Shown: piece by piece, positions 1 through 64,000 of the stretch
How positions within the stretch are numbered: position 1 is the stretch's first letter
How the letters are laid out: each line of letters begins with the position of its first letter
NCBI RefSeq assembly: GCF_019635465.1
Contig: NZ_JAHBZK010000021.1
Span: 28,479 to 92,478, forward strand
Length of the DNA stretch: 64,000 nt
Direction of reading: 5' to 3'
Source of the DNA: Hydrogenophaga sp.
GTDB lineage: Bacteria; Pseudomonadota; Gammaproteobacteria; Burkholderiales; Burkholderiaceae_C
Program-made: the position numbers and the translations under genes
Notes under the pieces: generated by a model
Seen by the model: only the letters and a program-made list of their open reading frames with translations
Databases searched by the model: none
What the model was told of the DNA's origin: nothing

Positions 1-342
1 CTTGCCGGCCTGTGCCGCCCACTGGATCGCGGCCTGCAGGTCGGCCAGCACGCCCGGCGCGGGCAGTTCCTCGACCGCGGTCTTGAGGCCGAAGCCCTGC
101 TTCATGTCGGCCTCGGCATAGCCCAGCTCCAGCGATGCCTGGCCGGCACGCGAGAAGGTGCTGGGCGCCACCGCCAGGTAGCCCGCGGCGGCATAGCCGT
201 CGGCCACCGAGCGGATGTGGGAGTTGACGCCGAAGATCTCCTGCACGACGACGATGCCGCCCTTGGGCGTGCCGGCTGGGCGGGCCACATAGGCGGGGCA
301 GCTGTGGCCGTCGGCCGCGGTGAGGGTGATGGTTTCGCTCAT
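1..342 (-). CDS. Dienelactone hydrolase family protein (3' end outside window)
   Basis: Partial gene: the N-terminal 114 codons are present and the rest runs off the left edge. The start is well conserved for the family (MSETITLTAADG, then PKGGIVVVQEIFGVN near residue 30, then ADGYAAAGYLAVAP). Dienelactone hydrolases are cytosolic alpha/beta hydrolases with a Cys-His-Asp triad; the catalytic Cys region is not in the window, so activity cannot be judged. A purine-rich AGAGGA lies just upstream of the ATG. It runs the same way as the isomerase gene 41 bases upstream and is probably co-transcribed with it. Substrate unknown. Confidence 0.85.
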   Translation of the reverse strand, partial: MSETITLTAADGHSCPAYVARPAGTPKGGIVVVQEIFGVNSHIRSVADGYAAAGYLAVAPSTFSRAGQASLELGYAEADMKQGFGLKTAVEELPAPGVLADLQAAIQWAAQAGK

Positions 343-383
343 GGTGGTGTCCTCTGTCTGTCTGCTTGTTTGTTCGGTCTCGC

Positions 384-986
384 TCAGTTCTTCTGCAGCG
401 CACGTTCGACGAAGTCGAGCCGGTCCTGGCCCCAGAACATCTCGCCATCGACCACGTAGCTCGGTGAGCCGAACACGCTCACGTCGATGGCGGCCTGAGT
501 GTGGGCATCGGCCAGCGCCTGCGCCGCGTCGGTCTGCGATTGTGCGAGCCGCGCGGCGTCCAGGCCAGCCTCGCCAAGCAAGGCCGCCAGCGTGGCGGTG
601 TCGGCGATGTCGCGCTCCTGCGCCCACACGGCCGACATCACCGCGCCACTCAGACGCAGCGCGGCCTCGGCGCCGTCCTGCTCGGCCACGACGCTGATCA
701 GGCGCGCGGACGGGTCGCCCGCCACCGGAAAGTGCTTGGGGTGCAGGTTCAGCGGCAACTGCAGCCAGTCGCGGTAGCGCTGCAGCTCGACCAGGCGATA
801 GGCCTGGCGCTGCGGGGCGCGCTTGCCCAGCGGCAAGCCCCCCGAGAGCGGAAAGATCTTGCCCAGGTCCATGGGGCGCACGCGCACCTCGGCGTTGGTG
901 GCGCGGGCCATGCGCACGAAGCGCTCGTGGCCCAGGTAAGCCCAGGGGCTCATGGTGGCGAAGTAGTAGTCGACCTTGTGACGCAT
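384..986 (-). CDS. 2-hydroxychromene-2-carboxylate isomerase / DsbA-family (GST kappa-like)
   Basis: A 200-residue protein of the HCCA isomerase family, a thioredoxin-fold group that uses glutathione. The family start is clear: VDYYFATMSPWAYLGHERF, where the Ser before Pro-Trp (residue 13) is the expected glutathione-activating serine. A C-terminal SVFGSPSYVVDGEMFWGQDRL block is also diagnostic. The frame stays open further upstream, but the ATG at 986 has a GGAG ribosome site and matches the family start. In naphthalene catabolism this enzyme interconverts hydroxychromene carboxylate and benzylidene pyruvate; no naphthalene genes are nearby, so the true substrate is uncertain. It diverges from the SDR gene across about 106 bases. 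Confidence 0.85.
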   Translation of the reverse strand: MRHKVDYYFATMSPWAYLGHERFVRMARATNAEVRVRPMDLGKIFPLSGGLPLGKRAPQRQAYRLVELQRYRDWLQLPLNLHPKHFPVAGDPSARLISVVAEQDGAEAALRLSGAVMSAVWAQERDIADTATLAALLGEAGLDAARLAQSQTDAAQALADAHTQAAIDVSVFGSPSYVVDGEMFWGQDRLDFVERALQKN

Positions 987-1092
987 CGAAGTCTCCGGTG
1001 GCTGTTGTAATGGCGCCCGACATTGGCGCGCTGGCAGGGGCCGCGAAGGCGATCTTGTACGCGATGCGCGCGACAGTTGCAGGAGATCGGGT

Positions 1093-1842
1093 ATGGACAA
1101 CAAGGTTTTGCTGGTGACGGGCGGCTCGCGCGGCATCGGAGCGGCCACCTGCCACCTGGCGGCGCGCCAAGGCTGGGCAGTGGCGGTGAACTACACCGCC
1201 AACTCGCTGGCCGCCGATGAGGTGGTGCGCGCCACCCGCGCCAACGGTGGCCAGGCCATGGCGGTGCAGGCCGACGTCGCCGACGAGGCGCAGGTGCTGC
1301 GCATGTTCGAGCACATCGACGCCAAGTTCGGTCGGCTCAGCGGGCTGGTCAACAACGCCGGCGTGGTCGACGTCACCGCCCGCATCGACGAGATGAGCGT
1401 GGCGCGCTGGCGCCGCATGTTCGACATCAACGTCATCGGCAGCATGCTGTGTGCCCGCGAGGCGGTGCGCCGCATGAGCACGAAGCACGGCGGCAGCGGC
1501 GGCGCGATCGTCAACGTCTCCAGCGCCGCGTCGCGCCTGGGCTCGGCCGGTCAGTACGTGGACTACGCCGCGGCCAAGGGTGCCATCGACGTGTTCACCG
1601 TCGGCCTGGCGCGCGAGGTGGCCGACGAGGGTGTGCGCGTCAATGCGGTGCGCCCGGGCCTGATCGAAACCGACATCCACGCCAGCGGCGGCCTGCCCAA
1701 CCGCGTGCGCGACCTGCAGCACCTGGTGCCGATGCAGCGCGGCGGCCGCCCGGAGGAAGTGGCCGAGGCGATCGTCTGGCTGCTGTCGGACGCGGCCAGC
1801 TACACGACCATGAGCCTGGTCGACGTCTCGGGAGGCCGCTGA
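1093..1842 (+). CDS. SDR family oxidoreductase (FabG/glucose 1-dehydrogenase-like)
   Basis: A classical 249-residue short-chain dehydrogenase. The nucleotide-binding motif GGSRGIG is at residues 10-16, NNAG at 87-90, the catalytic serine pair at 143-144 and the YAAAK motif gives Tyr158/Lys162. The C-terminal PEEVAEAIVWLLSD and VDVSGGR blocks are typical. It should reduce a keto group or oxidise an alcohol with NAD(P). The ATG follows GGAG by seven bases. It overlaps the MaoC gene by one base (TGATG), so the two are translationally coupled and may act successively on an acyl-thioester or hydroxyacid. Substrate cannot be assigned. Confidence 0.9.
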   Translation: MDNKVLLVTGGSRGIGAATCHLAARQGWAVAVNYTANSLAADEVVRATRANGGQAMAVQADVADEAQVLRMFEHIDAKFGRLSGLVNNAGVVDVTARIDEMSVARWRRMFDINVIGSMLCAREAVRRMSTKHGGSGGAIVNVSSAASRLGSAGQYVDYAAAKGAIDVFTVGLAREVADEGVRVNAVRPGLIETDIHASGGLPNRVRDLQHLVPMQRGGRPEEVAEAIVWLLSDAASYTTMSLVDVSGGR

Positions 1843-2321
1843 TGGGTGTCACCAAGAAGGAACCCCGCATCTGGTGGGAAGATCTGCAGACCGGCGAGGT
1901 GCGCGAGCTCGGCAGCATCACCCCCACGGCCGAGGAGATCGTGGCCTTTGCCAGCCAATGGGACCCGCAACCGTTTCACCTCGACCCCGAGGCCGCCAAG
2001 GACTCGGTGTTTGGCGCGCTGTGCGCCAGTGGCTGGCACACCTGCGCCATGGCCATGCGCCTGATGGTGACCAACTTCCTGCACGAGACCTCCAGCCTGG
2101 GCTCGCCCGGCCTGGACAGCCTGAAGTGGCTCAAGCCGGTGTTCCCCGGCGACACGCTCACGCTGCGCCACACCATTCACGAGAAACGCGTGATGGCCCG
2201 CCGCCCCGACGTGGGCCTGGTGCGCACCAGCTGGGAGATGGTCAACCAGCACGGCGAGCCGGTACTGCGCATGGAAGGGCATGGGATGTTCCGCCTTCGG
2301 GCACCGGAACATCCCAGTTGA
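1842..2321 (+). CDS. MaoC-like dehydratase/hydratase
   Basis: A 159-residue single hot-dog domain. The hydratase-2 signature is visible as FASQWDPQPFHLD around residues 40-52, with the Asp and His expected at the active site, followed by FGALCASGWHT. MaoC-like enzymes add or remove water on enoyl-CoA or related thioesters. The start overlaps the SDR stop, implying one transcript. Its last 13 codons are made of an 11-bp inverted repeat (2283-2315), so the C-terminal tail may have been shaped by a repetitive element. Confidence 0.85.
   Translation: MGVTKKEPRIWWEDLQTGEVRELGSITPTAEEIVAFASQWDPQPFHLDPEAAKDSVFGALCASGWHTCAMAMRLMVTNFLHETSSLGSPGLDSLKWLKPVFPGDTLTLRHTIHEKRVMARRPDVGLVRTSWEMVNQHGEPVLRMEGHGMFRLRAPEHPS
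2283..2315. repeat. 11-bp perfect inverted repeat (hairpin) at the end of maoC-like gene
   Basis: GGGATGTTCCG at 2283-2293 is followed by an 11-base loop and the exact complement CGGAACATCCC at 2305-2315. It lies inside the last codons of the MaoC-like gene. No T-run follows, so it is not a standard intrinsic terminator; it resembles a REP-like palindrome. Confidence 0.75.
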
Positions 2322-2371
2322 GCGTTGTGCGTTTCTCGTTGAGCGTGCGCATGTTGGCGGGCGCAAAATCC

Positions 2372-2447
2372 ACGCCCAACGCCCAACGCCCAACGCCCAA
2401 CGCACAACGCACAACGCCCAACGCACAACGCACAACGCACAACGCAG
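2372..2447. repeat. 7-bp tandem repeat (ACGCCCA/ACGCACA), about ten copies
   Basis: Ten head-to-tail heptamers occupy 2372-2441, then a partial copy. Two variants alternate: four ACGCCCA, two ACGCACA, one ACGCCCA, three ACGCACA. The opposite orientation (GTTGTGCGTT) occurs at 2324-2333, so the region can fold back on itself. The array separates the MaoC-like stop from the marC start and is a candidate variable-number tandem repeat. Confidence 0.9.
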
Positions 2448-2460
2448 CTCGCCCGACGCC

Positions 2461-3081
2461 GTGGACTTCAAACCCCTCATCACCCTGCTGGCGATCGTCA
2501 ACCCGTTGGCGATCGTGCCCTTCTTCATCCATTACACGCAGGGCTTCAGCCGCAAGCAGCGCCAGCGCACGGTGCTGATCTCCTCGATCAGCGCGTTCGC
2601 GGTCATCGCCACCTGCGCGCTCATCGGGCTGCAGATCCTCGAGTTCTTCTCGATCTCGCTGGCCAGCTTCCAGGTCGGCGGCGGCATGCTGCTGCTCACC
2701 TCGGCGCTGTCCATGCTCAATGCGCGACCGGCCGAGGCCAAGGCCACCGAGCAGGAGGTGAGCGACGCCTCGTCGCGCACCAGCATTGCGGTGGTGCCGC
2801 TGACGATTCCCTTGCTCACGGGGCCGGCCAGCATGTCCACTGTGGTGATCTACGCCGACCAGGCCAAGACCTTTCTGCAGCACGCCGCGCTGGTGGGCTA
2901 CGGCGTGGTGGTGGCGCTGGCCACGGCGCTGTGCTTTGCGCTGGCCGAACCCATTGCACGCGGGCTCGGCCAGACCGGCATCAACGTCATGACCCGGCTG
3001 ATGGGCCTGATCCTCGCCGCGCTGGCGGTCGAGGTCATGGCCAACGGGCTGATCAAGCTGTTCCCGGCGCTGGCCGGGTAA
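2461..3081 (+). CDS. MarC family integral membrane protein
   Basis: A 206-residue MarC/UPF0056-type protein with about six hydrophobic segments. The family start (DFKPLITLLAIVNPLAIVPFF) and the central TIPLLTGPASMSTVVIYAD block are conserved. The physiological role of MarC proteins is not settled; the name does not imply drug resistance. The GTG at 2461 is chosen because it gives the family length and begins right at the conserved start. The frame stays open upstream through the heptamer array, which would add a low-complexity peptide. No good ribosome site is seen, so the repeats may influence expression. Confidence 0.85.
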   Translation: MDFKPLITLLAIVNPLAIVPFFIHYTQGFSRKQRQRTVLISSISAFAVIATCALIGLQILEFFSISLASFQVGGGMLLLTSALSMLNARPAEAKATEQEVSDASSRTSIAVVPLTIPLLTGPASMSTVVIYADQAKTFLQHAALVGYGVVVALATALCFALAEPIARGLGQTGINVMTRLMGLILAALAVEVMANGLIKLFPALAG

Positions 3082-3090
3082 GCCCCCGCC

Positions 3091-4095
3091 TCACTTCATC
3101 TTCTGCGTCTCGGCGCGGAACTCGGCCAGCACCGCGCGCGCGTTCTTGAGGCCGCGCGCTTCCGCTGCCGCCACCCACTTGTCTTCCAGCTGCGACTGCT
3201 TGGCCTTCACATCGTTGATGAAGGCCTCGTTGGCCATCTGGCGTTGCACGCCGGTGGTCTTCTGGATCTCGCGCGAGGCGGCGTCGGTGCGGTCCCAGCC
3301 GGCGGCAAACAGGCGCGCCGCGGCCTCGCCCGAGACCTTGTCGATGGCGGCCTTCTCTTCGGGCTTGAGGGCGTCGTACTTGCCCTGATTCATCATGAAT
3401 ACGAAGCTGGTGTTGTAGAGGCCGCCGGGGAAGGTGGTGGCGTACTTGACCATGCTCAGCCGCATGGACTGCAGCGACTCGTCGGGGAAGAAGGTGCCGT
3501 CCATCACGCCGGTGGACAGCAGCTCGAAGGATTCGGTGGCGGGCTTGAGCGTGGTGTTCCAGCCCATCAGCTTGGACAACTCGTTGATGTTGCCGCCACC
3601 GATGCGGAACTTGAGTTTGGCCGCGTCGGCCGCGCTGCCCACCGGCTGCTTGACGGTGAAGATGATGCCTGGGCCGTGCGTGAACACGGCCAGCGTCTTC
3701 ACGCCCTTGTGCTCGCCCAGCGGCGCGAAGTACTTGTTGTAGATGCGCTGGTAGGCCACCGTGGTGGCGGTGGAGCTGTCGCCCAGGAAGGGGAACTCGG
3801 CCACCTGGGTGAAGACGAAGCGGCCGGGCGTGTAACCGTCCACCGTGAACGACACGTCGGCCAGGCCATCGCGCACCGCATCGAAGGTGCCGGGGGGCGC
3901 CGACACCGCCTTGGGCAACAGGTTGCACTTGACGCTGCCCTTGGTTTCTTTCTCGACGGCTTCGCACCACTGGTTCTGGGCCACGGTGGCGCCGTGCGCC
4001 GGTGGCAGCCAGGTCGACACGTTGAGCACGGTCTGCGCGCTGGCGGCGGTGCCGATGGCCATCAGGGCGGCCAGGGTGATGGGGTTGCGGGTCAT
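3091..4095 (-). CDS. TRAP transporter substrate-binding protein (DctP family)
   Basis: A 334-residue periplasmic solute-binding protein with a cleavable signal peptide (residues 1-20, ending ASA). The DctP fold is indicated by YTPGRFVFTQVAEFPFLG, the GGGNINELSKLMGWNTT region and a lysine-rich C-terminus. TRAP binding proteins deliver organic acids to a DctQM permease, but no DctQ or DctM gene is present in the window. It is the last gene of the minus-strand run that includes the Rieske oxygenase and the homoprotocatechuate genes, so an aromatic or organic acid ligand is inferred. Confidence 0.9.
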   Translation of the reverse strand: MTRNPITLAALMAIGTAASAQTVLNVSTWLPPAHGATVAQNQWCEAVEKETKGSVKCNLLPKAVSAPPGTFDAVRDGLADVSFTVDGYTPGRFVFTQVAEFPFLGDSSTATTVAYQRIYNKYFAPLGEHKGVKTLAVFTHGPGIIFTVKQPVGSAADAAKLKFRIGGGNINELSKLMGWNTTLKPATESFELLSTGVMDGTFFPDESLQSMRLSMVKYATTFPGGLYNTSFVFMMNQGKYDALKPEEKAAIDKVSGEAAARLFAAGWDRTDAASREIQKTTGVQRQMANEAFINDVKAKQSQLEDKWVAAAEARGLKNARAVLAEFRAETQKMK

Positions 4096-4144
4096 GGGCT
4101 TGTCTCCGGGATGTGTTGTGGTGGGACGGGAACGGAAAAGCGGC

Positions 4145-5230
4145 TCAGGCCACCGGGGCGGGCTGCGCAGACAGGCGTTGCGCCTCCTGCTCGGCGCGCA
4201 CGCGCGCTTCGAGCAGGCGACGGAACTGGATCAGCGCCGCGTCCATCGCCAGCGGCAACATCGGCAGCGTGGGGTTGTGCTGAATGTTGCGGTGCTGCGC
4301 GGTGATCATGTCGCGGTCTTCGTTGAAGGCGCCGATCAGGCTGTTGTAGATGCTCTCGGTCACGCTGGCGTCGCCCTCGCCCGTGGGGTGCGACTGCTGG
4401 AAGAAGTAGTGCGTGGTGGTGGCCGTCTCGGGCGTCAGGGTCTGGCACGAGTGCAGACGCACCGAGGGACCGGCGGCGTCGGGTGCCTGCCCGGTCGGAC
4501 GCCCGCCAGAGTGCATCAGCAGCGTGCCCGGCAACAGGAATTCGTAGACGAACCAGCGGTCCAGGTTGGTGTCGAAGCTGCGAAAGCGTTGGTAGAACGG
4601 CGGCGGCGGCACGTCACTGACCTGGCGCGACACCTTGATGCCCATCTGCGGCCAGTCGGCATGGGCCCCGGCCACGGGCTCGATCGTCGGCCGCGCCTGC
4701 GCGATGCGCGTGGAGCCGCCCAGCGACTTCTCGTGCACATAGCTCAGGTGCGAGAAGTCGAGCAGGTTGTCGCAGATCAGCAGGTACGGTGTGTCGTAGT
4801 GCAGGTAGCCGGGCTTGTTCTGCCAGTCCGGCGAATCGCAGCTGAAGTTGTCGGGCAGCAGCGCGTCGTCGGCCAGCGCCGGGTCGCCCATCCACACGAA
4901 CACCCACTTGTTCCTGAGCACCATCGGGTAGCGCTTGACGCGCGCCTTGGCCGGCACGATCTCGATGCCCGGTGCCTCCACACACTGGCCGCGGGGGTCG
5001 AACTTGAGCCCGTGGTAGCCGCAGCGCACGCAGTCGCCCTCGCGCCGCCCCACCGACAGGGGTGCGTGCCGATGGCAGCAGCGGTCTTCCAGCGCGACCA
5101 GATCACCCGCCTGGGTGCGGTAGACCAGCACCGGCTCGCCGAGCACGGTGCGCGTGAACAGCGTCGGCGAATCGGCCGACGGAATTTCGTGATCCCAGGC
5201 GATCACGTACCAGCAATTGCGAAGCCACAT
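4145..5230 (-). CDS. Rieske 2Fe-2S aromatic oxygenase, VanA-like
   Basis: A 361-residue oxygenase alpha subunit. The Rieske cluster ligands are Cys51, His53, Cys70 and His73, and the mononuclear iron site is DNLLDFSHLSYVHE with His161 and His166 and bridging Asp154. Size and sequence resemble vanillate O-demethylase oxygenases, which remove methyl groups from methoxyaromatics using electrons from a separate reductase. No VanB-type reductase is nearby. It sits downstream of homoprotocatechuate genes, so O-demethylation of a substrate such as homovanillate is a plausible guess, not shown. A LuxR-type regulator is immediately upstream. Confidence 0.88.
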   Translation of the reverse strand: MWLRNCWYVIAWDHEIPSADSPTLFTRTVLGEPVLVYRTQAGDLVALEDRCCHRHAPLSVGRREGDCVRCGYHGLKFDPRGQCVEAPGIEIVPAKARVKRYPMVLRNKWVFVWMGDPALADDALLPDNFSCDSPDWQNKPGYLHYDTPYLLICDNLLDFSHLSYVHEKSLGGSTRIAQARPTIEPVAGAHADWPQMGIKVSRQVSDVPPPPFYQRFRSFDTNLDRWFVYEFLLPGTLLMHSGGRPTGQAPDAAGPSVRLHSCQTLTPETATTTHYFFQQSHPTGEGDASVTESIYNSLIGAFNEDRDMITAQHRNIQHNPTLPMLPLAMDAALIQFRRLLEARVRAEQEAQRLSAQPAPVA

Positions 5231-5289
5231 GGCCTTGTCTCCTCCTCTGGGGGTGGAGCGGCCATGCTAGGCGGGGGTGGGTGAGGGCT

Positions 5290-5322
5290 TGTCCCCTTCG
5301 GGGGGGATGGACGGGGACATCC
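5290..5322. promoter_or_regulatory. Inverted repeat upstream of the Rieske oxygenase gene
   Basis: TGTCCCC at 5290-5296 pairs with GGGGACA at 5313-5319, and GGATG (5305-5309) with CATCC (5318-5322). It lies about 60-90 bases upstream of the oxygenase start and after the stop of the LuxR-type gene, a suitable place for an activator site. Function is inferred from position only. Confidence 0.35.
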
Positions 5323-5347
5323 AACCCGCCGCGGCATGATCGTGCCG

Positions 5348-6169
5348 TCAGCCCAGCCAGCGCGCCAGCCGCACCCGGTCCGCCGGTAAGCCCGCTTCGG
5401 CCAGCTTGGCGTAGGCGCGCTTGCGCAGGGTCACCACGGTCGACGGCGCGACGTCGAGCTCGGTGGCGATGCCGTCGGCGCTCATGCCGCTGGCGATGCG
5501 GGCGACCACCTCGGCTTCGCGCGGCGACAGCGTGGGCAGCAGCCGCTGCAACTGGTGGCGCGAGCGGACGATCTCGGCGCAGCGGTCGGCGGCCACGGCT
5601 TGCGCGCCCAGGGCAGCCTGGTGGGCCTGGCGCAGCAGCGGGGCGAGGCCGAGCAGGCGGTGGATATCGCCTTCGCTGAACTGGCCCTGGTGGTGGTCGC
5701 GGTAGAGGTGAATGGCCTGCACCGCGCCGGGCGCGGGTGCGTGCAACAGGGTGAAGCGCTCGGTCAGGCGCTCGCGGGTGTAGATGTCGTTGCGCCAGCC
5801 GGCCACGGGCAGTTCGTCGGCGCGGCAATGCAGCACCGCCACCTCGTGCGCCGGGCGCTCGGCCACCCGGTCGGCCAGCCGCATCACGGCGTCGCTGCGC
5901 CAGTAGCTGCGGCGGTAGATGGCAAAGCACTCGGCCACCACGTCGCGGTCGTGCGTGTGGCGCGAGCTGCCTTCGATGAGTTCGGGCGTGTCGCGACGAA
6001 AGTGCACCAGCGAGAGGTACTCAACCGGCACCACCGCATCGATGGCGCGCAGCAGGCGCGATGCGCTGGGCGGCGCGCTGGCGCAGTCGAGCAGGGCCGA
6101 GACGGCCTGCGGGTTCAGAGCAGGACTGTTGGCGGTGGGGGCGCTGTCGAACGACCAGATGGCGGGCAT
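5348..6169 (-). CDS. LuxR-type transcriptional regulator
   Basis: A 273-residue regulator whose last 65 residues form a LuxR/GerE helix-turn-helix: LSPREAEVVARIASGMSADGIATELDVAPSTV, with the usual Pro-Arg-Glu-Glu-like start and conserved Val-Ala recognition region. The N-terminal 200 residues have no autoinducer-binding or receiver signature that I recognise. It lies between a ketopantoate-reductase-like gene and the Rieske oxygenase gene, on the same strand. The adjacent inverted repeat suggests it controls the oxygenase and TRAP genes. Effector unknown. Confidence 0.85.
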   Translation of the reverse strand: MPAIWSFDSAPTANSPALNPQAVSALLDCASAPPSASRLLRAIDAVVPVEYLSLVHFRRDTPELIEGSSRHTHDRDVVAECFAIYRRSYWRSDAVMRLADRVAERPAHEVAVLHCRADELPVAGWRNDIYTRERLTERFTLLHAPAPGAVQAIHLYRDHHQGQFSEGDIHRLLGLAPLLRQAHQAALGAQAVAADRCAEIVRSRHQLQRLLPTLSPREAEVVARIASGMSADGIATELDVAPSTVVTLRKRAYAKLAEAGLPADRVRLARWLG

Positions 6170-6210
6170 GGCCTCATTCTCGAAAGCACACCGCCTGCGC
6201 TGCCAGCGGA

Positions 6211-7218
6211 CTAACCCTGTGCCTCGGGGTACAGCCCCAGCGTGCGCGCCTTCAGCCGCGCCAGGCCCATGAGCGCATCGGTGAACGGCGTGGGCACCTG
6301 GGTGAGGCGACCGAGCTCGGCGACCACGCCCACCAGTGCGTCAAGCTCGACCGGGCGCAGCGCTTCCACGTCCTGCAGCATCGAGGTCTTGAAGGCGCCG
6401 AGCTTGAGCGTCATGGCGTGGCGGTCTTCGGGTTGCTGGTCGATGGGGATGCCGATCTTCGCGCCGATGGCCTTGGCCTCGAGCATCACCGCACTGATGA
6501 AGCCGCGCACCTGCGGGTCGGCCAGGATGCGGTCGGTGGTGGCGCCGGTGATGGCGCTGACCGGGTTGACCGTCATGTTGCCCCAAAGCTTGTACCAGAT
6601 GTCGCGCTGGATCTGCGGCGACAGCGTGGCGTCGACGCCCGCCTGGCGCAGCAGCGCCACCACGGCCTGCGCGCGCGGGCTTTGCTCGCCCGAGGGTTCG
6701 CCCACCAGCAGGCCGTTGCCAAAGTGATGGCGCACCAGGCCCGGGGCATCCACCGAGCAGCTGGCATGCACCACCCCGCCGAGGATGTGGCGCGCCGGCA
6801 CGGCGCGTGCCATGGCACCGCCGGGGTCCACCACCGGCAGCGGCGTGCCTTTCAGCGCCCCGCCAAAACCTTCGAAGAACCACCAGGGCACGCCGTTCAT
6901 GGCGGTGAGCACCGTGGTGTGACGGCCGATCAGGGGTTCGACGATGGGCGCGATGCTGGGCAGCGCGGGCGCCTTGACCGCCAGGATGACGAGGTCGTGC
7001 GCGCCCAGCTGGTAGGCGCGGTCGGAGGCCTCGACCGGGCACTGCAGCAGTTCGCCGCCCTGGTGCAGGCGCAATCCGTGTTGGCGCAGTGCGTTGAGCG
7101 TGTCGCCGCGCGCAAGCGCACTGAGCTGGCAGCCGGCGCGGCCCAGGCGCACGCCGAGCCAGCCGCCGATGGCGCCGGCGCCGACGATGGCCACGCTCTG
7201 GATGGTGGGTTGGGTCAT
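6211..7218 (-). CDS. 2-dehydropantoate 2-reductase family (ApbA/PanE-like)
   Basis: A 335-residue NADPH-dependent reductase. The N-terminal Rossmann motif is VAIVGAGAIGGWLGVRLG, and the C-terminal domain carries WYKLWGNMTVNPVSAITG with the lysine and asparagine expected for ketopantoate reductases. True PanE is about 300 residues and unlinked to catabolism; this paralogue sits in a degradation operon, so it may reduce another 2-keto acid. It follows the class II aldolase gene, 42 bases away, in the direction of transcription. Confidence 0.85.
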   Translation of the reverse strand: MTQPTIQSVAIVGAGAIGGWLGVRLGRAGCQLSALARGDTLNALRQHGLRLHQGGELLQCPVEASDRAYQLGAHDLVILAVKAPALPSIAPIVEPLIGRHTTVLTAMNGVPWWFFEGFGGALKGTPLPVVDPGGAMARAVPARHILGGVVHASCSVDAPGLVRHHFGNGLLVGEPSGEQSPRAQAVVALLRQAGVDATLSPQIQRDIWYKLWGNMTVNPVSAITGATTDRILADPQVRGFISAVMLEAKAIGAKIGIPIDQQPEDRHAMTLKLGAFKTSMLQDVEALRPVELDALVGVVAELGRLTQVPTPFTDALMGLARLKARTLGLYPEAQG

Positions 7219-7260
7219 GCGCGCGAGCTTAACCGCGGGCCCTGGGTGCCGGGATGACGC

Positions 7261-8055
7261 TCAGGCCCGGTAGCTGCTGTCGATGCGATCGACCTGGCGC
7301 ACCAGGGCGTCGAACACGTCGCGCCCGGCCCCGTGGTTGGGGTTGAACTGCAGGGCGTCGCGCGTGCATTTGGCCGCGATGTCTTCGGGCACCGGAATGG
7401 CCGCCTGCGCACCGCCCATGCTGAAGGTGGCGAGCTGGATCTCGCAGGCGCGCTGCAGCGTCCAGAGAATGGCGAAGGTCTGCGGCAGGGTGGCACCCCA
7501 GGCCAGCAGGCCGTGATTGCGCAGGATCACCGCCGGCTTGCCGCCCATGCTTTGCAGCAGGCGCGGGCCCTCGTCGGCGTGGATGGTGATGCCCTCGAAG
7601 TCGTGGTACGCCACCATGCCGTGCAGCTGCGCGGTGTAGAAGTTGGTTTGCTGCAGACCGTCCTTGAGGCAGGCCACCGACACGCCGGCCGTGGTGTGCG
7701 TGTGCATGACGCAGTGCGCGCCCTCCAGGCCGTCGTGAATGGCCGCGTGCACCGTGAAGCCCGCCGGGTTGACGCGGTGCGCCGAGCCGTCGAGCACCTT
7801 GCCCTGCAGATCGATCTTGACGAGGTTGCTCGCGGTCACTTCGCTGTAGTGCAGGCCGAAGGGATTGATGAGGAACTGCTTGGCGCCACCGGTGACGCTG
7901 TCGGGCAGGCGCAGCGTGATGTGGTTGTAGATCATCTCCGTCCAGCCCAGCATGGCGAAGACGCGGTAGCAGGCGGCCAGCTCCAGGCGCGCGGCCCATT
8001 CGTCCGCGTGCATGCCGGGTGGCAGCACCGTGGTGTTTTGCAGGGGGGCGTTCAT
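7261..8055 (-). CDS. Class II aldolase/adducin family protein
   Basis: A 264-residue class II aldolase-fold protein. Zinc ligands are visible as MHTHTTAG and LRNHGLLAWG, and the N-terminal WTEMIYNHITLRLP block is typical of the decarboxylase/aldolase branch. Enzymes of this type cleave or decarboxylate sugar-like or hydroxy-keto compounds. The ATG at 8055 has a GGAG site; the frame extends further upstream but has no family similarity there. Its position after hpaI suggests a role in processing side-chain products, but the reaction is not known. Confidence 0.85.
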   Translation of the reverse strand: MNAPLQNTTVLPPGMHADEWAARLELAACYRVFAMLGWTEMIYNHITLRLPDSVTGGAKQFLINPFGLHYSEVTASNLVKIDLQGKVLDGSAHRVNPAGFTVHAAIHDGLEGAHCVMHTHTTAGVSVACLKDGLQQTNFYTAQLHGMVAYHDFEGITIHADEGPRLLQSMGGKPAVILRNHGLLAWGATLPQTFAILWTLQRACEIQLATFSMGGAQAAIPVPEDIAAKCTRDALQFNPNHGAGRDVFDALVRQVDRIDSSYRA

Positions 8056-8077
8056 GGTCTTGTCTCCTCTCGAATGA

Positions 8078-8905
8078 TCAGTAGGTGTTCGGGCCTTGCG
8101 GGCTGGCACGCTTGAACTGGCCGAGCAGCTGCGCCGCACCCGAGGCCAGCAACATGGTGTCGGCGCCCACGGCCACGAACAACGCCCCCGCGTCCAGCCA
8201 TTGGCGTGCACCGGCTTCGGTGGTGGCCAGAATGCCGGGCGCCTTGCCCGCGGCGCGGATGCGGCGGATGCCATCGGCGATGACCGCCTGCACCTCGGGG
8301 TGCGCGGCGTTGCCGCGGTGGCCCATGCTGGCGCTCAGGTCGGCCGGGCCGATGAAGACGCCGTCGACACCCGGTGTGGCGGCGATGGCGTCGAGGTTCT
8401 GCATCGCCGTCACCGTCTCGGCCTGCACCAGCACGCAGACCTGGTCGTCGGCCTCGTGCACGTAGCGCGCGTGGGCCTGCCAGCGCGAAGCGCGGGCCAG
8501 TGCACTGCCCATGCCGCGCACGCCCACCGGCGCGTAGCGCGTGGCGGCCACCACCTGGGCGGCCTGTTCGGCGGTGTCGATCATGGGCACCAGGAGGGTC
8601 TGCGTGCCGATATCGAGGTACTGCTTGATGAGCGCCGTGCCGACCTCACCAATGCCCACGGGCACGCGCACCACCGGGTGCGAACGCGCGTCGCCAAAGG
8701 CCTGCTGCGCGCTGGCCACGGCCTGCAGCTGTGCCAGCGTGCTGCGCACGTCGTTGGGGGCGTGCTCGCCGTCGATGAGCAACCAGTCGTAGCCGGTGCT
8801 GGCGATGAGTTCGGTGCTGTACGGGCTGGCCAGCGCGGCCCACAGGCCGATCTGCGCGCGGCCTTCGCTCAGCGATTGCTTGAAGGAGTTGACAGGGATT
8901 TGCAT
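8078..8905 (-). CDS. hpaI: 4-hydroxy-2-oxoheptanedioate aldolase (HpaI/HpcH)
   Basis: A 275-residue class II pyruvate aldolase of the HpcH/HpaI family. The start [15 protein letters not shown] and the [13 protein letters not shown] block with the catalytic His are hallmark features, as are VRVPVG and [13 protein letters not shown] with the metal-binding acidic residue. It cleaves 4-hydroxy-2-oxo-heptane-1,7-dioate to pyruvate and succinate semialdehyde, the last step of homoprotocatechuate breakdown. It follows hpaH directly, as in known hpa operons. Confidence 0.93.
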
Positions 8906-8924
8906 GGGACGGCCATCGGACACA

Positions 8925-9749
8925 TCAGACAAAACGGAAGCGCAGCACACCGAGCGGGCCGTAGTCGGCCTCGAAGCGGTCGCCGGCTTTCGCGGGCACC
9001 GGGCGGGTGAACGAGCCGGCGAGCACGATCTGCCCGGGCTGCAGCGACTCGCCCCAGGGGGCGAGCTTCTCGGCCAGCCAGGCGATGCCGATGGCGGGGT
9101 GACCCTGCACACCAGCGGCCAGGCCGGTCTCCTCGACCACACCGTTGAGCTTGAGCACGGCACCGCACCAGGGCAGGTCGGTGGTGAGCGGGTCGGCGCG
9201 AAACCGCGGATCGCCCTCGCCGATCACGATGGCGGCGTTGGCGGCGTTGTCGCTGATGGTGTCGAACACCTTGCGCGGCGCCTTGGTGTCGCGGTCGAAC
9301 TGCTCGATGCGCGCGTCGATGATTTCGATGGCGGGCGTCACGTAGTCGGTGGCGGCCAGCACCTCGTCCACCGAGACCTTGCCGCTGAGCGCACGCTTGA
9401 GCACAAAGGCCAGCTCCACCTCGACGCGCGGCGAGAGGAAGCGCGTGACGGGAATCTCGAGTTCCTGCCCCGCGGGCACCACCAGCTTCATCGAGCCCAG
9501 CAGCGTGCCGAAGTCGGGCTCATCGATCTGGCTGGAGAGTTGCATGGCGCGGCTGGTGAGGCCGATCTTGTGACCGATGACCGGGTCGCCCCGGCCGCGC
9601 TGCAGGGCCACCCAGGCGCGGCCCACGCGGTAGCCGTCGGCTATGGTCATGCCGGGGTGGCGTTGCGAGAAGTGGCGCAGCGGCTGGCGCGACTGCGCGG
9701 AGCGGTCGAGTTCGGCCGCGAGCTGTTCGATGGTGGTGTCGTCGAGCAT
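8925..9749 (-). CDS. hpaH: 2-oxo-hept-4-ene-1,7-dioate hydratase (HpaH)
   Basis: A 274-residue hydratase of the MhpD/HpaH branch of the fumarylacetoacetase superfamily. [11 protein letters not shown] supplies the Glu-x-Glu metal ligands; [12 protein letters not shown] and AIEIIDARI are typical. It adds water to 2-oxo-hept-4-enedioate, giving the HpaI substrate, with Mg2+ in the cytosol. The chosen ATG lies one base after the hpaF stop, indicating coupling. Family length is about 267, in agreement. Confidence 0.93.
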
Positions 9750-9750
9750 G

Positions 9751-10203
9751 TCAGCCCTTGGGAGACGTGAACAAGGGGTGGATGGAACTGTTCTTGGCGT
9801 CGAACACCTCGTGGCCTTCGTCCACCTGCGCGGTGATGCCGATGGCGCGCGTGGCCAGGTGCGTGGCGAAGTGCGCCTTGGCCACGGTCTCGATGGTTTC
9901 GCCCACGCGCAGGTGCACCAGCGCGCTGCGGCCCTTGGCCATGCGCACGTTGAGGTAGACGAAGGCGTAGTCGCCACCGCGGCCGGCAGCCTCACCGGCC
10001 GCACCGCCGTCGGCAATGGCCCAGTGCGCGGCCGGGTAGGCCAGTACGCGCGTGCCACCGGTGGGGAAGACCTGACGGTCCTGCTCGTCGCGCACCGTCA
10101 GCATGGCGTCGCACAGTCGGCGGCACAGCGCGCCCATGTCGGTGCCGCCGTCGTTGGGGTGCCGGTCGAGGTTGCCGCTGTAGAGGATGACGAGGTGGGG
10201 CAT
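9751..10203 (-). CDS. hpaF: 5-carboxymethyl-2-hydroxymuconate delta-isomerase (HpaF)
   Basis: A 150-residue member of the tautomerase superfamily. The N-terminus [13 protein letters not shown] places the catalytic proline directly after the initiator Met, as in CHMI. It moves the double bond in 5-carboxymethyl-2-hydroxymuconate to make the substrate of HpaG decarboxylation. It is longer than the enteric enzyme (about 126 residues); the extra part is a glycine/alanine-rich insert around residues 65-75. It sits between hpaD and hpaH. Confidence 0.9.
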
Positions 10204-10212
10204 GGCGAGCTC

Positions 10213-11136
10213 CTACAGCCGCGACACGGCCTGAAAGCCCTGCGCCGACGACGCCTGCGCCTTGGGGATGGCCTCGCCGCTGACCTCAGTGACCGGAAAC
10301 ACCACGTTGATCTGCCCGGTGCCGGAGGCGCCGAAGTACGGCGTGATGACCTCGGCCTGGCCGCTGTACTCGCTCCAGCCGAGCGCGCCCAGCATCATGG
10401 CCGTATCGTGCATGAAGCCTTCGCCGTGGCCCTTGACCGCGTACTCGGGCAGCATCTCGCAGAAGGCCTTCCACTCGCCGGCCTGCCACATGCGCACCAC
10501 CTCGTGGTCCATGGTTTCGAGGAAGGGGCTCCAGATCTTGAAGGCGAACTCGGGCGCCAGGCCGTTCTGCGCAAAGCGGTGGCTGAGCGAGCCGCTGGCC
10601 AGGATGGCGACGGTGCCGTCGTATTCGTCTTCGATGGCACGGCGGATGGCCCAGCCCAGGCGCGCGCTGTCGTTGAGGTAGTGCGCCATGCACAAGGCCG
10701 AGACCGACACCACCTTGAAGTGTTCGTCGGCGTTCATGTAGCGCATGGGAACGATGGTGCCGTACTCCGGCGCCAGCGTCGTGGCGTCGTGCGCCAGCGT
10801 GTCCACACCCATGCCGTTGGCCACCTTGGCCAGCAACTTGCCCAGCCCGGGGTTGCCCGGAATGGCGTAGGGCATGTTGCTGATGAAGTGCGGCAGCTCG
10901 TTGCTGGTGTAGTTGCCCGCCCAGTGGCGCGCGCAGTTGATGTGGTAGCTGGCGTTGACGAGCCAGTGGGTGTCGAAGATGACGATGCTGTCGACACCCA
11001 GGTCACGGCAGCGTTGGCCGATGGCCTTCAAACCATCGATGGCGTCCTGGCGCGTGCCCTTGCGCGGACCATCGAACTCGCTCATGACGATGGAGGGGAC
11101 GTGGGTGATCTTGGCCACCAGTGCGAGCTTGCCCAT
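10213..11136 (-). CDS. hpaD: 3,4-dihydroxyphenylacetate 2,3-dioxygenase (HpaD), LigB-type
   Basis: A 307-residue class III extradiol ring-cleavage dioxygenase. VIFDTHWLVNASYHIN carries the histidine pair that binds Fe(II), and LASGSLSHRF is the later catalytic-histidine block of the LigB fold. It opens homoprotocatechuate to 5-carboxymethyl-2-hydroxymuconate semialdehyde. ATG at 11136 follows a clear GGAGACAAAA ribosome site. It is flanked by hpaE upstream and hpaF downstream, the standard order. Confidence 0.93.
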   Translation of the reverse strand: MGKLALVAKITHVPSIVMSEFDGPRKGTRQDAIDGLKAIGQRCRDLGVDSIVIFDTHWLVNASYHINCARHWAGNYTSNELPHFISNMPYAIPGNPGLGKLLAKVANGMGVDTLAHDATTLAPEYGTIVPMRYMNADEHFKVVSVSALCMAHYLNDSARLGWAIRRAIEDEYDGTVAILASGSLSHRFAQNGLAPEFAFKIWSPFLETMDHEVVRMWQAGEWKAFCEMLPEYAVKGHGEGFMHDTAMMLGALGWSEYSGQAEVITPYFGASGTGQINVVFPVTEVSGEAIPKAQASSAQGFQAVSRL

Positions 11137-11164
11137 GGGTTTTGTCTCCTGTGATCCGTTGCGC

Positions 11165-12637
11165 TCACACGCCCCAGTGGGGGATGTGGTGGCCGCCCAG
11201 CGACACTGCAACGTTCTTGGGTTCGAGGAACACCTCATAGCTCCAGGTGCCGCCCTCGCGCCCTGTGCCCGAGGCCTTGGTGCCGCCAAAGGGCTGGCGC
11301 AGGTCGCGCACGTTCTGCGAGTTGACGAAGCACATGCCGGCTTCGATGGCCGCGGCCACGCGGTGCGCCTTGCCCAGGTTCTCGGTCCAGACGTAGCTGG
11401 AGAGGCCGTATTGAATGTCGTTGGCCAGCGCGATGGCGTGTGCCTCGTCCTTGAACGGGATCAGGCAGGCCACCGGGCCGAAGATTTCCTCCTGCGCGAT
11501 GCGCATGCGGTTGTCGACATCGGCAAACACCGTGGGCCACACGTAGTTGCCCTTCTGCACACGCGCCGACAACTCGGGCGCATAGCTGGGGCGGTCCAGG
11601 CCGCCGCACAGCAGCGTGGCGCCCTCCTTCGGGCCCAGCTCAATGTAGCTGCGCACCTTGGCCAGGTGGCCCTGGCTGATCATCGGGCCGATGATGGTCT
11701 GCTCGTCCTGCGGGTCGCCCACCACGATCTTCTTCGCACGCTCGGCGAACTTCTGCGCAAAGTCGGCGTAGATGCTTTGCTGCACCAGGATGCGGCTGCC
11801 CGCGGTGCAGCGCTCGCCGTTGTTGCTGAAGATCATGAACACCGCGGCGTCGAGCGCGCGGTCAAGGTCGGCGTCCTCGAAGATCACGAACGGACTCTTG
11901 CCACCGAGCTCCATGCTGAATTTCTTGAGGCCGGCGGTCTTGACGATGCGATTGCCGGTGGCGGTGGAACCGGTGAAGCTGATGGCGCGCACGTCGGGGT
12001 GCGCGCACAGCGGCTCGCCGGCTTCCTTGCCGAAGCCGTGCACCACGTTGAGCACGCCGGCCGGCACACCGGCCTCCAGCGCCAGCTCGCCCAGGCGCGC
12101 GGCGGTCAGCGGCGAGAGCTCGCTCATCTTGAGCACCGCGGTGTTGCCAAAGGCCAGGCAGGGCGCGACCTTCCAGGTCGCCGTCATGAAGGGCACGTTC
12201 CAGGGGCTGATGAGTGCGCACACACCCACCGGGTGGAACAGGGTGTAGTTGAGGTGCGTGGGTGTGGGGTAGGTGTGGCCGTCCACGCGCACGCACATCT
12301 CGGCGAAGTAGCTGAAGTTGTCGGCCGCGCGCGGCACCAGCTGTTTGCCGGTCTGCGAGATGGTCTGACCGGTGTCGTCGGTCTCGGTGCGTGCGATTTC
12401 GGGCACGTGGGCCGCGATCAGCTCGCCGAGCTTGCGCACGATCTTGGCGCGCTCGGTGGCGGGCCGGCCGGCCCAGGCGGGGAAGGCGTCCTTCGCGGCC
12501 TGTACCGCAGCGTTGACTTCGGCCTCGCCACCGGCGGCGACTTCGGCCAGCGTGGCCTGCGTGGCGGGGTTGACGGTCTCGAAGGTGGCGTGGCTGCCGA
12601 CGGACTTGCCGTTGATGAGGTGCTGGATGGTGGTCAT
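11165..12637 (-). CDS. hpaE: 5-carboxymethyl-2-hydroxymuconate semialdehyde dehydrogenase (HpaE)
   Basis: A 490-residue NAD-dependent aldehyde dehydrogenase. The general base is in MELGGKSPF (Glu243) and the catalytic cysteine in SNNGERCTAGSR (Cys277). FTGSTATG is the cofactor loop. The length and operon position, between hpaG2 and hpaD, assign it to oxidation of the ring-cleavage semialdehyde to the corresponding hydroxymuconate. Its start overlaps the hpaG2 stop by four bases (ATGA). Confidence 0.94.
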   Translation of the reverse strand: MTTIQHLINGKSVGSHATFETVNPATQATLAEVAAGGEAEVNAAVQAAKDAFPAWAGRPATERAKIVRKLGELIAAHVPEIARTETDDTGQTISQTGKQLVPRAADNFSYFAEMCVRVDGHTYPTPTHLNYTLFHPVGVCALISPWNVPFMTATWKVAPCLAFGNTAVLKMSELSPLTAARLGELALEAGVPAGVLNVVHGFGKEAGEPLCAHPDVRAISFTGSTATGNRIVKTAGLKKFSMELGGKSPFVIFEDADLDRALDAAVFMIFSNNGERCTAGSRILVQQSIYADFAQKFAERAKKIVVGDPQDEQTIIGPMISQGHLAKVRSYIELGPKEGATLLCGGLDRPSYAPELSARVQKGNYVWPTVFADVDNRMRIAQEEIFGPVACLIPFKDEAHAIALANDIQYGLSSYVWTENLGKAHRVAAAIEAGMCFVNSQNVRDLRQPFGGTKASGTGREGGTWSYEVFLEPKNVAVSLGGHHIPHWGV

Positions 12638-13410
12638 GCGGAACTCGCCGGGGCGGTAATGGTGTTGTGCAGATCGCCGATGCCGTCGATGGACGTGATC
12701 ACCACGTCGCCGGGTTGGCAGTCGACCACGCCGTCGGGCGTGCCGGTGAGGATGAGATCCCCGGGCTGCAGGGTCATGAAGGAAGAGAAGTACGCGATGA
12801 GTGCGGGGATGTCGAACACCATGTCGCCCGTGTTGCCGCGCTGGGTGACCGCGCCGTTGACGGTGGTCTGCAACGCGAGGTTCATGGGGTCGGCCACGTC
12901 GGCGGCGTCCACCAGCCAGGGGCCGATGGGGGTGCAGGTGTCGCGGTTCTTCACGCGCAGGTTGGGGCGGTACCAGTTCTCGAGGTAGTCGCGGATCGCG
13001 TAGTCGTTGGCGACGGTGTAGCCGGCCACGAAGTCATAGGCGTCGTCGCGCTTGACGCGCCTGGCCGCGCGGCCGATGACCACCGCCAGCTCGCATTCGT
13101 AGTGCATGAACTGCACGCCGGCCGGTCGCACGGTGTGCGCGCGGTGGCCGATGAGCGAGGCCTCGCCCTTGGCGAAGGCCAGCGGCTCGGTGGGGGGTTT
13201 GAAGGCCAGCTCCTTGGCGTGGTCGGCGTAGTTCAGGCCCAGCGCGAGCACGGTGCGCGCGTGCGGCACCGGTGCCAGCGGCGGCAACCAGACCACGTCG
13301 TCAAACGCCACGCGCCGGCCCCTGAAGGCGGCCGTCTGCAACTCGAGCTGGCCGTCGATCTCGATGGCGTCGTGGACCGCGCCGGCCCAGGCGATGCGGG
13401 CGCGCTTCAT
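12634..13410 (-). CDS. hpaG2: HpaG C-terminal-type: FAH-family isomerase/decarboxylase subunit
   Basis: A 258-residue fumarylacetoacetate hydrolase-fold protein corresponding to one half of the fused enteric HpaG. The metal-binding block is MHYECELAVVIGR, followed by GYTVANDYAIRDY and the C-terminal LQPGDLILTGTPDGV. HpaG decarboxylates 5-oxo-pent-3-ene-1,2,5-tricarboxylate and isomerises the product to 2-oxo-hept-4-enedioate. ATGA overlaps at both ends tie it to hpaG1 and hpaE. Confidence 0.9.
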   Translation of the reverse strand: MKRARIAWAGAVHDAIEIDGQLELQTAAFRGRRVAFDDVVWLPPLAPVPHARTVLALGLNYADHAKELAFKPPTEPLAFAKGEASLIGHRAHTVRPAGVQFMHYECELAVVIGRAARRVKRDDAYDFVAGYTVANDYAIRDYLENWYRPNLRVKNRDTCTPIGPWLVDAADVADPMNLALQTTVNGAVTQRGNTGDMVFDIPALIAYFSSFMTLQPGDLILTGTPDGVVDCQPGDVVITSIDGIGDLHNTITAPASSA

Positions 13411-14066
13411 GCCGACACCTCTTCCGCTTCAAAACGCTGCACGACGGGTTTGAGCCCGGCCGCGCTGATTTCCACCACGTCGCCATCGCTCACGCGAGGG
13501 CGCGATCCATCCGCCAGGCATTCGCTCCCCAGCAGCAGCACATCGCCCGGGCGCAGCGTCATGAACCCGGCCACGTCACGCAGCAGCGTGGGCATATCGC
13601 GCACCAGGTCGCGCAGGGCGGTGGTCTGTTTGTGCACGCCGTGGATGCGCAGCTCGATCTCGAGTCCGGCCAGACCGTCGAGCCCGCCCAGTACGCTCAG
13701 CGGCGTGGGCTCCAGCGGCAGGCCGAGAAAGCCGTCGCGATTGCGGAACTTGATGGCCGGGCGGTAGTAGCTGTCGTGCGCCACGCTCACGTCGTTGACC
13801 AGCAGGACATGCGAGGGCTGGCCATCGTCACCGATGAGCAGGCCCAGGCTGGCCGCCACCTCGATCGCCTCGCCGGGCGGCAGCGCCACGCTGGCGCCGT
13901 GCGGTGCAAAGGTGTTGGCTGTCTTGACGTAGAGCACCGGCGCCTTGGGCGCCCCGCCATAAGGCTTGTCGTCCATGCGCGGTTGCCACAAGGCCCACTC
14001 GCCGCGGAAGTTGAGCAGCGTGCCGTAGACGGTGCCGCGGGGGGCCCAATAGGGATGTGAGATCAA
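13407..14066 (-). CDS. hpaG1: HpaG N-terminal-type: FAH-family subunit, TTG start
   Basis: A 219-residue FAH-fold protein matching the N-terminal half of fused HpaG (RGTVYGTLLNFRGEW, SYYRPAIKFRNRDGFLG). The FAH Glu-x-Glu metal motif is not evident in its usual place, so this half may be largely structural. The only suitable start is a TTG at 14066 whose last two bases overlap the hpaR stop (TTGA); no ATG occurs before the conserved region. A separate pair of genes instead of one fused gene is also known in other bacteria. Confidence 0.85.
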   Translation of the reverse strand: MISHPYWAPRGTVYGTLLNFRGEWALWQPRMDDKPYGGAPKAPVLYVKTANTFAPHGASVALPPGEAIEVAASLGLLIGDDGQPSHVLLVNDVSVAHDSYYRPAIKFRNRDGFLGLPLEPTPLSVLGGLDGLAGLEIELRIHGVHKQTTALRDLVRDMPTLLRDVAGFMTLRPGDVLLLGSECLADGSRPRVSDGDVVEISAAGLKPVVQRFEAEEVSA

Positions 14067-14542
14067 GCGGCTTCCTCGCTCAGGTTGTTGTCGTCGACGC
14101 CGCCTTCCAGCGCAATCACCTCGTCCAGCAGCGCATAGAGCTGCGCCAGCCGCGCCTTGCTCAGGCGCTCCTCCAGCCAGGCGTAGTGCGCCTCGATGGT
14201 GGCCGAGAGCTTGCGCACCAGCTTGAGCCCTGCCGGGGTCGCGCGGACCACCGTGCGCCGCGCGTCCTGGGTGCAACGTTCGCGGGTGATGAGGCCGTCG
14301 CGCTCCATGCGCGCCAGCACGCCGGTGAGGCTTGGGCCGAGCAGAAAGGCCTCGCGCGCAATGCGACCGGTTTCGATACCGGCCGGATCGCGCGCGTGTT
14401 CGCCCAGCACCCGAAGCACGCGCCATTGCTGGTCGCTCAGGCCGTGCTCGCGCAGGCTGGGGCGGGTGTGCTGCATCACGGCTTCGCGCGCCTGCAGCAG
14501 CAGGCGCGGCAAGTTGCGGTGAACGAAGGCGGTCTCTTGCAT
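14063..14542 (-). CDS. hpaR: MarR-family repressor of homoprotocatechuate genes (HpaR)
   Basis: A 159-residue MarR regulator of the HpaR subgroup. The winged helix is seen as LSDQQWRVLRVLGEHA followed by LGPSLTGVLARMERDGLITRERCTQDARRTVV. HpaR represses the meta-pathway genes and responds to hydroxyphenylacetate-type ligands. It is first in the operon and its stop overlaps the hpaG1 start, so it is likely autoregulated. A 28-bp AT-rich palindrome lies five bases upstream of its ATG. Confidence 0.92.
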   Translation of the reverse strand: MQETAFVHRNLPRLLLQAREAVMQHTRPSLREHGLSDQQWRVLRVLGEHARDPAGIETGRIAREAFLLGPSLTGVLARMERDGLITRERCTQDARRTVVRATPAGLKLVRKLSATIEAHYAWLEERLSKARLAQLYALLDEVIALEGGVDDNNLSEEAA

Positions 14543-14546
14543 GCGG

Positions 14547-14574
14547 CGAATTATTTAATAAGTTAAATAATTCG
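14547..14574. promoter_or_regulatory. Palindromic operator, probably for HpaR
   Basis: CGAATTATTTAA (14547-14558) and TTAAATAATTCG (14563-14574) are perfect 12-bp arms around a TAAG spacer. The site is very AT-rich against its surroundings and lies in the 100-base gap between divergent hpaR and the nitronate monooxygenase-like gene. MarR proteins bind such palindromes as dimers. Its closeness to the hpaR start means binding would block transcription or its start site. Confidence 0.8.
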
Positions 14575-14642
14575 GCAAGCCCACCGACCCTGCCGCGCAT
14601 GGGTGTTTTCCCTCACCCGCCTCGCGCCACCACAATCGCCCC

Positions 14643-15686
14643 ATGAACCGACTGATCAAACTGCTGGGCACCCCATGGCCCTTGATCCAGGCCCCGATGG
14701 CGGGCTCACAGGGCGCCGCGCTGGCGCTGGCCGCGGGCGAGGCCGGCGCATTGGGCTCCCTGCCCTGCGCGATGCTGGGCGCCGAGGTGCTGCAAAGCGA
14801 GCTGCACCTCCTCACTGACGCCGGACGGCCCTACAACCTCAACTTCTTTGCGCACACCTCGCCCGACGCGGACGCTGCACGCGAGGCCGCCTGGCGCCAG
14901 GCGCTGGCGCCGTATTACGCAGAGATCGGCCAGGACCCGGCCACCGTGCCTGCGGGCGCGGGTCGCCAGCCTTTCAGCGATGCCGTGGCCGACGTTGTCG
15001 CGCCCTTCAAACCCCGCGTGGTGAGCTTTCACTTTGGTCTGCCGTCGGCCGAGCTGCTGGCGCGCGTGAAGGCCTGGGGTGCGGTGGTGCTGTCGTCGGC
15101 CACCACGGTGGACGAGGCGCTCTGGCTGCAGGCCCACGGCGCCGACGCGGTGATCGCCCAGGGCCTGGAGGCCGGCGGCCACCGCGGCCACTTCCTCAGC
15201 GACGACCTGACGCGCCAGAGCGGCACCTTCGCCCTGCTGCCGCAGATCAAGGCGGCCGTGCGTGTGCCGGTGATCGCGGCCGGGGGCATTGCCGATGCGG
15301 CCGGCGTGCGCGCCGCCATGGCCCTGGGCGCCGACGGCGTGCAGGTGGGCACCGCCTACCTGTGCAGCCACGAAGCCACGACCAGCGCGGTGCACCGCGC
15401 GGCCTTGCTGAGCGAGGCCGCGCGCCACACGCAACTGACCACCCTGTTCTCGGGCCGGCCCGCGCGCGGCATGCCCAACCGGGTCATGCGCGAACTGGGC
15501 CCGCTGAATCCGGCCGCGCCGGCCTTTCCGCTGGCCACGGCGGCCATCGCGCCCTTGCGCGCGCACTGGGAGAAGCTGGGCAGCGGCGACTTTTCGCCCT
15601 TGTGGTCGGGGCAGAACGCCAGCGCTTGCAAGGCGGCGCCAGCGGCGGACATCACGCGCGAACTGGTACGCGGTTTCACGGCCTGA
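14643..15686 (+). CDS. Nitronate monooxygenase / NAD(P)H-dependent flavin oxidoreductase
   Basis: A 347-residue TIM-barrel flavoprotein. The start LGTPWPLIQAPMAGSQG, the EAGGHRGHF block with the catalytic His, the IAAGGIADAAGVRAAMALGADGVQVGTAYL phosphate-binding region and the late RGMPNRVMRELG are all hallmarks (each seen in order). Members oxidise alkyl nitronates or reduce quinones with FMN. It diverges from hpaR, sharing the operator region, so it may be co-regulated with the aromatic operon, but this is not shown. Confidence 0.88.
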   Translation: MNRLIKLLGTPWPLIQAPMAGSQGAALALAAGEAGALGSLPCAMLGAEVLQSELHLLTDAGRPYNLNFFAHTSPDADAAREAAWRQALAPYYAEIGQDPATVPAGAGRQPFSDAVADVVAPFKPRVVSFHFGLPSAELLARVKAWGAVVLSSATTVDEALWLQAHGADAVIAQGLEAGGHRGHFLSDDLTRQSGTFALLPQIKAAVRVPVIAAGGIADAAGVRAAMALGADGVQVGTAYLCSHEATTSAVHRAALLSEAARHTQLTTLFSGRPARGMPNRVMRELGPLNPAAPAFPLATAAIAPLRAHWEKLGSGDFSPLWSGQNASACKAAPAADITRELVRGFTA

Positions 15687-15719
15687 GGGCCCCGGCCGCT
15701 CCTCTATAGTCGCGCCCTC

Positions 15720-17099
15720 ATGGCCAAGGACAAGACCGTCTACACCTGCAGCGAATGCGGCGGCACCAGCCCGCGCTGGCTGGGCAAGTGCCCGCATTGC
15801 AACGCCTGGAACACGCTCATCGAAGGTGTGGCCGAGGGGAGCGGCGCGCCCGCCAAAAACCGGTTCGCGGCCCTGGCCCGCACCAGCGCTGTCACGCCGC
15901 TGGCCAGCATTGAAGCGCGCGACGTGCAGCGCACGCCCACCGGCCACGAAGAGTTGGACCGCGTGCTGGGCGGGGGCATCGTCGAAGGCGGCGTGGTGCT
16001 GATCGGCGGCGATCCGGGCATCGGCAAATCGACCCTCCTCCTGCAGGCGCTGGACAGCCTGCAACGCGCGGGCATGGCGGCGCTCTACGTCACCGGCGAA
16101 GAAAGCGGTGCCCAGGTGGCGCTGCGCGCACGCCGGCTGGGCATCGAAGGCTCGCAGGTGCAGGTGCTGGCCGAGATCCAGCTGGAGCAGATCCTGGCCA
16201 CGCTGGAAGCGACCAAACCGGCCATCGCGGTGATCGACTCGATCCAGACCGTGTATTCGGAGCAGCTCACGAGCGCGCCCGGCTCGGTGGCCCAGGTGCG
16301 CGAATGCGCGGCGCATTTGACGCGCGCGGCCAAGGCCTCGGGCACCGCCATCGTGCTGGTCGGCCACGTCACCAAAGAAGGCGCACTGGCCGGACCGCGC
16401 GTGCTGGAGCACATGGTCGACACCGTGCTGTACTTCGAGGGCGACACGCACAGCAGCTTCCGGCTGGTGCGCGCCATCAAGAACCGATTTGGCGCGGTCA
16501 ACGAGATCGGCGTGTTCGCCATGACCGACAAGGGTCTCAAGGGTGTGAGCAACCCAAGCGCGATCTTCCTGTCGCAGCACGCCGAGCCGGTGCCCGGCAG
16601 CTGCGTGATGGTCACGCTCGAAGGCACCCGCCCGCTGCTGGTGGAGCTGCAGGCCCTGGTCGACACCGGGGGGCCCAGCCCGAGGCGCCTGTCGGTGGGC
16701 CTGGAGCGGGACCGCCTGGCCATGCTGCTGGCGGTGCTGCACCGCCACGCCGGCGTGGCCTGCATGGACCAGGACGTGTTCGTCAACGCCGTCGGCGGGG
16801 TGCGCATCAGCGAGCCCGCGGCCGACCTGGGCGTGATGCTGGCCATCACCAGCAGCCTGCGCGGCAAGCCCTTGCCCAAGGGCTTCATTGCCTTTGGCGA
16901 GGTGGGGCTGGCCGGCGAGGTGCGCCCCGCGCCGCGTGGGCAGGAACGGCTGCGCGAGGCGGCCAAGCTGGGGTTTTCGGTGGCGGTGGTGCCCAAGGCC
17001 AACCTGCCCAAGAAGAACGACAAGGCCTTCGAGGGCCTGCAAGTGCATGGCGTGGAACGCATCGAGCAGGCGCTCGAGCTGGCTCGCCGACTGGATTGA
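15720..17099 (+). CDS. radA: DNA repair protein RadA
   Basis: A 459-residue RadA. A four-cysteine zinc finger is at the N-terminus (Cys10, Cys13, Cys24, Cys27). Walker A GGDPGIGKST spans residues 96-105, the RadA-specific KNRFG motif is near residue 256, and a Lon-protease-like domain ends the protein (GFIAFGEVGLAGEVRP). RadA is a hexameric helicase that extends recombination intermediates by branch migration. Length matches the family. It is followed after 13 bases by a small membrane protein gene. Confidence 0.97.
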   Translation: MAKDKTVYTCSECGGTSPRWLGKCPHCNAWNTLIEGVAEGSGAPAKNRFAALARTSAVTPLASIEARDVQRTPTGHEELDRVLGGGIVEGGVVLIGGDPGIGKSTLLLQALDSLQRAGMAALYVTGEESGAQVALRARRLGIEGSQVQVLAEIQLEQILATLEATKPAIAVIDSIQTVYSEQLTSAPGSVAQVRECAAHLTRAAKASGTAIVLVGHVTKEGALAGPRVLEHMVDTVLYFEGDTHSSFRLVRAIKNRFGAVNEIGVFAMTDKGLKGVSNPSAIFLSQHAEPVPGSCVMVTLEGTRPLLVELQALVDTGGPSPRRLSVGLERDRLAMLLAVLHRHAGVACMDQDVFVNAVGGVRISEPAADLGVMLAITSSLRGKPLPKGFIAFGEVGLAGEVRPAPRGQERLREAAKLGFSVAVVPKANLPKKNDKAFEGLQVHGVERIEQALELARRLD

Positions 17100-17112
17100 G
17101 GACGATCGGACC

Positions 17113-17547
17113 ATGACTTTTCAACGCATCGGCATCGTGCTGGTGGCCGCCTTCTTGCTGTTCTGGGGCTACCGCCAGTTCGGCTGGGGTGGCGTGGCCG
17201 GGGTGAGCGGCGCGCTCTTTCTGTGGCTGATGCTGCACGTGACCCGTTTGATGACGGTGATGCAGCGCGCAGCGCGCCGGCCCATCGGCTATGTGGACAG
17301 CGCCGTCATGCTCAACGCGAAGCTGCGTGCGGGCCAGAGCCTGTTCCATGTGGTGGCGCTCACGCGCGCCCTGGGCGAGCGCCAGTCGGCCGAAGGAGAA
17401 CAGCCCGAGGTCTATCGCTGGACGGACAACGGCGGCTCCTGGGTGCAGGCGCGCTTTCAGGGCGGGAAACTGGCCGATTGGGCGATGCACCGACCTGAGG
17501 CCACGCCGGCCGAACCGGCGGAAGGATCGGGTGCCGACGCGCCGTAA
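17113..17547 (+). CDS. Small membrane protein of unknown function
   Basis: A 144-residue protein with two N-terminal hydrophobic segments (about residues 6-22 and 26-46) and a soluble C-terminal part ending in a Pro/Ala/Glu-rich tail. Such proteins commonly follow radA in related bacteria, to my recollection, without a known function. The ATG at 17113 is 13 bases after the radA stop, so it is likely co-transcribed. No catalytic motif is seen. Confidence 0.75.
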   Translation: MTFQRIGIVLVAAFLLFWGYRQFGWGGVAGVSGALFLWLMLHVTRLMTVMQRAARRPIGYVDSAVMLNAKLRAGQSLFHVVALTRALGERQSAEGEQPEVYRWTDNGGSWVQARFQGGKLADWAMHRPEATPAEPAEGSGADAP

Positions 17548-17590
17548 AATCGCCGGCTGTCCCGAACACCCTCACCCCCCAAGGATTTCC

Positions 17591-18529
17591 ATGAGTTCCA
17601 TCGTTCCCTCGATGTCCGACCGCGACGGCAAGATCTGGATGGACGGCCAGCTGGTGGATTGGCGCGACGCCAAGATCCACGTGCTCACGCACACCCTGCA
17701 CTACGGCTGCGGCGCCTTCGAGGGCGTGCGGGCCTACAACACGGTCAACGGCACGGCCATCTTCCGCCTGCAGGAGCACACCGAGCGCCTGTTCAACAGC
17801 GCCAAGATCCTGCGAATGCAGATCCCCTTCACCATGGACCAGGTGAACGAGGCCCAGAAGGAAGTGGTGCGGGTCAACCAGCTCGAGAGCTGCTACATCC
17901 GCCCGCTGACCTGGATCGGCGACAAGAAGCTGGGCGTGAGCCCCAAGGGCAACACCATTCACCTGATGGTCGCGGCCTGGGCCTGGGGCGCCTACCTGGG
18001 TGACGAAGGCCTCAAGCGCGGCATCCGCGTCAAGACCAGCAGCTACACCCGCCACCACGTCAACATCACCATGACGCAGGCCAAGGCGGTGAGCAACTAC
18101 AGCAACAGCATCCTGGCCAACCTTGAAGCCACCGAAGACGGCTACGACGAGGCCCTGCTGCTGGACGCCACCGGCTTCGTGAGCGAAGGCGCGGGTGAGA
18201 ACCTGTTCATCATCAAGGGTGGCGTGATCTACACGCCCGACCTGTCGGCCGGCGCCCTCAACGGCATCACCCGCAACACGGTGTTCCACATCGCCAAGGA
18301 CCTGGGCCTGGAGATCGTGCAAAAGCGCATCACCCGCGACGAGGTCTATATCGCCGACGAGGCCTTCTTCACCGGCACCGCGGCCGAGGTCACCCCGATC
18401 CGCGAACTCGATCGGGTGCAGATCGGCGCCGGCAGTCGAGGGCCGATCACCGAGAAAATCCAGACGGCCTTCTTTGACATCGTCAATGGCCGCAATCCCA
18501 AGTACGCCCACTGGCTCACCAAAGTTTGA
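17591..18529 (+). CDS. ilvE: Branched-chain amino acid aminotransferase IlvE
   Basis: A 312-residue class IV PLP transaminase. The start DRDGKIWMDGQLVDW, HTLHYGCGAFEGVRAY, and the PLP lysine in MTQAKAVSNYSNS (Lys165) are typical, as is the cofactor-binding FFTGTAAEVTPI block. It transfers the amino group of glutamate to the keto acids of Leu, Ile and Val. The ATG is preceded by AAGGA. An intergenic repeat element follows the stop. Confidence 0.95.
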   Translation: MSSIVPSMSDRDGKIWMDGQLVDWRDAKIHVLTHTLHYGCGAFEGVRAYNTVNGTAIFRLQEHTERLFNSAKILRMQIPFTMDQVNEAQKEVVRVNQLESCYIRPLTWIGDKKLGVSPKGNTIHLMVAAWAWGAYLGDEGLKRGIRVKTSSYTRHHVNITMTQAKAVSNYSNSILANLEATEDGYDEALLLDATGFVSEGAGENLFIIKGGVIYTPDLSAGALNGITRNTVFHIAKDLGLEIVQKRITRDEVYIADEAFFTGTAAEVTPIRELDRVQIGAGSRGPITEKIQTAFFDIVNGRNPKYAHWLTKV

Positions 18530-18534
18530 CCCCC

Positions 18535-18612
18535 CCGCGTCGCCTTCGGCGCCACCCCCCAGGGGGCAACACCAGCGGCCCGGCAAAGCCGGTTCCGCGG
18601 TGTCCCTGGATC
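18535..18612. repeat. Intergenic multi-hairpin element after ilvE
   Basis: Three small palindromes follow each other: CGCC-TTC-GGCG (18541-18551), CCCCC-A-GGGGG (18556-18566) and CCGGC-AAA-GCCGG (18580-18592), then CGCGGTGTCCCTGG. I recall near-identical elements scattered between genes in Comamonadaceae genomes. It may act as a transcription terminator or mRNA stabiliser after ilvE. Confidence 0.6.
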
Positions 18613-18647
18613 AGGCCCGTGCAGGCAGAGCGATCAGGAGAATCCGA

Positions 18648-18854
18648 TTGAAGAACGCAGCGATCGAACTCAAGGCCAAGGACCTCAACGCCCAGGGCGG
18701 TGTGTTCTGCCCCAGCCCGCTGGCCGACATGAAACTCTGGAACAGCCACCCCAAGGTCTACCTGGACGTGGCCAAGACCGGCGAAGCCATGTGCCCGTAC
18801 TGCGGCACGGTCTACAAGCTCGCTGCGGGCGAGCACGTGGCCCACGGCCACTGA
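18648..18854 (+). CDS. Small zinc-finger (zf-CHCC) protein, TTG start
   Basis: A 68-residue zf-CHCC domain protein, related to the zinc-binding tail of a mitochondrial complex I accessory subunit. Likely metal ligands are the Cys of FCPSP, the His of NSHPKVYLD and the CPYC pair near residue 50. It starts at TTG, supported by AGGAG seven bases upstream (18636-18640); no ATG gives the conserved N-terminus. Function in bacteria is not established. Confidence 0.85.
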   Translation: MKNAAIELKAKDLNAQGGVFCPSPLADMKLWNSHPKVYLDVAKTGEAMCPYCGTVYKLAAGEHVAHGH

Positions 18855-18876
18855 ACGCGCAGTGAGGCGGGCGGCC

Positions 18877-18912
18877 ATGAACCGACACCGCAGAGGGAGA
18901 CGATTCGAATGA
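18877..18912 (+). CDS. Possible 11-codon leader ORF coupled to rfbB
   Basis: An ATG at 18877 opens an 11-residue reading frame, [11 protein letters not shown], whose TGA overlaps the rfbB ATG (ATGA). Five of the eleven residues are Arg, including two AGA codons that are uncommon in this GC-rich genome. It contains the rfbB ribosome site (GAGGGAGA). It could be a regulatory leader or chance. Confidence 0.3.
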
Positions 18913-19970
18913 TCCTGGTCACCGGCGGCGCCGGCTTCATCGGCAGCAACTTCGTGCTGGACTGGCTCGCGCAAAGCAACGAGCCGGTGGTCAACCTCGA
19001 CAAACTGACCTACGCCGGCAACCGCCGCAACCTGGCCAGCCTGGACGGCGATGCGCGCCACGTGTTCGTGCAGGGCGACATCGGCGACTCTGCGCTGGTG
19101 GCGCGGCTGTTGGCCGAGTACCGCCCGCGCGCGGTGATCAACTTCGCGGCCGAGAGCCATGTGGACCGCTCCATCCACGGCGCCGACGATTTCATCCAGA
19201 CCAACGTGGTCGGCACCTTCCACCTGCTCGAAGCGGTGCGGGCCCATTGGGGGCACCTGCCCGCAGCCGAACGGGCGTCATTTCGCTTCCTGCACGTGAG
19301 CACCGACGAGGTCTACGGCAGCCTGGCACCCGACGCGCCGGCCTTCACCGAAGACCACGTCTACGAGCCCAACAGCCCGTACAGCGCCAGCAAGGCCGCC
19401 AGCGACCACCTGGTGCGCGCCTGGCACCACACCCACGGCCTGCCGGTACTGACCACCAACTGCAGCAACAACTACGGGCCGTACCACTTTCCCGAGAAGC
19501 TCATCCCGCTGATGATCGTCAACGCGCTGGCCGGCAAGCCGCTGCCGGTCTATGGCGATGGTCAACAGGTGCGTGACTGGCTCTACGTGGGCGACCACTG
19601 CAGCGCCATCCGCCGCGTGCTCGAGGCAGGTCGCGTGGGCGAGACCTACAACGTCGGCGGCTGGAACGAGCAGCCCAACCTGGCCATCGTGCACACCATC
19701 TGCCGGCTGCTCGACGAGCTGCGGCCCAGCGCCGAGGGTTCGTACGCGCGCCTGGTCACGCACGTGAAAGACCGCCCCGGCCACGACCGACGCTACGCCA
19801 TCGACGCGCGCAAGATCGAGCGCGAACTGGGATGGCGCCCGGCAGAGACCTTCGAGACCGGCATCCGCAAGACGGTGCAGTGGTACCTGGACCATGCCGA
19901 CTGGGTGGCCGAGGTGCAGAGCGGCAGCTACCGCGACTGGGTACAGACGCAGTACGGGGCCGCGGCATGA
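18909..19970 (+). CDS. rfbB: dTDP-glucose 4,6-dehydratase
   Basis: A 353-residue extended [17 protein letters not shown] binds [12 protein letters not shown] holds the catalytic Thr-Asp-Glu, and [10 protein letters not shown] gives the Tyr/Lys pair. It converts dTDP-glucose to dTDP-4-keto-6-deoxyglucose, the shared precursor of rhamnose and of amino-deoxy sugars in this island. Its stop overlaps rfbD (ATGA). It is the first gene of the glycan island and still has chromosome-like high GC. Confidence 0.96.
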
Positions 19971-20863
19971 AGATCCTGCTGCTGGGCGCCATGGGGCAGG
20001 TGGGTTGGGAGCTGCAGCGCAGCCTGGCGCCGCTGGGTGAGGTGGTGGCGCTCGACCGCGACACCGCCGAGACGGCCGATTTCTCGCGCCCGGACACCTT
20101 GCCCGCGTTGGTCGCGCGGCACGCGCCGGACGTGATCGTCAACGCGGCCGCCCACACCGCCGTCGACAAGGCCGAGAGCGAGCCCGAGCTCGCCCACACC
20201 CTCAACGCCACTGCGCCCGGCATGCTGGCACAGGCGGCCGCCGGGCGCGGCGCGCTGCTGGTGCATTACTCGACCGACTACGTGTTCGATGGCAGCGGTG
20301 AGCAAGCGCGCAGCGAAGACGCACCCACCGGCCCGCTGAGCGTGTACGGCCGCACCAAGCTCGCTGGCGAGCAGGCCATCCGGGCCAGCGGCGGGCGCCA
20401 CCTCATCCTGCGCACCAGCTGGGTCTACGGCACGCGCGGCCAGAACTTCCCCAAGACCATGCTGCGCCTGGCGCAAGAGCGCGAGGTGCTGCGCATCGTC
20501 GACGACCAGGTGGGCGCCCCGACCGGCGCCGACCTGCTGGCCGACGTAACCGCGCACACGGTGCGCGCCACACTGGGCGATGCCCGCCTGGGCGGCACCT
20601 ACCACGTGGCCCCGCAGGGCGAGGTGAGCTGGCACGGCTTCGCACGGTATTGCATCGATACGGCCCGCGAGCTGCGCCCGGACTTGCGTTGGCAGCTGCA
20701 GCGCCTGGACGCCATCCCCAGCACCGACTACCCGACGCCGGCGCGCCGGCCGCTCAACTCGCGCCTGAACACAGCCAGATTGCAAGCCGCTTTCGGCCTG
20801 GCGCTGCCGCGCTGGGAGCCCGGCGTGCGGCGTATGCTCGCGGAGTTCCTCACCCCATCATGA
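19967..20863 (+). CDS. rfbD: dTDP-4-dehydrorhamnose reductase
   Basis: A 298-residue reductase [23 protein letters not shown] is the nucleotide-binding start, [10 protein letters not shown] and YGRTKLAGE supply the active-site Thr and Tyr-x3-Lys. It performs the final reduction to dTDP-L-rhamnose. It overlaps rfbB at the 5' end and rfbA at the 3' end by four bases each, so the rfb genes are tightly coupled. Confidence 0.96.
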
Positions 20864-21768
20864 GCACCACGCAACGCAAAGGCATCGTCCTGGCCGGCGG
20901 ATCGGGCACACGCCTGCACCCGGCCACGCTGGCCATCAGCAAACAGTTGCTGCCGGTCTACGACAAGCCCATGGTCTACTACCCGCTCAGCACCCTGATG
21001 CTGGCTGGCATCCGCGACGTGCTGATCATCAGCACCCCGCAAGACACCCCGCGCTTTCAGCAACTGCTGGGTGACGGCAGCCAGTGGGGCATGAACCTGC
21101 AATACGCGGTGCAGCCCAGCCCCGACGGCCTGGCGCAGGCCTTCATCATCGGCGCCGACTTCGTGGGCAACGGGCCCAGCGCGCTGGTGCTGGGCGACAA
21201 CATCTACTACGGGCACGACTTCGCCAGCCTGCTGGGCCAGGCCGACCGCAAAAGCGACGGCGCCACGGTGTTCGCCTACCACGTGACCGACCCGGAGCGC
21301 TACGGCGTGGTCGCCTTCGACGCCACCGGCAAGGCGCTCAGCATCGAAGAGAAGCCGACACTGCCCAAGAGCAACTACGCGGTCACCGGTCTGTACTTCT
21401 ACGACGCCCAGGTGGTCGACATCGCGAAGTCGATCAAGCCCAGCGCCCGCGGTGAGCTCGAGATCACCGCCGTCAACCAGGCCTACCTCGACCGCGGTCA
21501 GCTCGACGTGCAGATCATGCAGCGCGGCTACGCCTGGCTCGACACCGGCACCCACGACAGCCTGCTTGACGCCAGCCAGTTCATCGCCACGCTGGAGCAC
21601 CGGCAAGGCTTGAAGATCGCCTGCCCGGAAGAGATCGCCTGGCGCAGCGCCTGGATCGACAGCGCGCAGCTTGAGCGATTGGCCGAGCCGATGAAGAAGA
21701 ATGGGTATGGGCAGTATTTGATGCGGTTGCTCAAGGATCGGTTGATTGACTATCGCGAACATGAATAA
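20860..21768 (+). CDS. rfbA: Glucose-1-phosphate thymidylyltransferase
   Basis: A 302-residue nucleotidyltransferase. [16 protein letters not shown] is the signature, followed by [20 protein letters not shown] and [11 protein letters not shown]. It makes dTDP-glucose from dTTP and glucose-1-phosphate, the first step of the rhamnose pathway. The last 25 codons change to AT-richer usage (AAT, TAT, TTG, ATT), unlike the rest of the gene, which marks a possible recombination boundary. Confidence 0.96.
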
Positions 21769-22330
21769 CCAACTGAAAGTCACAACCACCGCCATCGACG
21801 GAGTTCTCCTGCTGGAGCCTCGAGTGTTTGGCGACGAACGCGGCTTCTTTCTCGAGAGCTACAACCAGCGCACATTTGAAGAGGCCACAGGCCAAGTCGT
21901 CCAGTTCGTTCAAGACAACCATAGCCGCAGCGCCCAGGGTGTGCTGCGCGGGCTTCACTACCAGGACGAGCCATACGCCCAGGGCAAGCTGGTGCGTGTC
22001 ACGCGAGGCGCCGTGTTTGACGTGGTGGTCGACATTCGTCCCCGTTCGCCAAGCTTCGGCCAGTGGATTGGCGTGGAACTCTCCGAATCCAACCAGTTGC
22101 AGGCCTGGATCCCACCCGGACTGGCGCATGGTTTCTGCGTCACCAGCGAAAGCGCCGATTTCCAGTACAAGACCACCGAGTACTACAACGCGGCGCACGA
22201 GCGCTGCATCGCCTGGAACGACCCCGATCTCGCCATCGGCTGGCCCGCCGGCATCGAGCCCGTCTTGTCCGCGAAAGACCGCGCCGGACGGTCTTTTCAT
22301 GCAGCTACCGGGCGCCAAGTACCCCAATGA
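21761..22330 (+). CDS. rfbC: dTDP-4-dehydrorhamnose 3,5-epimerase
   Basis: A 189-residue cupin epimerase. [31 protein letters not shown] with the catalytic His, and [12 protein letters not shown] are diagnostic. It epimerises C3 and C5 of dTDP-4-keto-6-deoxyglucose. The ATG at 21761 overlaps the end of rfbA by eight bases; an in-frame ATG at 21746 is possible but less likely. Base composition here is clearly lower in GC than in rfbBDA. Confidence 0.95.
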
Positions 22331-23322
22331 AATCTTCGATGCCGCCTTTGATCTATGTGGCCGGCCACCGCGGCATGGTGGGCTCCGCCATCGTGCGAGC
22401 TCTGCTGGCCAACGGCCACCCGCAGGAGCGGATCGTCACGCGTACCCACGCCGAGCTCGACCTCACCAACCAGCAGGCGGTGCGCTCATTCTTTGCCGAC
22501 ACCCCGGTGGACGAGGTCTACTTGGCGGCGGCCCGTGTGGGTGGCATTCACGCCAACAATACGGAGCCGGCGCAGTTCATCTACGAGAACTTGATGATCG
22601 AGGCCAACGTGATTCACGAGGCCTACCGCGGGGGCGTTAAGCGGCTTCTGTTCCTGGGTTCAAGTTGCATCTACCCGCGCATGGCGCCCCAGCCCATGCG
22701 GGAAGACGCCTTGCTGACCGGCCCGCTCGAGGCCACCAATGAACCCTACGCAATCGCCAAAATTGCCGGCATCAAGCTCTGCGAGAGCTACAACCGCCAG
22801 TACGCAGCAGAGGGGGTCGACTTCCGAAGCGTCATGCCGACCAACCTGTACGGACCCGGTGACAACTACCACCCGGACAACTCCCACGTGATCCCGGGCC
22901 TGATCCAGCGCTTTCACCGGGCAAAGGAGGAACAATTGCCGGAAGTGAAGATCTGGGGCACCGGCCTACCCCGGCGGGAATTCCTGTATGTGGACGACAT
23001 GGCAGCTGCGTCGGTGCACGTGATGAACCTGCCAAAGTCCACGTACGACAGCCTGACCTCCCCCATGCAGAACCACATCAACGTGGGCTATGGCAGCGAC
23101 GTGTCGATCGGTGACCTGGGCCACCTGGTTGCCCGGGTCACCGGCTACAACGGCCGCATCGAGTTCGACACGACCAAGCCCGACGGCACGCCGCGCAAGC
23201 TGATGGACAGCCAGCGCCTGCGTGACATGGGATGGCGCCCGGCCGTCGACTTGGAGCAGGGCCTGGTGAAGGCCTACCAGGACTTCCTGCACCACAACGT
23301 ACGCGGAAAGTCGATCCAATGA
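22327..23322 (+). CDS. fcl: GDP-L-fucose synthase
   Basis: A 331-residue epimerase/reductase. [18 protein letters not shown] binds [20 protein letters not shown] and [15 protein letters not shown] contain the Ser and Tyr-x3-Lys, and [23 protein letters not shown] is diagnostic when read in sequence. It converts GDP-4-keto-6-deoxymannose to GDP-L-fucose. The gene lies before gmd, opposite to the common gmd-fcl order. Overlaps on both sides are four bases. Confidence 0.95.
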
Positions 23323-24446
23323 CCCATACAGCCAAGGTCGCCCTCATCACAGGCATCACCGGGCAGGATGGCTCGTACCTTGCCGAGTTTCTGCTTGAAA
23401 AGGGATATGTCGTCCACGGCATCAAACGCCGGGCCAGTCTGTTCAATACCGACAGGGTGGATCACATCTACCAGGATCCCCACGTCGACAATCAGCGCTT
23501 CGTATTGCACTACGGCGATCTGTCCGACACCAGCAATCTCGTGCGCATCATCCAGCAAGTGCAGCCCGACGAGATTTACAACCTCGGCGCGCAGAGCCAT
23601 GTGGCCGTGAGCTTCGAGAGCCCGGAGTACACCGCCGACGTGGACGCGGTGGGCACGTTGCGTATTCTTGAGGCCATCCGCATTCTTGGCCTTGAGAAGA
23701 AGACGCGCTTCTATCAGGCCAGCACCAGCGAGCTCTACGGCTTGGTCCAGGAGATTCCTCAGAAGGAGACCACGCCGTTCTACCCGCGCTCACCCTACGC
23801 AGTAGCCAAGCTGTACGCCTACTGGATCACGGTGAACTACCGCGAGGCCTATGGCATGTACGCATGCAACGGCATCCTGTTCAACCACGAGAGCCCGCGC
23901 CGAGGCGAGACCTTCGTCACCCGCAAGATCACCCGCGGTCTTGCCAATATTGCGCTGGGGCTGGAGAAATGCCTCTATATGGGCAACATGGACGCGCTGC
24001 GCGACTGGGGTCATGCCAAGGACTACGTCCGCATGCAGTGGCTGATGCTGCAACAGGAGCAACCTGAAGACTTCGTCATTGCCACCGGTCAGCAGTACAG
24101 CGTGCGGCAGTTCATTGAATGGTCTGCGTCCGAACTGGGCATTCGGTTGCGTTTCGAGGGACATGGCGTGGATGAGCGGGGGATCGTGACCTCGGTCGAC
24201 GGTGATCGCGCGCCGGCAGTCAAGCCGGGCGACGTGCTGGTGAGTGTCGATGCGCGCTATTTCAGGCCGACCGAAGTCGAGACCTTGCTGGGAGACCCGA
24301 CCAAAGCCAGGGAACGTCTGGGCTGGGTGCCCGAGATCAGTGCGCAGGCCATGTGCCGCGAGATGGTGGAGCACGATCTCGCGCAAGCGCGAAAGAAGGC
24401 GCTGCTCCAGCGCCATGGGTTTGCAGTCACCTTGAACCGGGAATGA
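23319..24446 (+). CDS. gmd: GDP-mannose 4,6-dehydratase
   Basis: A 375-residue dehydratase. [19 protein letters not shown] is the cofactor motif, QASTSELYG carries the Thr-Ser-Glu and [10 protein letters not shown] the Tyr/Lys pair; [17 protein letters not shown] is typical. It provides GDP-4-keto-6-deoxymannose for fcl. A stretch of about 20 residues (near 290-310, [18 protein letters not shown]) looks like the family's usual variable loop. No manC or manB for GDP-mannose supply is in the window. Confidence 0.95.
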
Positions 24447-24829
24447 GCATGGCCCACTTCAGCCTGATCGAGCTGCCGACGTTCAGCGACCCGAGAGGGT
24501 CGCTCACGGTGATGGAGAACTCACTGCCGTTTGCGCCGGTGCGTACCTACTGGATCAGTGGTGCGGACGGGCAGGTTCGGGGCGGACACCGTCACCACCA
24601 AACCCGCCAGGCGCTCATCGCTGTCGCCGGCACGGTCGTCATCTATATGAACGACGGAATCACCGAAGAGCACATCGCGCTGGATCACCCGTCGCGCTGC
24701 CTGCTGGTGGAGCCCAAGGACTGGCACACCATGACATTTGGCCCGGGCTCGGTGCTGTTGGTGATGTCGTCGCATCCCTACAACCGCAGTGACTATATCG
24801 ACGACCCCTACGACCGGAGAGTGTCGTGA
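24443..24829 (+). CDS. FdtA/WxcM-like sugar 3,4-ketoisomerase
   Basis: A 128-residue cupin of the FdtA/QdtA type. [37 protein letters not shown] with the catalytic histidines and [10 protein letters not shown] are typical. FdtA-type enzymes move the keto group of dTDP-4-keto-6-deoxyglucose from C4 to C3, before 3-amination. The next gene is a DegT transaminase, completing the first two steps to dTDP-3-amino-3,6-dideoxyhexose. Whether the product has galacto or gluco configuration cannot be told. Confidence 0.85.
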
Positions 24830-25914
24830 TCGAGTACGAAAGTCTGGCCCGATCCAACGCTGCCTTCATGAGCGAGCTGGAGGCCGCCGCATCGCGCGTC
24901 CTGCGCTCGGGCTGGTATGTGCTGGGTAACGAAGTGAATGCGTTCGAAGAGGAGTTCGCTGCCTGGGTGGGAGCACGTCACTGCATCGGCGTGGCCAACG
25001 GACTGGACGCGCTCATCCTGTCCATCGAGGCGCTGGACCTCCCTGCTCGCAGCGACATATTGGTCGCCTCCAACACTTACATCGCCACCATCATCGCCAT
25101 CGTTCGCGCAGGCCATCGGCCAGTGCTGGTCGAGCCCGAGCTCGAGACCTTCAACATGGATCCAAGCCGCCTGGCAGCGGCCATCACACCCCACACCCGG
25201 GCCATCTGCGTCACGCACCTGTTCGGCAAGGCATGCCGCATGGATGCCATTGGTGCATTTGCCCGAGAGCATGGACTGAGCCTGATCGAGGATTGCGCCC
25301 AGTCCCACGGTGCCCGCCTGGGCGGTCAGACCACAGGCACATTTGGTGACGCCGGCTGCTTCAGCTTTTATCCCACCAAGAACCTGGGTGCCATCGGCGA
25401 AGGCGGCGCCATTGTTACTAACGACGACTCGCTTGCCGAGCGGCTTCGCATGACGCGAAACTACGGTTCCGAGCGCAAATACGTCTTCAAGTATGTGGGG
25501 GTGAACTCACGCCTGCACGAGATGCAGGCCGCACTGTTGCGCGTGAAGCTGCGCCATCTCGATGCCATGACCTCGCACAAGCGCGCGCTGGCGCAGATCT
25601 ACTTCGATAGACTGCCCGACTGGGTGGACAAGCCCGTGCAGCGCGCCGACGAACACGACGTGTTTCACATTTTTGGCATCCGATGCCGGAAACGGGACGC
25701 CCTGCGACAGCACCTACTCGAGCATGGCGTCAAAACCGAGATCCACTACCCCATCCCACCGCACCGTCAGGAGGCCATGCGCGGCATCCTGAGCGGCGAC
25801 TATGCGGTGGCGGACGAACTGCATGGCACGGAGCTGAGCTTGCCAATCTCCAACGGCCACAATCGCCGGGATATCGAGTCGGTTTGCTCAATCATTGGGC
25901 GCATGTCGCGCTGA
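24826..25914 (+). CDS. DegT/DnrJ/EryC1 sugar transaminase (FdtB-like), GTG start
   Basis: A 362-residue PLP sugar aminotransferase. The PLP lysine is Lys185 in FYPTKNLGAIGEGGA and Asp156 lies in IEDCAQSHGA. Together with the preceding ketoisomerase it should aminate C3 of a dTDP-keto-6-deoxy sugar. The start is GTG at 24826, overlapping the previous stop, with GGAGAG upstream. An alternative is C4 amination of a UDP-keto sugar, but the adjacent FdtA-like gene favours the 3-amino route. Confidence 0.88.
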   Translation: MIEYESLARSNAAFMSELEAAASRVLRSGWYVLGNEVNAFEEEFAAWVGARHCIGVANGLDALILSIEALDLPARSDILVASNTYIATIIAIVRAGHRPVLVEPELETFNMDPSRLAAAITPHTRAICVTHLFGKACRMDAIGAFAREHGLSLIEDCAQSHGARLGGQTTGTFGDAGCFSFYPTKNLGAIGEGGAIVTNDDSLAERLRMTRNYGSERKYVFKYVGVNSRLHEMQAALLRVKLRHLDAMTSHKRALAQIYFDRLPDWVDKPVQRADEHDVFHIFGIRCRKRDALRQHLLEHGVKTEIHYPIPPHRQEAMRGILSGDYAVADELHGTELSLPISNGHNRRDIESVCSIIGRMSR

Positions 25915-25960
25915 CAGCCTGCCTCGCCAGGATCAACCACAATCCAGACCCCAGATCGAC

Positions 25961-27163
25961 ATGAGCACCGAAGCGTACTACGGCCTCCCTCCCCAAGTGG
26001 AGTTCTGCTCCAACTGCGTCATTTCCAATCAAAGGCCCAGCTCCACTGTGGAATTCGGCAGTCGCAAGGGCGAGAGGAAGTCAACGATTTCTTTCAAGGA
26101 TGGGCTGTGCTCGGCCTGCGCCTATGCACGCGAGAAGGAAAGCAATATTGATTGGAAGCTGCGCGAGGATCGCTTGGTGGAACTGCTATCCCGCTTTCGC
26201 CGCAACGACGGTCGCTATGACGTGATCGTGCCAGGCAGTGGCGGTAAGGACAGCGCCTACACGGCCCATATCCTCAAGGCAAGGTACGGAATGAACCCTC
26301 TGACCGTCACCTGGGCGCCACACCTCTACACCGACATAGGTTGGAAGAATTTCACCAACTGGATGCACATTGGCGGACTGGACAACATCCTTTACACGCC
26401 CAACGGAAAGCTGCATCGGCTGCTGACGCGGCTGGCCTTTCTAAACCTGCTGCATCCGTTCCAACCGTTCATCATCGGCCAGCGCATCATCGGCCCAGCC
26501 ATGGCGGCTCGCTTCGGCGTACCGCTGGTGATGTACGGAGAGAACCAGGCCGAGTACGGTAACAACGTCGACGACAACCAGCGCCCTACCATGGATCCAG
26601 CGTTCTTCTCGACAGGCGACCCACTGGACATGAAGTTTGGCGGTGTCACCATGCGAGACATCATGGCCGAGCATGGGTACGCCATGGGCGATTTCGCGCC
26701 CTACATCCCGCCGCAGCGCGAAACGCTGGAGCAGGCCGGCATCGAGGTGCACTACCTCGGCTACTACCTCAAATGGGATCCGCAGGAGTGCTACTACTAC
26801 GCGGTCGAGCACACCGGCTTCCAGGCTAACCCGGAGCGCACCGAAGGCACCTACTCCAAGTACAGCAGCATCGACGACCGTATCGACCCGTTCCACTACT
26901 ACACGACGCTGGCGAAGTTCGGCCTGGGACGCGCCTCCTACGACGCCGCGCAGGAAATCCGCAACGGCAAGATCACCCGCGAAGAGGGCGTCAATCTGGT
27001 GCGCAAGTTCGACCAGGAGTTCCCGGCAAAGTACTTCCCCGACTTCCTCGAGTACATCGGCATCAGCGAGGCCGAGTTCCACGAGACGGTCGACCGCTAC
27101 CGCTCGCCTCACCTCTGGCACAAGGTGGACGGCCAGTGGCAACTCAAACACGTGGTGAGCTGA
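25961..27163 (+). CDS. wbuX: N-acetyl sugar amidotransferase (WbuX/WbpG/PseA family)
   Basis: A 400-residue ATP-dependent amidotransferase. Paired cysteines near the N-terminus (FCSNCVISN and GLCSACAYA) suggest zinc binding, and the PP-loop VPGSGGKDSAYT binds ATP. The family converts an N-acetyl group on a sugar to an acetamidino group, with ammonia supplied by HisH- and HisF-like partners; those occur at 32.3-33.7 kb in this island. ATG at 25961 is chosen on family start; the frame extends further upstream. Confidence 0.9.
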   Translation: MSTEAYYGLPPQVEFCSNCVISNQRPSSTVEFGSRKGERKSTISFKDGLCSACAYAREKESNIDWKLREDRLVELLSRFRRNDGRYDVIVPGSGGKDSAYTAHILKARYGMNPLTVTWAPHLYTDIGWKNFTNWMHIGGLDNILYTPNGKLHRLLTRLAFLNLLHPFQPFIIGQRIIGPAMAARFGVPLVMYGENQAEYGNNVDDNQRPTMDPAFFSTGDPLDMKFGGVTMRDIMAEHGYAMGDFAPYIPPQRETLEQAGIEVHYLGYYLKWDPQECYYYAVEHTGFQANPERTEGTYSKYSSIDDRIDPFHYYTTLAKFGLGRASYDAAQEIRNGKITREEGVNLVRKFDQEFPAKYFPDFLEYIGISEAEFHETVDRYRSPHLWHKVDGQWQLKHVVS

Positions 27164-27165
27164 CC

Positions 27166-28224
27166 ATGACCCAGACCCCCGAATTCCAGATCCAGGGCCG
27201 CAGGATCGGCGCTGCCCATCCCCCGCTGGTGATCGCCGAGATCGGCATCAACCACGAGGGCAACTACGACAAGGCGATCCAGATGGTGGACGACGCGCGC
27301 CAGGCAGGCTGCGAATGCGTGAAGTTCCAGTACCACGTGATCGAGGATGAAATGATCCCCAACGACGTGATTCCGGGCAACGCCAAGGAGTCCATCTGGG
27401 ACATCATGAAACGGTGCGCACTGACGCCGGCCGAAGAGCGCCGGCTCAAGCAGTACGTCGAGGACAGAGGCCTCATTTATCTCAGCACGCCGTTCTCGCG
27501 CTCCGCCGCCAACGAGTTGGAGATGCTGAACGTCAACTGGTACAAGATCGGTTCGGGCGAGTGCAACAACTACCCGCTGATCCGCCACGTGGCGGCCTTC
27601 GGCAAGCCGGTGATCCTGTCGACCGGCATGAACGACATTGACAGTATCCGGCCTGCGGTGGATATCTTCCGTGCCGCCGGGGTGCCGTTCGCCCTGCTGC
27701 ACTGCACCTCGATGTACCCCACGCCATACGACAAAGTGCGGCTGGGTGCGATCGCCGAGCTGCAGGAGGCATTCCCCGACGCGGTGCTCGGCCTGTCCGA
27801 TCACTCACTGGGCCCCTACACCTGCTTAGGCGCCGTACCGCTGGGCGCGTCCATCCTCGAGAAGCACTTCACATCCAGCTTCGACTGGCCCGGGCCGGAC
27901 ATCCCGATCTCGGTTGATCCGGTCCAACTGGCCGAGATGGTCAAAGGCAGCCGCGCCATCCACCAGGCGTTGGGTGGGTCCAAACGTATCCTGGCCGAAG
28001 AACAGCCAACCATTGACTTCGCGTACGCCTGCGTGGTAACCACCCGACCGATCGCCGCAGGCGAGGCCTTCAGTGCCGACAACATCTGGGTCAAGCGCCC
28101 GGGCACCGGCGAGATCAAGGCGCGCGACTACGAACGTCTGATCGGCAAGGCGGCTACGCGCAGCCTGCCACTCAACACGCAGGTCGCCTGGTCGGACGTG
28201 GACGGTATCGAGTCCAGCACATGA
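27166..28224 (+). CDS. NeuB-family nonulosonic acid synthase (sialic/legionaminic/pseudaminic)
   Basis: A 352-residue synthase. The TIM-barrel part begins PLVIAEIGINHEGNYDKA, with CVKFQYH and YLSTPFSRSAANEL, and a C-terminal SAF domain occupies about residues 290-345 (TTRPIAAGEAFSADNIWVKRPGTGEI). It condenses phosphoenolpyruvate with an N-acyl mannosamine-type sugar to a nine-carbon acid. Sequence alone does not separate NeuB, LegI and PseI; context with an amidotransferase and NeuC-like enzyme favours legionaminic or sialic acid. Confidence 0.92.
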   Translation: MTQTPEFQIQGRRIGAAHPPLVIAEIGINHEGNYDKAIQMVDDARQAGCECVKFQYHVIEDEMIPNDVIPGNAKESIWDIMKRCALTPAEERRLKQYVEDRGLIYLSTPFSRSAANELEMLNVNWYKIGSGECNNYPLIRHVAAFGKPVILSTGMNDIDSIRPAVDIFRAAGVPFALLHCTSMYPTPYDKVRLGAIAELQEAFPDAVLGLSDHSLGPYTCLGAVPLGASILEKHFTSSFDWPGPDIPISVDPVQLAEMVKGSRAIHQALGGSKRILAEEQPTIDFAYACVVTTRPIAAGEAFSADNIWVKRPGTGEIKARDYERLIGKAATRSLPLNTQVAWSDVDGIESST

Positions 28225-29372
28225 CTGCGGTTGATCGCCCGATCAGGGTGCTCCATCTTGCGAGCTTCGTCGGCAACATCGGCGACCTCGCCAACCATGC
28301 GGGTGCGCGGCGCCTATTGGCCAAGCACGTGCCTTTTCGCCTGGAATTCACGGAACTGGAGATCCGTGAGTTTTACTGGAAGCAGCGCACCTTCGACGCT
28401 GCTTTTGTTGACTATGCCAACAGCTTCGACCTGCTGATCATCGGAGGCGGGAACTACTTCGAGCTGTGGGTCGACCATTCGATGACCGGTACATCGATCG
28501 ACATTTCGCCCGATCTGATGCAGCGGCTCACCGTACCGACGCTGTTTCACTCATTGGGCGTGGACACCGGTCAAGGCTATACCGAGCGCTCGGCCGGTCG
28601 CTTCCGCGCGTTCATAGAGACAGTGCTGGATCGCGACAACATGTTTGTGAGCGTGCGCAACGACGGCTCCACACGTGCCCTGAACGAGGTACTTGGCACG
28701 ACCATGGCGCAGCACATTCCCACGATGCCGGATGGGGGCTTCTTTGCAGCGCCGCCCCGTTCCGCGACAAGCGGGCGCAGTCCCTGCATCGGTATCAATA
28801 TCGCGGGCGACATGCTGGACAAGCGATTTGACGGTGGCCTGAATGTGGACGGATTTCTGGAGGAACTGGCCACTGCTTGCTGCGGGCTGCTGGACCAGCA
28901 GCCCGACATGCGCATCGTACTAATGCCCCACATCTGGCGCGACGTCTCCCTGATTGCACAACTCCTTCCCCGGTTTGCCGATAGCTACCTGCGAAGGCGC
29001 GTGGCCGTCGGCCGTCTGGAGCCCACACAGAACGGTTTGGACGAATTTCTCGCCAACTACCAGGCCTTCGACTTGGTACTGGGCATGCGGTTTCACGCCA
29101 ACGTCTGCCCGATCGGGATGGGCGTTCCTACCCGGGGCTTGCTCAACTATCCGCAGGTGCAACGCCTGTACGAGGAACTCGATCTGCCCGAGCGCCTGGT
29201 GGATGTGCGCGACCACGGTTTCGGCGTTCGGCTGCAGGATGCAGCAAGCTCGGATCTGGCCGCGCTACCTGAAAGGCGGGCCGAAAGCCTCCAAAGTGTC
29301 GGGCTCATCGAGCAACAGGCGCAGCGCACACTTTCGTCCATCAGCGCCTGGTTGCAACGCGCGCTGAACTGA
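28221..29372 (+). CDS. Polysaccharide pyruvyl transferase family protein
   Basis: A 383-residue protein of the PF04230 type. Seen features are the N-terminal ASFVGNIGDLANHAGARRLL, the DLLIIGGGNYFELW block, SVRNDGSTRAL and the late DLVLGMRFHANVCPIGMGVPTRGL. These enzymes add ketal pyruvate to sugars or are related glycan-modifying enzymes. It overlaps the synthase gene by four bases. Exact substrate unknown; it would add negative charge to the glycan. Confidence 0.8.
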   Translation: MTAVDRPIRVLHLASFVGNIGDLANHAGARRLLAKHVPFRLEFTELEIREFYWKQRTFDAAFVDYANSFDLLIIGGGNYFELWVDHSMTGTSIDISPDLMQRLTVPTLFHSLGVDTGQGYTERSAGRFRAFIETVLDRDNMFVSVRNDGSTRALNEVLGTTMAQHIPTMPDGGFFAAPPRSATSGRSPCIGINIAGDMLDKRFDGGLNVDGFLEELATACCGLLDQQPDMRIVLMPHIWRDVSLIAQLLPRFADSYLRRRVAVGRLEPTQNGLDEFLANYQAFDLVLGMRFHANVCPIGMGVPTRGLLNYPQVQRLYEELDLPERLVDVRDHGFGVRLQDAASSDLAALPERRAESLQSVGLIEQQAQRTLSSISAWLQRALN

Positions 29373-29374
29373 CC

Positions 29375-31147
29375 GTGAATCTTCTTTTCTTTAACCCGCA
29401 CGCCGCCCTGTGGCCACACACCGCGCCCGAGGCCTTCATCGCCCGCTCTCTCGCGGCGCAGGGCCACAGCGTCAATTACCTGACCTGCGGCAAGGCGCAG
29501 ACTTACTGCGCACCCATGACGGCGCGCCGGCACGCCCCGGGTTGCAGCCCGGAAGACGTCGCACGCATCTGCTCTGAATGCCGGGCGAACAAGGATGCTA
29601 TTGGTTTCGTGTACCGATTTCCCATCGACGAACTCGAGAACCATCTCGTCCCAAACGACAAAGCGCGGCTCGATGCGATCGCAGCCGATGCTGTGACACA
29701 CGGCTCCCTGGACACGCGATACCTGGGGGTCGACGTTGGTCGAATTGCGCTCTACGAGTTCACGCTGGCGCACAAGAAGATGAGCAGCGAGCTCACCCCT
29801 GTCCAGTGGCAACAGTACCAAGTGTACCTGGCCAACGCGCTGCGCACGCTGGAGGCTTTCTCGCGCTACCTGGACCGACATTCGGTCGATGTCGTCTTTG
29901 CCTTCAGCCCCCAGTACTCGAACATCAACTCGTGCATGCAGTACGCCATTGCGCGTGGCGTGAAGGTCATGTTCATGGAAAGCGGGACCAATCTGTCAGA
30001 CAGGTTGAGTTCCATGCGCGTGTGGGACTGGAAGGTTCATCGGCTGGTCAATCCGGCACTGACTTACTGGAAGCAATCGAGTCTGAATCCGGTGTCGGCC
30101 AGCGGTGTGGCGGCAGTCATCGGGCATTTCGAGCAGCTCCTGTCTGGCCAGCATTTCGCGGTGTTCTCTGCCCCCTACAGCGAAAGCCGCGACTTGCGGC
30201 AACGCTGGCATATCCGTCATGACCAGAAGGTGCTGCTCATGACCTTGTCCAGCTACGACGAGGCCTACGCAGCGCTGCTGATTTCCGCATTCCCGCAAAG
30301 CAAGGTTTTCAGTGACGTGTTCGAAACCCAGGCCGACTGGGTACGTGCCACCATCGAATGGGCGCGGGACAGGCCGGACGTGTTTCTGGTGATTCGCGTG
30401 CACCCGCGAGATTTCCCCAACAAGCGTGAGAACTTCCGTTCCGAACAGTCCTTCATGCTTGAGGACCTGCTGGCCAGCGTACCGCCCAACGTTCATGTGA
30501 ACTGGCCATCGGAGGGCGTACCGCTGTACGAGCTGCTGGAGGATACGGACGCCCTGCTCACGGGGTGGTCCGTCACAGCGCTGGAAGCCCTGATCCTGGG
30601 TATTCCGGTCGTCACCTACGATGCCCGATTGCCGTCGTATCCAGCAGATGTGCACTACACGGGGCGATCGGCCAGCGAGTATTTCGGCAACATCGACCGT
30701 GCATTGTCCGATGGATGGTCGCTGAAGAATGCCATCAACGGGTTCCGCTGGATGGCCTACAACTTCGTGACCTGTACCGTGAGAGCGTCGGACCGCTTCG
30801 GGCGCTTCGAGCTCGGCCAGACGGCCGGACCGATTCATCGCTTGGCATCGCGGGTCATGAATCGGCTTCCCAGGATCTCCCATGCCATGGACCTGGTCCA
30901 TTGGCAGTCTGCACGAGACGCCGGACGCATCGTTTCGTGCATGATTGAACAAGGATTCGACGCTTTGCCGCCAGCGCGTGCAGTGCTCGGCGAGATGCCG
31001 GTATCGAGCGGTGACGATCGAAATCTGGTCCTCGAAGGCTTGGCCCGGCTCCATGCGCTCCTGTACGGGGACAGCAAGCTCCCGACCGACAAACCTGGAC
31101 TTTCACTGCGTATCCGCAATCTGCTTGCGCAGGAGGGCGTCGCATGA
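29375..31147 (+). CDS. Large glycosyltransferase-like protein of unknown specificity, GTG start
   Basis: A 590-residue soluble protein. The central and C-terminal parts look like a GT-B fold: LLMTLSSYDEAYAALL, VFLVIRVHPRDFPNKRENF, then LLEDTDALLTGWSVTALEALILGIPVVTYDA, which resembles the donor-binding region of capsule and glycerophosphotransferase-like enzymes. The first 200 residues are not recognised. It starts at GTG two bases after the previous stop and overlaps the NeuC-like gene. It may transfer the nonulosonate made by its neighbours, but this is inference. Confidence 0.6.
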   Translation: MNLLFFNPHAALWPHTAPEAFIARSLAAQGHSVNYLTCGKAQTYCAPMTARRHAPGCSPEDVARICSECRANKDAIGFVYRFPIDELENHLVPNDKARLDAIAADAVTHGSLDTRYLGVDVGRIALYEFTLAHKKMSSELTPVQWQQYQVYLANALRTLEAFSRYLDRHSVDVVFAFSPQYSNINSCMQYAIARGVKVMFMESGTNLSDRLSSMRVWDWKVHRLVNPALTYWKQSSLNPVSASGVAAVIGHFEQLLSGQHFAVFSAPYSESRDLRQRWHIRHDQKVLLMTLSSYDEAYAALLISAFPQSKVFSDVFETQADWVRATIEWARDRPDVFLVIRVHPRDFPNKRENFRSEQSFMLEDLLASVPPNVHVNWPSEGVPLYELLEDTDALLTGWSVTALEALILGIPVVTYDARLPSYPADVHYTGRSASEYFGNIDRALSDGWSLKNAINGFRWMAYNFVTCTVRASDRFGRFELGQTAGPIHRLASRVMNRLPRISHAMDLVHWQSARDAGRIVSCMIEQGFDALPPARAVLGEMPVSSGDDRNLVLEGLARLHALLYGDSKLPTDKPGLSLRIRNLLAQEGVA

Positions 31148-32295
31148 CCCGCAAGGTGCTATTCATTACTGGTACACGTGCCGACTTCGGCAAGCTCAAG
31201 CCACTCATTCAGGCCGTCGATGCGGCTGAAGGCTTCGAGACCGCGGTGTTCATCACGGGGATGCATACCTTGTCCCGCTACGGTTACACGCTTGACGAGG
31301 TATACCGCGTGCTCCCGGAGCACCGGTTGCGCGACGGCACGCGCAGCGTGTACGTCTATCACAACCAAGTGGTCGGCGAGCCCATGGAACGTGTGCTCGC
31401 ATCCACCATCGAGGGCCTGTCGAGGTACCTGACCGAGTTTCGCCCCGACTTGATCGTCGTCCATGGCGATCGCGTAGAAGCGCTGGCTGGCGCGATCGTC
31501 GGTGCGCTGCGCAACATCCTGGTGGCGCATGTGGAAGGCGGCGAGGTTTCGGGCACGGTGGACGAACTGATCCGCCATGCCGTAACCAAGATGTCCCATA
31601 TCCACTTCGTCGCCAACGACGAAGCATCGCGTCGCCTGCTTCAACTCGGTGAGCGTCCAGAGACCATCCATGTGATCGGGTCCCCTGACATAGATCTGAT
31701 GATGTCGCCGTCGCTGCCCGACATCGCCGAGGTCAAACGCTACTACGACATTCCGTTTCAGGATCACGGCGTCGTGCTGTTCCACCCCGTCACGACCGAC
31801 CTCGAGGACACGCAGCGCTCGGCTCAAGGGATCGCCGACGCGGTTCTTGCCAGCGGACGTGACCATGTGGTCATCTATCCGAACAACGACGAGGGTTGCG
31901 AGTTGATCTTCAGCGCCTGGGAGCGCTTCAGGAATCAGCGACGCATCAAGCTGCTGCCTTCGATGCGCGTCGAATACTTTCTGGTGATGCTACGCAACGC
32001 GCGTTACCTCCTGGGGAACTCCAGCGCGGGCATTCGAGAGTGCCCGGTCTTTGGCGTACCGGCCATCAACGTTTCGACGCGCCAGAACGGTCGGTCCAAC
32101 GCCGCCTGCATCATCAACGTGCCCGGTGAGACATCCGCGCTGACTGCGGCCATGGACTCGGCCTGGGACAATCTGGAGCGGCATGCGCCTGACCTCTCCT
32201 TCGGCAAGGGAAACAGCGCCGGCATGTTCGTGTCCGCCCTGAGCGACGCCCACTTCTGGAGCGCGTCAACCCAGAAGCTGTTCAACGACATCTGA
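31144..32295 (+). CDS. UDP-N-acetylglucosamine 2-epimerase, hydrolysing (NeuC/LegG-like)
   Basis: A 383-residue epimerase. KVLFITGTRADFGKLKPL, DLIVVHGDRVEALAGAI, HVEGGEVSGTVDELIRHAVTKMSH and LLGNSSAGIRECPVFGVPAINV are diagnostic of the NeuC group. It releases UDP and inverts C2 to give ManNAc or its 2,4-diacetamido-trideoxy analogue, the substrate of the NeuB-family synthase. It is separated from the synthase by the pyruvyl transferase and the large glycosyltransferase-like gene. Confidence 0.92.
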   Translation: MTRKVLFITGTRADFGKLKPLIQAVDAAEGFETAVFITGMHTLSRYGYTLDEVYRVLPEHRLRDGTRSVYVYHNQVVGEPMERVLASTIEGLSRYLTEFRPDLIVVHGDRVEALAGAIVGALRNILVAHVEGGEVSGTVDELIRHAVTKMSHIHFVANDEASRRLLQLGERPETIHVIGSPDIDLMMSPSLPDIAEVKRYYDIPFQDHGVVLFHPVTTDLEDTQRSAQGIADAVLASGRDHVVIYPNNDEGCELIFSAWERFRNQRRIKLLPSMRVEYFLVMLRNARYLLGNSSAGIRECPVFGVPAINVSTRQNGRSNAACIINVPGETSALTAAMDSAWDNLERHAPDLSFGKGNSAGMFVSALSDAHFWSASTQKLFNDI

Positions 32296-32300
32296 ACGCC

Positions 32301-33056
32301 ATGCAGCGGATCATTGCCCGGCTGGACATCAAGAATGGCATGGTCATCAAGGGCATCCACCTTGAAGGCCAGCGCCGTATCGGCGACCCAGTGGAGATTG
32401 CGCGCAAGTACTATGCGCAGGCCATCGACGAGATCATCATGATGGATTCGGTTGCAGCGCTCTACGGCCGCAGCAACTTGTTTCACACCATCGCCGAAGC
32501 CTGCCGCACTGTGTTCGTGCCCATCACCATGGGTGGTGGGATTCGCTCGGTCACCGACGTTGAGGTGGCACTTGCCGCCGGAGCCGACAAGGTCGCCATC
32601 AACAGTGCGCTCGTGCAGGAGCCGAGTCTGGTCGACCGTATCGCGTCGATCTACGGCAGCCAATGCCTAGTCGCCTCGATAGAGGCCAAACGCCGAGACC
32701 AAGGCTGGGAGGTGTACGTGAGCAACGGGCGCGAGCCGACAGGGCGTGACGTGATCGACTGGGTGCGCGAACTGGAGCGACGCGGCGCCGGTGAAGTGCT
32801 CGTGACCTCAGTTGATCAGGAGGGCACGCAGCGCGGTTTCGATATCGCCCTGTGCCACGCCGTGGTGGAAGCCGTCCGCATCCCCGTCATTGCCTCTGGA
32901 GGTGCGGGCAAGCTTGAACACCTGAGCCAGCTGAATGCCGGCGCTCACGTGCAAGCCATCGCCATCGCCTCGATGCTGCACTACAACAAGGCCTTGGTGG
33001 ACCAAATCAAGTCCGTGCTACCTGACACCGTTCGGCACACGAAGGGGTTTGCATGA
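32301..33056 (+). CDS. wbuZ: HisF-like subunit for sugar amidination (WbuZ-like)
   Basis: A 251-residue HisF-like barrel. Asp9 (RLDIKNG) matches a catalytic Asp of HisF, but the second, in the HisF block xIDAKR, is Glu128 here (SIEAKR). VPITMGGGIRSVTD and SVDQEGTQRGF are phosphate-binding regions. The change and the context (next to a HisH-like gene, no other his gene) point to the amidinating complex with WbuX, where it channels ammonia, and not to histidine synthesis. Confidence 0.85.
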   Translation: MQRIIARLDIKNGMVIKGIHLEGQRRIGDPVEIARKYYAQAIDEIIMMDSVAALYGRSNLFHTIAEACRTVFVPITMGGGIRSVTDVEVALAAGADKVAINSALVQEPSLVDRIASIYGSQCLVASIEAKRRDQGWEVYVSNGREPTGRDVIDWVRELERRGAGEVLVTSVDQEGTQRGFDIALCHAVVEAVRIPVIASGGAGKLEHLSQLNAGAHVQAIAIASMLHYNKALVDQIKSVLPDTVRHTKGFA

Positions 33057-33667
33057 TCGCGGTGATCGACTACGGCATCGGAAACGTGCGCAGTGTGATC
33101 AACGCGCTTGAGCACGTGGGTGCCAGCGCGACGTTGACCCGCGATCCGGTCAAGCTGCGTGCCGCTGACGCGCTGGTGTTACCAGGAGTGGGCGCATTCG
33201 GTGAGGGCATGCGCCGGCTGGCAACCCATGGCCTGACCGAGCCACTGCGCGAATTGGTGCTGGCTGGCCGCCCCCTTTTGGGCATATGCCTAGGTTTCCA
33301 GATGCTGATGCGCTCAAGCAACGAAATGGGAAAGCACGCCGGGCTTGGACTGATCGATGCCGACGTGGTTCGCCTGCCTGTGGACGCGCGTCTTCCCCAT
33401 ATTGGGTGGGCTCCAGTGCATGCAACCGCCTCTCCGAGTGCGCCCCGCTTGCTGAAAGGCCTCGAGGGAGCGCGTTTCTACTTCGTTCACTCCTACGGCG
33501 TGATCGGTTCCACCTTCACGTTTGCGGCCGGCATTGCAGAGTGCGACGGCCTGCCGTTCGCCGCGCTGGCGGAATCGGGTCGTGTGTTCGGCACCCAGTT
33601 CCATCCGGAGAAAAGCGGTGAAGCCGGCCTGACCATGTTGCGAAACTTCATGGATGTCTGCACATGA
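33053..33667 (+). CDS. wbuY: HisH-like glutaminase subunit for sugar amidination (WbuY-like)
   Basis: A 204-residue class I glutamine amidotransferase. The catalytic triad is complete: Cys79 in LLGICLGFQML, His184 and Glu186 in GTQFHPEKSG. The oxyanion region LPGVGAFGEGM is present. It would release ammonia from glutamine for its HisF-like partner, with which it overlaps by four bases. Supplies the amidino nitrogen for WbuX. Confidence 0.87.
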   Translation: MIAVIDYGIGNVRSVINALEHVGASATLTRDPVKLRAADALVLPGVGAFGEGMRRLATHGLTEPLRELVLAGRPLLGICLGFQMLMRSSNEMGKHAGLGLIDADVVRLPVDARLPHIGWAPVHATASPSAPRLLKGLEGARFYFVHSYGVIGSTFTFAAGIAECDGLPFAALAESGRVFGTQFHPEKSGEAGLTMLRNFMDVCT

Positions 33668-34371
33668 CAGCGGGCTATCTGGCGATCGTGACCGCGCGCG
33701 CTGGCAGCAAGCGGCTGCCGGACAAGAACATCCGACCGCTTTGTGGGCATCCCCTGTTCGTGTGGTCGGTGAAGGCGGCGCTTGCCGCAGCTTCGGTCAG
33801 CCGCATCATCGTGTCCACCGATTCGCCTTACTACCGCGAGATCGCCCTGAAGGCGGGTGCGGACTGCCCCTGGCTGCGACCGCCCGAGCTGGCGACCGAT
33901 ACCACCTCGAGCGCCGACGTGGTCGCTGACATGCTGGACCGCCTGGGTGATGAACTTGCGCGGTACCGTGGCCTGGTGCTGCTGCAACCCACTTCGCCGT
34001 TGCGCGTAGCAGCGGACATTGAGGCGGCAATCGGACTGTACGAAGCCCGGCAGGCGCCTGCCGTCGTCACTGTGAGCGAAGCGGAGTGCCCGCCTGCCTG
34101 GATGGGCCAGCTGCCCGCGGATGGCTGCATGGATCATTTTGTGCAGCCGCAGTTTCGCGGCATTCGCAGCCAGGATCTTGGGCTGTGGTATCGCCTCAAC
34201 GGTGCTGTGTACGTGATTGGCATCGATACCTTCCAGCGCGAACACGGGTTCATGCCAACAGGAACGCTGGGCTACGTCATGCCACGAGAGCGCTCAGTTG
34301 ACGTGGACACAGCCTTCGATTTCCAGGTGGCCAATGCGTTGATGAGCGCGCGGGCGCACCGAGACACCTGA
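33664..34371 (+). CDS. CMP-nonulosonate cytidylyltransferase (NeuA/LegF/PseF-like)
   Basis: A 235-residue CMP-sugar synthetase. The start AIVTARAGSKRLPDKNIRPL is diagnostic, followed by LLQPTSPLRVAADIEAAI and a C-terminal VDVDTAFDFQVA block with metal-binding Asp residues. It activates the nine-carbon acid with CTP. Located right after the HisF/HisH pair, so amidination could happen before or after activation. Confidence 0.92.
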   Translation: MTAGYLAIVTARAGSKRLPDKNIRPLCGHPLFVWSVKAALAAASVSRIIVSTDSPYYREIALKAGADCPWLRPPELATDTTSSADVVADMLDRLGDELARYRGLVLLQPTSPLRVAADIEAAIGLYEARQAPAVVTVSEAECPPAWMGQLPADGCMDHFVQPQFRGIRSQDLGLWYRLNGAVYVIGIDTFQREHGFMPTGTLGYVMPRERSVDVDTAFDFQVANALMSARAHRDT

Positions 34372-35492
34372 TGAGTGGCAGTCACATCGATCGGCTCTCG
34401 GGGGTTCGTGGCCTGGCCGCACTCGTGGTGCTCCTGGCGCACCTCGCGCAGATTCACCTGCTGCGATTCGAGGGACTGGGTACGCCTCTGCATCGGGTGT
34501 CGTCCGTAGCGAGCGAATACGCCGTAATTGTCTTCTTCGTCCTGTCCGGATACCTCATCACCCATACGCTGGAAGCGAACATCCGCCGCAATGGATCCGT
34601 GGACATGGGTGAATACCTGACCGCTCGCATAGCGCGCCTGTACCCTCCGTTTCTACTGGCCGTCGGGGTGTCGATCGCCGTCTATGGCAGCCTCGACACC
34701 CTGGCGCTACCGGGTCGAGGCGGAGCCATGTCCCTGCCCGGCGACCTGTACGCCGCGCGAGAGATTGTTCATCTGCACGGAAGCGAGGTACTGAACGCGC
34801 TATTCATGATACGAGGCATGCTTGAGATCAACGGGCCTTTGTGGAGCCTGTATATCGAGGCGAAACTGTACTTGGTGTTCGCCTGCGCATTGGCGCTGAT
34901 GACCGGTCACCGGCGGCGATTGGCACTCGTGGCCACGCTCGCAGTGGTCCTGTGGAGTGGATTCAGGCACAACCCGGGGTTTGCGCTCTACGCTGCAATC
35001 TGGCTCTGCGGCTCCCTTGGCTACTACCTCTGGAATGAGGAAGGACGCGCGTTGCATCGTCGCAGGGCGCAGCTTTGCGGCCTCGCGGTGGTCGGACTGG
35101 CGATGGTGGCCGCCCGCGACACGTTGGTCGCGAATGCCCCGCTGTATGAGCCCGCTGTCCAGTTGGCAGCGTCGGTCGGAATCGCGTGGATGCTGTTCCA
35201 TGTCAAGCTCCCCTGGCCACGGATGCAAGGACTGGCCGGTTGTTCATACAGTCTTTACGTGACGCATTTCCCCCTCCTGCTGCTAGTGCAGGCAATGGTG
35301 GTATCTGTGGACTCGCGTACACCGTTTGGCGCTCTGTCGGCCGTCCTCGTGAGTTTTGCCCTGGCGGGAACTGTCGCCTGGCTGGGCGGTGTGCTCGAGC
35401 GGCGCAAGAGCGCCATTCAGGCCGGGCTGCTCAAGGCCCTGACCACGATGTCGCGCGGCCTCGGACTGGACAGCCAGGGGAGGACTCCGTGA
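34371..35492 (+). CDS. Acyltransferase 3 family membrane protein (OafA-like)
   Basis: A 373-residue integral membrane acyltransferase with about ten hydrophobic segments. The family motifs RLSGVRGLAALVVLLAHL, IVFFVLSGYLITHTLE and RIARLYPPFLLAVGVS are present at the N-terminus. These proteins O-acetylate or otherwise acylate surface sugars using a cytoplasmic acyl donor. It starts within the previous stop (TGATG). In Legionella, a related protein acetylates legionaminic acid, an attractive parallel here but unproved. Confidence 0.85.
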   Translation: MSGSHIDRLSGVRGLAALVVLLAHLAQIHLLRFEGLGTPLHRVSSVASEYAVIVFFVLSGYLITHTLEANIRRNGSVDMGEYLTARIARLYPPFLLAVGVSIAVYGSLDTLALPGRGGAMSLPGDLYAAREIVHLHGSEVLNALFMIRGMLEINGPLWSLYIEAKLYLVFACALALMTGHRRRLALVATLAVVLWSGFRHNPGFALYAAIWLCGSLGYYLWNEEGRALHRRRAQLCGLAVVGLAMVAARDTLVANAPLYEPAVQLAASVGIAWMLFHVKLPWPRMQGLAGCSYSLYVTHFPLLLLVQAMVVSVDSRTPFGALSAVLVSFALAGTVAWLGGVLERRKSAIQAGLLKALTTMSRGLGLDSQGRTP

Positions 35493-37258
35493 GCGCGCCT
35501 GCTTCACGCATGCAGCGGGCACGCGCCTTGGTGGGCTTTTTCGTTGCCCTGCTAGGAAGCGTCGGTGTCCTTCGCGTGTTCTTGTCCGGACTGGCCGTGT
35601 CCGCGCTCGAACTAGGTGGTCTTGCACTGCTTTTCCCGTTTCTCAAGCTGGTGACGGACCCCGCGTTTCACCAGAGCCTCCTGCAGTGGGCAGGAGACGC
35701 TCCCATGGCCTACATGTTGCGTGACCATCGCGAGTCGGTCTTGGTTGCAGGCCTTGCGCTGATGCTGCTGTTCGTGATCCGGGGCTGGGCCACGGCTGCT
35801 TTGGTGCGTTACCAGGCGACTGTAGGGGCTCGCATCAACCGGGAGAGCAGTGGTGAACTCATCAATACCGCCCTGAGTTCACGGTATCAGCTGTTCCTCA
35901 AACACAGCCCCGTTCAGATTGCAGGCATTTCCTACTCAAACACGACGCATGCGGCGCTGCTGTTCCAGTCCATGGCCACCGCACTAAATGAAGCCCTTCT
36001 GCTCGCGGTCGTCTTGATCGGCCTGCTGGTGACCAACCCTGCGGTGTTCGTTTCCCTCGTAGCCCTTGCGGTGGCACTCGGTCTGGGCGTGTTTCGGCCC
36101 CTGTCGCGGCGGGTCGCCAGGATCGGGCGCCAGACGCAAGACATCGATCTCGCCCGCCATCGCTTTGTCTTTGCCATGGCCAACGCGATTCGTGACATCA
36201 AGATCATGGGCATCGAGATTCCGTTCTCCCGCCGCAACCAGTCGTTGGTGGACCAGCATGCCAGCCTGGCCGCGGACTACCAGACCATCGCCACGGTCCA
36301 GCGGGTCGCGGTCGAGGTGGTTCTCTTTTGCAGCGTCGTCGCAGCGGCCATCTGGTTCGCATGGCTCGATGCCGACATCAACCATTCCGCACCCATCATC
36401 GGCACACTCGGCCTGGTGGCGGTCCGGGTGGCCCCGGCGCTCTCGCGCCTCGCGGCGGCTGTCAACGGCATGCGCTACTCGCTGCCCTTTGTGGAGCGTC
36501 TGCTGGACACCCGGGTCACTCTGCGCGAGTTCCCGCATCAGCGGACTGCGCAGGCCGCTGACTTCCCGGGTCCTTATCGTGCCGAGGGCATTGGCTTCAA
36601 CTACGGCGATCGGCAGGTGCTACAGGACGCCACGATCAGTATCGGCCAGGGCGAAGTGGTGGCAGTGGTCGGACCCTCGGGGGCCGGGAAGTCGACTCTG
36701 CTGGATCTGCTTGCCGGGCTCATGCCTCCTGACTCGGGCCGGTTCTTCCTGGGCAGGACGGCATTTTCGCCCTTCACCAGCCTTCATTTTCCAGCCCGAC
36801 TGGGTTACGTGCCTCAGACCATCGCGACCTTCGACGGCTCGATCGCCTTCAATATCGCACTTGAACCGGCACCGGATGCGGAGCGTCTGCAGCGTGCGAT
36901 CACTCGCGCGCGACTGGAGACCTTTGTCAACGAACTGCCCCAGGGCCTGCAAACCTGGATCGGAGAAGGGGGGCGCAAGCTCTCCGGCGGACAAAAGCAA
37001 CGGCTGGGAATCGCCCGGGCTTTGTATCGGGACCCCGCCTTCCTGATTCTCGATGAAGTCACGAGTGCACTCGATGACGCCACGGCCCAGGAGGTGATGG
37101 GTGAACTGATGGCGATGCGGGGAACGGTTTCCATGTTGTTCGTCACCCACCATCTCGGGCAGATCCCAGCCGATCGCGTCTATCGGCTGGACAATGGACA
37201 GCTTTCACGCGTCGCCACTACCGGAGGCGACCTGGTCACGGACACGCCACCCACATGA
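35489..37258 (+). CDS. ABC transporter, fused permease-ATPase (PglK/Wzk-like flippase), GTG start
   Basis: A 589-residue half-transporter. Six membrane segments occupy roughly residues 10-310, then an ATPase domain with Walker A GPSGAGKST, signature LSGGQKQR, Walker B FLILDEVTSALD and the switch His in FVTHHL. The architecture matches lipid-linked oligosaccharide flippases of the PglK type, which can replace Wzx. GTG at 35489 follows GGGGAGGA and overlaps the acyltransferase stop. It is the only glycan exporter recognised in the island. Confidence 0.85.
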   Translation: MSAPASRMQRARALVGFFVALLGSVGVLRVFLSGLAVSALELGGLALLFPFLKLVTDPAFHQSLLQWAGDAPMAYMLRDHRESVLVAGLALMLLFVIRGWATAALVRYQATVGARINRESSGELINTALSSRYQLFLKHSPVQIAGISYSNTTHAALLFQSMATALNEALLLAVVLIGLLVTNPAVFVSLVALAVALGLGVFRPLSRRVARIGRQTQDIDLARHRFVFAMANAIRDIKIMGIEIPFSRRNQSLVDQHASLAADYQTIATVQRVAVEVVLFCSVVAAAIWFAWLDADINHSAPIIGTLGLVAVRVAPALSRLAAAVNGMRYSLPFVERLLDTRVTLREFPHQRTAQAADFPGPYRAEGIGFNYGDRQVLQDATISIGQGEVVAVVGPSGAGKSTLLDLLAGLMPPDSGRFFLGRTAFSPFTSLHFPARLGYVPQTIATFDGSIAFNIALEPAPDAERLQRAITRARLETFVNELPQGLQTWIGEGGRKLSGGQKQRLGIARALYRDPAFLILDEVTSALDDATAQEVMGELMAMRGTVSMLFVTHHLGQIPADRVYRLDNGQLSRVATTGGDLVTDTPPT

Positions 37259-37935
37259 ACCTGATGTCCATATTGACCCGACTTGGTCTGTGCGATCCTG
37301 ACCTGACTCCGCAGAAAAGCTACGGACAGGACGGTGAGGATCTGATCCTCGATCGTCTGCTCGAGCGACTGACCACTGGCTTCTACGTGGACGTGGGCGC
37401 GCACCACCCCGCGCGCTTCTCCAACACCTATTTGTTCTACCGGCGCGGCTGGCGCGGCATCAATATCGATGCCCAGCCGGGTTCGATGAAGCCATTCGAC
37501 CGCCTGCGCCCGCGCGATATCAATATCGAGTGTGGCGTGGCGGGCTCCCCCGGTCGCCTGACCTACCACCGATTCGATGAGCCGGCGCTCAACACCTTCG
37601 ACGCAACTGAAGCGCAGCGAAAGAATCGCGCGCCGTACCACCTGATAGAAACAATCGAAGTGGAGGTCCAGCGGCTAGACGCCTTGCTGGATGAGTACCT
37701 GCCGCCTGGGCAGGCAATCGATTTTCTTTCAGTGGATGTCGAGGGTCTGGACCACGATGTGCTGGCGTCGAATGATTGGACCCGCTACCGCCCGCGTTTC
37801 GTATTGGCCGAGACCCTGCGCACCGACATGCTTCAACTGGCGGATTGTCCTATAGCGGAATTGATGCGCAATGTGGGCTACACGCCGGTCAGCAAGGCCT
37901 ACAACACCACGTTCTTTGCGCGGGAGGCACAGTGA
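37255..37935 (+). CDS. FkbM family methyltransferase
   Basis: A 226-residue SAM-dependent methyltransferase. FYVDVGAHHPARFSNTYLF is the SAM-binding region and IDFLSVDVEGLDHDVL the typical FkbM acidic block. FkbM enzymes O-methylate sugars or lipids. It overlaps the ABC transporter gene by four bases, and abuts another methyltransferase gene. Substrate unknown. Confidence 0.85.
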   Translation: MNLMSILTRLGLCDPDLTPQKSYGQDGEDLILDRLLERLTTGFYVDVGAHHPARFSNTYLFYRRGWRGINIDAQPGSMKPFDRLRPRDINIECGVAGSPGRLTYHRFDEPALNTFDATEAQRKNRAPYHLIETIEVEVQRLDALLDEYLPPGQAIDFLSVDVEGLDHDVLASNDWTRYRPRFVLAETLRTDMLQLADCPIAELMRNVGYTPVSKAYNTTFFAREAQ

Positions 37936-38942
37936 TGGATGACACGACGACGTGTTCCATGCCATGCCCCGTGTGTGAAGGAAGGACATTCCAATCCGTG
38001 GCCCACGTGTACGACGACCGATATGGAGAGCCCAATCGGTACCGGCTCGCACGGTGTACGCAATGTGGCCACCTTGCCACCGCACCGCGGCTGGACGAAT
38101 CTGTCCTGCCGGTGCTGTATGGCACCTACTACCCGCGAAAGGGCACGAGCCCAGAGCAGGTGTCGCGCTCAGCCGCGAGCGCGACAGCGCCTTTCGCGCG
38201 TCTGCGGCGATGGTGGCAGGGCGTGAACAACCAGGGCCAGTATCTGGTGCAACCGGGTGAGGTGATGCTGGACATCGGTTGCGGCAGCGGCATTTCGCTG
38301 CTCGAAGCCCAGGCATTGGGCGCGCAGGCATTCGGCATCGAAGCGGACCCCAACGTGCGACCGATTGCGCTCGCGCTCGGCCTGAACATTCACTTCGGTA
38401 GCCTACATGACGATCCTTTCCCTGGCCAGCGCTTCGACCTTGTGGTGCTCAACCAGGTGATCGAGCATCTGCCCGAGCCTGACCACGCCCTAAGGCACTT
38501 GCGTGATCGCCTCACGCACAGCGGGCGTATCGTGTTGGTTTTCCCCAATGTTGGGTCGGTCTGGCGTCGCATTGCCGGGCTGCGCTGGATCAACTGGCAC
38601 ATTCCCTATCACCTGCATCACTTCGACCGAGCGGGCTTCGCCCGGATGGCTGATCGTTGTGGGTACCGAGTCCACTCGACGCGCACCATTACGCCGAATC
38701 TCTGGACCCTGCTGCAGGCACGTGCCTCTCGAATACCGGCCCAGCCCGGCGTACCTCATCCGCTGTGGGCCACACGTCCGGCGGCCGCCGATGAGGGCAA
38801 GGAGGCACGCCGCTCCGCCGGCATCAAAACCGCTTTGCGTTTGCTGGTCTTGCTGCCCATCGCAATACTCAATCGCACCCTGGATGCCGTCGGTCAGGGG
38901 GACAGCCTGATGGTGGTGCTCCATCCCAAGGGGATCAGATGA
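37935..38942 (+). CDS. Class I SAM methyltransferase with N-terminal zinc ribbon
   Basis: A 335-residue protein. The N-terminus has two Cys pairs (CPVCEGR and CTQCGH), a likely zinc ribbon, then a methyltransferase domain with VMLDIGCGSGISLLEAQ and LVVLNQVIEHLPEPDHAL. The last 60 residues include a hydrophobic helix (LRLLVLLPIAILN). This layout is common in polysaccharide loci. It likely methylates a nucleotide sugar or glycan; target unknown. Confidence 0.82.
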   Translation: MDDTTTCSMPCPVCEGRTFQSVAHVYDDRYGEPNRYRLARCTQCGHLATAPRLDESVLPVLYGTYYPRKGTSPEQVSRSAASATAPFARLRRWWQGVNNQGQYLVQPGEVMLDIGCGSGISLLEAQALGAQAFGIEADPNVRPIALALGLNIHFGSLHDDPFPGQRFDLVVLNQVIEHLPEPDHALRHLRDRLTHSGRIVLVFPNVGSVWRRIAGLRWINWHIPYHLHHFDRAGFARMADRCGYRVHSTRTITPNLWTLLQARASRIPAQPGVPHPLWATRPAAADEGKEARRSAGIKTALRLLVLLPIAILNRTLDAVGQGDSLMVVLHPKGIR

Positions 38943-39784
38943 CCGTGCATGTCGTGATCCCGGTGTTCAACCGGCTGGCCATGACACGCGCTCTGGTAGA
39001 GTGCCTGCGCCGGCAACAGGTGGACCAACCACTGCACTTGTTGGTTGTCAACGATGGGTCTAGCGACGGCACTGCCGCATGGCTGGCTATGCAAGCAGGC
39101 ATCACCGTGCTTGACGGCGACGGCACACTCTTCTGGGGCGGCGCTATCGATCTGGCCTTGAAGCACCTGATGAGTCAAGTGTCGGCCAGCGATTGGGTGC
39201 TGTTCATGAACAACGACACCCATGTTGCGGACGATTTCGTGCAGACGCTTCTGAACGTCGCGCGGGCCCATGCCCCAGCCGCCGTAGGCAGCGTCATTCG
39301 GGATGAAGCTCGTCCAGAGCGCTTGCTTTCGATCGGCGCTCGCGTTGACGCTTGGCGCATCCGGACAGTGGATCTGCTGGACGTTCGCGAACCCGGGCGC
39401 CCATGGCCCGAGGCCGTCGAGGTGGATGCGCTGTCTGGTCGGGGCGTGCTGTTTCCTTTGGAGAGCCTCAAAGCTGCCGGAGGCATGCGCCCGCGCGCAC
39501 TGCCTCACTATCTGGCCGACTACGAACTGTCGCTGCGAGTACGGGCGCGCGGTTGGCGACTGCTGGTGGCCTCGGCTGCCGCCGTGCTGTCCGCGCCCGA
39601 ATACGGCAATATGCGGCGGGCCGCCACGTGGCGCGAGCGCCTCTGGTCAATCCGCTCACCCTGGTATCTGCCTGCGCTCGCAACGTTCTGGTGGGAAGCC
39701 AGCAACTGGCCGCAACGCCTCACAATTCCCCTGCGGCTCCCTCTCTTCGCGCTGTTCCCGCGCCTACGCCGGCCCGCTCCATGA
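38939..39784 (+). CDS. Glycosyltransferase family 2
   Basis: A 281-residue GT-A enzyme. VHVVIPVFNRLAMTRALVECL, VVNDGSSDGTAAW and DWVLFMNNDTHVADDF give the nucleotide- and metal-binding parts, and GTLFWGGAIDLAL is a motif of rhamnosyltransferase-like members. It transfers a sugar to the lipid-linked glycan at the inner membrane. Donor not known; rhamnose is a fair guess given rfbBDAC. Confidence 0.87.
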   Translation: MTVHVVIPVFNRLAMTRALVECLRRQQVDQPLHLLVVNDGSSDGTAAWLAMQAGITVLDGDGTLFWGGAIDLALKHLMSQVSASDWVLFMNNDTHVADDFVQTLLNVARAHAPAAVGSVIRDEARPERLLSIGARVDAWRIRTVDLLDVREPGRPWPEAVEVDALSGRGVLFPLESLKAAGGMRPRALPHYLADYELSLRVRARGWRLLVASAAAVLSAPEYGNMRRAATWRERLWSIRSPWYLPALATFWWEASNWPQRLTIPLRLPLFALFPRLRRPAP

Positions 39785-40911
39785 AGATCCTGATTGTCGA
39801 CACCTACTACGCGGCCTTTCTGGCCCGCCTTTACGCCGATCAGCCAGTGCTTTCGAGCCAGTCGTCAGACCTTCAGCGCCGCGCCTTGCTTGACGCCTGC
39901 TTCGGAACGTCAGATTTCTACAGCCGTCACCTGAACGAGTTGGGCTGCGATGCGCAGGACCTGATCGTCAACTGCGTCCCCTTGCAGCAGGCGTGGGCCG
40001 CGGAGAACAAGGTACCGCTGTCGAAACTGGCACTGAAAGTACCGCACCGCGTGTTCCGCCTGCCGTTGGTAGGCAAGTTCCTGTCCAGTCTGCCCGGCCT
40101 GCTGGAAGTCGCCATTGCCCAGGTCAAGGCGTTCCGGCCTGACGTGCTTTATTGCCAGGACCTGTCCTTCTTCCCGGGCGAAGTCCTGCGAGAACTTCGT
40201 TCGCACGTACGCCTCGTGGTTGGCCAGATCGCCTGTCCTCTGCCACCCGAATCCTTCCTCAAGGGCTACGACCTGATCCTCACCTCGTTCCCGCATTTCG
40301 TGCCGCGGCTGAAGACGTTGGGTGTCAAATCCGAATACTTCCGCATCGGCTTCGACGAGCGCGTTCTGCCGTTGCTGGGCAATGTCGAGCGCGACGTGGG
40401 CTTCAGTTTTGTGGGAGGCATCAGCCGTCACCACGGCGGCGCGATCCCCCTGATGGAACACCTGGCGCGTCACACCGACATCCGCTTTTTCGGCTATGGC
40501 GCGGACAGTCTGCCAGCGACATCGCCCATCCGCGCGCGACACGGCGGCGAGGTTTGGGGCCTGGACATGTACCGCGCTCTCGCGCGCAGCCGCATCACCT
40601 TGAACCGTCACATCAATGTGGCGGAGAACAATGCCAACAACATGCGGCTGTACGAGGCCACGGGCACCGGTGCCTTGCTGCTGACCGACCGCAAGGACAA
40701 CCTGGGCGAGCTGTTCGACGTGGGGCGCGAGGTCGTGGCCTATTCGAGCGCAGAAGAGGCCGTAGAACTGGTCAGGCATTTCGAAGCACACCCGGAAGAA
40801 GCGCGCGGCATCGCGGATGCCGGCCAGGCCCGCACACTCAAGGAGCACACCTACGCAAGGCGCATGGAAGAACTGGTTCCGATCCTCAAGCGACATCTGA
40901 GCTATACATGA
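39781..40911 (+). CDS. Glycosyltransferase, GT-B type (CgeB/group 1-like)
   Basis: A 376-residue GT-B protein. The N-terminus MKILIVDTYYAAFLARLYAD, the central VGFSFVGGISRHHGGAI and the C-terminal NNMRLYEATGTGALLLTDRKDNLGELFD plus EEAVELVRHFEAHPEE resemble CgeB-like glycosyltransferases. Start ATG overlaps the previous stop. It would add one sugar of the repeat; specificity unknown. Confidence 0.8.
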   Translation: MKILIVDTYYAAFLARLYADQPVLSSQSSDLQRRALLDACFGTSDFYSRHLNELGCDAQDLIVNCVPLQQAWAAENKVPLSKLALKVPHRVFRLPLVGKFLSSLPGLLEVAIAQVKAFRPDVLYCQDLSFFPGEVLRELRSHVRLVVGQIACPLPPESFLKGYDLILTSFPHFVPRLKTLGVKSEYFRIGFDERVLPLLGNVERDVGFSFVGGISRHHGGAIPLMEHLARHTDIRFFGYGADSLPATSPIRARHGGEVWGLDMYRALARSRITLNRHINVAENNANNMRLYEATGTGALLLTDRKDNLGELFDVGREVVAYSSAEEAVELVRHFEAHPEEARGIADAGQARTLKEHTYARRMEELVPILKRHLSYT

Positions 40912-41717
40912 AGGCTGTGCTGCGCTCATTTCTCAATCGCGCGCCACGCTTAAAGCGTTTGCTGCGGACAGTCCGTGACGCAGTGCTGCCGGGCCGATCG
41001 GTGTCGACCCACTATGTCGCGCTTCAGGGCGAAGAGGCCACCGTTGAAGGCCAGCGCCTGCGGAACGCGTGGCAAGACGACAGCATGCCGGCCAAGCAAC
41101 GGGCACTGGTGGATGTTCAACTGGAGCAGTACCGGCGCGGCGATCCCATTGATGTCTTTGATGTCTTCGTTCGCTCGTTGCAGGAACTGCCCGACCTCAA
41201 ACCCGACATGTCGCTGCTTGAGGTGGGCTGCTCCAGCGGCTTCTATGCTGAAGTCGTAAACATCGCCAAGCTACCCCTTCTCTATGAAGGTTGCGACTAC
41301 GCCGAACCCTTCATCGAACTGGCGCGCCTCCGTCATCCGGACAATGTGTTTTCGGTAGCTGACGCCACCGCCTTGCACCATGCCGACGCCTCCTTCGACA
41401 TTGTGGTGTCCGGCTGCTGCCTGTTGCACATTCCTGACTACGACAAGGCTGTGGCAGAGACGGCACGCGTGGCAAGGCACTACACCGTCTTTCATCGCAC
41501 TCCGGTCGTGTGGGGAGAGCCCGAGCGCTGGTACCGCAAGGAAGCCTACGGTATCCCGACGGTCGAGATTCACTTCAATGAACCCGAGTTTCTGGCCCTT
41601 CTCGCGCGAAACGGACTGCACTTGTTGGCAACCTACACGCTGAACGAACAGCGTTCGGGGGACGGATCACGCGGCAGCGCGGTCAGAACCTATGTCTGCA
41701 GGAAGACAACACCTTGA
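40908..41717 (+). CDS. Class I SAM methyltransferase
   Basis: A 269-residue methyltransferase. SLLEVGCSSGFYAEVV is the SAM-binding loop and FDIVVSGCCLLHIPDYDKAVAE the post-II region. The basic N-terminus may contact membrane or glycan. One of at least four methyltransferases in the island. Target unknown. Confidence 0.82.
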   Translation: MKAVLRSFLNRAPRLKRLLRTVRDAVLPGRSVSTHYVALQGEEATVEGQRLRNAWQDDSMPAKQRALVDVQLEQYRRGDPIDVFDVFVRSLQELPDLKPDMSLLEVGCSSGFYAEVVNIAKLPLLYEGCDYAEPFIELARLRHPDNVFSVADATALHHADASFDIVVSGCCLLHIPDYDKAVAETARVARHYTVFHRTPVVWGEPERWYRKEAYGIPTVEIHFNEPEFLALLARNGLHLLATYTLNEQRSGDGSRGSAVRTYVCRKTTP

Positions 41718-42688
41718 AAGCACACCATTTCTGCACGCTGTTTGACGGCGGCTATCTCGTCAAAGGCGTGGCCATGCTGGAGAGCCTGGCCAGGTATTGT
41801 CCCGGTGCCCACGTGCATGTGCTGTGCATGGATGTACGGACGCACGACATCCTATCTCGCCTGGGCCTGTCCTTCGTTTCTCTGATCCACCTTCACGAGA
41901 TCGAAACCGCGGCCCTGCTTGAAGCAAAGAAGGATCGAGGCGTTGCAGAGTACTGCTGGACCCTTTCGCCCTGCCTCCCCCACTTTGTTCTTGAGAACAA
42001 CCTGGACATCGACTTCATCACCTACGTCGATGCCGATCTGCTGTTCTACTCACCAGTAAAACCACTGTTCGACGAAATCGGAAACTCATCCATCGCTATC
42101 ATCGAACACCGCTTCAGCGATCGCCTGAAGGATCGAGAGGTCAACGGCCGCTTCTGCGTGGAGTGGGTAAGCTTTCGCCGCGACGAGCAAGGCATGAGTT
42201 GCCTGGCTCGTTGGCGCGATCAGTGCATCGAGTGGTGCTACTACCGGCTCGAGGAAGGGCGCATGGGGGACCAGAAGTACCTTGACGAGTGGCCCGCCCG
42301 CTACAGTGCTTGCCACATTCTCATGCATGCTGGTGCAGGCATCGCACCCTGGAACTACTCGCGCTACCAGTTTGGGTGGGATGGAGACGGACAAATCACT
42401 GTGGACGGTGCGCCGCTGATCTTCTACCACTTTCATCAGTTCCAGATGTTGAGCAACGGCGGCTTCGATCGCCTGTCCGAGTTCTATACGCGCGAATGCA
42501 GCGAGCCTCAAAGCGTCTATAGCGCCTATGAAGCGACACTGGAGGCAACACTCGCACGCGTTCGCAAGATTGACCCAGGGTTTTCCGCCGGACTCAAACC
42601 CGCCTCGAAAGTCGCCAGCCGGCGCTGGGCGCAAAAGTATTTGCCTCGGAGGGTCAAAGACCTTCTGCACCGCCTTCTTCGGTACTGA
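41714..42688 (+). CDS. GT-A type glycosyltransferase-like protein, TTG start
   Basis: A 324-residue protein. FCTLFDGGYLVKGVAMLESLARYCPG resembles the start of GT8-like enzymes, and FITYVDADLLFYSPV contains a DxD metal site. A WNYSRYQF block and FYHFHQFQ follow. Start is TTG at 41714, overlapping the previous stop; the conserved region begins at once, so no later start is likely. Specificity not known. Local GC is the lowest of the island. Confidence 0.72.
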   Translation: MKAHHFCTLFDGGYLVKGVAMLESLARYCPGAHVHVLCMDVRTHDILSRLGLSFVSLIHLHEIETAALLEAKKDRGVAEYCWTLSPCLPHFVLENNLDIDFITYVDADLLFYSPVKPLFDEIGNSSIAIIEHRFSDRLKDREVNGRFCVEWVSFRRDEQGMSCLARWRDQCIEWCYYRLEEGRMGDQKYLDEWPARYSACHILMHAGAGIAPWNYSRYQFGWDGDGQITVDGAPLIFYHFHQFQMLSNGGFDRLSEFYTRECSEPQSVYSAYEATLEATLARVRKIDPGFSAGLKPASKVASRRWAQKYLPRRVKDLLHRLLRY

Positions 42689-42756
42689 GATTCGGACTCG
42701 CCCTGGCCCCATCCGGCATGTGCCGACCACGCAGCCAAATTCGAGGCAACACCGCA

Positions 42757-43641
42757 ATGATGAAGATGCTGAGCAATCTTTCAGGCAAAACAAAGCTTCG
42801 CCTGAAGTCACTGATCTCGGCCGTCGGCTTGATGCCCATCGCTCGGGTCATCTATCGCCGCCAGTACGGCATGAGCCACTATGCAGACAAGATCGCCTTC
42901 ATCAAACGATGGGCCTGGCTGGATACCGAGGACTCCAACTTCTACTACCGACTCACCGAGATGAACCGGGACCAGCTGGCGCAGACCGTGGCAACGGTCA
43001 CCGGAGTCACACCGACGCAGGTGCTTGGCTACTTCGCGGAACTCGAAGGTGATGACCGGCTGCGGGAACACATCAAGAGCGGAATCTCCTCTGCCCGCTA
43101 CGGTCGCGACATTAGGGTGGAGTTCGGGCGCCGCCTCGGTTGGTATGCATTCATCAGGGTGTTGAAGCCGCGCGTCGTGATTGAAACGGGCGTTGACCAT
43201 GGCGTTGGGGCCTGCGTCATCACCAGTGCACTGATGATGAATGCCAGCGAAGGCAAGGAGGGCAGGTACTACGGCACTGAGCTCAGACCGGATGCCGGCA
43301 AACTCCTCAGCGGCGACTATGCCCGCTTCGGCCAGGTGCTGTACGGCGACTCCATCGAAACGCTGCAGAAGTTCGACCAACCGATCGACATCTTCATCAA
43401 CGACAGCGACCACAGCGCCGACTATGAGTACCGCGAGTACCAGGTGATATTGGACAAACTTGCTCCAGAAAGCCTAATCCTCGGCGACAACAGCCACGCC
43501 ACCGACAAGCTGTCGCGCTTTTCGGCCGAGCAGCAGCGCAGCTTCCTGTTCTTCGCCGAGAAGCCACTTGACCACTGGTACCCCGGTGCCGGCATCGGCA
43601 TCTCTTTTCGTCGAGGGGTTGCCTCACAGGTGGCGTGCTGA
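42757..43641 (+). CDS. Class I SAM methyltransferase (Methyltransf_24-like)
   Basis: A 294-residue protein. VVIETGVDHGVGACVITSAL is the SAM loop and IDIFINDSDHSADYEYREYQ the acidic region; these resemble cephalosporin hydroxylase/O-methyltransferase-like domains. The start ATG at 42757 has GAGG ten bases upstream. A 68-base gap separates it from the previous gene, one of the few non-overlapping junctions in the island. Confidence 0.75.
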   Translation: MMKMLSNLSGKTKLRLKSLISAVGLMPIARVIYRRQYGMSHYADKIAFIKRWAWLDTEDSNFYYRLTEMNRDQLAQTVATVTGVTPTQVLGYFAELEGDDRLREHIKSGISSARYGRDIRVEFGRRLGWYAFIRVLKPRVVIETGVDHGVGACVITSALMMNASEGKEGRYYGTELRPDAGKLLSGDYARFGQVLYGDSIETLQKFDQPIDIFINDSDHSADYEYREYQVILDKLAPESLILGDNSHATDKLSRFSAEQQRSFLFFAEKPLDHWYPGAGIGISFRRGVASQVAC

Positions 43642-43676
43642 ATCCGGGTCTGCCTGAAACCGGTCCGTAATTGGTC

Positions 43677-44426
43677 ATGCGAATCTCCGTCATCACGGTC
43701 TGCTTCAACAGCGCCGCCACCATTGATCGCGCACTGCAGTCGGTTGCCGCACAGGATTGGCCAGAAGTCGAGCACATCGTCATTGATGGTGCATCCCGGG
43801 ATGACACGATGGCGGTGATTGAACGTTACCGACAGCATCTGGCCGTGGTGGTCAGCGAGCCCGACAAAGGCATCTACGACGCCATGAACAAGGGGCTCGC
43901 GAGAGCCACCGGTGAAATCGTTTGCTTTCTTAACGCAGATGACGCTTACGTCGCACCTGATGTGCTCTCGCAGGTGGCACACGAAATGTCGACTCATAGG
44001 CTGGACGCCTTGTTCGCGGACGTGGCGTTCTTCCTACCCGAGGCACCCGAGCGGATTGTGCGCCGCTACCGCTCCGACCGATTTCACCCCGACCGTCTGG
44101 CCTGGGGCTGGATGCCCGCTCATCCAGCCTTGTTCATGAGGCGCAGCATTTACAACCAGTTGGGTGGATTTCGCACGCACTTCCGCATCGCTGGCGATTT
44201 CGATTTCGTTGCTCGCGCCTTCGGCCCGGGGCAGCTGCGGTACCGACACTTGCCCAAGGTACTCGTGCGCATGCAGGCGGGTGGTGTCAGCAATGCCGGG
44301 TTACGCAGCAAGTGGCGTTTAAATCAAGAGGTGCTGCGTTCCTGTCGCGAGAACGGCATACGCACGAACATCTTCAAGATACTGTCCAAGTACCCGGCCA
44401 AGCTGATGGAGCTGGTTCACCCATGA
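43677..44426 (+). CDS. Glycosyltransferase family 2 (WcaE-like)
   Basis: A 249-residue GT2. RISVITVCFNSAATIDRALQSV, HIVIDGASRDDTM, SEPDKGIYDAMNKGLARATGEIVCFLNADD are typical of the colanic-acid WcaE-like subgroup when read in order. ATG at 43677 is preferred over a TTG six bases earlier. Overlaps the next gene by four bases. Donor unknown. Confidence 0.87.
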   Translation: MRISVITVCFNSAATIDRALQSVAAQDWPEVEHIVIDGASRDDTMAVIERYRQHLAVVVSEPDKGIYDAMNKGLARATGEIVCFLNADDAYVAPDVLSQVAHEMSTHRLDALFADVAFFLPEAPERIVRRYRSDRFHPDRLAWGWMPAHPALFMRRSIYNQLGGFRTHFRIAGDFDFVARAFGPGQLRYRHLPKVLVRMQAGGVSNAGLRSKWRLNQEVLRSCRENGIRTNIFKILSKYPAKLMELVHP

Positions 44427-45373
44427 AGGTCCTGGTTACGGGTGGTTCGGGGATGGTGGGCAGCGCCCTCGCCTCTGCCTTAACCTCTCGCCAGACGCTC
44501 ACCGTGGTGTCAGCATCACGGCGTAGCGGAAGGGTTCGCAACACTCATACGGCACCCATGGCCGAACTGGCCTGTCGCGCAGATCACGGCGCTCTGCTTT
44601 CTGGCATTGACACCCTGTACCACCTCGCAGCGCGCGTCCACATCATGGACGACCCCGCCGCCGACCCCCTGACCGCCTTTCGCGAGGTCAACACCGCCGG
44701 CACGCTCAACCTAGCCCACCAGGCCGCTGCAGCAGGCGTGCGCCGCTTCGTCTTCGTCAGCAGCATCAAGGTCAACGGCGAGGCAACCGAACCGGGCCAC
44801 CCATTTCACCACGACGACCCGCCCGCCCCACAGGACCCCTATGGCATCTCCAAGCGCGAAGGCGAGGACGGCTTGCGCGAGATTGCTGCGGCCACCGGCA
44901 TGGAGGTCGTGATCGTGCGCCCACCCCTGGTTTACGGGCCCGGCGTCAAGGCCAACTTCGCCGCCATGATGCGCGCCGTGCAGCGAGGCCTGCCCCTGCC
45001 GCTAGGTGCCGTCACGCACAATCGCCGCAGCCTTGTGGCGCTGGACAACCTCGTGGACCTGCTGATCACCTGCATCGATCACCCCGCCGCCGCCAACCAG
45101 ACTTTTCTGGTCAGCGATGGCGAAGACCTGTCCACCGCCGGATTGCTGCGCCGGCTGGGTCAGGCCATGGGCAAACCGGCGCGGCTGCTACCGGCTCCGC
45201 CGTCGCTGCTGCAACTGGGGGCCACGATGGTGGGCAAGCGCGATATGGCTCAGCGTCTGCTGGGCAACCTGCAGGTCGACATCGACCACACCCGGCAGAC
45301 CCTGGACTGGACACCCCCAATCTCTGTCGACGAAGGCCTGCGCCGCGCCGCCGCCGGGCTGACTGCCAGATGA
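44423..45373 (+). CDS. NAD-dependent sugar epimerase/reductase (WbpV-like)
   Basis: A 316-residue extended SDR. KVLVTGGSGMVGSAL binds cofactor, VSSIKVNGE and YGISKREGEDGL give the Ser and Tyr-x3-Lys. It resembles the WbpV/GalE-like reductases that convert UDP-4-keto-6-deoxy-GlcNAc (the WbpM product) to UDP-QuiNAc. A dehydratase of that type is three genes downstream. A C4-epimerase role is the alternative. GC returns to chromosomal level within this gene. Confidence 0.8.
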   Translation: MKVLVTGGSGMVGSALASALTSRQTLTVVSASRRSGRVRNTHTAPMAELACRADHGALLSGIDTLYHLAARVHIMDDPAADPLTAFREVNTAGTLNLAHQAAAAGVRRFVFVSSIKVNGEATEPGHPFHHDDPPAPQDPYGISKREGEDGLREIAAATGMEVVIVRPPLVYGPGVKANFAAMMRAVQRGLPLPLGAVTHNRRSLVALDNLVDLLITCIDHPAAANQTFLVSDGEDLSTAGLLRRLGQAMGKPARLLPAPPSLLQLGATMVGKRDMAQRLLGNLQVDIDHTRQTLDWTPPISVDEGLRRAAAGLTAR

Positions 45374-45930
45374 AGCGCCTGTTCGACCTCGCGCTGGCGT
45401 TGCCCGCCGCGTTGTTTCTGCTGCTTCCCATCACCGCCATCGCGCTCACCGTTCGCCTCACGTCGCCCGGCCCCGCCCTGTACTGGAGCGACCGGGTCGG
45501 TCGCCACAACCGCATCTTCCGCATGCCCAAGTTCCGCAGCATGCGCATCGACACGCCGGCGGTGGCCACGCATCTGCTCACCGATCCAGCCCGCTGGCTC
45601 ACACCGATCGGCCCCTTCCTGCGCAAATCCAGCCTCGATGAGCTGCCCCAGCTCTGGAGCATTCTCAAGGGCGACATGAGCTTCGTCGGCCCGCGCCCGG
45701 CGCTGTTCAATCAGGACGACCTGATCGCCCTGCGCACAGAGGCGGGCGTGCACGCGCTGGTGCCCGGGCTCACCGGCTGGGCGCAGGTCAATGGACGCGA
45801 TGAGTTGCCGATTCCGCAAAAAGTGGCACTGGATGCGGAATACTTGCGTCGCCGCAGCCTGGCCTTCGACCTTCGGATCCTCTGGCTGACGGCGGTCAAG
45901 GTGTTGCAGCGCGACGGCGTTCGGCACTGA
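45370..45930 (+). CDS. Phosphoglycosyl transferase (PglC-like, initiating enzyme)
   Basis: A 186-residue monotopic phosphoglycosyl transferase. KRLFDLALALPAALFLLLP is the re-entrant membrane helix, FRSMRI and LRKSSLDELPQLW carry the catalytic Asp-Glu, and FVGPRPAL and PGLTGWAQVNGRD are typical. It transfers a sugar phosphate (QuiNAc, diNAcBac or similar) to undecaprenyl phosphate, starting the glycan. It lacks the long N-terminal membrane domain of WbaP/WcaJ. Confidence 0.92.
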   Translation: MKRLFDLALALPAALFLLLPITAIALTVRLTSPGPALYWSDRVGRHNRIFRMPKFRSMRIDTPAVATHLLTDPARWLTPIGPFLRKSSLDELPQLWSILKGDMSFVGPRPALFNQDDLIALRTEAGVHALVPGLTGWAQVNGRDELPIPQKVALDAEYLRRRSLAFDLRILWLTAVKVLQRDGVRH

Positions 45931-45961
45931 CCGGCCACACACAATCAGGAGACCCTTACGC

Positions 45962-46543
45962 ATGGACCAGCCACTTCCGCTGGTGATCGTTGGCGCCGGC
46001 GGCCATGGCCGCAGCGTACTGGAGCTGGTTCGCCAGTTGGGCGCCTACATACCTGCCGGTTTCCTGGATGACACCCTCGAACCCGGCACCGAGATCATGG
46101 GCATGCCGGTGTTGGGCAGCACGGCGGTGCTGGCCGATCTGCCCGCCAAAGGCATTGCCGACATTCACGTGGCGATTGGCCACAACTCCACGCGCCAAGC
46201 CCTGCTCACGCGCGCCGGATCGGCTGGCCTGCGTTGCGCAACGCTGGTCCACCCGCGCGCCTTTATAGCCCCCAGCGCCACCGTCGGCAGCGGCTGCGCA
46301 GTGATGGCCATGGCATCGGTCGGTACCGAAGCCGTATTGGCCGACGGGGCCATCGTCAACATGGGCGCCGTGGTGGATCACCATGCGCGCGTCGGGCCGT
46401 GCGGTCACCTTGGCGCCAACGCCACGATGGCCGGCGGCACGTCGATCGGCGCCCGCGCATGGATGCAGGCCGGCAGCGCTATCGGCTACCACGTCCATTT
46501 GCCGGACGACGCCATGCTGGCACCTGGCGAGGGTCGCGCATGA
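45962..46543 (+). CDS. PglD/NeuD-family sugar N-acyltransferase
   Basis: A 193-residue left-handed beta-helix acetyltransferase. The N-terminal VIVGAGGHGRSVLELVRQ is the substrate-binding Rossmann part and NMGAVVDHHARVGPCGHLG holds the catalytic His. PglD acetylates the 4-amino group of UDP-4-amino sugar to give UDP-diNAcBac. The aminotransferase that should precede it (PglE) is not adjacent. Confidence 0.87.
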   Translation: MDQPLPLVIVGAGGHGRSVLELVRQLGAYIPAGFLDDTLEPGTEIMGMPVLGSTAVLADLPAKGIADIHVAIGHNSTRQALLTRAGSAGLRCATLVHPRAFIAPSATVGSGCAVMAMASVGTEAVLADGAIVNMGAVVDHHARVGPCGHLGANATMAGGTSIGARAWMQAGSAIGYHVHLPDDAMLAPGEGRA

Positions 46544-48531
46544 ACCCCAAACAATCCCCCACCGACACCGCAGACGACGACGCCCTGTCGAGCGCCTTGC
46601 TCGGCATGCCGCGGCTGGCCAAGCGCGCGCTGGCAGTGACCGTCGACGTTGCGCTTTGCGTGCTGGCGGTCTGGATTGCGCTGTACCTGCGGCTCGAGGT
46701 GTGGTTGCGGCTGGAGCCGCCCTACCTCTGGGCGGTGATCGGCTCGGTGCTCATTGCCATCCCGCTGTTCATTCGCTTCGGCCTCTACCGTGCGATCTTC
46801 CGCCATGCGGGCTGGAACGCCACGCTCAGCCTGGGCCAGGCGATGGCGTTGTACGGGCTGTTCTACGCCACGGTGTTCACCGTCATCAGCATCCCGGGGG
46901 TCCCGCGCTCGGTCGGCATCATCCAGCCGCTGCTGCTGTTCGTGTTCGTGGCAGGGAGTCGGCTGTTCGTGCGCCTGTGGCTCGGTGGTCTTTACCGCAA
47001 CCTCCTGGCGCGTGGCCGCTTGCCCGGCGTGCTGATCTATGGCGCCGGCAACGCGGGGCGGCAGTTGGCGGCCGCGCTGGCCCGCAGCCCGGAGCACCGC
47101 CTGCTGGGCTTCATCGACGACGATTCGAAACTGCAGGGCAACAGCCTCGACGGGCGCAACGTCTACGCGCCCGACGCGCTGGATGCCCTCGTCCAGCAGA
47201 TCGGCGCCACCGACGTCTTGCTGGCCCTTCCCTCGGCCTCGACACAACGTCGACGCACCATCATCGAGTCACTGCGCCACCTGCCGCTGCACGTGCGCAC
47301 CCTGCCTGGTGTATCGGATCTGGCCTCGGGTCGCGTCGATCTGAACGACCTGCGTGAACTGGACATTGAAGACCTGCTGGGGCGAGACCCCGTGGCGCCC
47401 GACCCGGCCTTGCTCGCGCGTTTGATCGCCGATCGCGTGGTGGCCGTCACCGGCGCCGGTGGCAGCATCGGCAGCGAACTGTGCCGCCAGATCGTGGCCC
47501 AGCACCCCCGTACGCTGCTGCTGATCGAACAAAGCGAATACGCGCTCTACGCGATTCACCAGGAATTGCAGCGCCGCCTCCAGGACGACGCCATCGAACT
47601 GGTGCCATTGCTGGCGTCGGTGCAGGATGCCAGTCGCATGGCTCAGATCCTCGGCGCCTGGCGGCCCTACACCGTCTATCACGCAGCCGCCTACAAGCAT
47701 GTGCCCCTGGTGGAGCACAACGCCGTACAAGGCCTGCGCAACAACGTGTGGGGCACATGGACAACGGCCCGCGCCGCACTGGAGGCCGGTGTGCGCCACT
47801 TCGTGCTCATCAGCACCGACAAGGCCGTGCGCCCCACCAACATCATGGGCGCCAGCAAGCGCCTGGCCGAGTTGGTGCTGCAGGCCATGGCCGAGCAGTT
47901 CGGCGATCGCCTCACCTTCAGCATGGTGCGTTTTGGCAATGTGCTCGGCTCCAGTGGCTCGGTGGTGCCGCTGTTTCGCGAGCAGATCGCCGCGGGCGGG
48001 CCCATCACCGTCACCCACCCCGACATCACACGATTCTTCATGACCATCCCCGAGGCTGCGCAACTGGTGCTCCAGGCGGGCGCCATGGCCCAGGGAGGCG
48101 ATGTGTTCGTGCTCGACATGGGGGAGCCGGTGCGCATCATGGATCTGGCCGAACGCATGATCGAGCTCTCGGGCCTGCAGGTGAAGCGTGCCGATCAAAC
48201 CTGGGGCGACATTGAAATCCACGTCACCGGTCTGCGCCCGGGCGAGAAGCTCTACGAAGAGCTACTGATCGGCGACAACCCCCTGCCGACCGAGCACGCG
48301 CGCATCCTGCGTGCGCAGGAAGCGCTGCTTCCGATGTCTGAACTCGGCGCGGGGCTGGCCACCCTTGAGCGCGCCATGCAGGCCCAGGACGTGACCGCCA
48401 TCCGGCGCCAGCTGCAGCACATGGTCCATGGTTACCAGCCGCTGGGCGAGGTGGTGGACTGGCTGCACAGTGGCCCCAGTCCCGAGCTCGCTGCAGTCGA
48501 TGCAGCAGGCAACGCTTCGGCCCCTCACTGA
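46540..48531 (+). CDS. UDP-GlcNAc 4,6-dehydratase, membrane-bound (WbpM/PglF/CapD)
   Basis: A 663-residue protein. Four membrane helices lie in residues 25-150, followed by a first Rossmann domain (VLIYGAGNAGRQLAAAL) and a catalytic SDR domain (AVTGAGGSIGSELCRQI, STDKAVRPTNIMGASKRLAEL). It makes UDP-4-keto-6-deoxy-GlcNAc for the WbpV-like reductase and/or for amination. It is the last gene of the island, overlapping PglD by four bases and followed by a terminator. Confidence 0.94.
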   Translation: MNPKQSPTDTADDDALSSALLGMPRLAKRALAVTVDVALCVLAVWIALYLRLEVWLRLEPPYLWAVIGSVLIAIPLFIRFGLYRAIFRHAGWNATLSLGQAMALYGLFYATVFTVISIPGVPRSVGIIQPLLLFVFVAGSRLFVRLWLGGLYRNLLARGRLPGVLIYGAGNAGRQLAAALARSPEHRLLGFIDDDSKLQGNSLDGRNVYAPDALDALVQQIGATDVLLALPSASTQRRRTIIESLRHLPLHVRTLPGVSDLASGRVDLNDLRELDIEDLLGRDPVAPDPALLARLIADRVVAVTGAGGSIGSELCRQIVAQHPRTLLLIEQSEYALYAIHQELQRRLQDDAIELVPLLASVQDASRMAQILGAWRPYTVYHAAAYKHVPLVEHNAVQGLRNNVWGTWTTARAALEAGVRHFVLISTDKAVRPTNIMGASKRLAELVLQAMAEQFGDRLTFSMVRFGNVLGSSGSVVPLFREQIAAGGPITVTHPDITRFFMTIPEAAQLVLQAGAMAQGGDVFVLDMGEPVRIMDLAERMIELSGLQVKRADQTWGDIEIHVTGLRPGEKLYEELLIGDNPLPTEHARILRAQEALLPMSELGAGLATLERAMQAQDVTAIRRQLQHMVHGYQPLGEVVDWLHSGPSPELAAVDAAGNASAPH

Positions 48532-48532
48532 C

Positions 48533-48559
48533 AAAAAAAAGCCACCTTGCGGTGGCTTT
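48533..48559. terminator. Rho-independent terminator after the glycan island
   Basis: AAAGCCACC (48538-48546), loop TTGC, GGTGGCTTT (48551-48559), preceded by a run of eight A. It ends the plus-strand island; on the other strand the A-run becomes a U-tract, so it may work both ways. The rest of the 208-base gap to 48739 shows no gene. Confidence 0.85.
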
Positions 48560-48739
48560 CTCAAGTCCTTGGAAGGACGTCGTTGGGAGACCTGTTCGTT
48601 TGTTCTGGAGCAGCGTTGGGTGCATTTTTGGTGCGCCAGCGCCGCAATGGCCCGTCGTGACAGCGACTGGGCGGCATTGTGCGGGGCAGCATAGAACCGC
48701 GCCATCCCCCAAATAGGGGATAAACGCGATCCACGGCCG

Positions 48740-49984
48740 TCAAACAGGCAGACCAACCACGAAGCGCGCGCCACCACCGACCCTGTCTTCGCAGCGAACC
48801 CAGCCGTCGTGCCGCTCGACGATGGTTCGCACCAACGCCAGCCCCAATCCGACGCCGCCTTCGCGTTCACTGGCGCCGGGCAGGCGAAAGAAGGGCTCGA
48901 AAATGCGCTCGCGCAGATCCGCTGGCACGCCCGGGCCGTGGTCTTCGACCGCCAGCACAACCAGGCGCCCGTCGGGACTGCGCCCAAGGCTCAGGCTCAC
49001 CTCAGCGTTGGCGGCGCCCACCGCGCGGCCATAACGGCGCGCGTTCTCCAGCAGATTGCGCACCACGCGCCGCAGCAACCTGGCGTGGCCTTGAACCACC
49101 AGATCGTGCGCACCCTCGGGCACGTCGAGCTGGGCTTCGGATCGTGCACATTCCTCGGCCGCCAAACCCAGCAGATCTACCTCCTCGGTCGGCCCGAAGG
49201 CGGCCGGATCGGCCCCGTCTCGCAGGTCGAGCCGGCTGGCCAGCAGGATTTCGTCAATCAGCTGGTCAAGCTCGTCGATGCTGCGGGAGATTTCGGCCCG
49301 CTGGGCGCGGTGTGCCGGGTCATCGCCCACCAGGGCGAGCCCCATGCGGATGCGCGCCAGCGGCGATCGCAGCTCGTGCGAGGCATTGGCCAACAGCCGC
49401 TTGTGGGCCTGCACCAGGGTCTGCACGCGTTCGGCCGCCACGTTGAAGCGCTCGGCGAGAAAGGCCACCTCGTCTTGCCCGCTGACCGGCATGCGGGCGC
49501 TGAGGTCGCCTGCGCCCCAGCGCTCAACGCCCTTTTGCAGCGTCTCCAGCCGCTTGGTCAGTCGCCGCACGATCGGGTAGGCGCCAAACGCCACCGCCAA
49601 CGCCACCAGGCCCAGCAACCAGGCAAAACCAGCAGGCGTGAGCAGCCATGCCGGCGCCCGGCTGCCCGGGCCGGGTGGTCCACCGGGCTGGCGGTTCGGA
49701 CGCGGCAGCGTGACATAGAGCCTCTCGCCGTCGTTCATCACGACCTCGAACCGCCAGCCCCCACCCGGTATGCGCTCGGCCCGCGCGGGCGCGTCGCCCA
49801 GAACGTCCCCCGCCGCGTTTTCAACCACGATGGTGCGCGTGACCCTGGCTTCGCGCTCGGCGCGGTCGCGTTCCAGCGCCTGCTGCCATAACCACCCGAC
49901 CACCAGCGTCAGCACGGTGACCGCCGCCACCACCGCCAGCCAGATGCGAAGGTACAGGCGTTGCCCAAAGACCGACAGGCTCAT
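48740..49984 (-). CDS. Sensor histidine kinase
   Basis: A 414-residue kinase. Membrane helices are at about residues 16-35 and 119-139, enclosing a short periplasmic domain of 80 residues rich in Pro/Gly before the second helix. A HAMP domain follows (140-190), the H-box ASHELRSPLARIR gives His203, and the ATPase has NLLENARRYG, DHGPGVP and GVGLGLALV. It pairs with the OmpR-type regulator 12 bases upstream. Signal unknown. Confidence 0.93.
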   Translation of the reverse strand: MSLSVFGQRLYLRIWLAVVAAVTVLTLVVGWLWQQALERDRAEREARVTRTIVVENAAGDVLGDAPARAERIPGGGWRFEVVMNDGERLYVTLPRPNRQPGGPPGPGSRAPAWLLTPAGFAWLLGLVALAVAFGAYPIVRRLTKRLETLQKGVERWGAGDLSARMPVSGQDEVAFLAERFNVAAERVQTLVQAHKRLLANASHELRSPLARIRMGLALVGDDPAHRAQRAEISRSIDELDQLIDEILLASRLDLRDGADPAAFGPTEEVDLLGLAAEECARSEAQLDVPEGAHDLVVQGHARLLRRVVRNLLENARRYGRAVGAANAEVSLSLGRSPDGRLVVLAVEDHGPGVPADLRERIFEPFFRLPGASEREGGVGLGLALVRTIVERHDGWVRCEDRVGGGARFVVGLPV

Positions 49985-49996
49985 GCGCGTGGACCC

Positions 49997-50716
49997 TCAG
50001 TCCTGCTGCTTGGCAAACACATAGCCCACCCCGCGCACGGTCAGGATGCGCTTGGGGTTCTTGCTGTCGACCTCGATGGCGCCACGGATGCGGCCGATGT
50101 GCACGTCGATCGAACGATCGAAGGCTTCCAGCTCACGCCCCCGCACGGCTTCCATGATCTGGTCGCGCGTGAGCACGCGGCCCGCGCGCTCGGCCAGTGC
50201 CACGAGCAGATCGAATTGGTACGAGGTGAGCTCGCACAGCGCGTCATTGACCGCCACGGTACGTGCGTCGCGGTCGATCTCCAGCGTGCCGAATCGCATC
50301 ACCGGCGTCGACCGGGTCGCGCCCGCCGAACCGCCCTCTGCCCGCCGGCGCAGCACCGCCCGCACCCTCGCCAGCAGCTCGCGCGGCTCGAAGGGTTTGG
50401 GGAGGTAGTCGTCGGCACCGAGCTCGAGACCAATGATGCGGTCCATCGGATCGCCTTTGGCGGTCAGCATGAGCACCGGCACCCGCGCCTGTTCGCCCGA
50501 CATGGCACGGATGCGCCGGCAAACCTCCAGACCGTCGATGCCGGGCATCATCAGGTCCAGAATCACGAGTTCGGGTTGAACCAGCGGCAGCTGGGCCAGC
50601 CCTTGCTCGCCATCGGCGGCGTGGGTCACGTCAAAGCCCGACTGGCCCAGGTACTCCTTGACCATCTGGGCAAGGCGCGCGTCGTCTTCGATCATCAACA
50701 AGCGGGAGGTCGTCAT
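49997..50716 (-). CDS. OmpR-family response regulator
   Basis: A 239-residue regulator. The receiver has Asp10/Asp11-type acidic pair (MIEDDAR), phosphoacceptor Asp54 in VILDLMMPG and Lys in PKPFEP. A winged helix follows with LTSYQFDLLVALAERAGRVLTRDQIM and RSIDVHIGRIRGAIE. It resembles RstA. First gene of a two-gene operon; diverges from the acyl-CoA synthetase across 89 bases. Confidence 0.94.
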   Translation of the reverse strand: MTTSRLLMIEDDARLAQMVKEYLGQSGFDVTHAADGEQGLAQLPLVQPELVILDLMMPGIDGLEVCRRIRAMSGEQARVPVLMLTAKGDPMDRIIGLELGADDYLPKPFEPRELLARVRAVLRRRAEGGSAGATRSTPVMRFGTLEIDRDARTVAVNDALCELTSYQFDLLVALAERAGRVLTRDQIMEAVRGRELEAFDRSIDVHIGRIRGAIEVDSKNPKRILTVRGVGYVFAKQQD

Positions 50717-50805
50717 GCGGTTCAGTGTAGCGACGGGGACACGTTCGTCGAGCATGCTGACCAGTGGCCGTTTCCCCGGATTGAGGGCCACGTAAAGTAA
50801 GGTAA

Positions 50806-52302
50806 ATGCCGTTGGAAGCCGCAAACACCCTGGGCGCCCTGCTCTCGCAGCGCGCCACCACCCACGCCATCCACACCGCCCTGCAATGGGACGGCGCGGA
50901 TGCGCGCTGGCAGCGCCTGGACTACGCGACCTTCGCCGAGCGGGTACATGCGCTGGCGCGCGCCCTGCCGGTTGAACGCGGCTTGCGCGTCGCCTGGCTG
51001 GGGTTCAACCACCCGGCACAGCTGGCCCTGCTGTTCGCGCTGGCATTGCGCGGCGCGGTGCTGGTGCCACTCAACCACCGCCTTTCGCCGGCCGAGTGGG
51101 CCACCATCCTCGACGATTGCGCGCCGGTTTGCCTGCTGCACGACGACGCCTTTGCCGAGCCGGCGCGCGCCCTGGCCGCCGCCGAGGGGCTGCAGGCCAT
51201 CGACGTGGCCACCTTCGATCTTTCGCCGGTTGAGCCGGTGCCCGACCAGGGGCGCGCCAGCGACCCGGTGTTGCTCGTCTACACCTCGGGCACCACGGGC
51301 GATCCCAAGGGCGCCGTCCATACACACGCCAACCTGCTGGCCAACATGGCCATCGCCAGCGAGGTGCAGCAAATGAGCGACCGCGACACCGTGCTCACGG
51401 TGTTGCCCCTGTTTCACGTCGGCGGCCTGTGCATCCAGACCTTGCCGGCGCTGTCGGTGGGCGCGCGCGTGCTGTTGCAGCGCCGCTTCGACCCCGGCAC
51501 CGTGCTCGACGCCCTGGCGCACGAGCGCCCGACGCTCACCCTGCAGGTGCCCGCCACGCTGCAGGCGCTCATCCAGCACCCGCATTGGTCGGCCGTCGAT
51601 CTGAGTTGCCTGCGCGCCATCTGGGCCGGCTCCAGCCTGCTGCCGGCCGAGCTGCTTCGCGCCTGCCACGCGCGGGGCGTGCCGGTGTGCAACGTGTATG
51701 GCGCCACCGAGACAGGGCCGTTCTCCATCGCGCTGGGGCCCGATCGGGCCGTCGAGCTGGCGGGCTCCTGCGGGTGGCCGGCCCCCGGCGTCGAGGTCAA
51801 GCTGGTGGACCTGCAGGGCGATGCCGTGGCCCGGGGGCGGGTGGGCGAAATCTGCGTGCGCGGCCCCAACGTGGTGAGCCTGTACTGGCCCGATGTTGAC
51901 GCCGTCGATACCGAGGGTTTCTTCCACAGCGGCGACCTGGCGCGTCAGGAAGCCCAGGGCAACTACGTCGTGGTCGGCCGCTCCAAGGACATGATCATCT
52001 CGGGCGGCGAGAACATCTACCCGGCCGAGATCGAACACCTGCTGGCCGAGCACCCCTGGGTGGCCGAGTGCGCCGTGGTCGGCCGCCCCGATGAGCGCTG
52101 GGGCGAGGTCTGCGTGGCGGTGGTGGTGCTGCGCGATGCTGCGCCGGACGACTGGTCAGCAGGCGTCGAGGCCTCACTGAACGGGCGCCTGGCACGCTAC
52201 AAGTGGCCGCGCCACTGGCACCGGGTGGACGCGCTGCCGCGCACCGCGCTGGGCAAGGTCGTCAAGCCTGCGATCCGGGCCTGGCTGGTGAGTCAGCGCT
52301 GA
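50806..52302 (+). CDS. AMP-dependent acyl-CoA synthetase/ligase
   Basis: A 498-residue adenylate-forming enzyme. The P-loop is VYTSGTTGDPKGAVHTH, the A5 motif NVYGATETGPFS, the A7 region GFFHSGDLARQEAQGNYVVVGRSKDMIISGGENIYPAEIE, and a C-terminal lysine in GKVVKPAIR. It activates a carboxylic acid to its CoA ester; the chain length is not predictable. The last 41 bases overlap the end of the convergent transporter gene. Confidence 0.9.
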   Translation: MPLEAANTLGALLSQRATTHAIHTALQWDGADARWQRLDYATFAERVHALARALPVERGLRVAWLGFNHPAQLALLFALALRGAVLVPLNHRLSPAEWATILDDCAPVCLLHDDAFAEPARALAAAEGLQAIDVATFDLSPVEPVPDQGRASDPVLLVYTSGTTGDPKGAVHTHANLLANMAIASEVQQMSDRDTVLTVLPLFHVGGLCIQTLPALSVGARVLLQRRFDPGTVLDALAHERPTLTLQVPATLQALIQHPHWSAVDLSCLRAIWAGSSLLPAELLRACHARGVPVCNVYGATETGPFSIALGPDRAVELAGSCGWPAPGVEVKLVDLQGDAVARGRVGEICVRGPNVVSLYWPDVDAVDTEGFFHSGDLARQEAQGNYVVVGRSKDMIISGGENIYPAEIEHLLAEHPWVAECAVVGRPDERWGEVCVAVVVLRDAAPDDWSAGVEASLNGRLARYKWPRHWHRVDALPRTALGKVVKPAIRAWLVSQR

Positions 52303-53659
52303 CCTCGGCACTGACCTTGGCACTGACCTTGGCGCTGGCCGGCAGCGGCGTCCAGCGCGTGGCCAGCCACACCAGCAGCAGCACCGGCGCACCCAGGGCC
52401 GCCGTGCCCAGAAAGAATGGCACATAGCCGTACGCGTCCACGAACGCGCCCGAATAGCCGGCCACCCACTTGGGCGCCAGCAGCATCATCGAGCTGAACA
52501 GCGCGTACTGGGTGGCCGAGTAACGCACGTTGGTCAGGCTCGACAGGTAGGCAATGAAGGCGGCCGAGGCCACACCGGCGCTCAGGTTGTCGGCCGAGAT
52601 CACGAACACCAGCGCGGTCAGGTTGGCGCCCTGGCTGGCCAGCCACGCAAACAACAGGTTGCTCGCAGCCGACAGCACCGCGCCCAGCATCAGCACGCGC
52701 ATGACCCCCAGCCGCATGGCCAGCGCGCCGCCAACGAATGCGCCCAGCAGCGTCATGATCACGCCGAACACCTTGCTCACCGCGGCCACCTGGTCCTTGG
52801 TGAAACCCATGTCGACATAGAACGGGTTGGCCATGATGCCCATCACCACATCGCTGATGCGGTAGACGCCGATCAACGCCAGGATGAGCAGCGCCTGGCG
52901 CCCGTGGCGGCGCAGGAAGTCCGCAAACGGGTCGATCAAGGCGCCGCGCAACCACTCCGAGGGGTTGCGTGCCGGAGGCAGCTCAAGCCGCGCCGGCTCG
53001 CGCGAGAACAGCACGGTGAGCACGCCCACCGCCATGCTGGCCGCCATCACCAGGTAGGCGGTGCGCCAGGCCACCTGCTGGTAACCGGTGGCGCCCAGCA
53101 GCTCGCTGCGCGCGGCAATCCACAACACACCGGCGCCGGCCCAGATCATGGCCAGGCGGTAACCGGTCTGGTAGGTTGCGGCCAGGGCGCCCTGGCGCTG
53201 CACGTCGGCAGACTCGATGCGAAAGGCGTCCAGCGCGATGTCCTGCGTGGCCGAGGCAAACGCCACCGCCAGCGCGCACCACACCACCACCTCCAGGCCT
53301 GCACGGGGGTCGGCCAATGCCATGCCCACCAGGCCGCCCGCGATGCCCAGCTGCGACGCCAGCAGCCAGCTGCGCCGGCGCCCGAGCGCGCGGGTGAGCC
53401 CGGGGATCGGCAGGCGATCGACCAATGGCGCCCAGCACCACTTGAAGCCGTAGGCCAGCCCCACCCAGCTCAGGTAGCCGATGGTGGTGCGGTCGATGCC
53501 GGCCTCGCGCAGGCGAAAACTCAGGGTGCCCAGCACCAGCACCAACGGCAGGCCGGCCGAAAAGCCCAGCGCAAACATGCGCAGACTGGCGGGTTCGAGG
53601 TAGACGCGCAGCGTCTGGGCCCAGGTGGGGCGGGGAGCGGGATTTTCGGTGGACGGCAT
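52262..53659 (-). CDS. AmpG-like MFS transporter
   Basis: A 465-residue protein with about 12-14 hydrophobic segments. MFALGFSAGLPLVLVLGTLSFRLREAGIDRTTIGYLSW and ATQDIALDAFRIE are typical of AmpG muropeptide permeases (both seen in order). It would import anhydro-muropeptides for cell-wall recycling. The C-terminal tail AKVSAKVSAEVSA is encoded by a 12-bp tandem repeat and overlaps the 3' end of the convergent synthetase gene. Confidence 0.88.
   Translation of the reverse strand: MPSTENPAPRPTWAQTLRVYLEPASLRMFALGFSAGLPLVLVLGTLSFRLREAGIDRTTIGYLSWVGLAYGFKWCWAPLVDRLPIPGLTRALGRRRSWLLASQLGIAGGLVGMALADPRAGLEVVVWCALAVAFASATQDIALDAFRIESADVQRQGALAATYQTGYRLAMIWAGAGVLWIAARSELLGATGYQQVAWRTAYLVMAASMAVGVLTVLFSREPARLELPPARNPSEWLRGALIDPFADFLRRHGRQALLILALIGVYRISDVVMGIMANPFYVDMGFTKDQVAAVSKVFGVIMTLLGAFVGGALAMRLGVMRVLMLGAVLSAASNLLFAWLASQGANLTALVFVISADNLSAGVASAAFIAYLSSLTNVRYSATQYALFSSMMLLAPKWVAGYSGAFVDAYGYVPFFLGTAALGAPVLLLVWLATRWTPLPASAKVSAKVSAEVSADSPARPGSQA
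52299..52334. repeat. 12-bp tandem repeat, three copies
   Basis: CTGACCTCGGCA, CTGACCTTGGCA and CTGACCTTGGCG lie in direct succession. The first unit contains the stop codon of the acyl-CoA synthetase; on the other strand the array encodes the AmpG-like tail. Confidence 0.85.
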
Positions 53660-53710
53660 GAGCTGATGAGCCGTCACGCACGGGTGAGCAGCATTGCCTA
53701 TTATTCGCGC

Positions 53711-54583
53711 ATGTGCCTGCTCTGCGATCTGAAGTCCCACCCCGTCGCCGACACCGCGGTGCGCGAACGGCCCGCCCACGTCTGGAACGCCCGTCGCGGC
53801 TTTCTGCTCGCCGCAGGCGCCGCTGCAGCCGAACCGGCCCTGGCCCAGGTGGAGGTGGGCAAGTCCTCGGCGCTGCGCAACCTGGTGTCGGCCGACCAGC
53901 TGGAAGGTGCCGCCGACAAGCAGTACGCCCAGATGCTGGCCGAAGCCAAGGCCAAGGGCGAACTCGCACCCAGTGGCGATGGCCAGTTGCAGCGCCTGCG
54001 CACCATCGCACGGCGGCTGATTCCGCACACCGCACCCTGGAACTCACGCGCCTCGCGCTGGCAGTGGGAAGTCAACCTGATCCGCAGCGAGCAGATCAAC
54101 GCCTTCTGCATGCCCGGCGGCAAGATCGCCTTCTACACCGGCATCCTCGAGAAGCTCAAGCTCACCGACGACGAGGCCGCGATGATCATGGGCCACGAAA
54201 TGGCCCACGCGCTGCGCGAACACGCACGCGAGCGCGTCGCCAAAACCAGCGCCACCGGCATGGGCCTGTCCCTGGCCGCCCAACTGCTGGGCCTGGGCCA
54301 GCTGGGTGACGTGGCCGCCAACCTCGGCACCCAGTTGCTGAGCCTCAAGTACAGCCGCGATGACGAGACCGAGGCCGACCTCGTCGGCCTGGAGCTGGCC
54401 GCGCGCGCCGCCTACCTGCCGCGCGCCAGCGTCACGCTGTGGCAGAAGATGGCCGCGGCCGGCGGTGGCGCGGGCGGGCCGGGCTTTTTGTCCACCCACC
54501 CCAGCGGCCCCAACCGCATCCGCGAGCTGGAGGCCAACCTGCCGAAGGTGCAGGGCTTGTACGAACAGGCACGGCGCGGCTGA
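53711..54583 (+). CDS. M48 family metallopeptidase with possible Tat signal
   Basis: A 290-residue zinc peptidase. HEMAH at 162-166 with Glu221 in DETEADLVG form the metal site. The N-terminus has NARRGFLLAAGAAAAEPALA, a twin-arginine-like signal ending in AxA, after a short Cys-rich stretch (CLLC). Such periplasmic or lipoprotein-like M48 enzymes take part in envelope quality control (LoiP/BepA-like). Diverges from the AmpG-like gene across 51 bases. Confidence 0.87.
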   Translation: MCLLCDLKSHPVADTAVRERPAHVWNARRGFLLAAGAAAAEPALAQVEVGKSSALRNLVSADQLEGAADKQYAQMLAEAKAKGELAPSGDGQLQRLRTIARRLIPHTAPWNSRASRWQWEVNLIRSEQINAFCMPGGKIAFYTGILEKLKLTDDEAAMIMGHEMAHALREHARERVAKTSATGMGLSLAAQLLGLGQLGDVAANLGTQLLSLKYSRDDETEADLVGLELAARAAYLPRASVTLWQKMAAAGGGAGGPGFLSTHPSGPNRIRELEANLPKVQGLYEQARRG

Positions 54584-54598
54584 CGACGCGCCTGCGGC

Positions 54599-55735
54599 TC
54601 AGGCGCGCAGCGCTTGCGCCAGAACGCTCACCACGTGGTCCTGTTGCGCCGTGGTGAGGCCGATCCACAACGGCAGGCGCACCAGTTGCTGTGACAGCGC
54701 CACCGTGTTCGGCAGCTCGCCCACGGCCCGGCCGAAGCGCTGACCCGCCGGCGCCGTGTGCAGCGGCACGTAATGAAACACCGCGTTGACCTGCGCGTCC
54801 TTGAGGCGCTGCAGCACCGCCGCACGATCGACGTCCGGCGCCAGCAGCACGTAGTACATGTGGGCGTTGTGCTCGCAGCCGTCGGGGATCACCGGGCGGC
54901 GCAATCGCCCGGCACGTTCCAGCGGCTCGAGCAACCCGTGGTAGTGCTGCCAGCTGGCCAGGCGCAGGTCGGTGATCTGGCGCGCCTCCTGCAACTGCGC
55001 CGCCAGAAAGGCGGCGATGATTTCGCCCGGCAGGAAGGACGAGCCGACGTCCTGCCAGGTGTACTTGTCGACCTGGCCGCGGAAGAAGCGGCTGCGGTCG
55101 GTGCCCTTCTCGCGCAGGATCTCGGCGCGCTGCACCAGGTCGTCGCGGTTGACCAGCAACGCACCGCCCTCGCCCGAGATCACGTTCTTGGTTTCGTGAA
55201 AGCTGTAGGCACCGAGCTCGCCGATGGCACCCAGCGCGCGGCCCTTGTAGCGGGCCATCACACCCTGGGCGGCGTCCTCGATCACCAGCAGGCCGTGGCG
55301 TTTGGCGATATCGAGGATGGTGTCCATCTCGCAGGCCACGCCGGCGTAGTGCACCGGCACGATGGCGCGCGTGCGCGGCGTGATGGCCGCTTCGATCAGC
55401 GTCTCGTCGATGTTGAGCGTGTCGGCGCGGATGTCCACGAACACCGGGACCGCGCCGCGCAGCACGAAGGCGTTGGCGGTGGAGACGAAGGTGAACGAGG
55501 GCATGATGACCTCGTCGCCTTCCTGCACATCGGCCAGCAGCGCAGCCATGTCGAGCGCCGCGGTGCATGAGTGCGTGAGCAGCGCCTTGCGCGTGCCGGT
55601 GTGCTGCTCCAGCCATTCGTGGCAACGGCGCGTCATGGGGCCGTCGCCAGCCAGCACACCGCGCAGATGCGCCTCGGCGATGTTGGAGAGCTCGCGCCCC
55701 GTCATGTAGGGGCGGTTGAAGGGGATGTGTTCCAT
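54599..55735 (-). CDS. dTDP-4-amino-4,6-dideoxygalactose transaminase (WecE-like)
   Basis: A 378-residue PLP transaminase of WecE/RffA length. IPFNRPYMTGRELSNI is the WecE start, Lys183 in FHETKNVISGEGGAL is the PLP lysine and Asp154 lies in VIEDAAQGV. WecE aminates C4 of dTDP-4-keto-6-deoxyglucose, a product of rfbB in this window. Last gene of a minus-strand operon with an acyltransferase, methyltransferase and dioxygenase. It could alternatively serve the UDP-sugar of the WbpM-like enzyme. Confidence 0.9.
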   Translation of the reverse strand: MEHIPFNRPYMTGRELSNIAEAHLRGVLAGDGPMTRRCHEWLEQHTGTRKALLTHSCTAALDMAALLADVQEGDEVIMPSFTFVSTANAFVLRGAVPVFVDIRADTLNIDETLIEAAITPRTRAIVPVHYAGVACEMDTILDIAKRHGLLVIEDAAQGVMARYKGRALGAIGELGAYSFHETKNVISGEGGALLVNRDDLVQRAEILREKGTDRSRFFRGQVDKYTWQDVGSSFLPGEIIAAFLAAQLQEARQITDLRLASWQHYHGLLEPLERAGRLRRPVIPDGCEHNAHMYYVLLAPDVDRAAVLQRLKDAQVNAVFHYVPLHTAPAGQRFGRAVGELPNTVALSQQLVRLPLWIGLTTAQQDHVVSVLAQALRA

Positions 55736-55755
55736 GGCGTGCCCTTGCGACGTGC

Positions 55756-56679
55756 TCAGTCGCCCTCCCATTGCGCCAGGCCGAAGCCGCTGCGGCCGTG
55801 GCCATTGCCGTTGTAGAGCATGTAGCGTTGACCGCCGTGCGTCCACACAAAGGGGTACTCGACCATCTCGCTGTCCCAGCCGTCGGCCGACACATCGATG
55901 CCGGCCTCGTCCAGACACAAGCACCAGGCCAGACCGTCGGCGCTGCGAGCGCGGCCGATGCGGTAGGCGCACCCGGGCGCACCGCGGTAGGAAAACCACA
56001 TGTCGAAGCCGCCACGGTCGTCGACCACCACCGTCGGGCGCGAGAAGGCCTGCGCACGGCCAAGCTGGAACGGCACCGACAGGCCCTCACGCGTCCAGTG
56101 TCGGCCGTCCACTGACGTGGCGGCGTTGATCACATGCAGCATCTCGCCGTTGCCCGCGTCCCAAGCCAGCGTGGAGCCGTACCAGAGGCGCCAGGTGCCG
56201 TCGGCCAGGCGCAGCGACCAGGGGTAGGACAGGCTCATGGGATCGGTGGCGTCGACGCCCATCCAGGGGCGATCGCCATCGAGCGATAGCGAGAGATCGT
56301 TGCCCACGCGCAAGGCACCGATGTCGCCTCGCCAATGACCACCTTCGGGCGTTTGCCAGCCCATGAAGAGCATCCAGGTCTGTTCACCCACGGTGTGCAG
56401 ACAGCCGATGCTCACGCCGGCTTCGAAGAAGCTGCCAGGCGGACCATGAACGAAAAATGGCTCGGCGTGCACCTGCACCACCTCGCCCCGCACCACGTCC
56501 ACATCGACCGCTCCGACCGAGGACCGGTTGGCGCTGTCGCGTCCGCTATAGAAGACCCGGTACACGTCGCCCGCCAGGTGCACCGGCAAGGGGTTGGCCG
56601 CGTGCGTGGCCAGTTTGGGATGCAGCGCCACCGACGGCGGCGCGTACACGCAGCCGCGCTTGCGCCAGCGTCCGTTCAT
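55756..56679 (-). CDS. Beta-propeller glycosidase-like protein (GH43/GH32 fold)
   Basis: A 307-residue protein without signal peptide. Repeating blade motifs are visible: YRVFYSGRDSANRSSVG, TWMLFMGWQTPEGG, TWRLWYGSTLAWD, FDMWFSYRGAPG and RYMLYNGNGHGRSG. These resemble five-bladed glycosidase or glycoside phosphorylase-like propellers. No signal peptide, so it is cytoplasmic and may act on an activated or lipid-linked sugar instead of an external polymer. Four-base overlap with the acyltransferase gene. Confidence 0.7.
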   Translation of the reverse strand: MNGRWRKRGCVYAPPSVALHPKLATHAANPLPVHLAGDVYRVFYSGRDSANRSSVGAVDVDVVRGEVVQVHAEPFFVHGPPGSFFEAGVSIGCLHTVGEQTWMLFMGWQTPEGGHWRGDIGALRVGNDLSLSLDGDRPWMGVDATDPMSLSYPWSLRLADGTWRLWYGSTLAWDAGNGEMLHVINAATSVDGRHWTREGLSVPFQLGRAQAFSRPTVVVDDRGGFDMWFSYRGAPGCAYRIGRARSADGLAWCLCLDEAGIDVSADGWDSEMVEYPFVWTHGGQRYMLYNGNGHGRSGFGLAQWEGD

Positions 56680-57344
56680 AGCTTTCTCAGCCGCGTGCTG
56701 GGCACGCGCGAGCGCTCGGTGGCCTGGCCGATGTAGACACCCTCGGGCTCGGCGTCGGCCAGCAACAGGGCGCCGGCGCCCACCACGCAGCGCGCACCGA
56801 TGGTGATGTGATCGCGCAGTGTGGCGTTGACGCCGATGAAGCACTGCTCGCCGATGTCCACCCCGCCCGAGACCACCACCTGCGACGCCATGAACACGTG
56901 GTCGCGGATGACGCTGTGGTGGCCGATGTGGTTGCCACTCCAGAGCGTGACGTTGTGGCCGATGCGCACGAACGGCTGGATGGTGTTGTCTTCGAGGATG
57001 AAGGCGTTCTCGCCGATGGGTTCCTCGCTGAGCACGCTGGCGCGGCTGCTGACATAGCTGGCGATGGGGTAGCCCAGGGCCTTGCACGCCTCGTACTTGC
57101 TGCGGCGCACGCCATTGAGGGCCGAATAGCTCAATGCAATGAAGCACTGGTGCCCGGCCGCGGGGTAGCGCGCAGCCACCTCTTCGAAGGGCACGACGGG
57201 CAGACCTTCAAAGTGGTCTTCCTTGACGTAGGCGCCATCGACGGTGAAGGCCTTGGGGCGCAACGTCGAGTCGCGCCTGAAGTAGAAGGCCGCCAGCTGC
57301 GCGATGTCGCCCGCGCCGAAGATGATCAGGTCGCTGCTGCTCAT
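56676..57344 (-). CDS. NeuD/PglD-like acyltransferase (left-handed beta-helix)
   Basis: A 222-residue protein. DLIIFGAGDIAQLAAFYFRR is the N-terminal Rossmann part and hexapeptide repeats follow (ILEDNTIQPFVRIGHNVTLWSGNHIGHHSVIRD, VVVSGGVDIGEQCFIGVNATLRD). It probably N-acylates the amino sugar produced by the WecE-like enzyme. Overlaps both neighbours by four bases. Confidence 0.83.
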   Translation of the reverse strand: MSSSDLIIFGAGDIAQLAAFYFRRDSTLRPKAFTVDGAYVKEDHFEGLPVVPFEEVAARYPAAGHQCFIALSYSALNGVRRSKYEACKALGYPIASYVSSRASVLSEEPIGENAFILEDNTIQPFVRIGHNVTLWSGNHIGHHSVIRDHVFMASQVVVSGGVDIGEQCFIGVNATLRDHITIGARCVVGAGALLLADAEPEGVYIGQATERSRVPSTRLRKL

Positions 57345-57967
57345 GGCTTCCTCACGATCACGGTGAACTCGTACAGGCCGTAGTCGTGCAACAAAGCCAC
57401 CTGCCGGCTGTAGCGCGTCTTGCAGTGGTGAAACAGCGCGCAGGGGTCGGCGTAATGCAGATCGGCACGCATGCGGTCGGCGTCCGAGTAGCTGGTCAGG
57501 CAGTTGAAGGCGAAGCCGCGGCGCGTGCTGGCGTGCATCGTGTCCAGCGTGTCGAGCACATAGGCCCGCCATTCGTCCTCGCTGCGCGACAGGCGCACGT
57601 TGAAGATGCCGCTGGCCACCGCGTAGTCGACCGGTTGTGCCGGCCGGGCGCCGAGCTCGAAACGCGCCAGCGGGTCCGCACCGTGGCGCTCGCGCGCCGC
57701 CGCCACCATCGGGGGTGACACATCCAGGCCCAGGTAGCGCAGCTTCTGGAACCGCGGCCGCAAGGTGTCGAGCAGTGCGCCATAGCCGCATCCCAGGTCC
57801 AGCAGTTCGCCTTCGCCATCGGGGGCAACCACCTGCAGCAGTTGCGCAAAGCGCAGCCGCTGTCCTTCTTCGCCGTTCCAGTCCACCCCCTGCGGCGTGC
57901 TGCCGTGCTGCGCCAGCCTGTCGGCGTAGTAGCCGGCCACCTCGTCGAGCAGCGGTGCCTGGTTCAT
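57341..57967 (-). CDS. Class I SAM methyltransferase
   Basis: A 208-residue methyltransferase. ELLDLGCGYGALLDTL is the SAM loop, then LGLDVSPPMVAAARERHG and VASGIFNVRLSRSEDEW. Between the dioxygenase and acyltransferase genes with ATGA overlaps on both sides. It could methylate the sugar or its N-acyl group. Confidence 0.83.
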   Translation of the reverse strand: MNQAPLLDEVAGYYADRLAQHGSTPQGVDWNGEEGQRLRFAQLLQVVAPDGEGELLDLGCGYGALLDTLRPRFQKLRYLGLDVSPPMVAAARERHGADPLARFELGARPAQPVDYAVASGIFNVRLSRSEDEWRAYVLDTLDTMHASTRRGFAFNCLTSYSDADRMRADLHYADPCALFHHCKTRYSRQVALLHDYGLYEFTVIVRKP

Positions 57968-58791
57968 TGCAACCCCCGGCGCGCCAGGTATTCGTCGATG
58001 CTGCGCGGCTCCTCGGTACCGAGACCGAACAGGCTGCGCTGCTGCGCACTGAGTGAGCCATCGCCCGCGAAGCCGGCGCTCAATCCGATCTGCTGGCGGA
58101 TGTGCGGAATGGCGTAGACGTGGTTGATGGCGCGGCGCGCGCGCGGGCTGTGGTTGACGCCGCCGCAGTGAAAGGTCATGGCGTCGAGCACGATGAAGGC
58201 GCCCGCGGGGGCCGAGACCTGCACCGCGTGTTGCTTCAGGTCGGCGTCAGACGCAAACGCGGCCTGGGTGTGCGAGCCCGGCAGCACCCAGGTGGCACCG
58301 TTGTCGGCGCGGAATTCGTCGAGGCAGAACAGCGCATTCACCGCGATCGGACGATCGGCCACGAAGTGCTGATACGGCAGATCGCGGTGCCAGGCGCCCT
58401 GGTTGTAGGCCTGCCCGCTCGGGTTGATCACCCCGTTCTGCTGGTTGAGGATGAAGCGCCCGGTGATGAGCTGCCCGACCAGCGCCAGCATGCGCGGCCA
58501 GCTGGCCAGGCGCACGAACCAGGGCTCGCCCTGCAGCAAGGGGGCGCGAATGGTGTTGTGTTCGTCGATGGCGGCCATGCGGGCCGCACCGTGCACGGCC
58601 AGGTACCGCTCGTGCAGCCGGTCGAACGCGGCCGACAGCTCGCCCAGTTCGGCGGCACTCAGGCCGGCGTCGATCACGCAGTAGCCCACGCGGCGCAGCT
58701 GTGCCGCGGCCGACGACAAGGCATCGGCGTCGGTGGCTTGGTCGAGCACGCCGTAGCGCGCCAGCGGGACGGCGGCGTCTGCGGGGCTCAT
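57964..58791 (-). CDS. Phytanoyl-CoA dioxygenase (PhyH) family protein
   Basis: A 275-residue Fe(II)/2-oxoglutarate dioxygenase. The metal motif is WHRDLPY (His135, Asp137) with a distal His near 208 (TFHCGGVNHS); the Arg following in SPRARRAINH may bind 2-oxoglutarate. It hydroxylates a small organic substrate, perhaps the acyl group or sugar of the modified glycan. First of four ATGA-coupled genes; 42 bases downstream of the WbqC-like gene. Confidence 0.87.
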   Translation of the reverse strand: MSPADAAVPLARYGVLDQATDADALSSAAAQLRRVGYCVIDAGLSAAELGELSAAFDRLHERYLAVHGAARMAAIDEHNTIRAPLLQGEPWFVRLASWPRMLALVGQLITGRFILNQQNGVINPSGQAYNQGAWHRDLPYQHFVADRPIAVNALFCLDEFRADNGATWVLPGSHTQAAFASDADLKQHAVQVSAPAGAFIVLDAMTFHCGGVNHSPRARRAINHVYAIPHIRQQIGLSAGFAGDGSLSAQQRSLFGLGTEEPRSIDEYLARRGLQ

Positions 58792-58833
58792 GGGGCTGCC
58801 TTCAGGGCCTGCATGAGCGCGAGTGTAGGTCGC

Positions 58834-59529
58834 TCAATCCCGCGGGTAGCGCAGGAAAAGCGGGGCATCCGGCCCGCAATTGAAGAGCAGATCGAGCACG
58901 CTGACCCCGTGCACGAAGGGCCCCCAGAGCTGGGGGTACTCCGGGAAGCCGGTGTAGTCGAACCAGCGCAGGGCGATGCCGGCGGCCTCGAACAGGGCCG
59001 GGTCGAGGTAGTCGCGCGCGGCCGGGCCCGAGATGTATTCGGTGGCGCCGGCCTGGCGGCACAGGCTGACCAGGCGCTCGGTCTTGCCCTCGTCGAGCCG
59101 GTAGTCCCAGCTGTTGCTCAGGCGGGTGGTGATGCCCAACTGGCCGCAAATGGCTTCGATGAAGCAACGGTTGAGCACCGAGAGGTGGGTATGCGCCGGA
59201 CCCCGGTACAGCGGCTCCAGCCATGCGGCGGTGGCGTCGAAATGGCGGGCGCGCCGGTGGTTTTGCACCAGCGCCTTCCAGTGGTCCTCGCGCCAGTCAT
59301 CGCCGTCGATCTCGGTCTCGCGGATGGTCTGCAGGAACTTGCCCTTGGCCTTCACTGGCACCGTCAACCATTGCAGGCCCTGCGGCGTCTTGATCTGGTT
59401 GCGGTTGCGCCAGTCACGGCGCGTGTACTGCATGTCGTCGTAGAGGATGAACTCGTCAACGGCGGCGATCAGGTCGAAGTAGCCCTTCCAGGGGATGTAG
59501 TTGGACTGCAGGATCGCGACGCGTTTCAC
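58834..59529 (-). CDS. WbqC-like family protein, GTG start
   Basis: A 231-residue WbqC-like protein. [56 protein letters not shown] and the later [11 protein letters not shown] are diagnostic of the family when read in order. Members occur in O-antigen and amino-sugar loci and are thought to modify amino sugars, but the reaction is not firmly known. GTG at 59529 overlaps the stop of the MBL-fold gene by four bases. Confidence 0.88.
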
Positions 59530-60170
59530 GCCCGCGCCTCACCCACGTAGGGGTTGAACCGCCGCTCCTCGCCGAAGGTGCCCTCGGGTCCGTGGCCCGG
59601 GATGAACACCGTCTCGTCGCCCATGGGCCACAAGCGCTCGCGGATGCTGGCCAGCAACTCGGCGTGGTTGCCGCCGGGGAAATCGGTGCGCCCGATGCTG
59701 CCGGCAAACAGCACGTCGCCCACGAAGGCGCGTTGTGCCTCGGCGCAGTGGAACACCACATGCCCCGGCGTGTGGCCCGGGCAGTGCCGCACGCTCAGCG
59801 TGCAATGGCCGATCTGCACCGTGTCGCCGTCGTGCAGCCAGCGCGTGGGCGTGAAGGACTCTGCGGGCGGAAAGCCGAACATCGCGCCCTGCTGGGGCAA
59901 GGCGTCGATCCAGAACTGGTCGCCCTGGTGCGGGCCGATGATGGGCAGCGACAGGCGCCGGGCCAGCTCGGCAGTGGCGCCCGCGTGGTCGATGTGCGCG
60001 TGGGTGAGCCAGATGGCTTCGAGTTTGACGCCCAGGCGCTTCACCTCGGCCAGCAGCCGCTCGATGTCGCCACCCGGGTCGATGATGGCCGCGGCCTTGG
60101 TCTCGTCGCACCAGACGATGGAGCAGTTCTGGGCGAAGGCGGTGACGGGGACGGTGGCGTAGCGCAGCAT
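59526..60170 (-). CDS. MBL-fold metallohydrolase (glyoxalase II-like)
   Basis: A 214-residue metallo-beta-lactamase fold enzyme. THAHIDHAG is the metal motif, followed by [25 protein letters not shown] and a final [15 protein letters not shown]. Such proteins hydrolyse thioesters including S-lactoylglutathione. One base separates it from xthA, and it overlaps wbqC. The chosen start is the family start. Confidence 0.9.
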
Positions 60171-60171
60171 G

Positions 60172-60975
60172 TCAGAGCTTGAAGTCGTAGCCGATGGTGA
60201 GCGGCGCGTGGTCGGAGAAGCGCTGGTCCTTGAAGACCGACTCGGTCCTGGCGTGGGCCGCCAGGGCCGGCGTGGCCAGGTGGTAGTCGAGCCGCCACCC
60301 CACGTTGTTGGCCCAGGCCTGGCCGCGGTTGCTCCACCACGTGTAGCAATCGGCGGTGGTGTCCGGCCGCAGGTGGCGGTACACGTCGACCAGACCACCC
60401 TCGCCCAGCAGCCTGGTCATCCAAGCGCGCTCCTCGGGCAGGAAGCCGCTGTTCTTCTGGTTGCTGCGCCAGTTCTTGAGGTCGTTCTGGGTGTGGGCGA
60501 TGTTCACGTCGCCGCACAGAATGAGCTCGCGATCGCGCTTGAGCGCCTGCAGGTGCGGGTAGAACGCGTCGAGAAAGCGGTACTTGGCCTCCTGGCGCTC
60601 CGGGCCCGAGGAGCCGCTGGGAAAGTAGGCGCTGATGATGGACAGCTTGCGCTGGGGGGTGTCAAAGCGCAGCTCGGTGTAGCGGCCTTCGGCGTCGAAC
60701 TCCGGCGAGCCAAAGCCGCTGATCACCGCGCTGGGCTCGTGCCGGGTGTAGACCGCGGTGCCCGAGTAGCCCTTTTTCTCGGCAAAGTGAAAGTGCCCGC
60801 GCAGCCCGGCCAGGGCCTCGAAGCGGCCGGCCACATCCGGCGCCTGCGCCTTGACCTCCTGCACACAAATACAATCCGGCGCACTTTTCGCCAGCCAGTC
60901 TTCGAGGCCCTTGGTGGTGGCCGAGCGGATGCCGTTGAGGTTGAGGCTGGTGAGTTTGAACAAGGAAGATCCCAT
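60172..60975 (-). CDS. xthA: Exodeoxyribonuclease III
   Basis: A 267-residue Xth. FKLTSLNLNGIRSATTKGLEDW, VQEVKAQ (Glu40, Lys42), CGDVNIAHTQNDLKNW and FSDHAPLTIGYD supply the metal and catalytic residues (seen in order). It removes bases 3' to 5' and cleaves at abasic sites. ATG at 60975 has no clear ribosome site and shares its bases with the pyrE start; TTG at 60963 (LFKLTS) is an alternative start closer to the family norm. Confidence 0.93.
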   Translation of the reverse strand: MGSSLFKLTSLNLNGIRSATTKGLEDWLAKSAPDCICVQEVKAQAPDVAGRFEALAGLRGHFHFAEKKGYSGTAVYTRHEPSAVISGFGSPEFDAEGRYTELRFDTPQRKLSIISAYFPSGSSGPERQEAKYRFLDAFYPHLQALKRDRELILCGDVNIAHTQNDLKNWRSNQKNSGFLPEERAWMTRLLGEGGLVDVYRHLRPDTTADCYTWWSNRGQAWANNVGWRLDYHLATPALAAHARTESVFKDQRFSDHAPLTIGYDFKL

Positions 60976-61672
60976 GGTGGTAGACGGCAGCGCCGGAAAC
61001 GAGACACTGGCCCAGGCCTTCGTGCGGTTCTGCGTGGGCGCGGGCGCGCTCAAATTCGGTGAGTTCAAGACGAAGGCCGGCCGGCTTTCGCCCTACTTCT
61101 TCAATGCCGGCCTGTTCGACGATGGCGCCAAGCTGGGGCAGCTCGCCGGATTCTATGCACGCGCCCTGCTCGACAGCGGCATCGCCTTCGACATGATCTT
61201 CGGCCCCGCCTACAAGGGCATTCCGCTGGGGGCGGCGGTGGCGATCGAGCTGGCCCGCCTGGGCCGCAACGTGCCGTTCGCCTACAACCGCAAGGAAGCC
61301 AAGGACCACGGCGAAGGCGGCACCCTCGTGGGCGCGCCGCTCAAGGGGCGGGTGCTGATCGTCGACGACGTGATGAGCGCCGGCACCGCAGCGCGCGAAT
61401 CGATCGCCCTCATCCAGGCCGCCGGCGCCACGCCAGCGGCGGTGGCCATTGCACTCGACCGTCAGGAAAAGGCCACCGAGGTCGGCGCCGACGGCGTGGT
61501 TCGCGACGTGGATCACAGTGCGGTGCAATACGTGCAGCGCCAGCTCGGCTTGCAGGTTTGCGCGATTGCCCGGCTGGACGATTTGCTGCAGTATCTGGCC
61601 GCTCAGCCCGGCAATGACGTCGCCGAGCACCGCGAACGTGTGCTGGCCTACCGCGACCGTTACGGTGTCTGA
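60974..61672 (+). CDS. pyrE: Orotate phosphoribosyltransferase
   Basis: A 232-residue PyrE. FGEFKTKAGRLSPYFFNAGLF, FGPAYKGIPLG, KEAKDHGEGG and the PRPP loop VLIVDDVMSAGTAARES are diagnostic. It makes OMP from orotate and PRPP. ATG at 60974 follows AAGGA by seven bases. The start lies in CCATGG, whose other strand is the xthA ATG. Confidence 0.96.
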   Translation: MVVDGSAGNETLAQAFVRFCVGAGALKFGEFKTKAGRLSPYFFNAGLFDDGAKLGQLAGFYARALLDSGIAFDMIFGPAYKGIPLGAAVAIELARLGRNVPFAYNRKEAKDHGEGGTLVGAPLKGRVLIVDDVMSAGTAARESIALIQAAGATPAAVAIALDRQEKATEVGADGVVRDVDHSAVQYVQRQLGLQVCAIARLDDLLQYLAAQPGNDVAEHRERVLAYRDRYGV

Positions 61673-61704
61673 CACCCCTTAAACGCCCACCCCTGCCCAG
61701 CTCG

Positions 61705-62340
61705 ATGAATCTCCGCTCCACCACCGCTTTGCTCATCGGCCTGGCCTGTGCGGGGGGTGCCTGGGCGCAGGCGCAGAGCATCTACACCTGCATAGACGCC
61801 AAGGGCAGACGCATCACCTCCGACCGCCCCATCGTCGACTGCCTCGACCGCGAGCAGCAGCGCCTGGGCAAGACCGGCACGGTGCGCGAGGTCATTCCGC
61901 CCAGCTACACCCGCGAAGAACGCGAGAAGCTCGAAGCCCAGCGCCGCATCGACGCCGAGAAGGAAGCCCGCATCCAGGAAGAAAAGCGCCGCGACCGCGC
62001 GCTGCTGGTGCGCTACCCCAACCAGGCGGTGCACGACAAGGAGCGCGCCGAGGCGCTCAACCAGATCGACGAGGTGATCGCCGCGGTCAACAAGCGCGAG
62101 GTGGCGCTGGCCGATCAGCGCAAGGAGATCGACACCGAGTTCGAGTTCTACGCGGCCGAGCCGAACAAGGCGCCGATGTGGCTCAGGCGCAAGCGCGAGG
62201 ACAACGAGAAACAGGTCGAGGTGCAAAAGCGCTTCCTGGCCGACCAGATCCAGGAGAAGGCGCGCATCAACGCCCGCTTCGACGAAGAGCTGGTCAAGCT
62301 CAAGCAGCTCTGGGCGTCCCAGGCGTCCATCGGGCGCTAG
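61705..62340 (+). CDS. DUF4124-containing periplasmic protein
   Basis: A 211-residue protein with signal peptide (residues 1-22, ends GAWA). A DUF4124-like part (SIYTCIDAKGRRITSDRPIVDC) follows, then a long charged, probably coiled-coil region (residues 65-205) rich in Glu, Lys and Arg. Function unknown. Located 32 bases after pyrE, same strand. Confidence 0.85.
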   Translation: MNLRSTTALLIGLACAGGAWAQAQSIYTCIDAKGRRITSDRPIVDCLDREQQRLGKTGTVREVIPPSYTREEREKLEAQRRIDAEKEARIQEEKRRDRALLVRYPNQAVHDKERAEALNQIDEVIAAVNKREVALADQRKEIDTEFEFYAAEPNKAPMWLRRKREDNEKQVEVQKRFLADQIQEKARINARFDEELVKLKQLWASQASIGR

Positions 62341-62363
62341 AGCGCAGCGTCCTCCTCAAGCCA

Positions 62364-62386
62364 ACGGGGGCCGTTCAGGCCCCCGT
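62364..62386. terminator. Hairpin between DUF4124 gene and gatB, likely bidirectional terminator
   Basis: ACGGGGGCC (62364-62372) and GGCCCCCGT (62378-62386) form a nine-bp stem around GTTCA. It lies in the 52-base convergent gap. The T-tail is short (GCCGTTTC), so strength is uncertain. Confidence 0.7.
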
Positions 62387-62392
62387 GCCGTT

Positions 62393-63844
<1,452 letters not shown>

Positions 63845-63898
63845 CGTTGCTGATTGTGGATTGAGGCGCAGGGCTTGACCAGCACAGGCCAGGCGGCG

Positions 63899-64000
63899 CT
63901 ATCGAATCGAGGGCAGAAGTTGAAGCAAGGCCTTGATGTCCGCGGCCTCGTAATCGGGTACGTCCTTGAGGTCACGGGGCTGTTGACGTGTGCCGTAGCG
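63899..64000 (-). CDS. C-terminal end of an unidentified protein (5' part outside window)
   Basis: The minus strand is open from the right edge to a TAG at 63899-63901, giving 33 residues that end in DIKALLQLLPSIR. It does not resemble the C-terminus of GatA. It is 54 bases upstream of gatB, on the same strand. Too short to assign. Confidence 0.45.
   Translation of the reverse strand, partial: RYGTRQQPRDLKDVPDYEAADIKALLQLLPSIR

Follow-up and report, generated by a model that had tools for sequence, protein, structure and literature searches.

Acetamidino groups are already known, from published accounts available in part, on legionaminic, pseudaminic and fusaminic-like acids and on hexosamines. 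In the available excerpts of PMC3766260, the Legionella LPS locus has, as its ORF 28, a homologue of ptmG of C. jejuni, and ptmG converts CMP-Leg5Ac7Ac into CMP-Leg5Am7Ac; the solved amidotransferase 8WEX is presumably the product of ORF 28. The fusaminic gene cluster is described, in the available part of another account, as uninvestigated as of 2020 (PMC7371886). Here we describe a locus within a 64,000-nucleotide stretch of DNA (the window, meaning the whole stretch analysed) for which the original prediction proposed an amidinated legionaminic- or sialic-acid-like product. An amidinated CMP-nonulosonate is well supported, and the gene content narrows the choice to a sialic acid as the likelier of the two. 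That some amidinated nonulosonate is the product is very probable; our main reading, to which we give a probability of about 0.6, is that the module makes a CMP-activated neuraminic-type sialic acid bearing an acetamidino group. The open-licence literature searched yielded no 5-acetamidino-neuraminic acid. The genes considered are these:

24443..24829, + strand: FdtA-like protein (WxcM C-terminal family; PF05523, 106 bits)
24826..25914, + strand: DegT aminotransferase
25961..27163, + strand: WbuX / NASAT-type N-acetyl sugar amidotransferase
27166..28224, + strand: NeuB-type nonulosonate synthase, meningococcal lineage
28221..29372, + strand: polysaccharide pyruvyl transferase-like protein
29375..31147, + strand: glycosyltransferase-like protein, 590 aa (weak NF046086 and DUF6716 matches)
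31144..32295, + strand: NeuC-type hydrolysing UDP-HexNAc 2-epimerase
32301..33056, + strand: WbuZ / HisF-like protein with Glu128
33053..33667, + strand: HisH-like glutaminase
33664..34371, + strand: NeuA-like CMP-nonulosonate cytidylyltransferase
34371..35492, + strand: acyltransferase-3 family protein (PF01757, 92.8 bits)
35510..37258, + strand: PglK/MsbA-like one-piece ABC exporter (PglK model 210 bits, far below the cut-off of 1000)
45962-46543: NeuD/PglB-like acetyltransferase (model 153 bits; cut-off 160.8)
46540-48531: PseB/FnlA-domain dehydratase

The first ten genes (24443-34371) are open and run in the same direction, with overlaps at 5 of their 9 junctions, and from WbuX onward (25961-34371) neighbours share 4 nt or sit 2-5 nt apart. 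The module lies where it had been placed, from the WbuX start at 25961 to the NeuA-like stop at 34371, in open frames of one direction, and family scans match each of its proposed NeuB, NeuC, NeuA-like and WbuX/HisF/HisH members, WbuZ and NeuB below the curated cut-offs. Relatives fetched by WbuX alone comprise 80 loci, 51 with 8 kb on both sides and 29 short. WbuZ and HisH are present in all 51, a window-like NeuB (>300 bits) in 47, and the full set in 44 with any NeuC and in 35 with a window-type NeuC; the set thus recurs around a gene that served as the only bait, which puts the grouping of these genes beyond chance. Carriers of similar gene sets, the cultured environmental strain Methylophilus sp. 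Leaf416 (L063) among them, span at least 13 phyla, many of the genomes being metagenome-assembled. Megablast gave no match of the module to plasmids, and a defence role was set aside, since PADLOC returned no hit for the three proteins on which it was run.

The amidination set is headed by WbuX, which passes its family model (TIGR03573, 350.8 bits; curated cut-off 203.2) and has one solved close relative, the Legionella NASAT 8WEX (LpNASAT, 517.5 bits). It has both the PP-loop SGGxDS and the tetracysteine motif, the former found in 80/80 rows (the window and 79 loci) and the Cys pattern in 65/80, and is predicted to amidinate a C5 N-acetyl group. In the WbuX tree, LegC-carrying loci are absent from the group of 76 rows (97, starred) that holds the window, and make up six of the seven loci in the separate 8-row group (99, starred) that holds 8WEX; the exceptions are the window-type loci L118, L119 and L130, outside the 76-row group, and the LegC-carrying L046 and L051, outside that of 8WEX. 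HisH passes TIGR01855 (193.4 bits; cut-off 105.4) and has the GICLG and HPE motifs. The HisF-like protein stays below the cut-offs of both the WbuZ model (TIGR03572, 267.3 bits vs 299.7) and the hisF model (259.1 vs 294.55), and is predicted to be WbuZ, the ammonia-channel partner. Alignment bears out the proposed substitution at its active site, Glu128 aligning with the catalytic Asp in the HisF that the genome encodes elsewhere; this glutamate is common within the window-type set (E 37, Q 11, V 3, D 3 and T 1 among 55 rows).

Among the nonulosonate enzymes, NeuB is matched by PF03102 (239 bits) and SAF, scores 352.9 against TIGR03569 (NeuB_NnaB; cut-off 399.65) and matches 1XUU at 423 bits. 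It has N74, G131 and F288, with S184 where N. meningitidis has N. This last site is reported to be Asn or Tyr in the Neu pathway, Tyr in Leg and Ser in Pse (available part of PMC7371886), and Ser184 counts against the neuraminic reading. The original prediction had proposed a phylogeny against the Neu and Leg clades, and its outcome is divided. The window NeuB falls in a group (100, starred) with NmNeuB, the meningococcal Neu5Ac synthase; E. coli K1 NeuB and NeuC, which belong to a true Neu5Ac pathway, fall with the LegC-carrying (legionaminic) set, on long branches whose placement is flagged as unsure. Because of this the trees alone leave the substrate unfixed, and, since K1 NeuB is also without N74/G131/F288, such features mark lineage rather than substrate; these residues were therefore dropped as proof of ManNAc use. 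NeuC passes TIGR03568 (367.3 bits; cut-off 235.9), has the motifs of its family and is predicted to convert UDP-GlcNAc to ManNAc. Human GNE and K1 NeuC lie outside the window-type NeuC clade, no member of which is, to our knowledge, known to use UDP-GlcNAc, and the loop GGEVSGT was discarded as a substrate mark, GGERSGT occurring in 4/9 LegC-carrying rows. The NeuA-like enzyme is matched by PF02348 (80.5 bits) and stays below the PseF cut-off (150.6 vs 205.7); its best solved relative, at 135 bits, is 6IFD, named CMP-N-acetylneuraminate synthetase.

We favour a neuraminic over a legionaminic product because no LegB or LegC exceeds its cut-off, NeuB groups with NmNeuB, and WbuX stands apart from the Legionella clade. 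In the assembled genome (88% complete), LegB reaches at best 119.7 bits (cut-off 475) and LegC 171.3 (cut-off 420), the best LegC-model match being a WecE (621 bits). The DegT aminotransferase scores 167 bits with the LegC model (cut-off 420) and 194.7 with that of PseC (cut-off 423.5); among solved proteins it matches 7N63, a 'putative aminotransferase', at 342.5 bits, QdtB 3FRK at 307.7 and WbpE at 227, and its scores speak against LegC, so that it is probably a QdtB-type enzyme (3-amino sugars). The FdtA-like protein probably serves another sugar of the same glycan. The gene content is of the Neu5Ac type, with NeuC, NeuB and a CMP transferase present and LegB/LegC over cut-off absent. Across the 80 loci fetched by WbuX, the 29 short ones included, no LegC match exceeds 168 bits, a test of thin margin, as four legionaminic-type loci score just 197-235 bits with the same query; matches >300 bits occur in 4/15 window-type genomes, where they are LegC/PglE-like genes, vs 8/8 legionaminic-type genomes. 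These searches give no support to a legionaminic pathway. Leg5Am7Ac as in Legionella might even so be made from UDP-GlcNAc via the dehydratase, an aminotransferase and the acetyltransferase, or via unassembled genes: both the dehydratase and the acetyltransferase exist in the window, and NeuC matches the diNAcBac epimerase 5XVS (171 bits) at the level of human GNE (175). With LegB and LegC absent above cut-off, both aminotransferases found by the LegC model looking otherwise (QdtB-like and WecE), and WbuX and NeuB outside the groups of LegC-carrying loci, we consider this unlikely.

NeuABC might instead supply plain Neu5Ac, with WbuX/WbuZ/HisH amidinating a different glycan sugar, for example an N-acetylated 3-amino-6-deoxyhexose. 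FdtA-like and QdtB-like enzymes do adjoin the module, and in E. coli O145 the product of WbuX is FucNAm (available part of PMC10607449); the division is nonetheless improbable, since NeuB is near in 47 of the 51 relatives and FdtA in 2, and the only solved protein close to WbuX comes from Legionella. Unlikely, too, is an amidinated nonulosonate that differs in configuration or oxidation state, for instance an epimeric acid or a 9-deoxy one (fusaminic-like). A 5-acetimidoylamino-3,5,9-trideoxy acid has been described in F. nucleatum, in an account available in part, and close relatives of WbuX and NeuB adjoin LegB and a CBS-nucleotidyltransferase, some also an SDR, with no LegC; against this, the genome itself has no LegB above cut-off and the window NeuC belongs to another clade. 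A histidine-pathway role for HisF/HisH, in favour of which HisH passes the hisH model, is ruled out by Glu128 and by the genome's separate hisF, hisA and hisH (G000:C15:32868-35034), so that the pair are not its sole his copies and the claim of no other his gene holds at most within the window.

The pyruvyl transferase-like gene lies, as proposed, between module genes (PF04230, 58.6 bits; family cut-off 25.3), with relatives in 28/80 loci and a model of pLDDT 94.3; it may or may not be a sialyltransferase, its 50 listed fold matches being glycosyltransferases of GT-B type, UDP-GlcNAc 2-epimerases and secretion-accessory proteins. The claimed 590-residue transferase-like protein is present as a gene, its glycosyltransferase matches being weak. 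It has four cysteines invariant across 11 alignment rows and fold matches that include the WbbB Kdo transferase domain, and is a candidate CMP-nonulosonate transferase. The ABC exporter is a candidate flippase, and the acyltransferase-3 family protein possibly an O-acylating enzyme; pyruvylation and O-acylation of the sugar are guesses from neighbouring genes.

For the acetamidino-neuraminic product we infer which substrates are used, whether CMP activation comes before amidination, and how the sugar is transferred, as follows. NeuC would convert UDP-GlcNAc to ManNAc, NeuB would condense this with phosphoenolpyruvate to Neu5Ac, and the NeuA-like enzyme would give CMP-Neu5Ac. HisH would cleave glutamine, the ammonia travelling through the WbuZ barrel, and WbuX, with ATP, would exchange the carbonyl oxygen for NH in the N-acetyl group at C5, yielding CMP-5-acetamidino-neuraminic acid. 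One of the transferases in the locus, perhaps the 590-aa protein, would then attach the sugar to a surface oligosaccharide. The wider proposal, that at least 13 phyla share a dedicated pathway for this acid with its own amidotransferase clade, and that the LegB-positive, LegC-negative sister set makes a 9-deoxy analogue, stands at even odds. If true, a positively charged acetamidino group would replace the acetamido group to give a zwitterionic sialic acid; its wide occurrence would mean a changed charge on a sugar that sialidases, Siglecs and phages recognise; assays tuned to Neu5Ac could miss the amidinated form, calculated to be 0.984 Da lighter and, as its DMB derivative, to have m/z 425.167 where Neu5Ac has 426.151; and a gene set now split by annotation into sialic acid and histidine genes would be accounted for. 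Values in the available part of PMC9912281 put the methyl signal of an acetimidoyl group near 2.2 ppm for 1H and 20 ppm for 13C.

The locus shows similarities to, and differences from, several known systems: (i) the legionaminic LPS locus of Legionella pneumophila likewise combines the same amidotransferase family with NeuA, NeuB and NeuC in one locus, and its sugar is 5-acetamidino (available excerpts of PMC3766260); unlike the window, its Leg pathway starts at UDP-diNAcBac and its WbuX sits in a separate tree group. (ii) The flagellar sugars of Campylobacter (PtmG) are also acetamidino nonulosonates, but of legionaminic or pseudaminic backbone, with no neuraminic case in the partly available accounts. 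(iii) The Neu5Ac pathway of N. meningitidis and E. coli K1 is alike by gene content in its NeuC, NeuB and NeuA steps, with NeuB grouping with NmNeuB, whereas the K1 enzymes group elsewhere in the trees; the UTI89 stretches examined hold no amidotransferase-annotated gene. (iv) The 5-acetimidoylamino-3,5,9-trideoxy nonulosonate of Fusobacterium nucleatum 25586 is, in the partly available account, also 5-acetamidino, its name implying no N at C7, but is 9-deoxy and of gluco configuration. (v) E. coli O145 WbuX and P. aeruginosa WbpG belong to the same amidotransferase family but, in the available part of PMC10607449, differ in the sugar that they act upon: FucNAc for the former and, for the latter, the C3 group of a ManNAc3NAc-type uronic acid.

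Ten co-directional open frames carry the nonulosonate genes; checking them confirmed as true gene ends the coordinates that the original prediction gave for the module (25961 to 34371), and family scans backed each gene name listed here:

24443 to 34371, ten co-directional open frames, in order:
FdtA-like
DegT aminotransferase
WbuX
NeuB
pyruvyl-transferase-like
590-aa protein
NeuC
WbuZ/HisF-like
HisH-like
NeuA-like

Adjacent genes overlap by 4 nt at five of the nine junctions and lie 2-5 nt apart at three, the gap 5' of WbuX being 46 nt; NeuB, WbuZ and the cytidylyltransferase score below the curated cut-offs of their respective best NCBIfam models.

Relatives were gathered by a contig search with WbuX alone, the best 80 of 213 being retained, and because nothing else was used to fetch them the neighbouring genes are an independent test. 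Among the 51 of these 80 loci with 8 kb on either side, WbuZ and HisH each lie beside WbuX in 51/51, NeuB scores above 300 bits to the window's in 47 (L099, L104, L124 and L126 being the four without it) and NeuA is found in 46; the full set occurs in 44/51 with any NeuC and in 35/51 with window-type NeuC, and the pyruvyl-transferase-like, 590-aa-like and FdtA genes in 19, 6 and 2 of the 51, respectively. The closest loci among the 80, L122 (a Rhodocyclaceae MAG) and L058 (Microcystis elabens), have the window's order from WbuX to NeuA, including the pyruvyl-transferase-like and 590-aa genes. With window-type loci defined by LegC of at most 190 bits, LegB of at most 250 bits and NeuC above 290 bits to the window's, 53 among the best 80 of 213 span 13 phyla, one locus being unplaced; many are metagenome-assembled, so lone odd phyla may be binning errors. 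Some rows repeat (L040 and L072 come from the same contig, L039 and L076 likewise from a second one, and L066 nearly duplicates L067): the trees exclude L039 and L040, those of NeuB and NeuC also L066, and residue counts include all three. Gmd, Fcl, the nonulosonate module, the pyruvyl-transferase-like gene, the 590-aa gene and FkbM recur together in the window (22315-37935), L063, L070 and L122, joined in L063 and L122 by FdtA and the DegT aminotransferase, a grouping hinting at a shared oligosaccharide. On plasmid p2BBH45 of Alistipes indistinctus from the human gut (L148), NeuA-like, NeuB-like, NeuC and N-acetyl sugar amidotransferase genes are consecutive.

The order-level search (399 genomes, E 1e-40) matched WbuX in 35 genomes, the window's own counted, and gave no match in the single further genus member or in the ten genomes listed from the family. 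A second draw at E 1e-30 found a WbuX-like protein in 6/59 other family genomes, none above 60% identity. Such rare and distant relatives in the family, against 89% identity to a Rhodocyclaceae MAG, together with a G+C (2-kb steps) of 0.58-0.64 at 22 to 44 kb versus 0.64-0.71 in the rest of the window, fit horizontal gain. A second sugar-type gene group, with a WecE-type dTDP-sugar aminotransferase (621 bits), lies on the minus strand at 54599-58791.

Legionaminic acid requires LegB and LegC. None of the best 80 of 213 WbuX loci has LegC above 168 bits, and six have LegB above 250 bits (L068, L076, L081, L093, L096, L123). The nine loci classed as LegC-carrying score 197 to 808 bits with the same query, a thin margin over 168; all come from 20 further stretches, retrieved from the order-level search to view gene neighbourhoods, and none from the best 80. 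Their WbuX proteins are 33-56% identical to the window's and their NeuB is legionaminic-like. In the window's own genome neither LegB nor LegC gave a match over cut-off, the top LegC match being a WecE. Genome-wide, LegC exceeds 300 bits in 4/15 window-type genomes (G400, G402, G403, G409; one over cut-off) and in 8/8 legionaminic-type genomes (four over cut-off); the G402 and G403 matches apparently lie about 3 kb past the end of the compared stretch, judging by contig number and position, and two genomes with LegB and no LegC reach at most 237 bits. Five loci, L068, L081, L093, L096 and L076 (on one contig with L039), combine LegB without LegC, window-like WbuX and NeuB, a distant NeuC, a CBS-domain nucleotidyltransferase and a protein of about 283 aa, which in L093 is an SDR. 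This set is a candidate pathway whose nonulosonate product would be 9-deoxy and 5-acetamidino, perhaps resembling that of Fusobacterium nucleatum, for which the title of a cited reference names a 5-acetimidoylamino-3,5,9-trideoxy acid.

The original prediction left the residue as legionaminic- or sialic-acid-like, a choice on which phylogeny bears only in part. (i) In a quick WbuX tree (SH-aLRT support), the window falls in a 76-row group without any LegC-carrying locus (97, starred), and the Legionella protein 8WEX in another (99, starred), 6/7 of whose loci carry LegC; neither group takes in the LegC-carrying L046 and L051 or the window-type loci L118, L119 and L130. (ii) The meningococcal Neu5Ac synthase and the window's NeuB share a group (100, starred) apart from the LegC-carrying loci. 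Window-type rows have N74 (54/54), G131 (54/54) and F288 (53/54), where the nine LegC rows have G/S/D, P/A and L/I/V. NeuB of E. coli K1, a Neu5Ac producer, has the second pattern; this rules out these residues as a substrate marker, and they mark two lineages. K1 NeuB and NeuC group with the legionaminic set, on long branches and with placement flagged unsure, a caution for tree-based substrate prediction. (iii) The window-type NeuC clade (100, starred) leaves human GNE, the Acinetobacter baumannii diNAcBac epimerase and K1 NeuC equally outside, so kinship does not fix its substrate. We therefore regard gene content as the main support for the predicted neuraminic type, with kinship to the meningococcal synthase second. 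The window's NeuB carries Ser at position 184, where 47 of the 54 window-type rows have Asn and seven have Ser; a passage of PMC7371886 assigns Asn or Tyr to Neu enzymes at this place, Tyr to Leg enzymes and Ser to those of the Pse pathway. NeuB and NeuC of Sinorhizobium meliloti pSymA (L149) fall in the window-type clades, in a stretch with NeuA-like and polysialyltransferase-family genes and no annotated amidotransferase.

NASAT proteins have a PP-loop and, in the part of PMC10607449 consulted, are thought to join ammonia to the sugar N-acetyl group with ATP, displacing water; both NASAT motifs are found in the window's WbuX. In the LPS locus of Legionella, ORF 28 is described in a passage of PMC3766260 as homologous to Campylobacter jejuni ptmG, whose substrate is CMP-Leg5Ac7Ac; by analogy WbuX would act on CMP-Neu5Ac, a stage that we infer. 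Glu128 of the HisF-like protein does replace the catalytic Asp, aligning with the Asp of the AIDAKRR stretch in the genome's own HisF; 55 window-type relatives have E (37), Q (11), V (3), D (3) or T (1) there. The reported lack of other his genes was an effect of the window, since hisH, hisA and hisF adjoin one another on contig C15 of the same genome. This separate set and Glu128 rule out the reading as histidine-pathway enzymes and make the pair a paralogue apparently suited to amidination. The HisH-like protein retains its Cys and His-Pro-Glu motifs.

Of the best 80 of 213 loci, 28 hold a relative of the pyruvyl-transferase-like protein, and in 13 it lies no more than 400 nt from WbuX; this makes it probable that the protein works on the same glycan. 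Its predicted model is good (pLDDT 94.3); the 50 matches listed for it are GT-B-type, and Pvg1p is absent from those 50. This yeast pyruvyltransferase resembles sialyltransferases in fold, according to a passage of PMC4872226, so a role in sugar transfer may also be envisaged. The 590-aa protein (pLDDT 85.7) has four Cys invariant in 11 rows, a match below gathering score to DUF6716, a family named beside polysialyltransferase in E. coli UTI89, and, as highest target TM-score among the 50 matches listed, only 0.44 to the CMP-Kdo-using WbbB domain; it is weakly a candidate nonulosonate transferase.

Acetamidino groups are named on Leg, 8eLeg and Pse in the portions consulted of PMC9912281, PMC3958885 and PMC7371886, and no amidinated neuraminic acid was found in the open-licence literature searched. 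The novelty would lie in the substrate and not in the machinery, which is already known.
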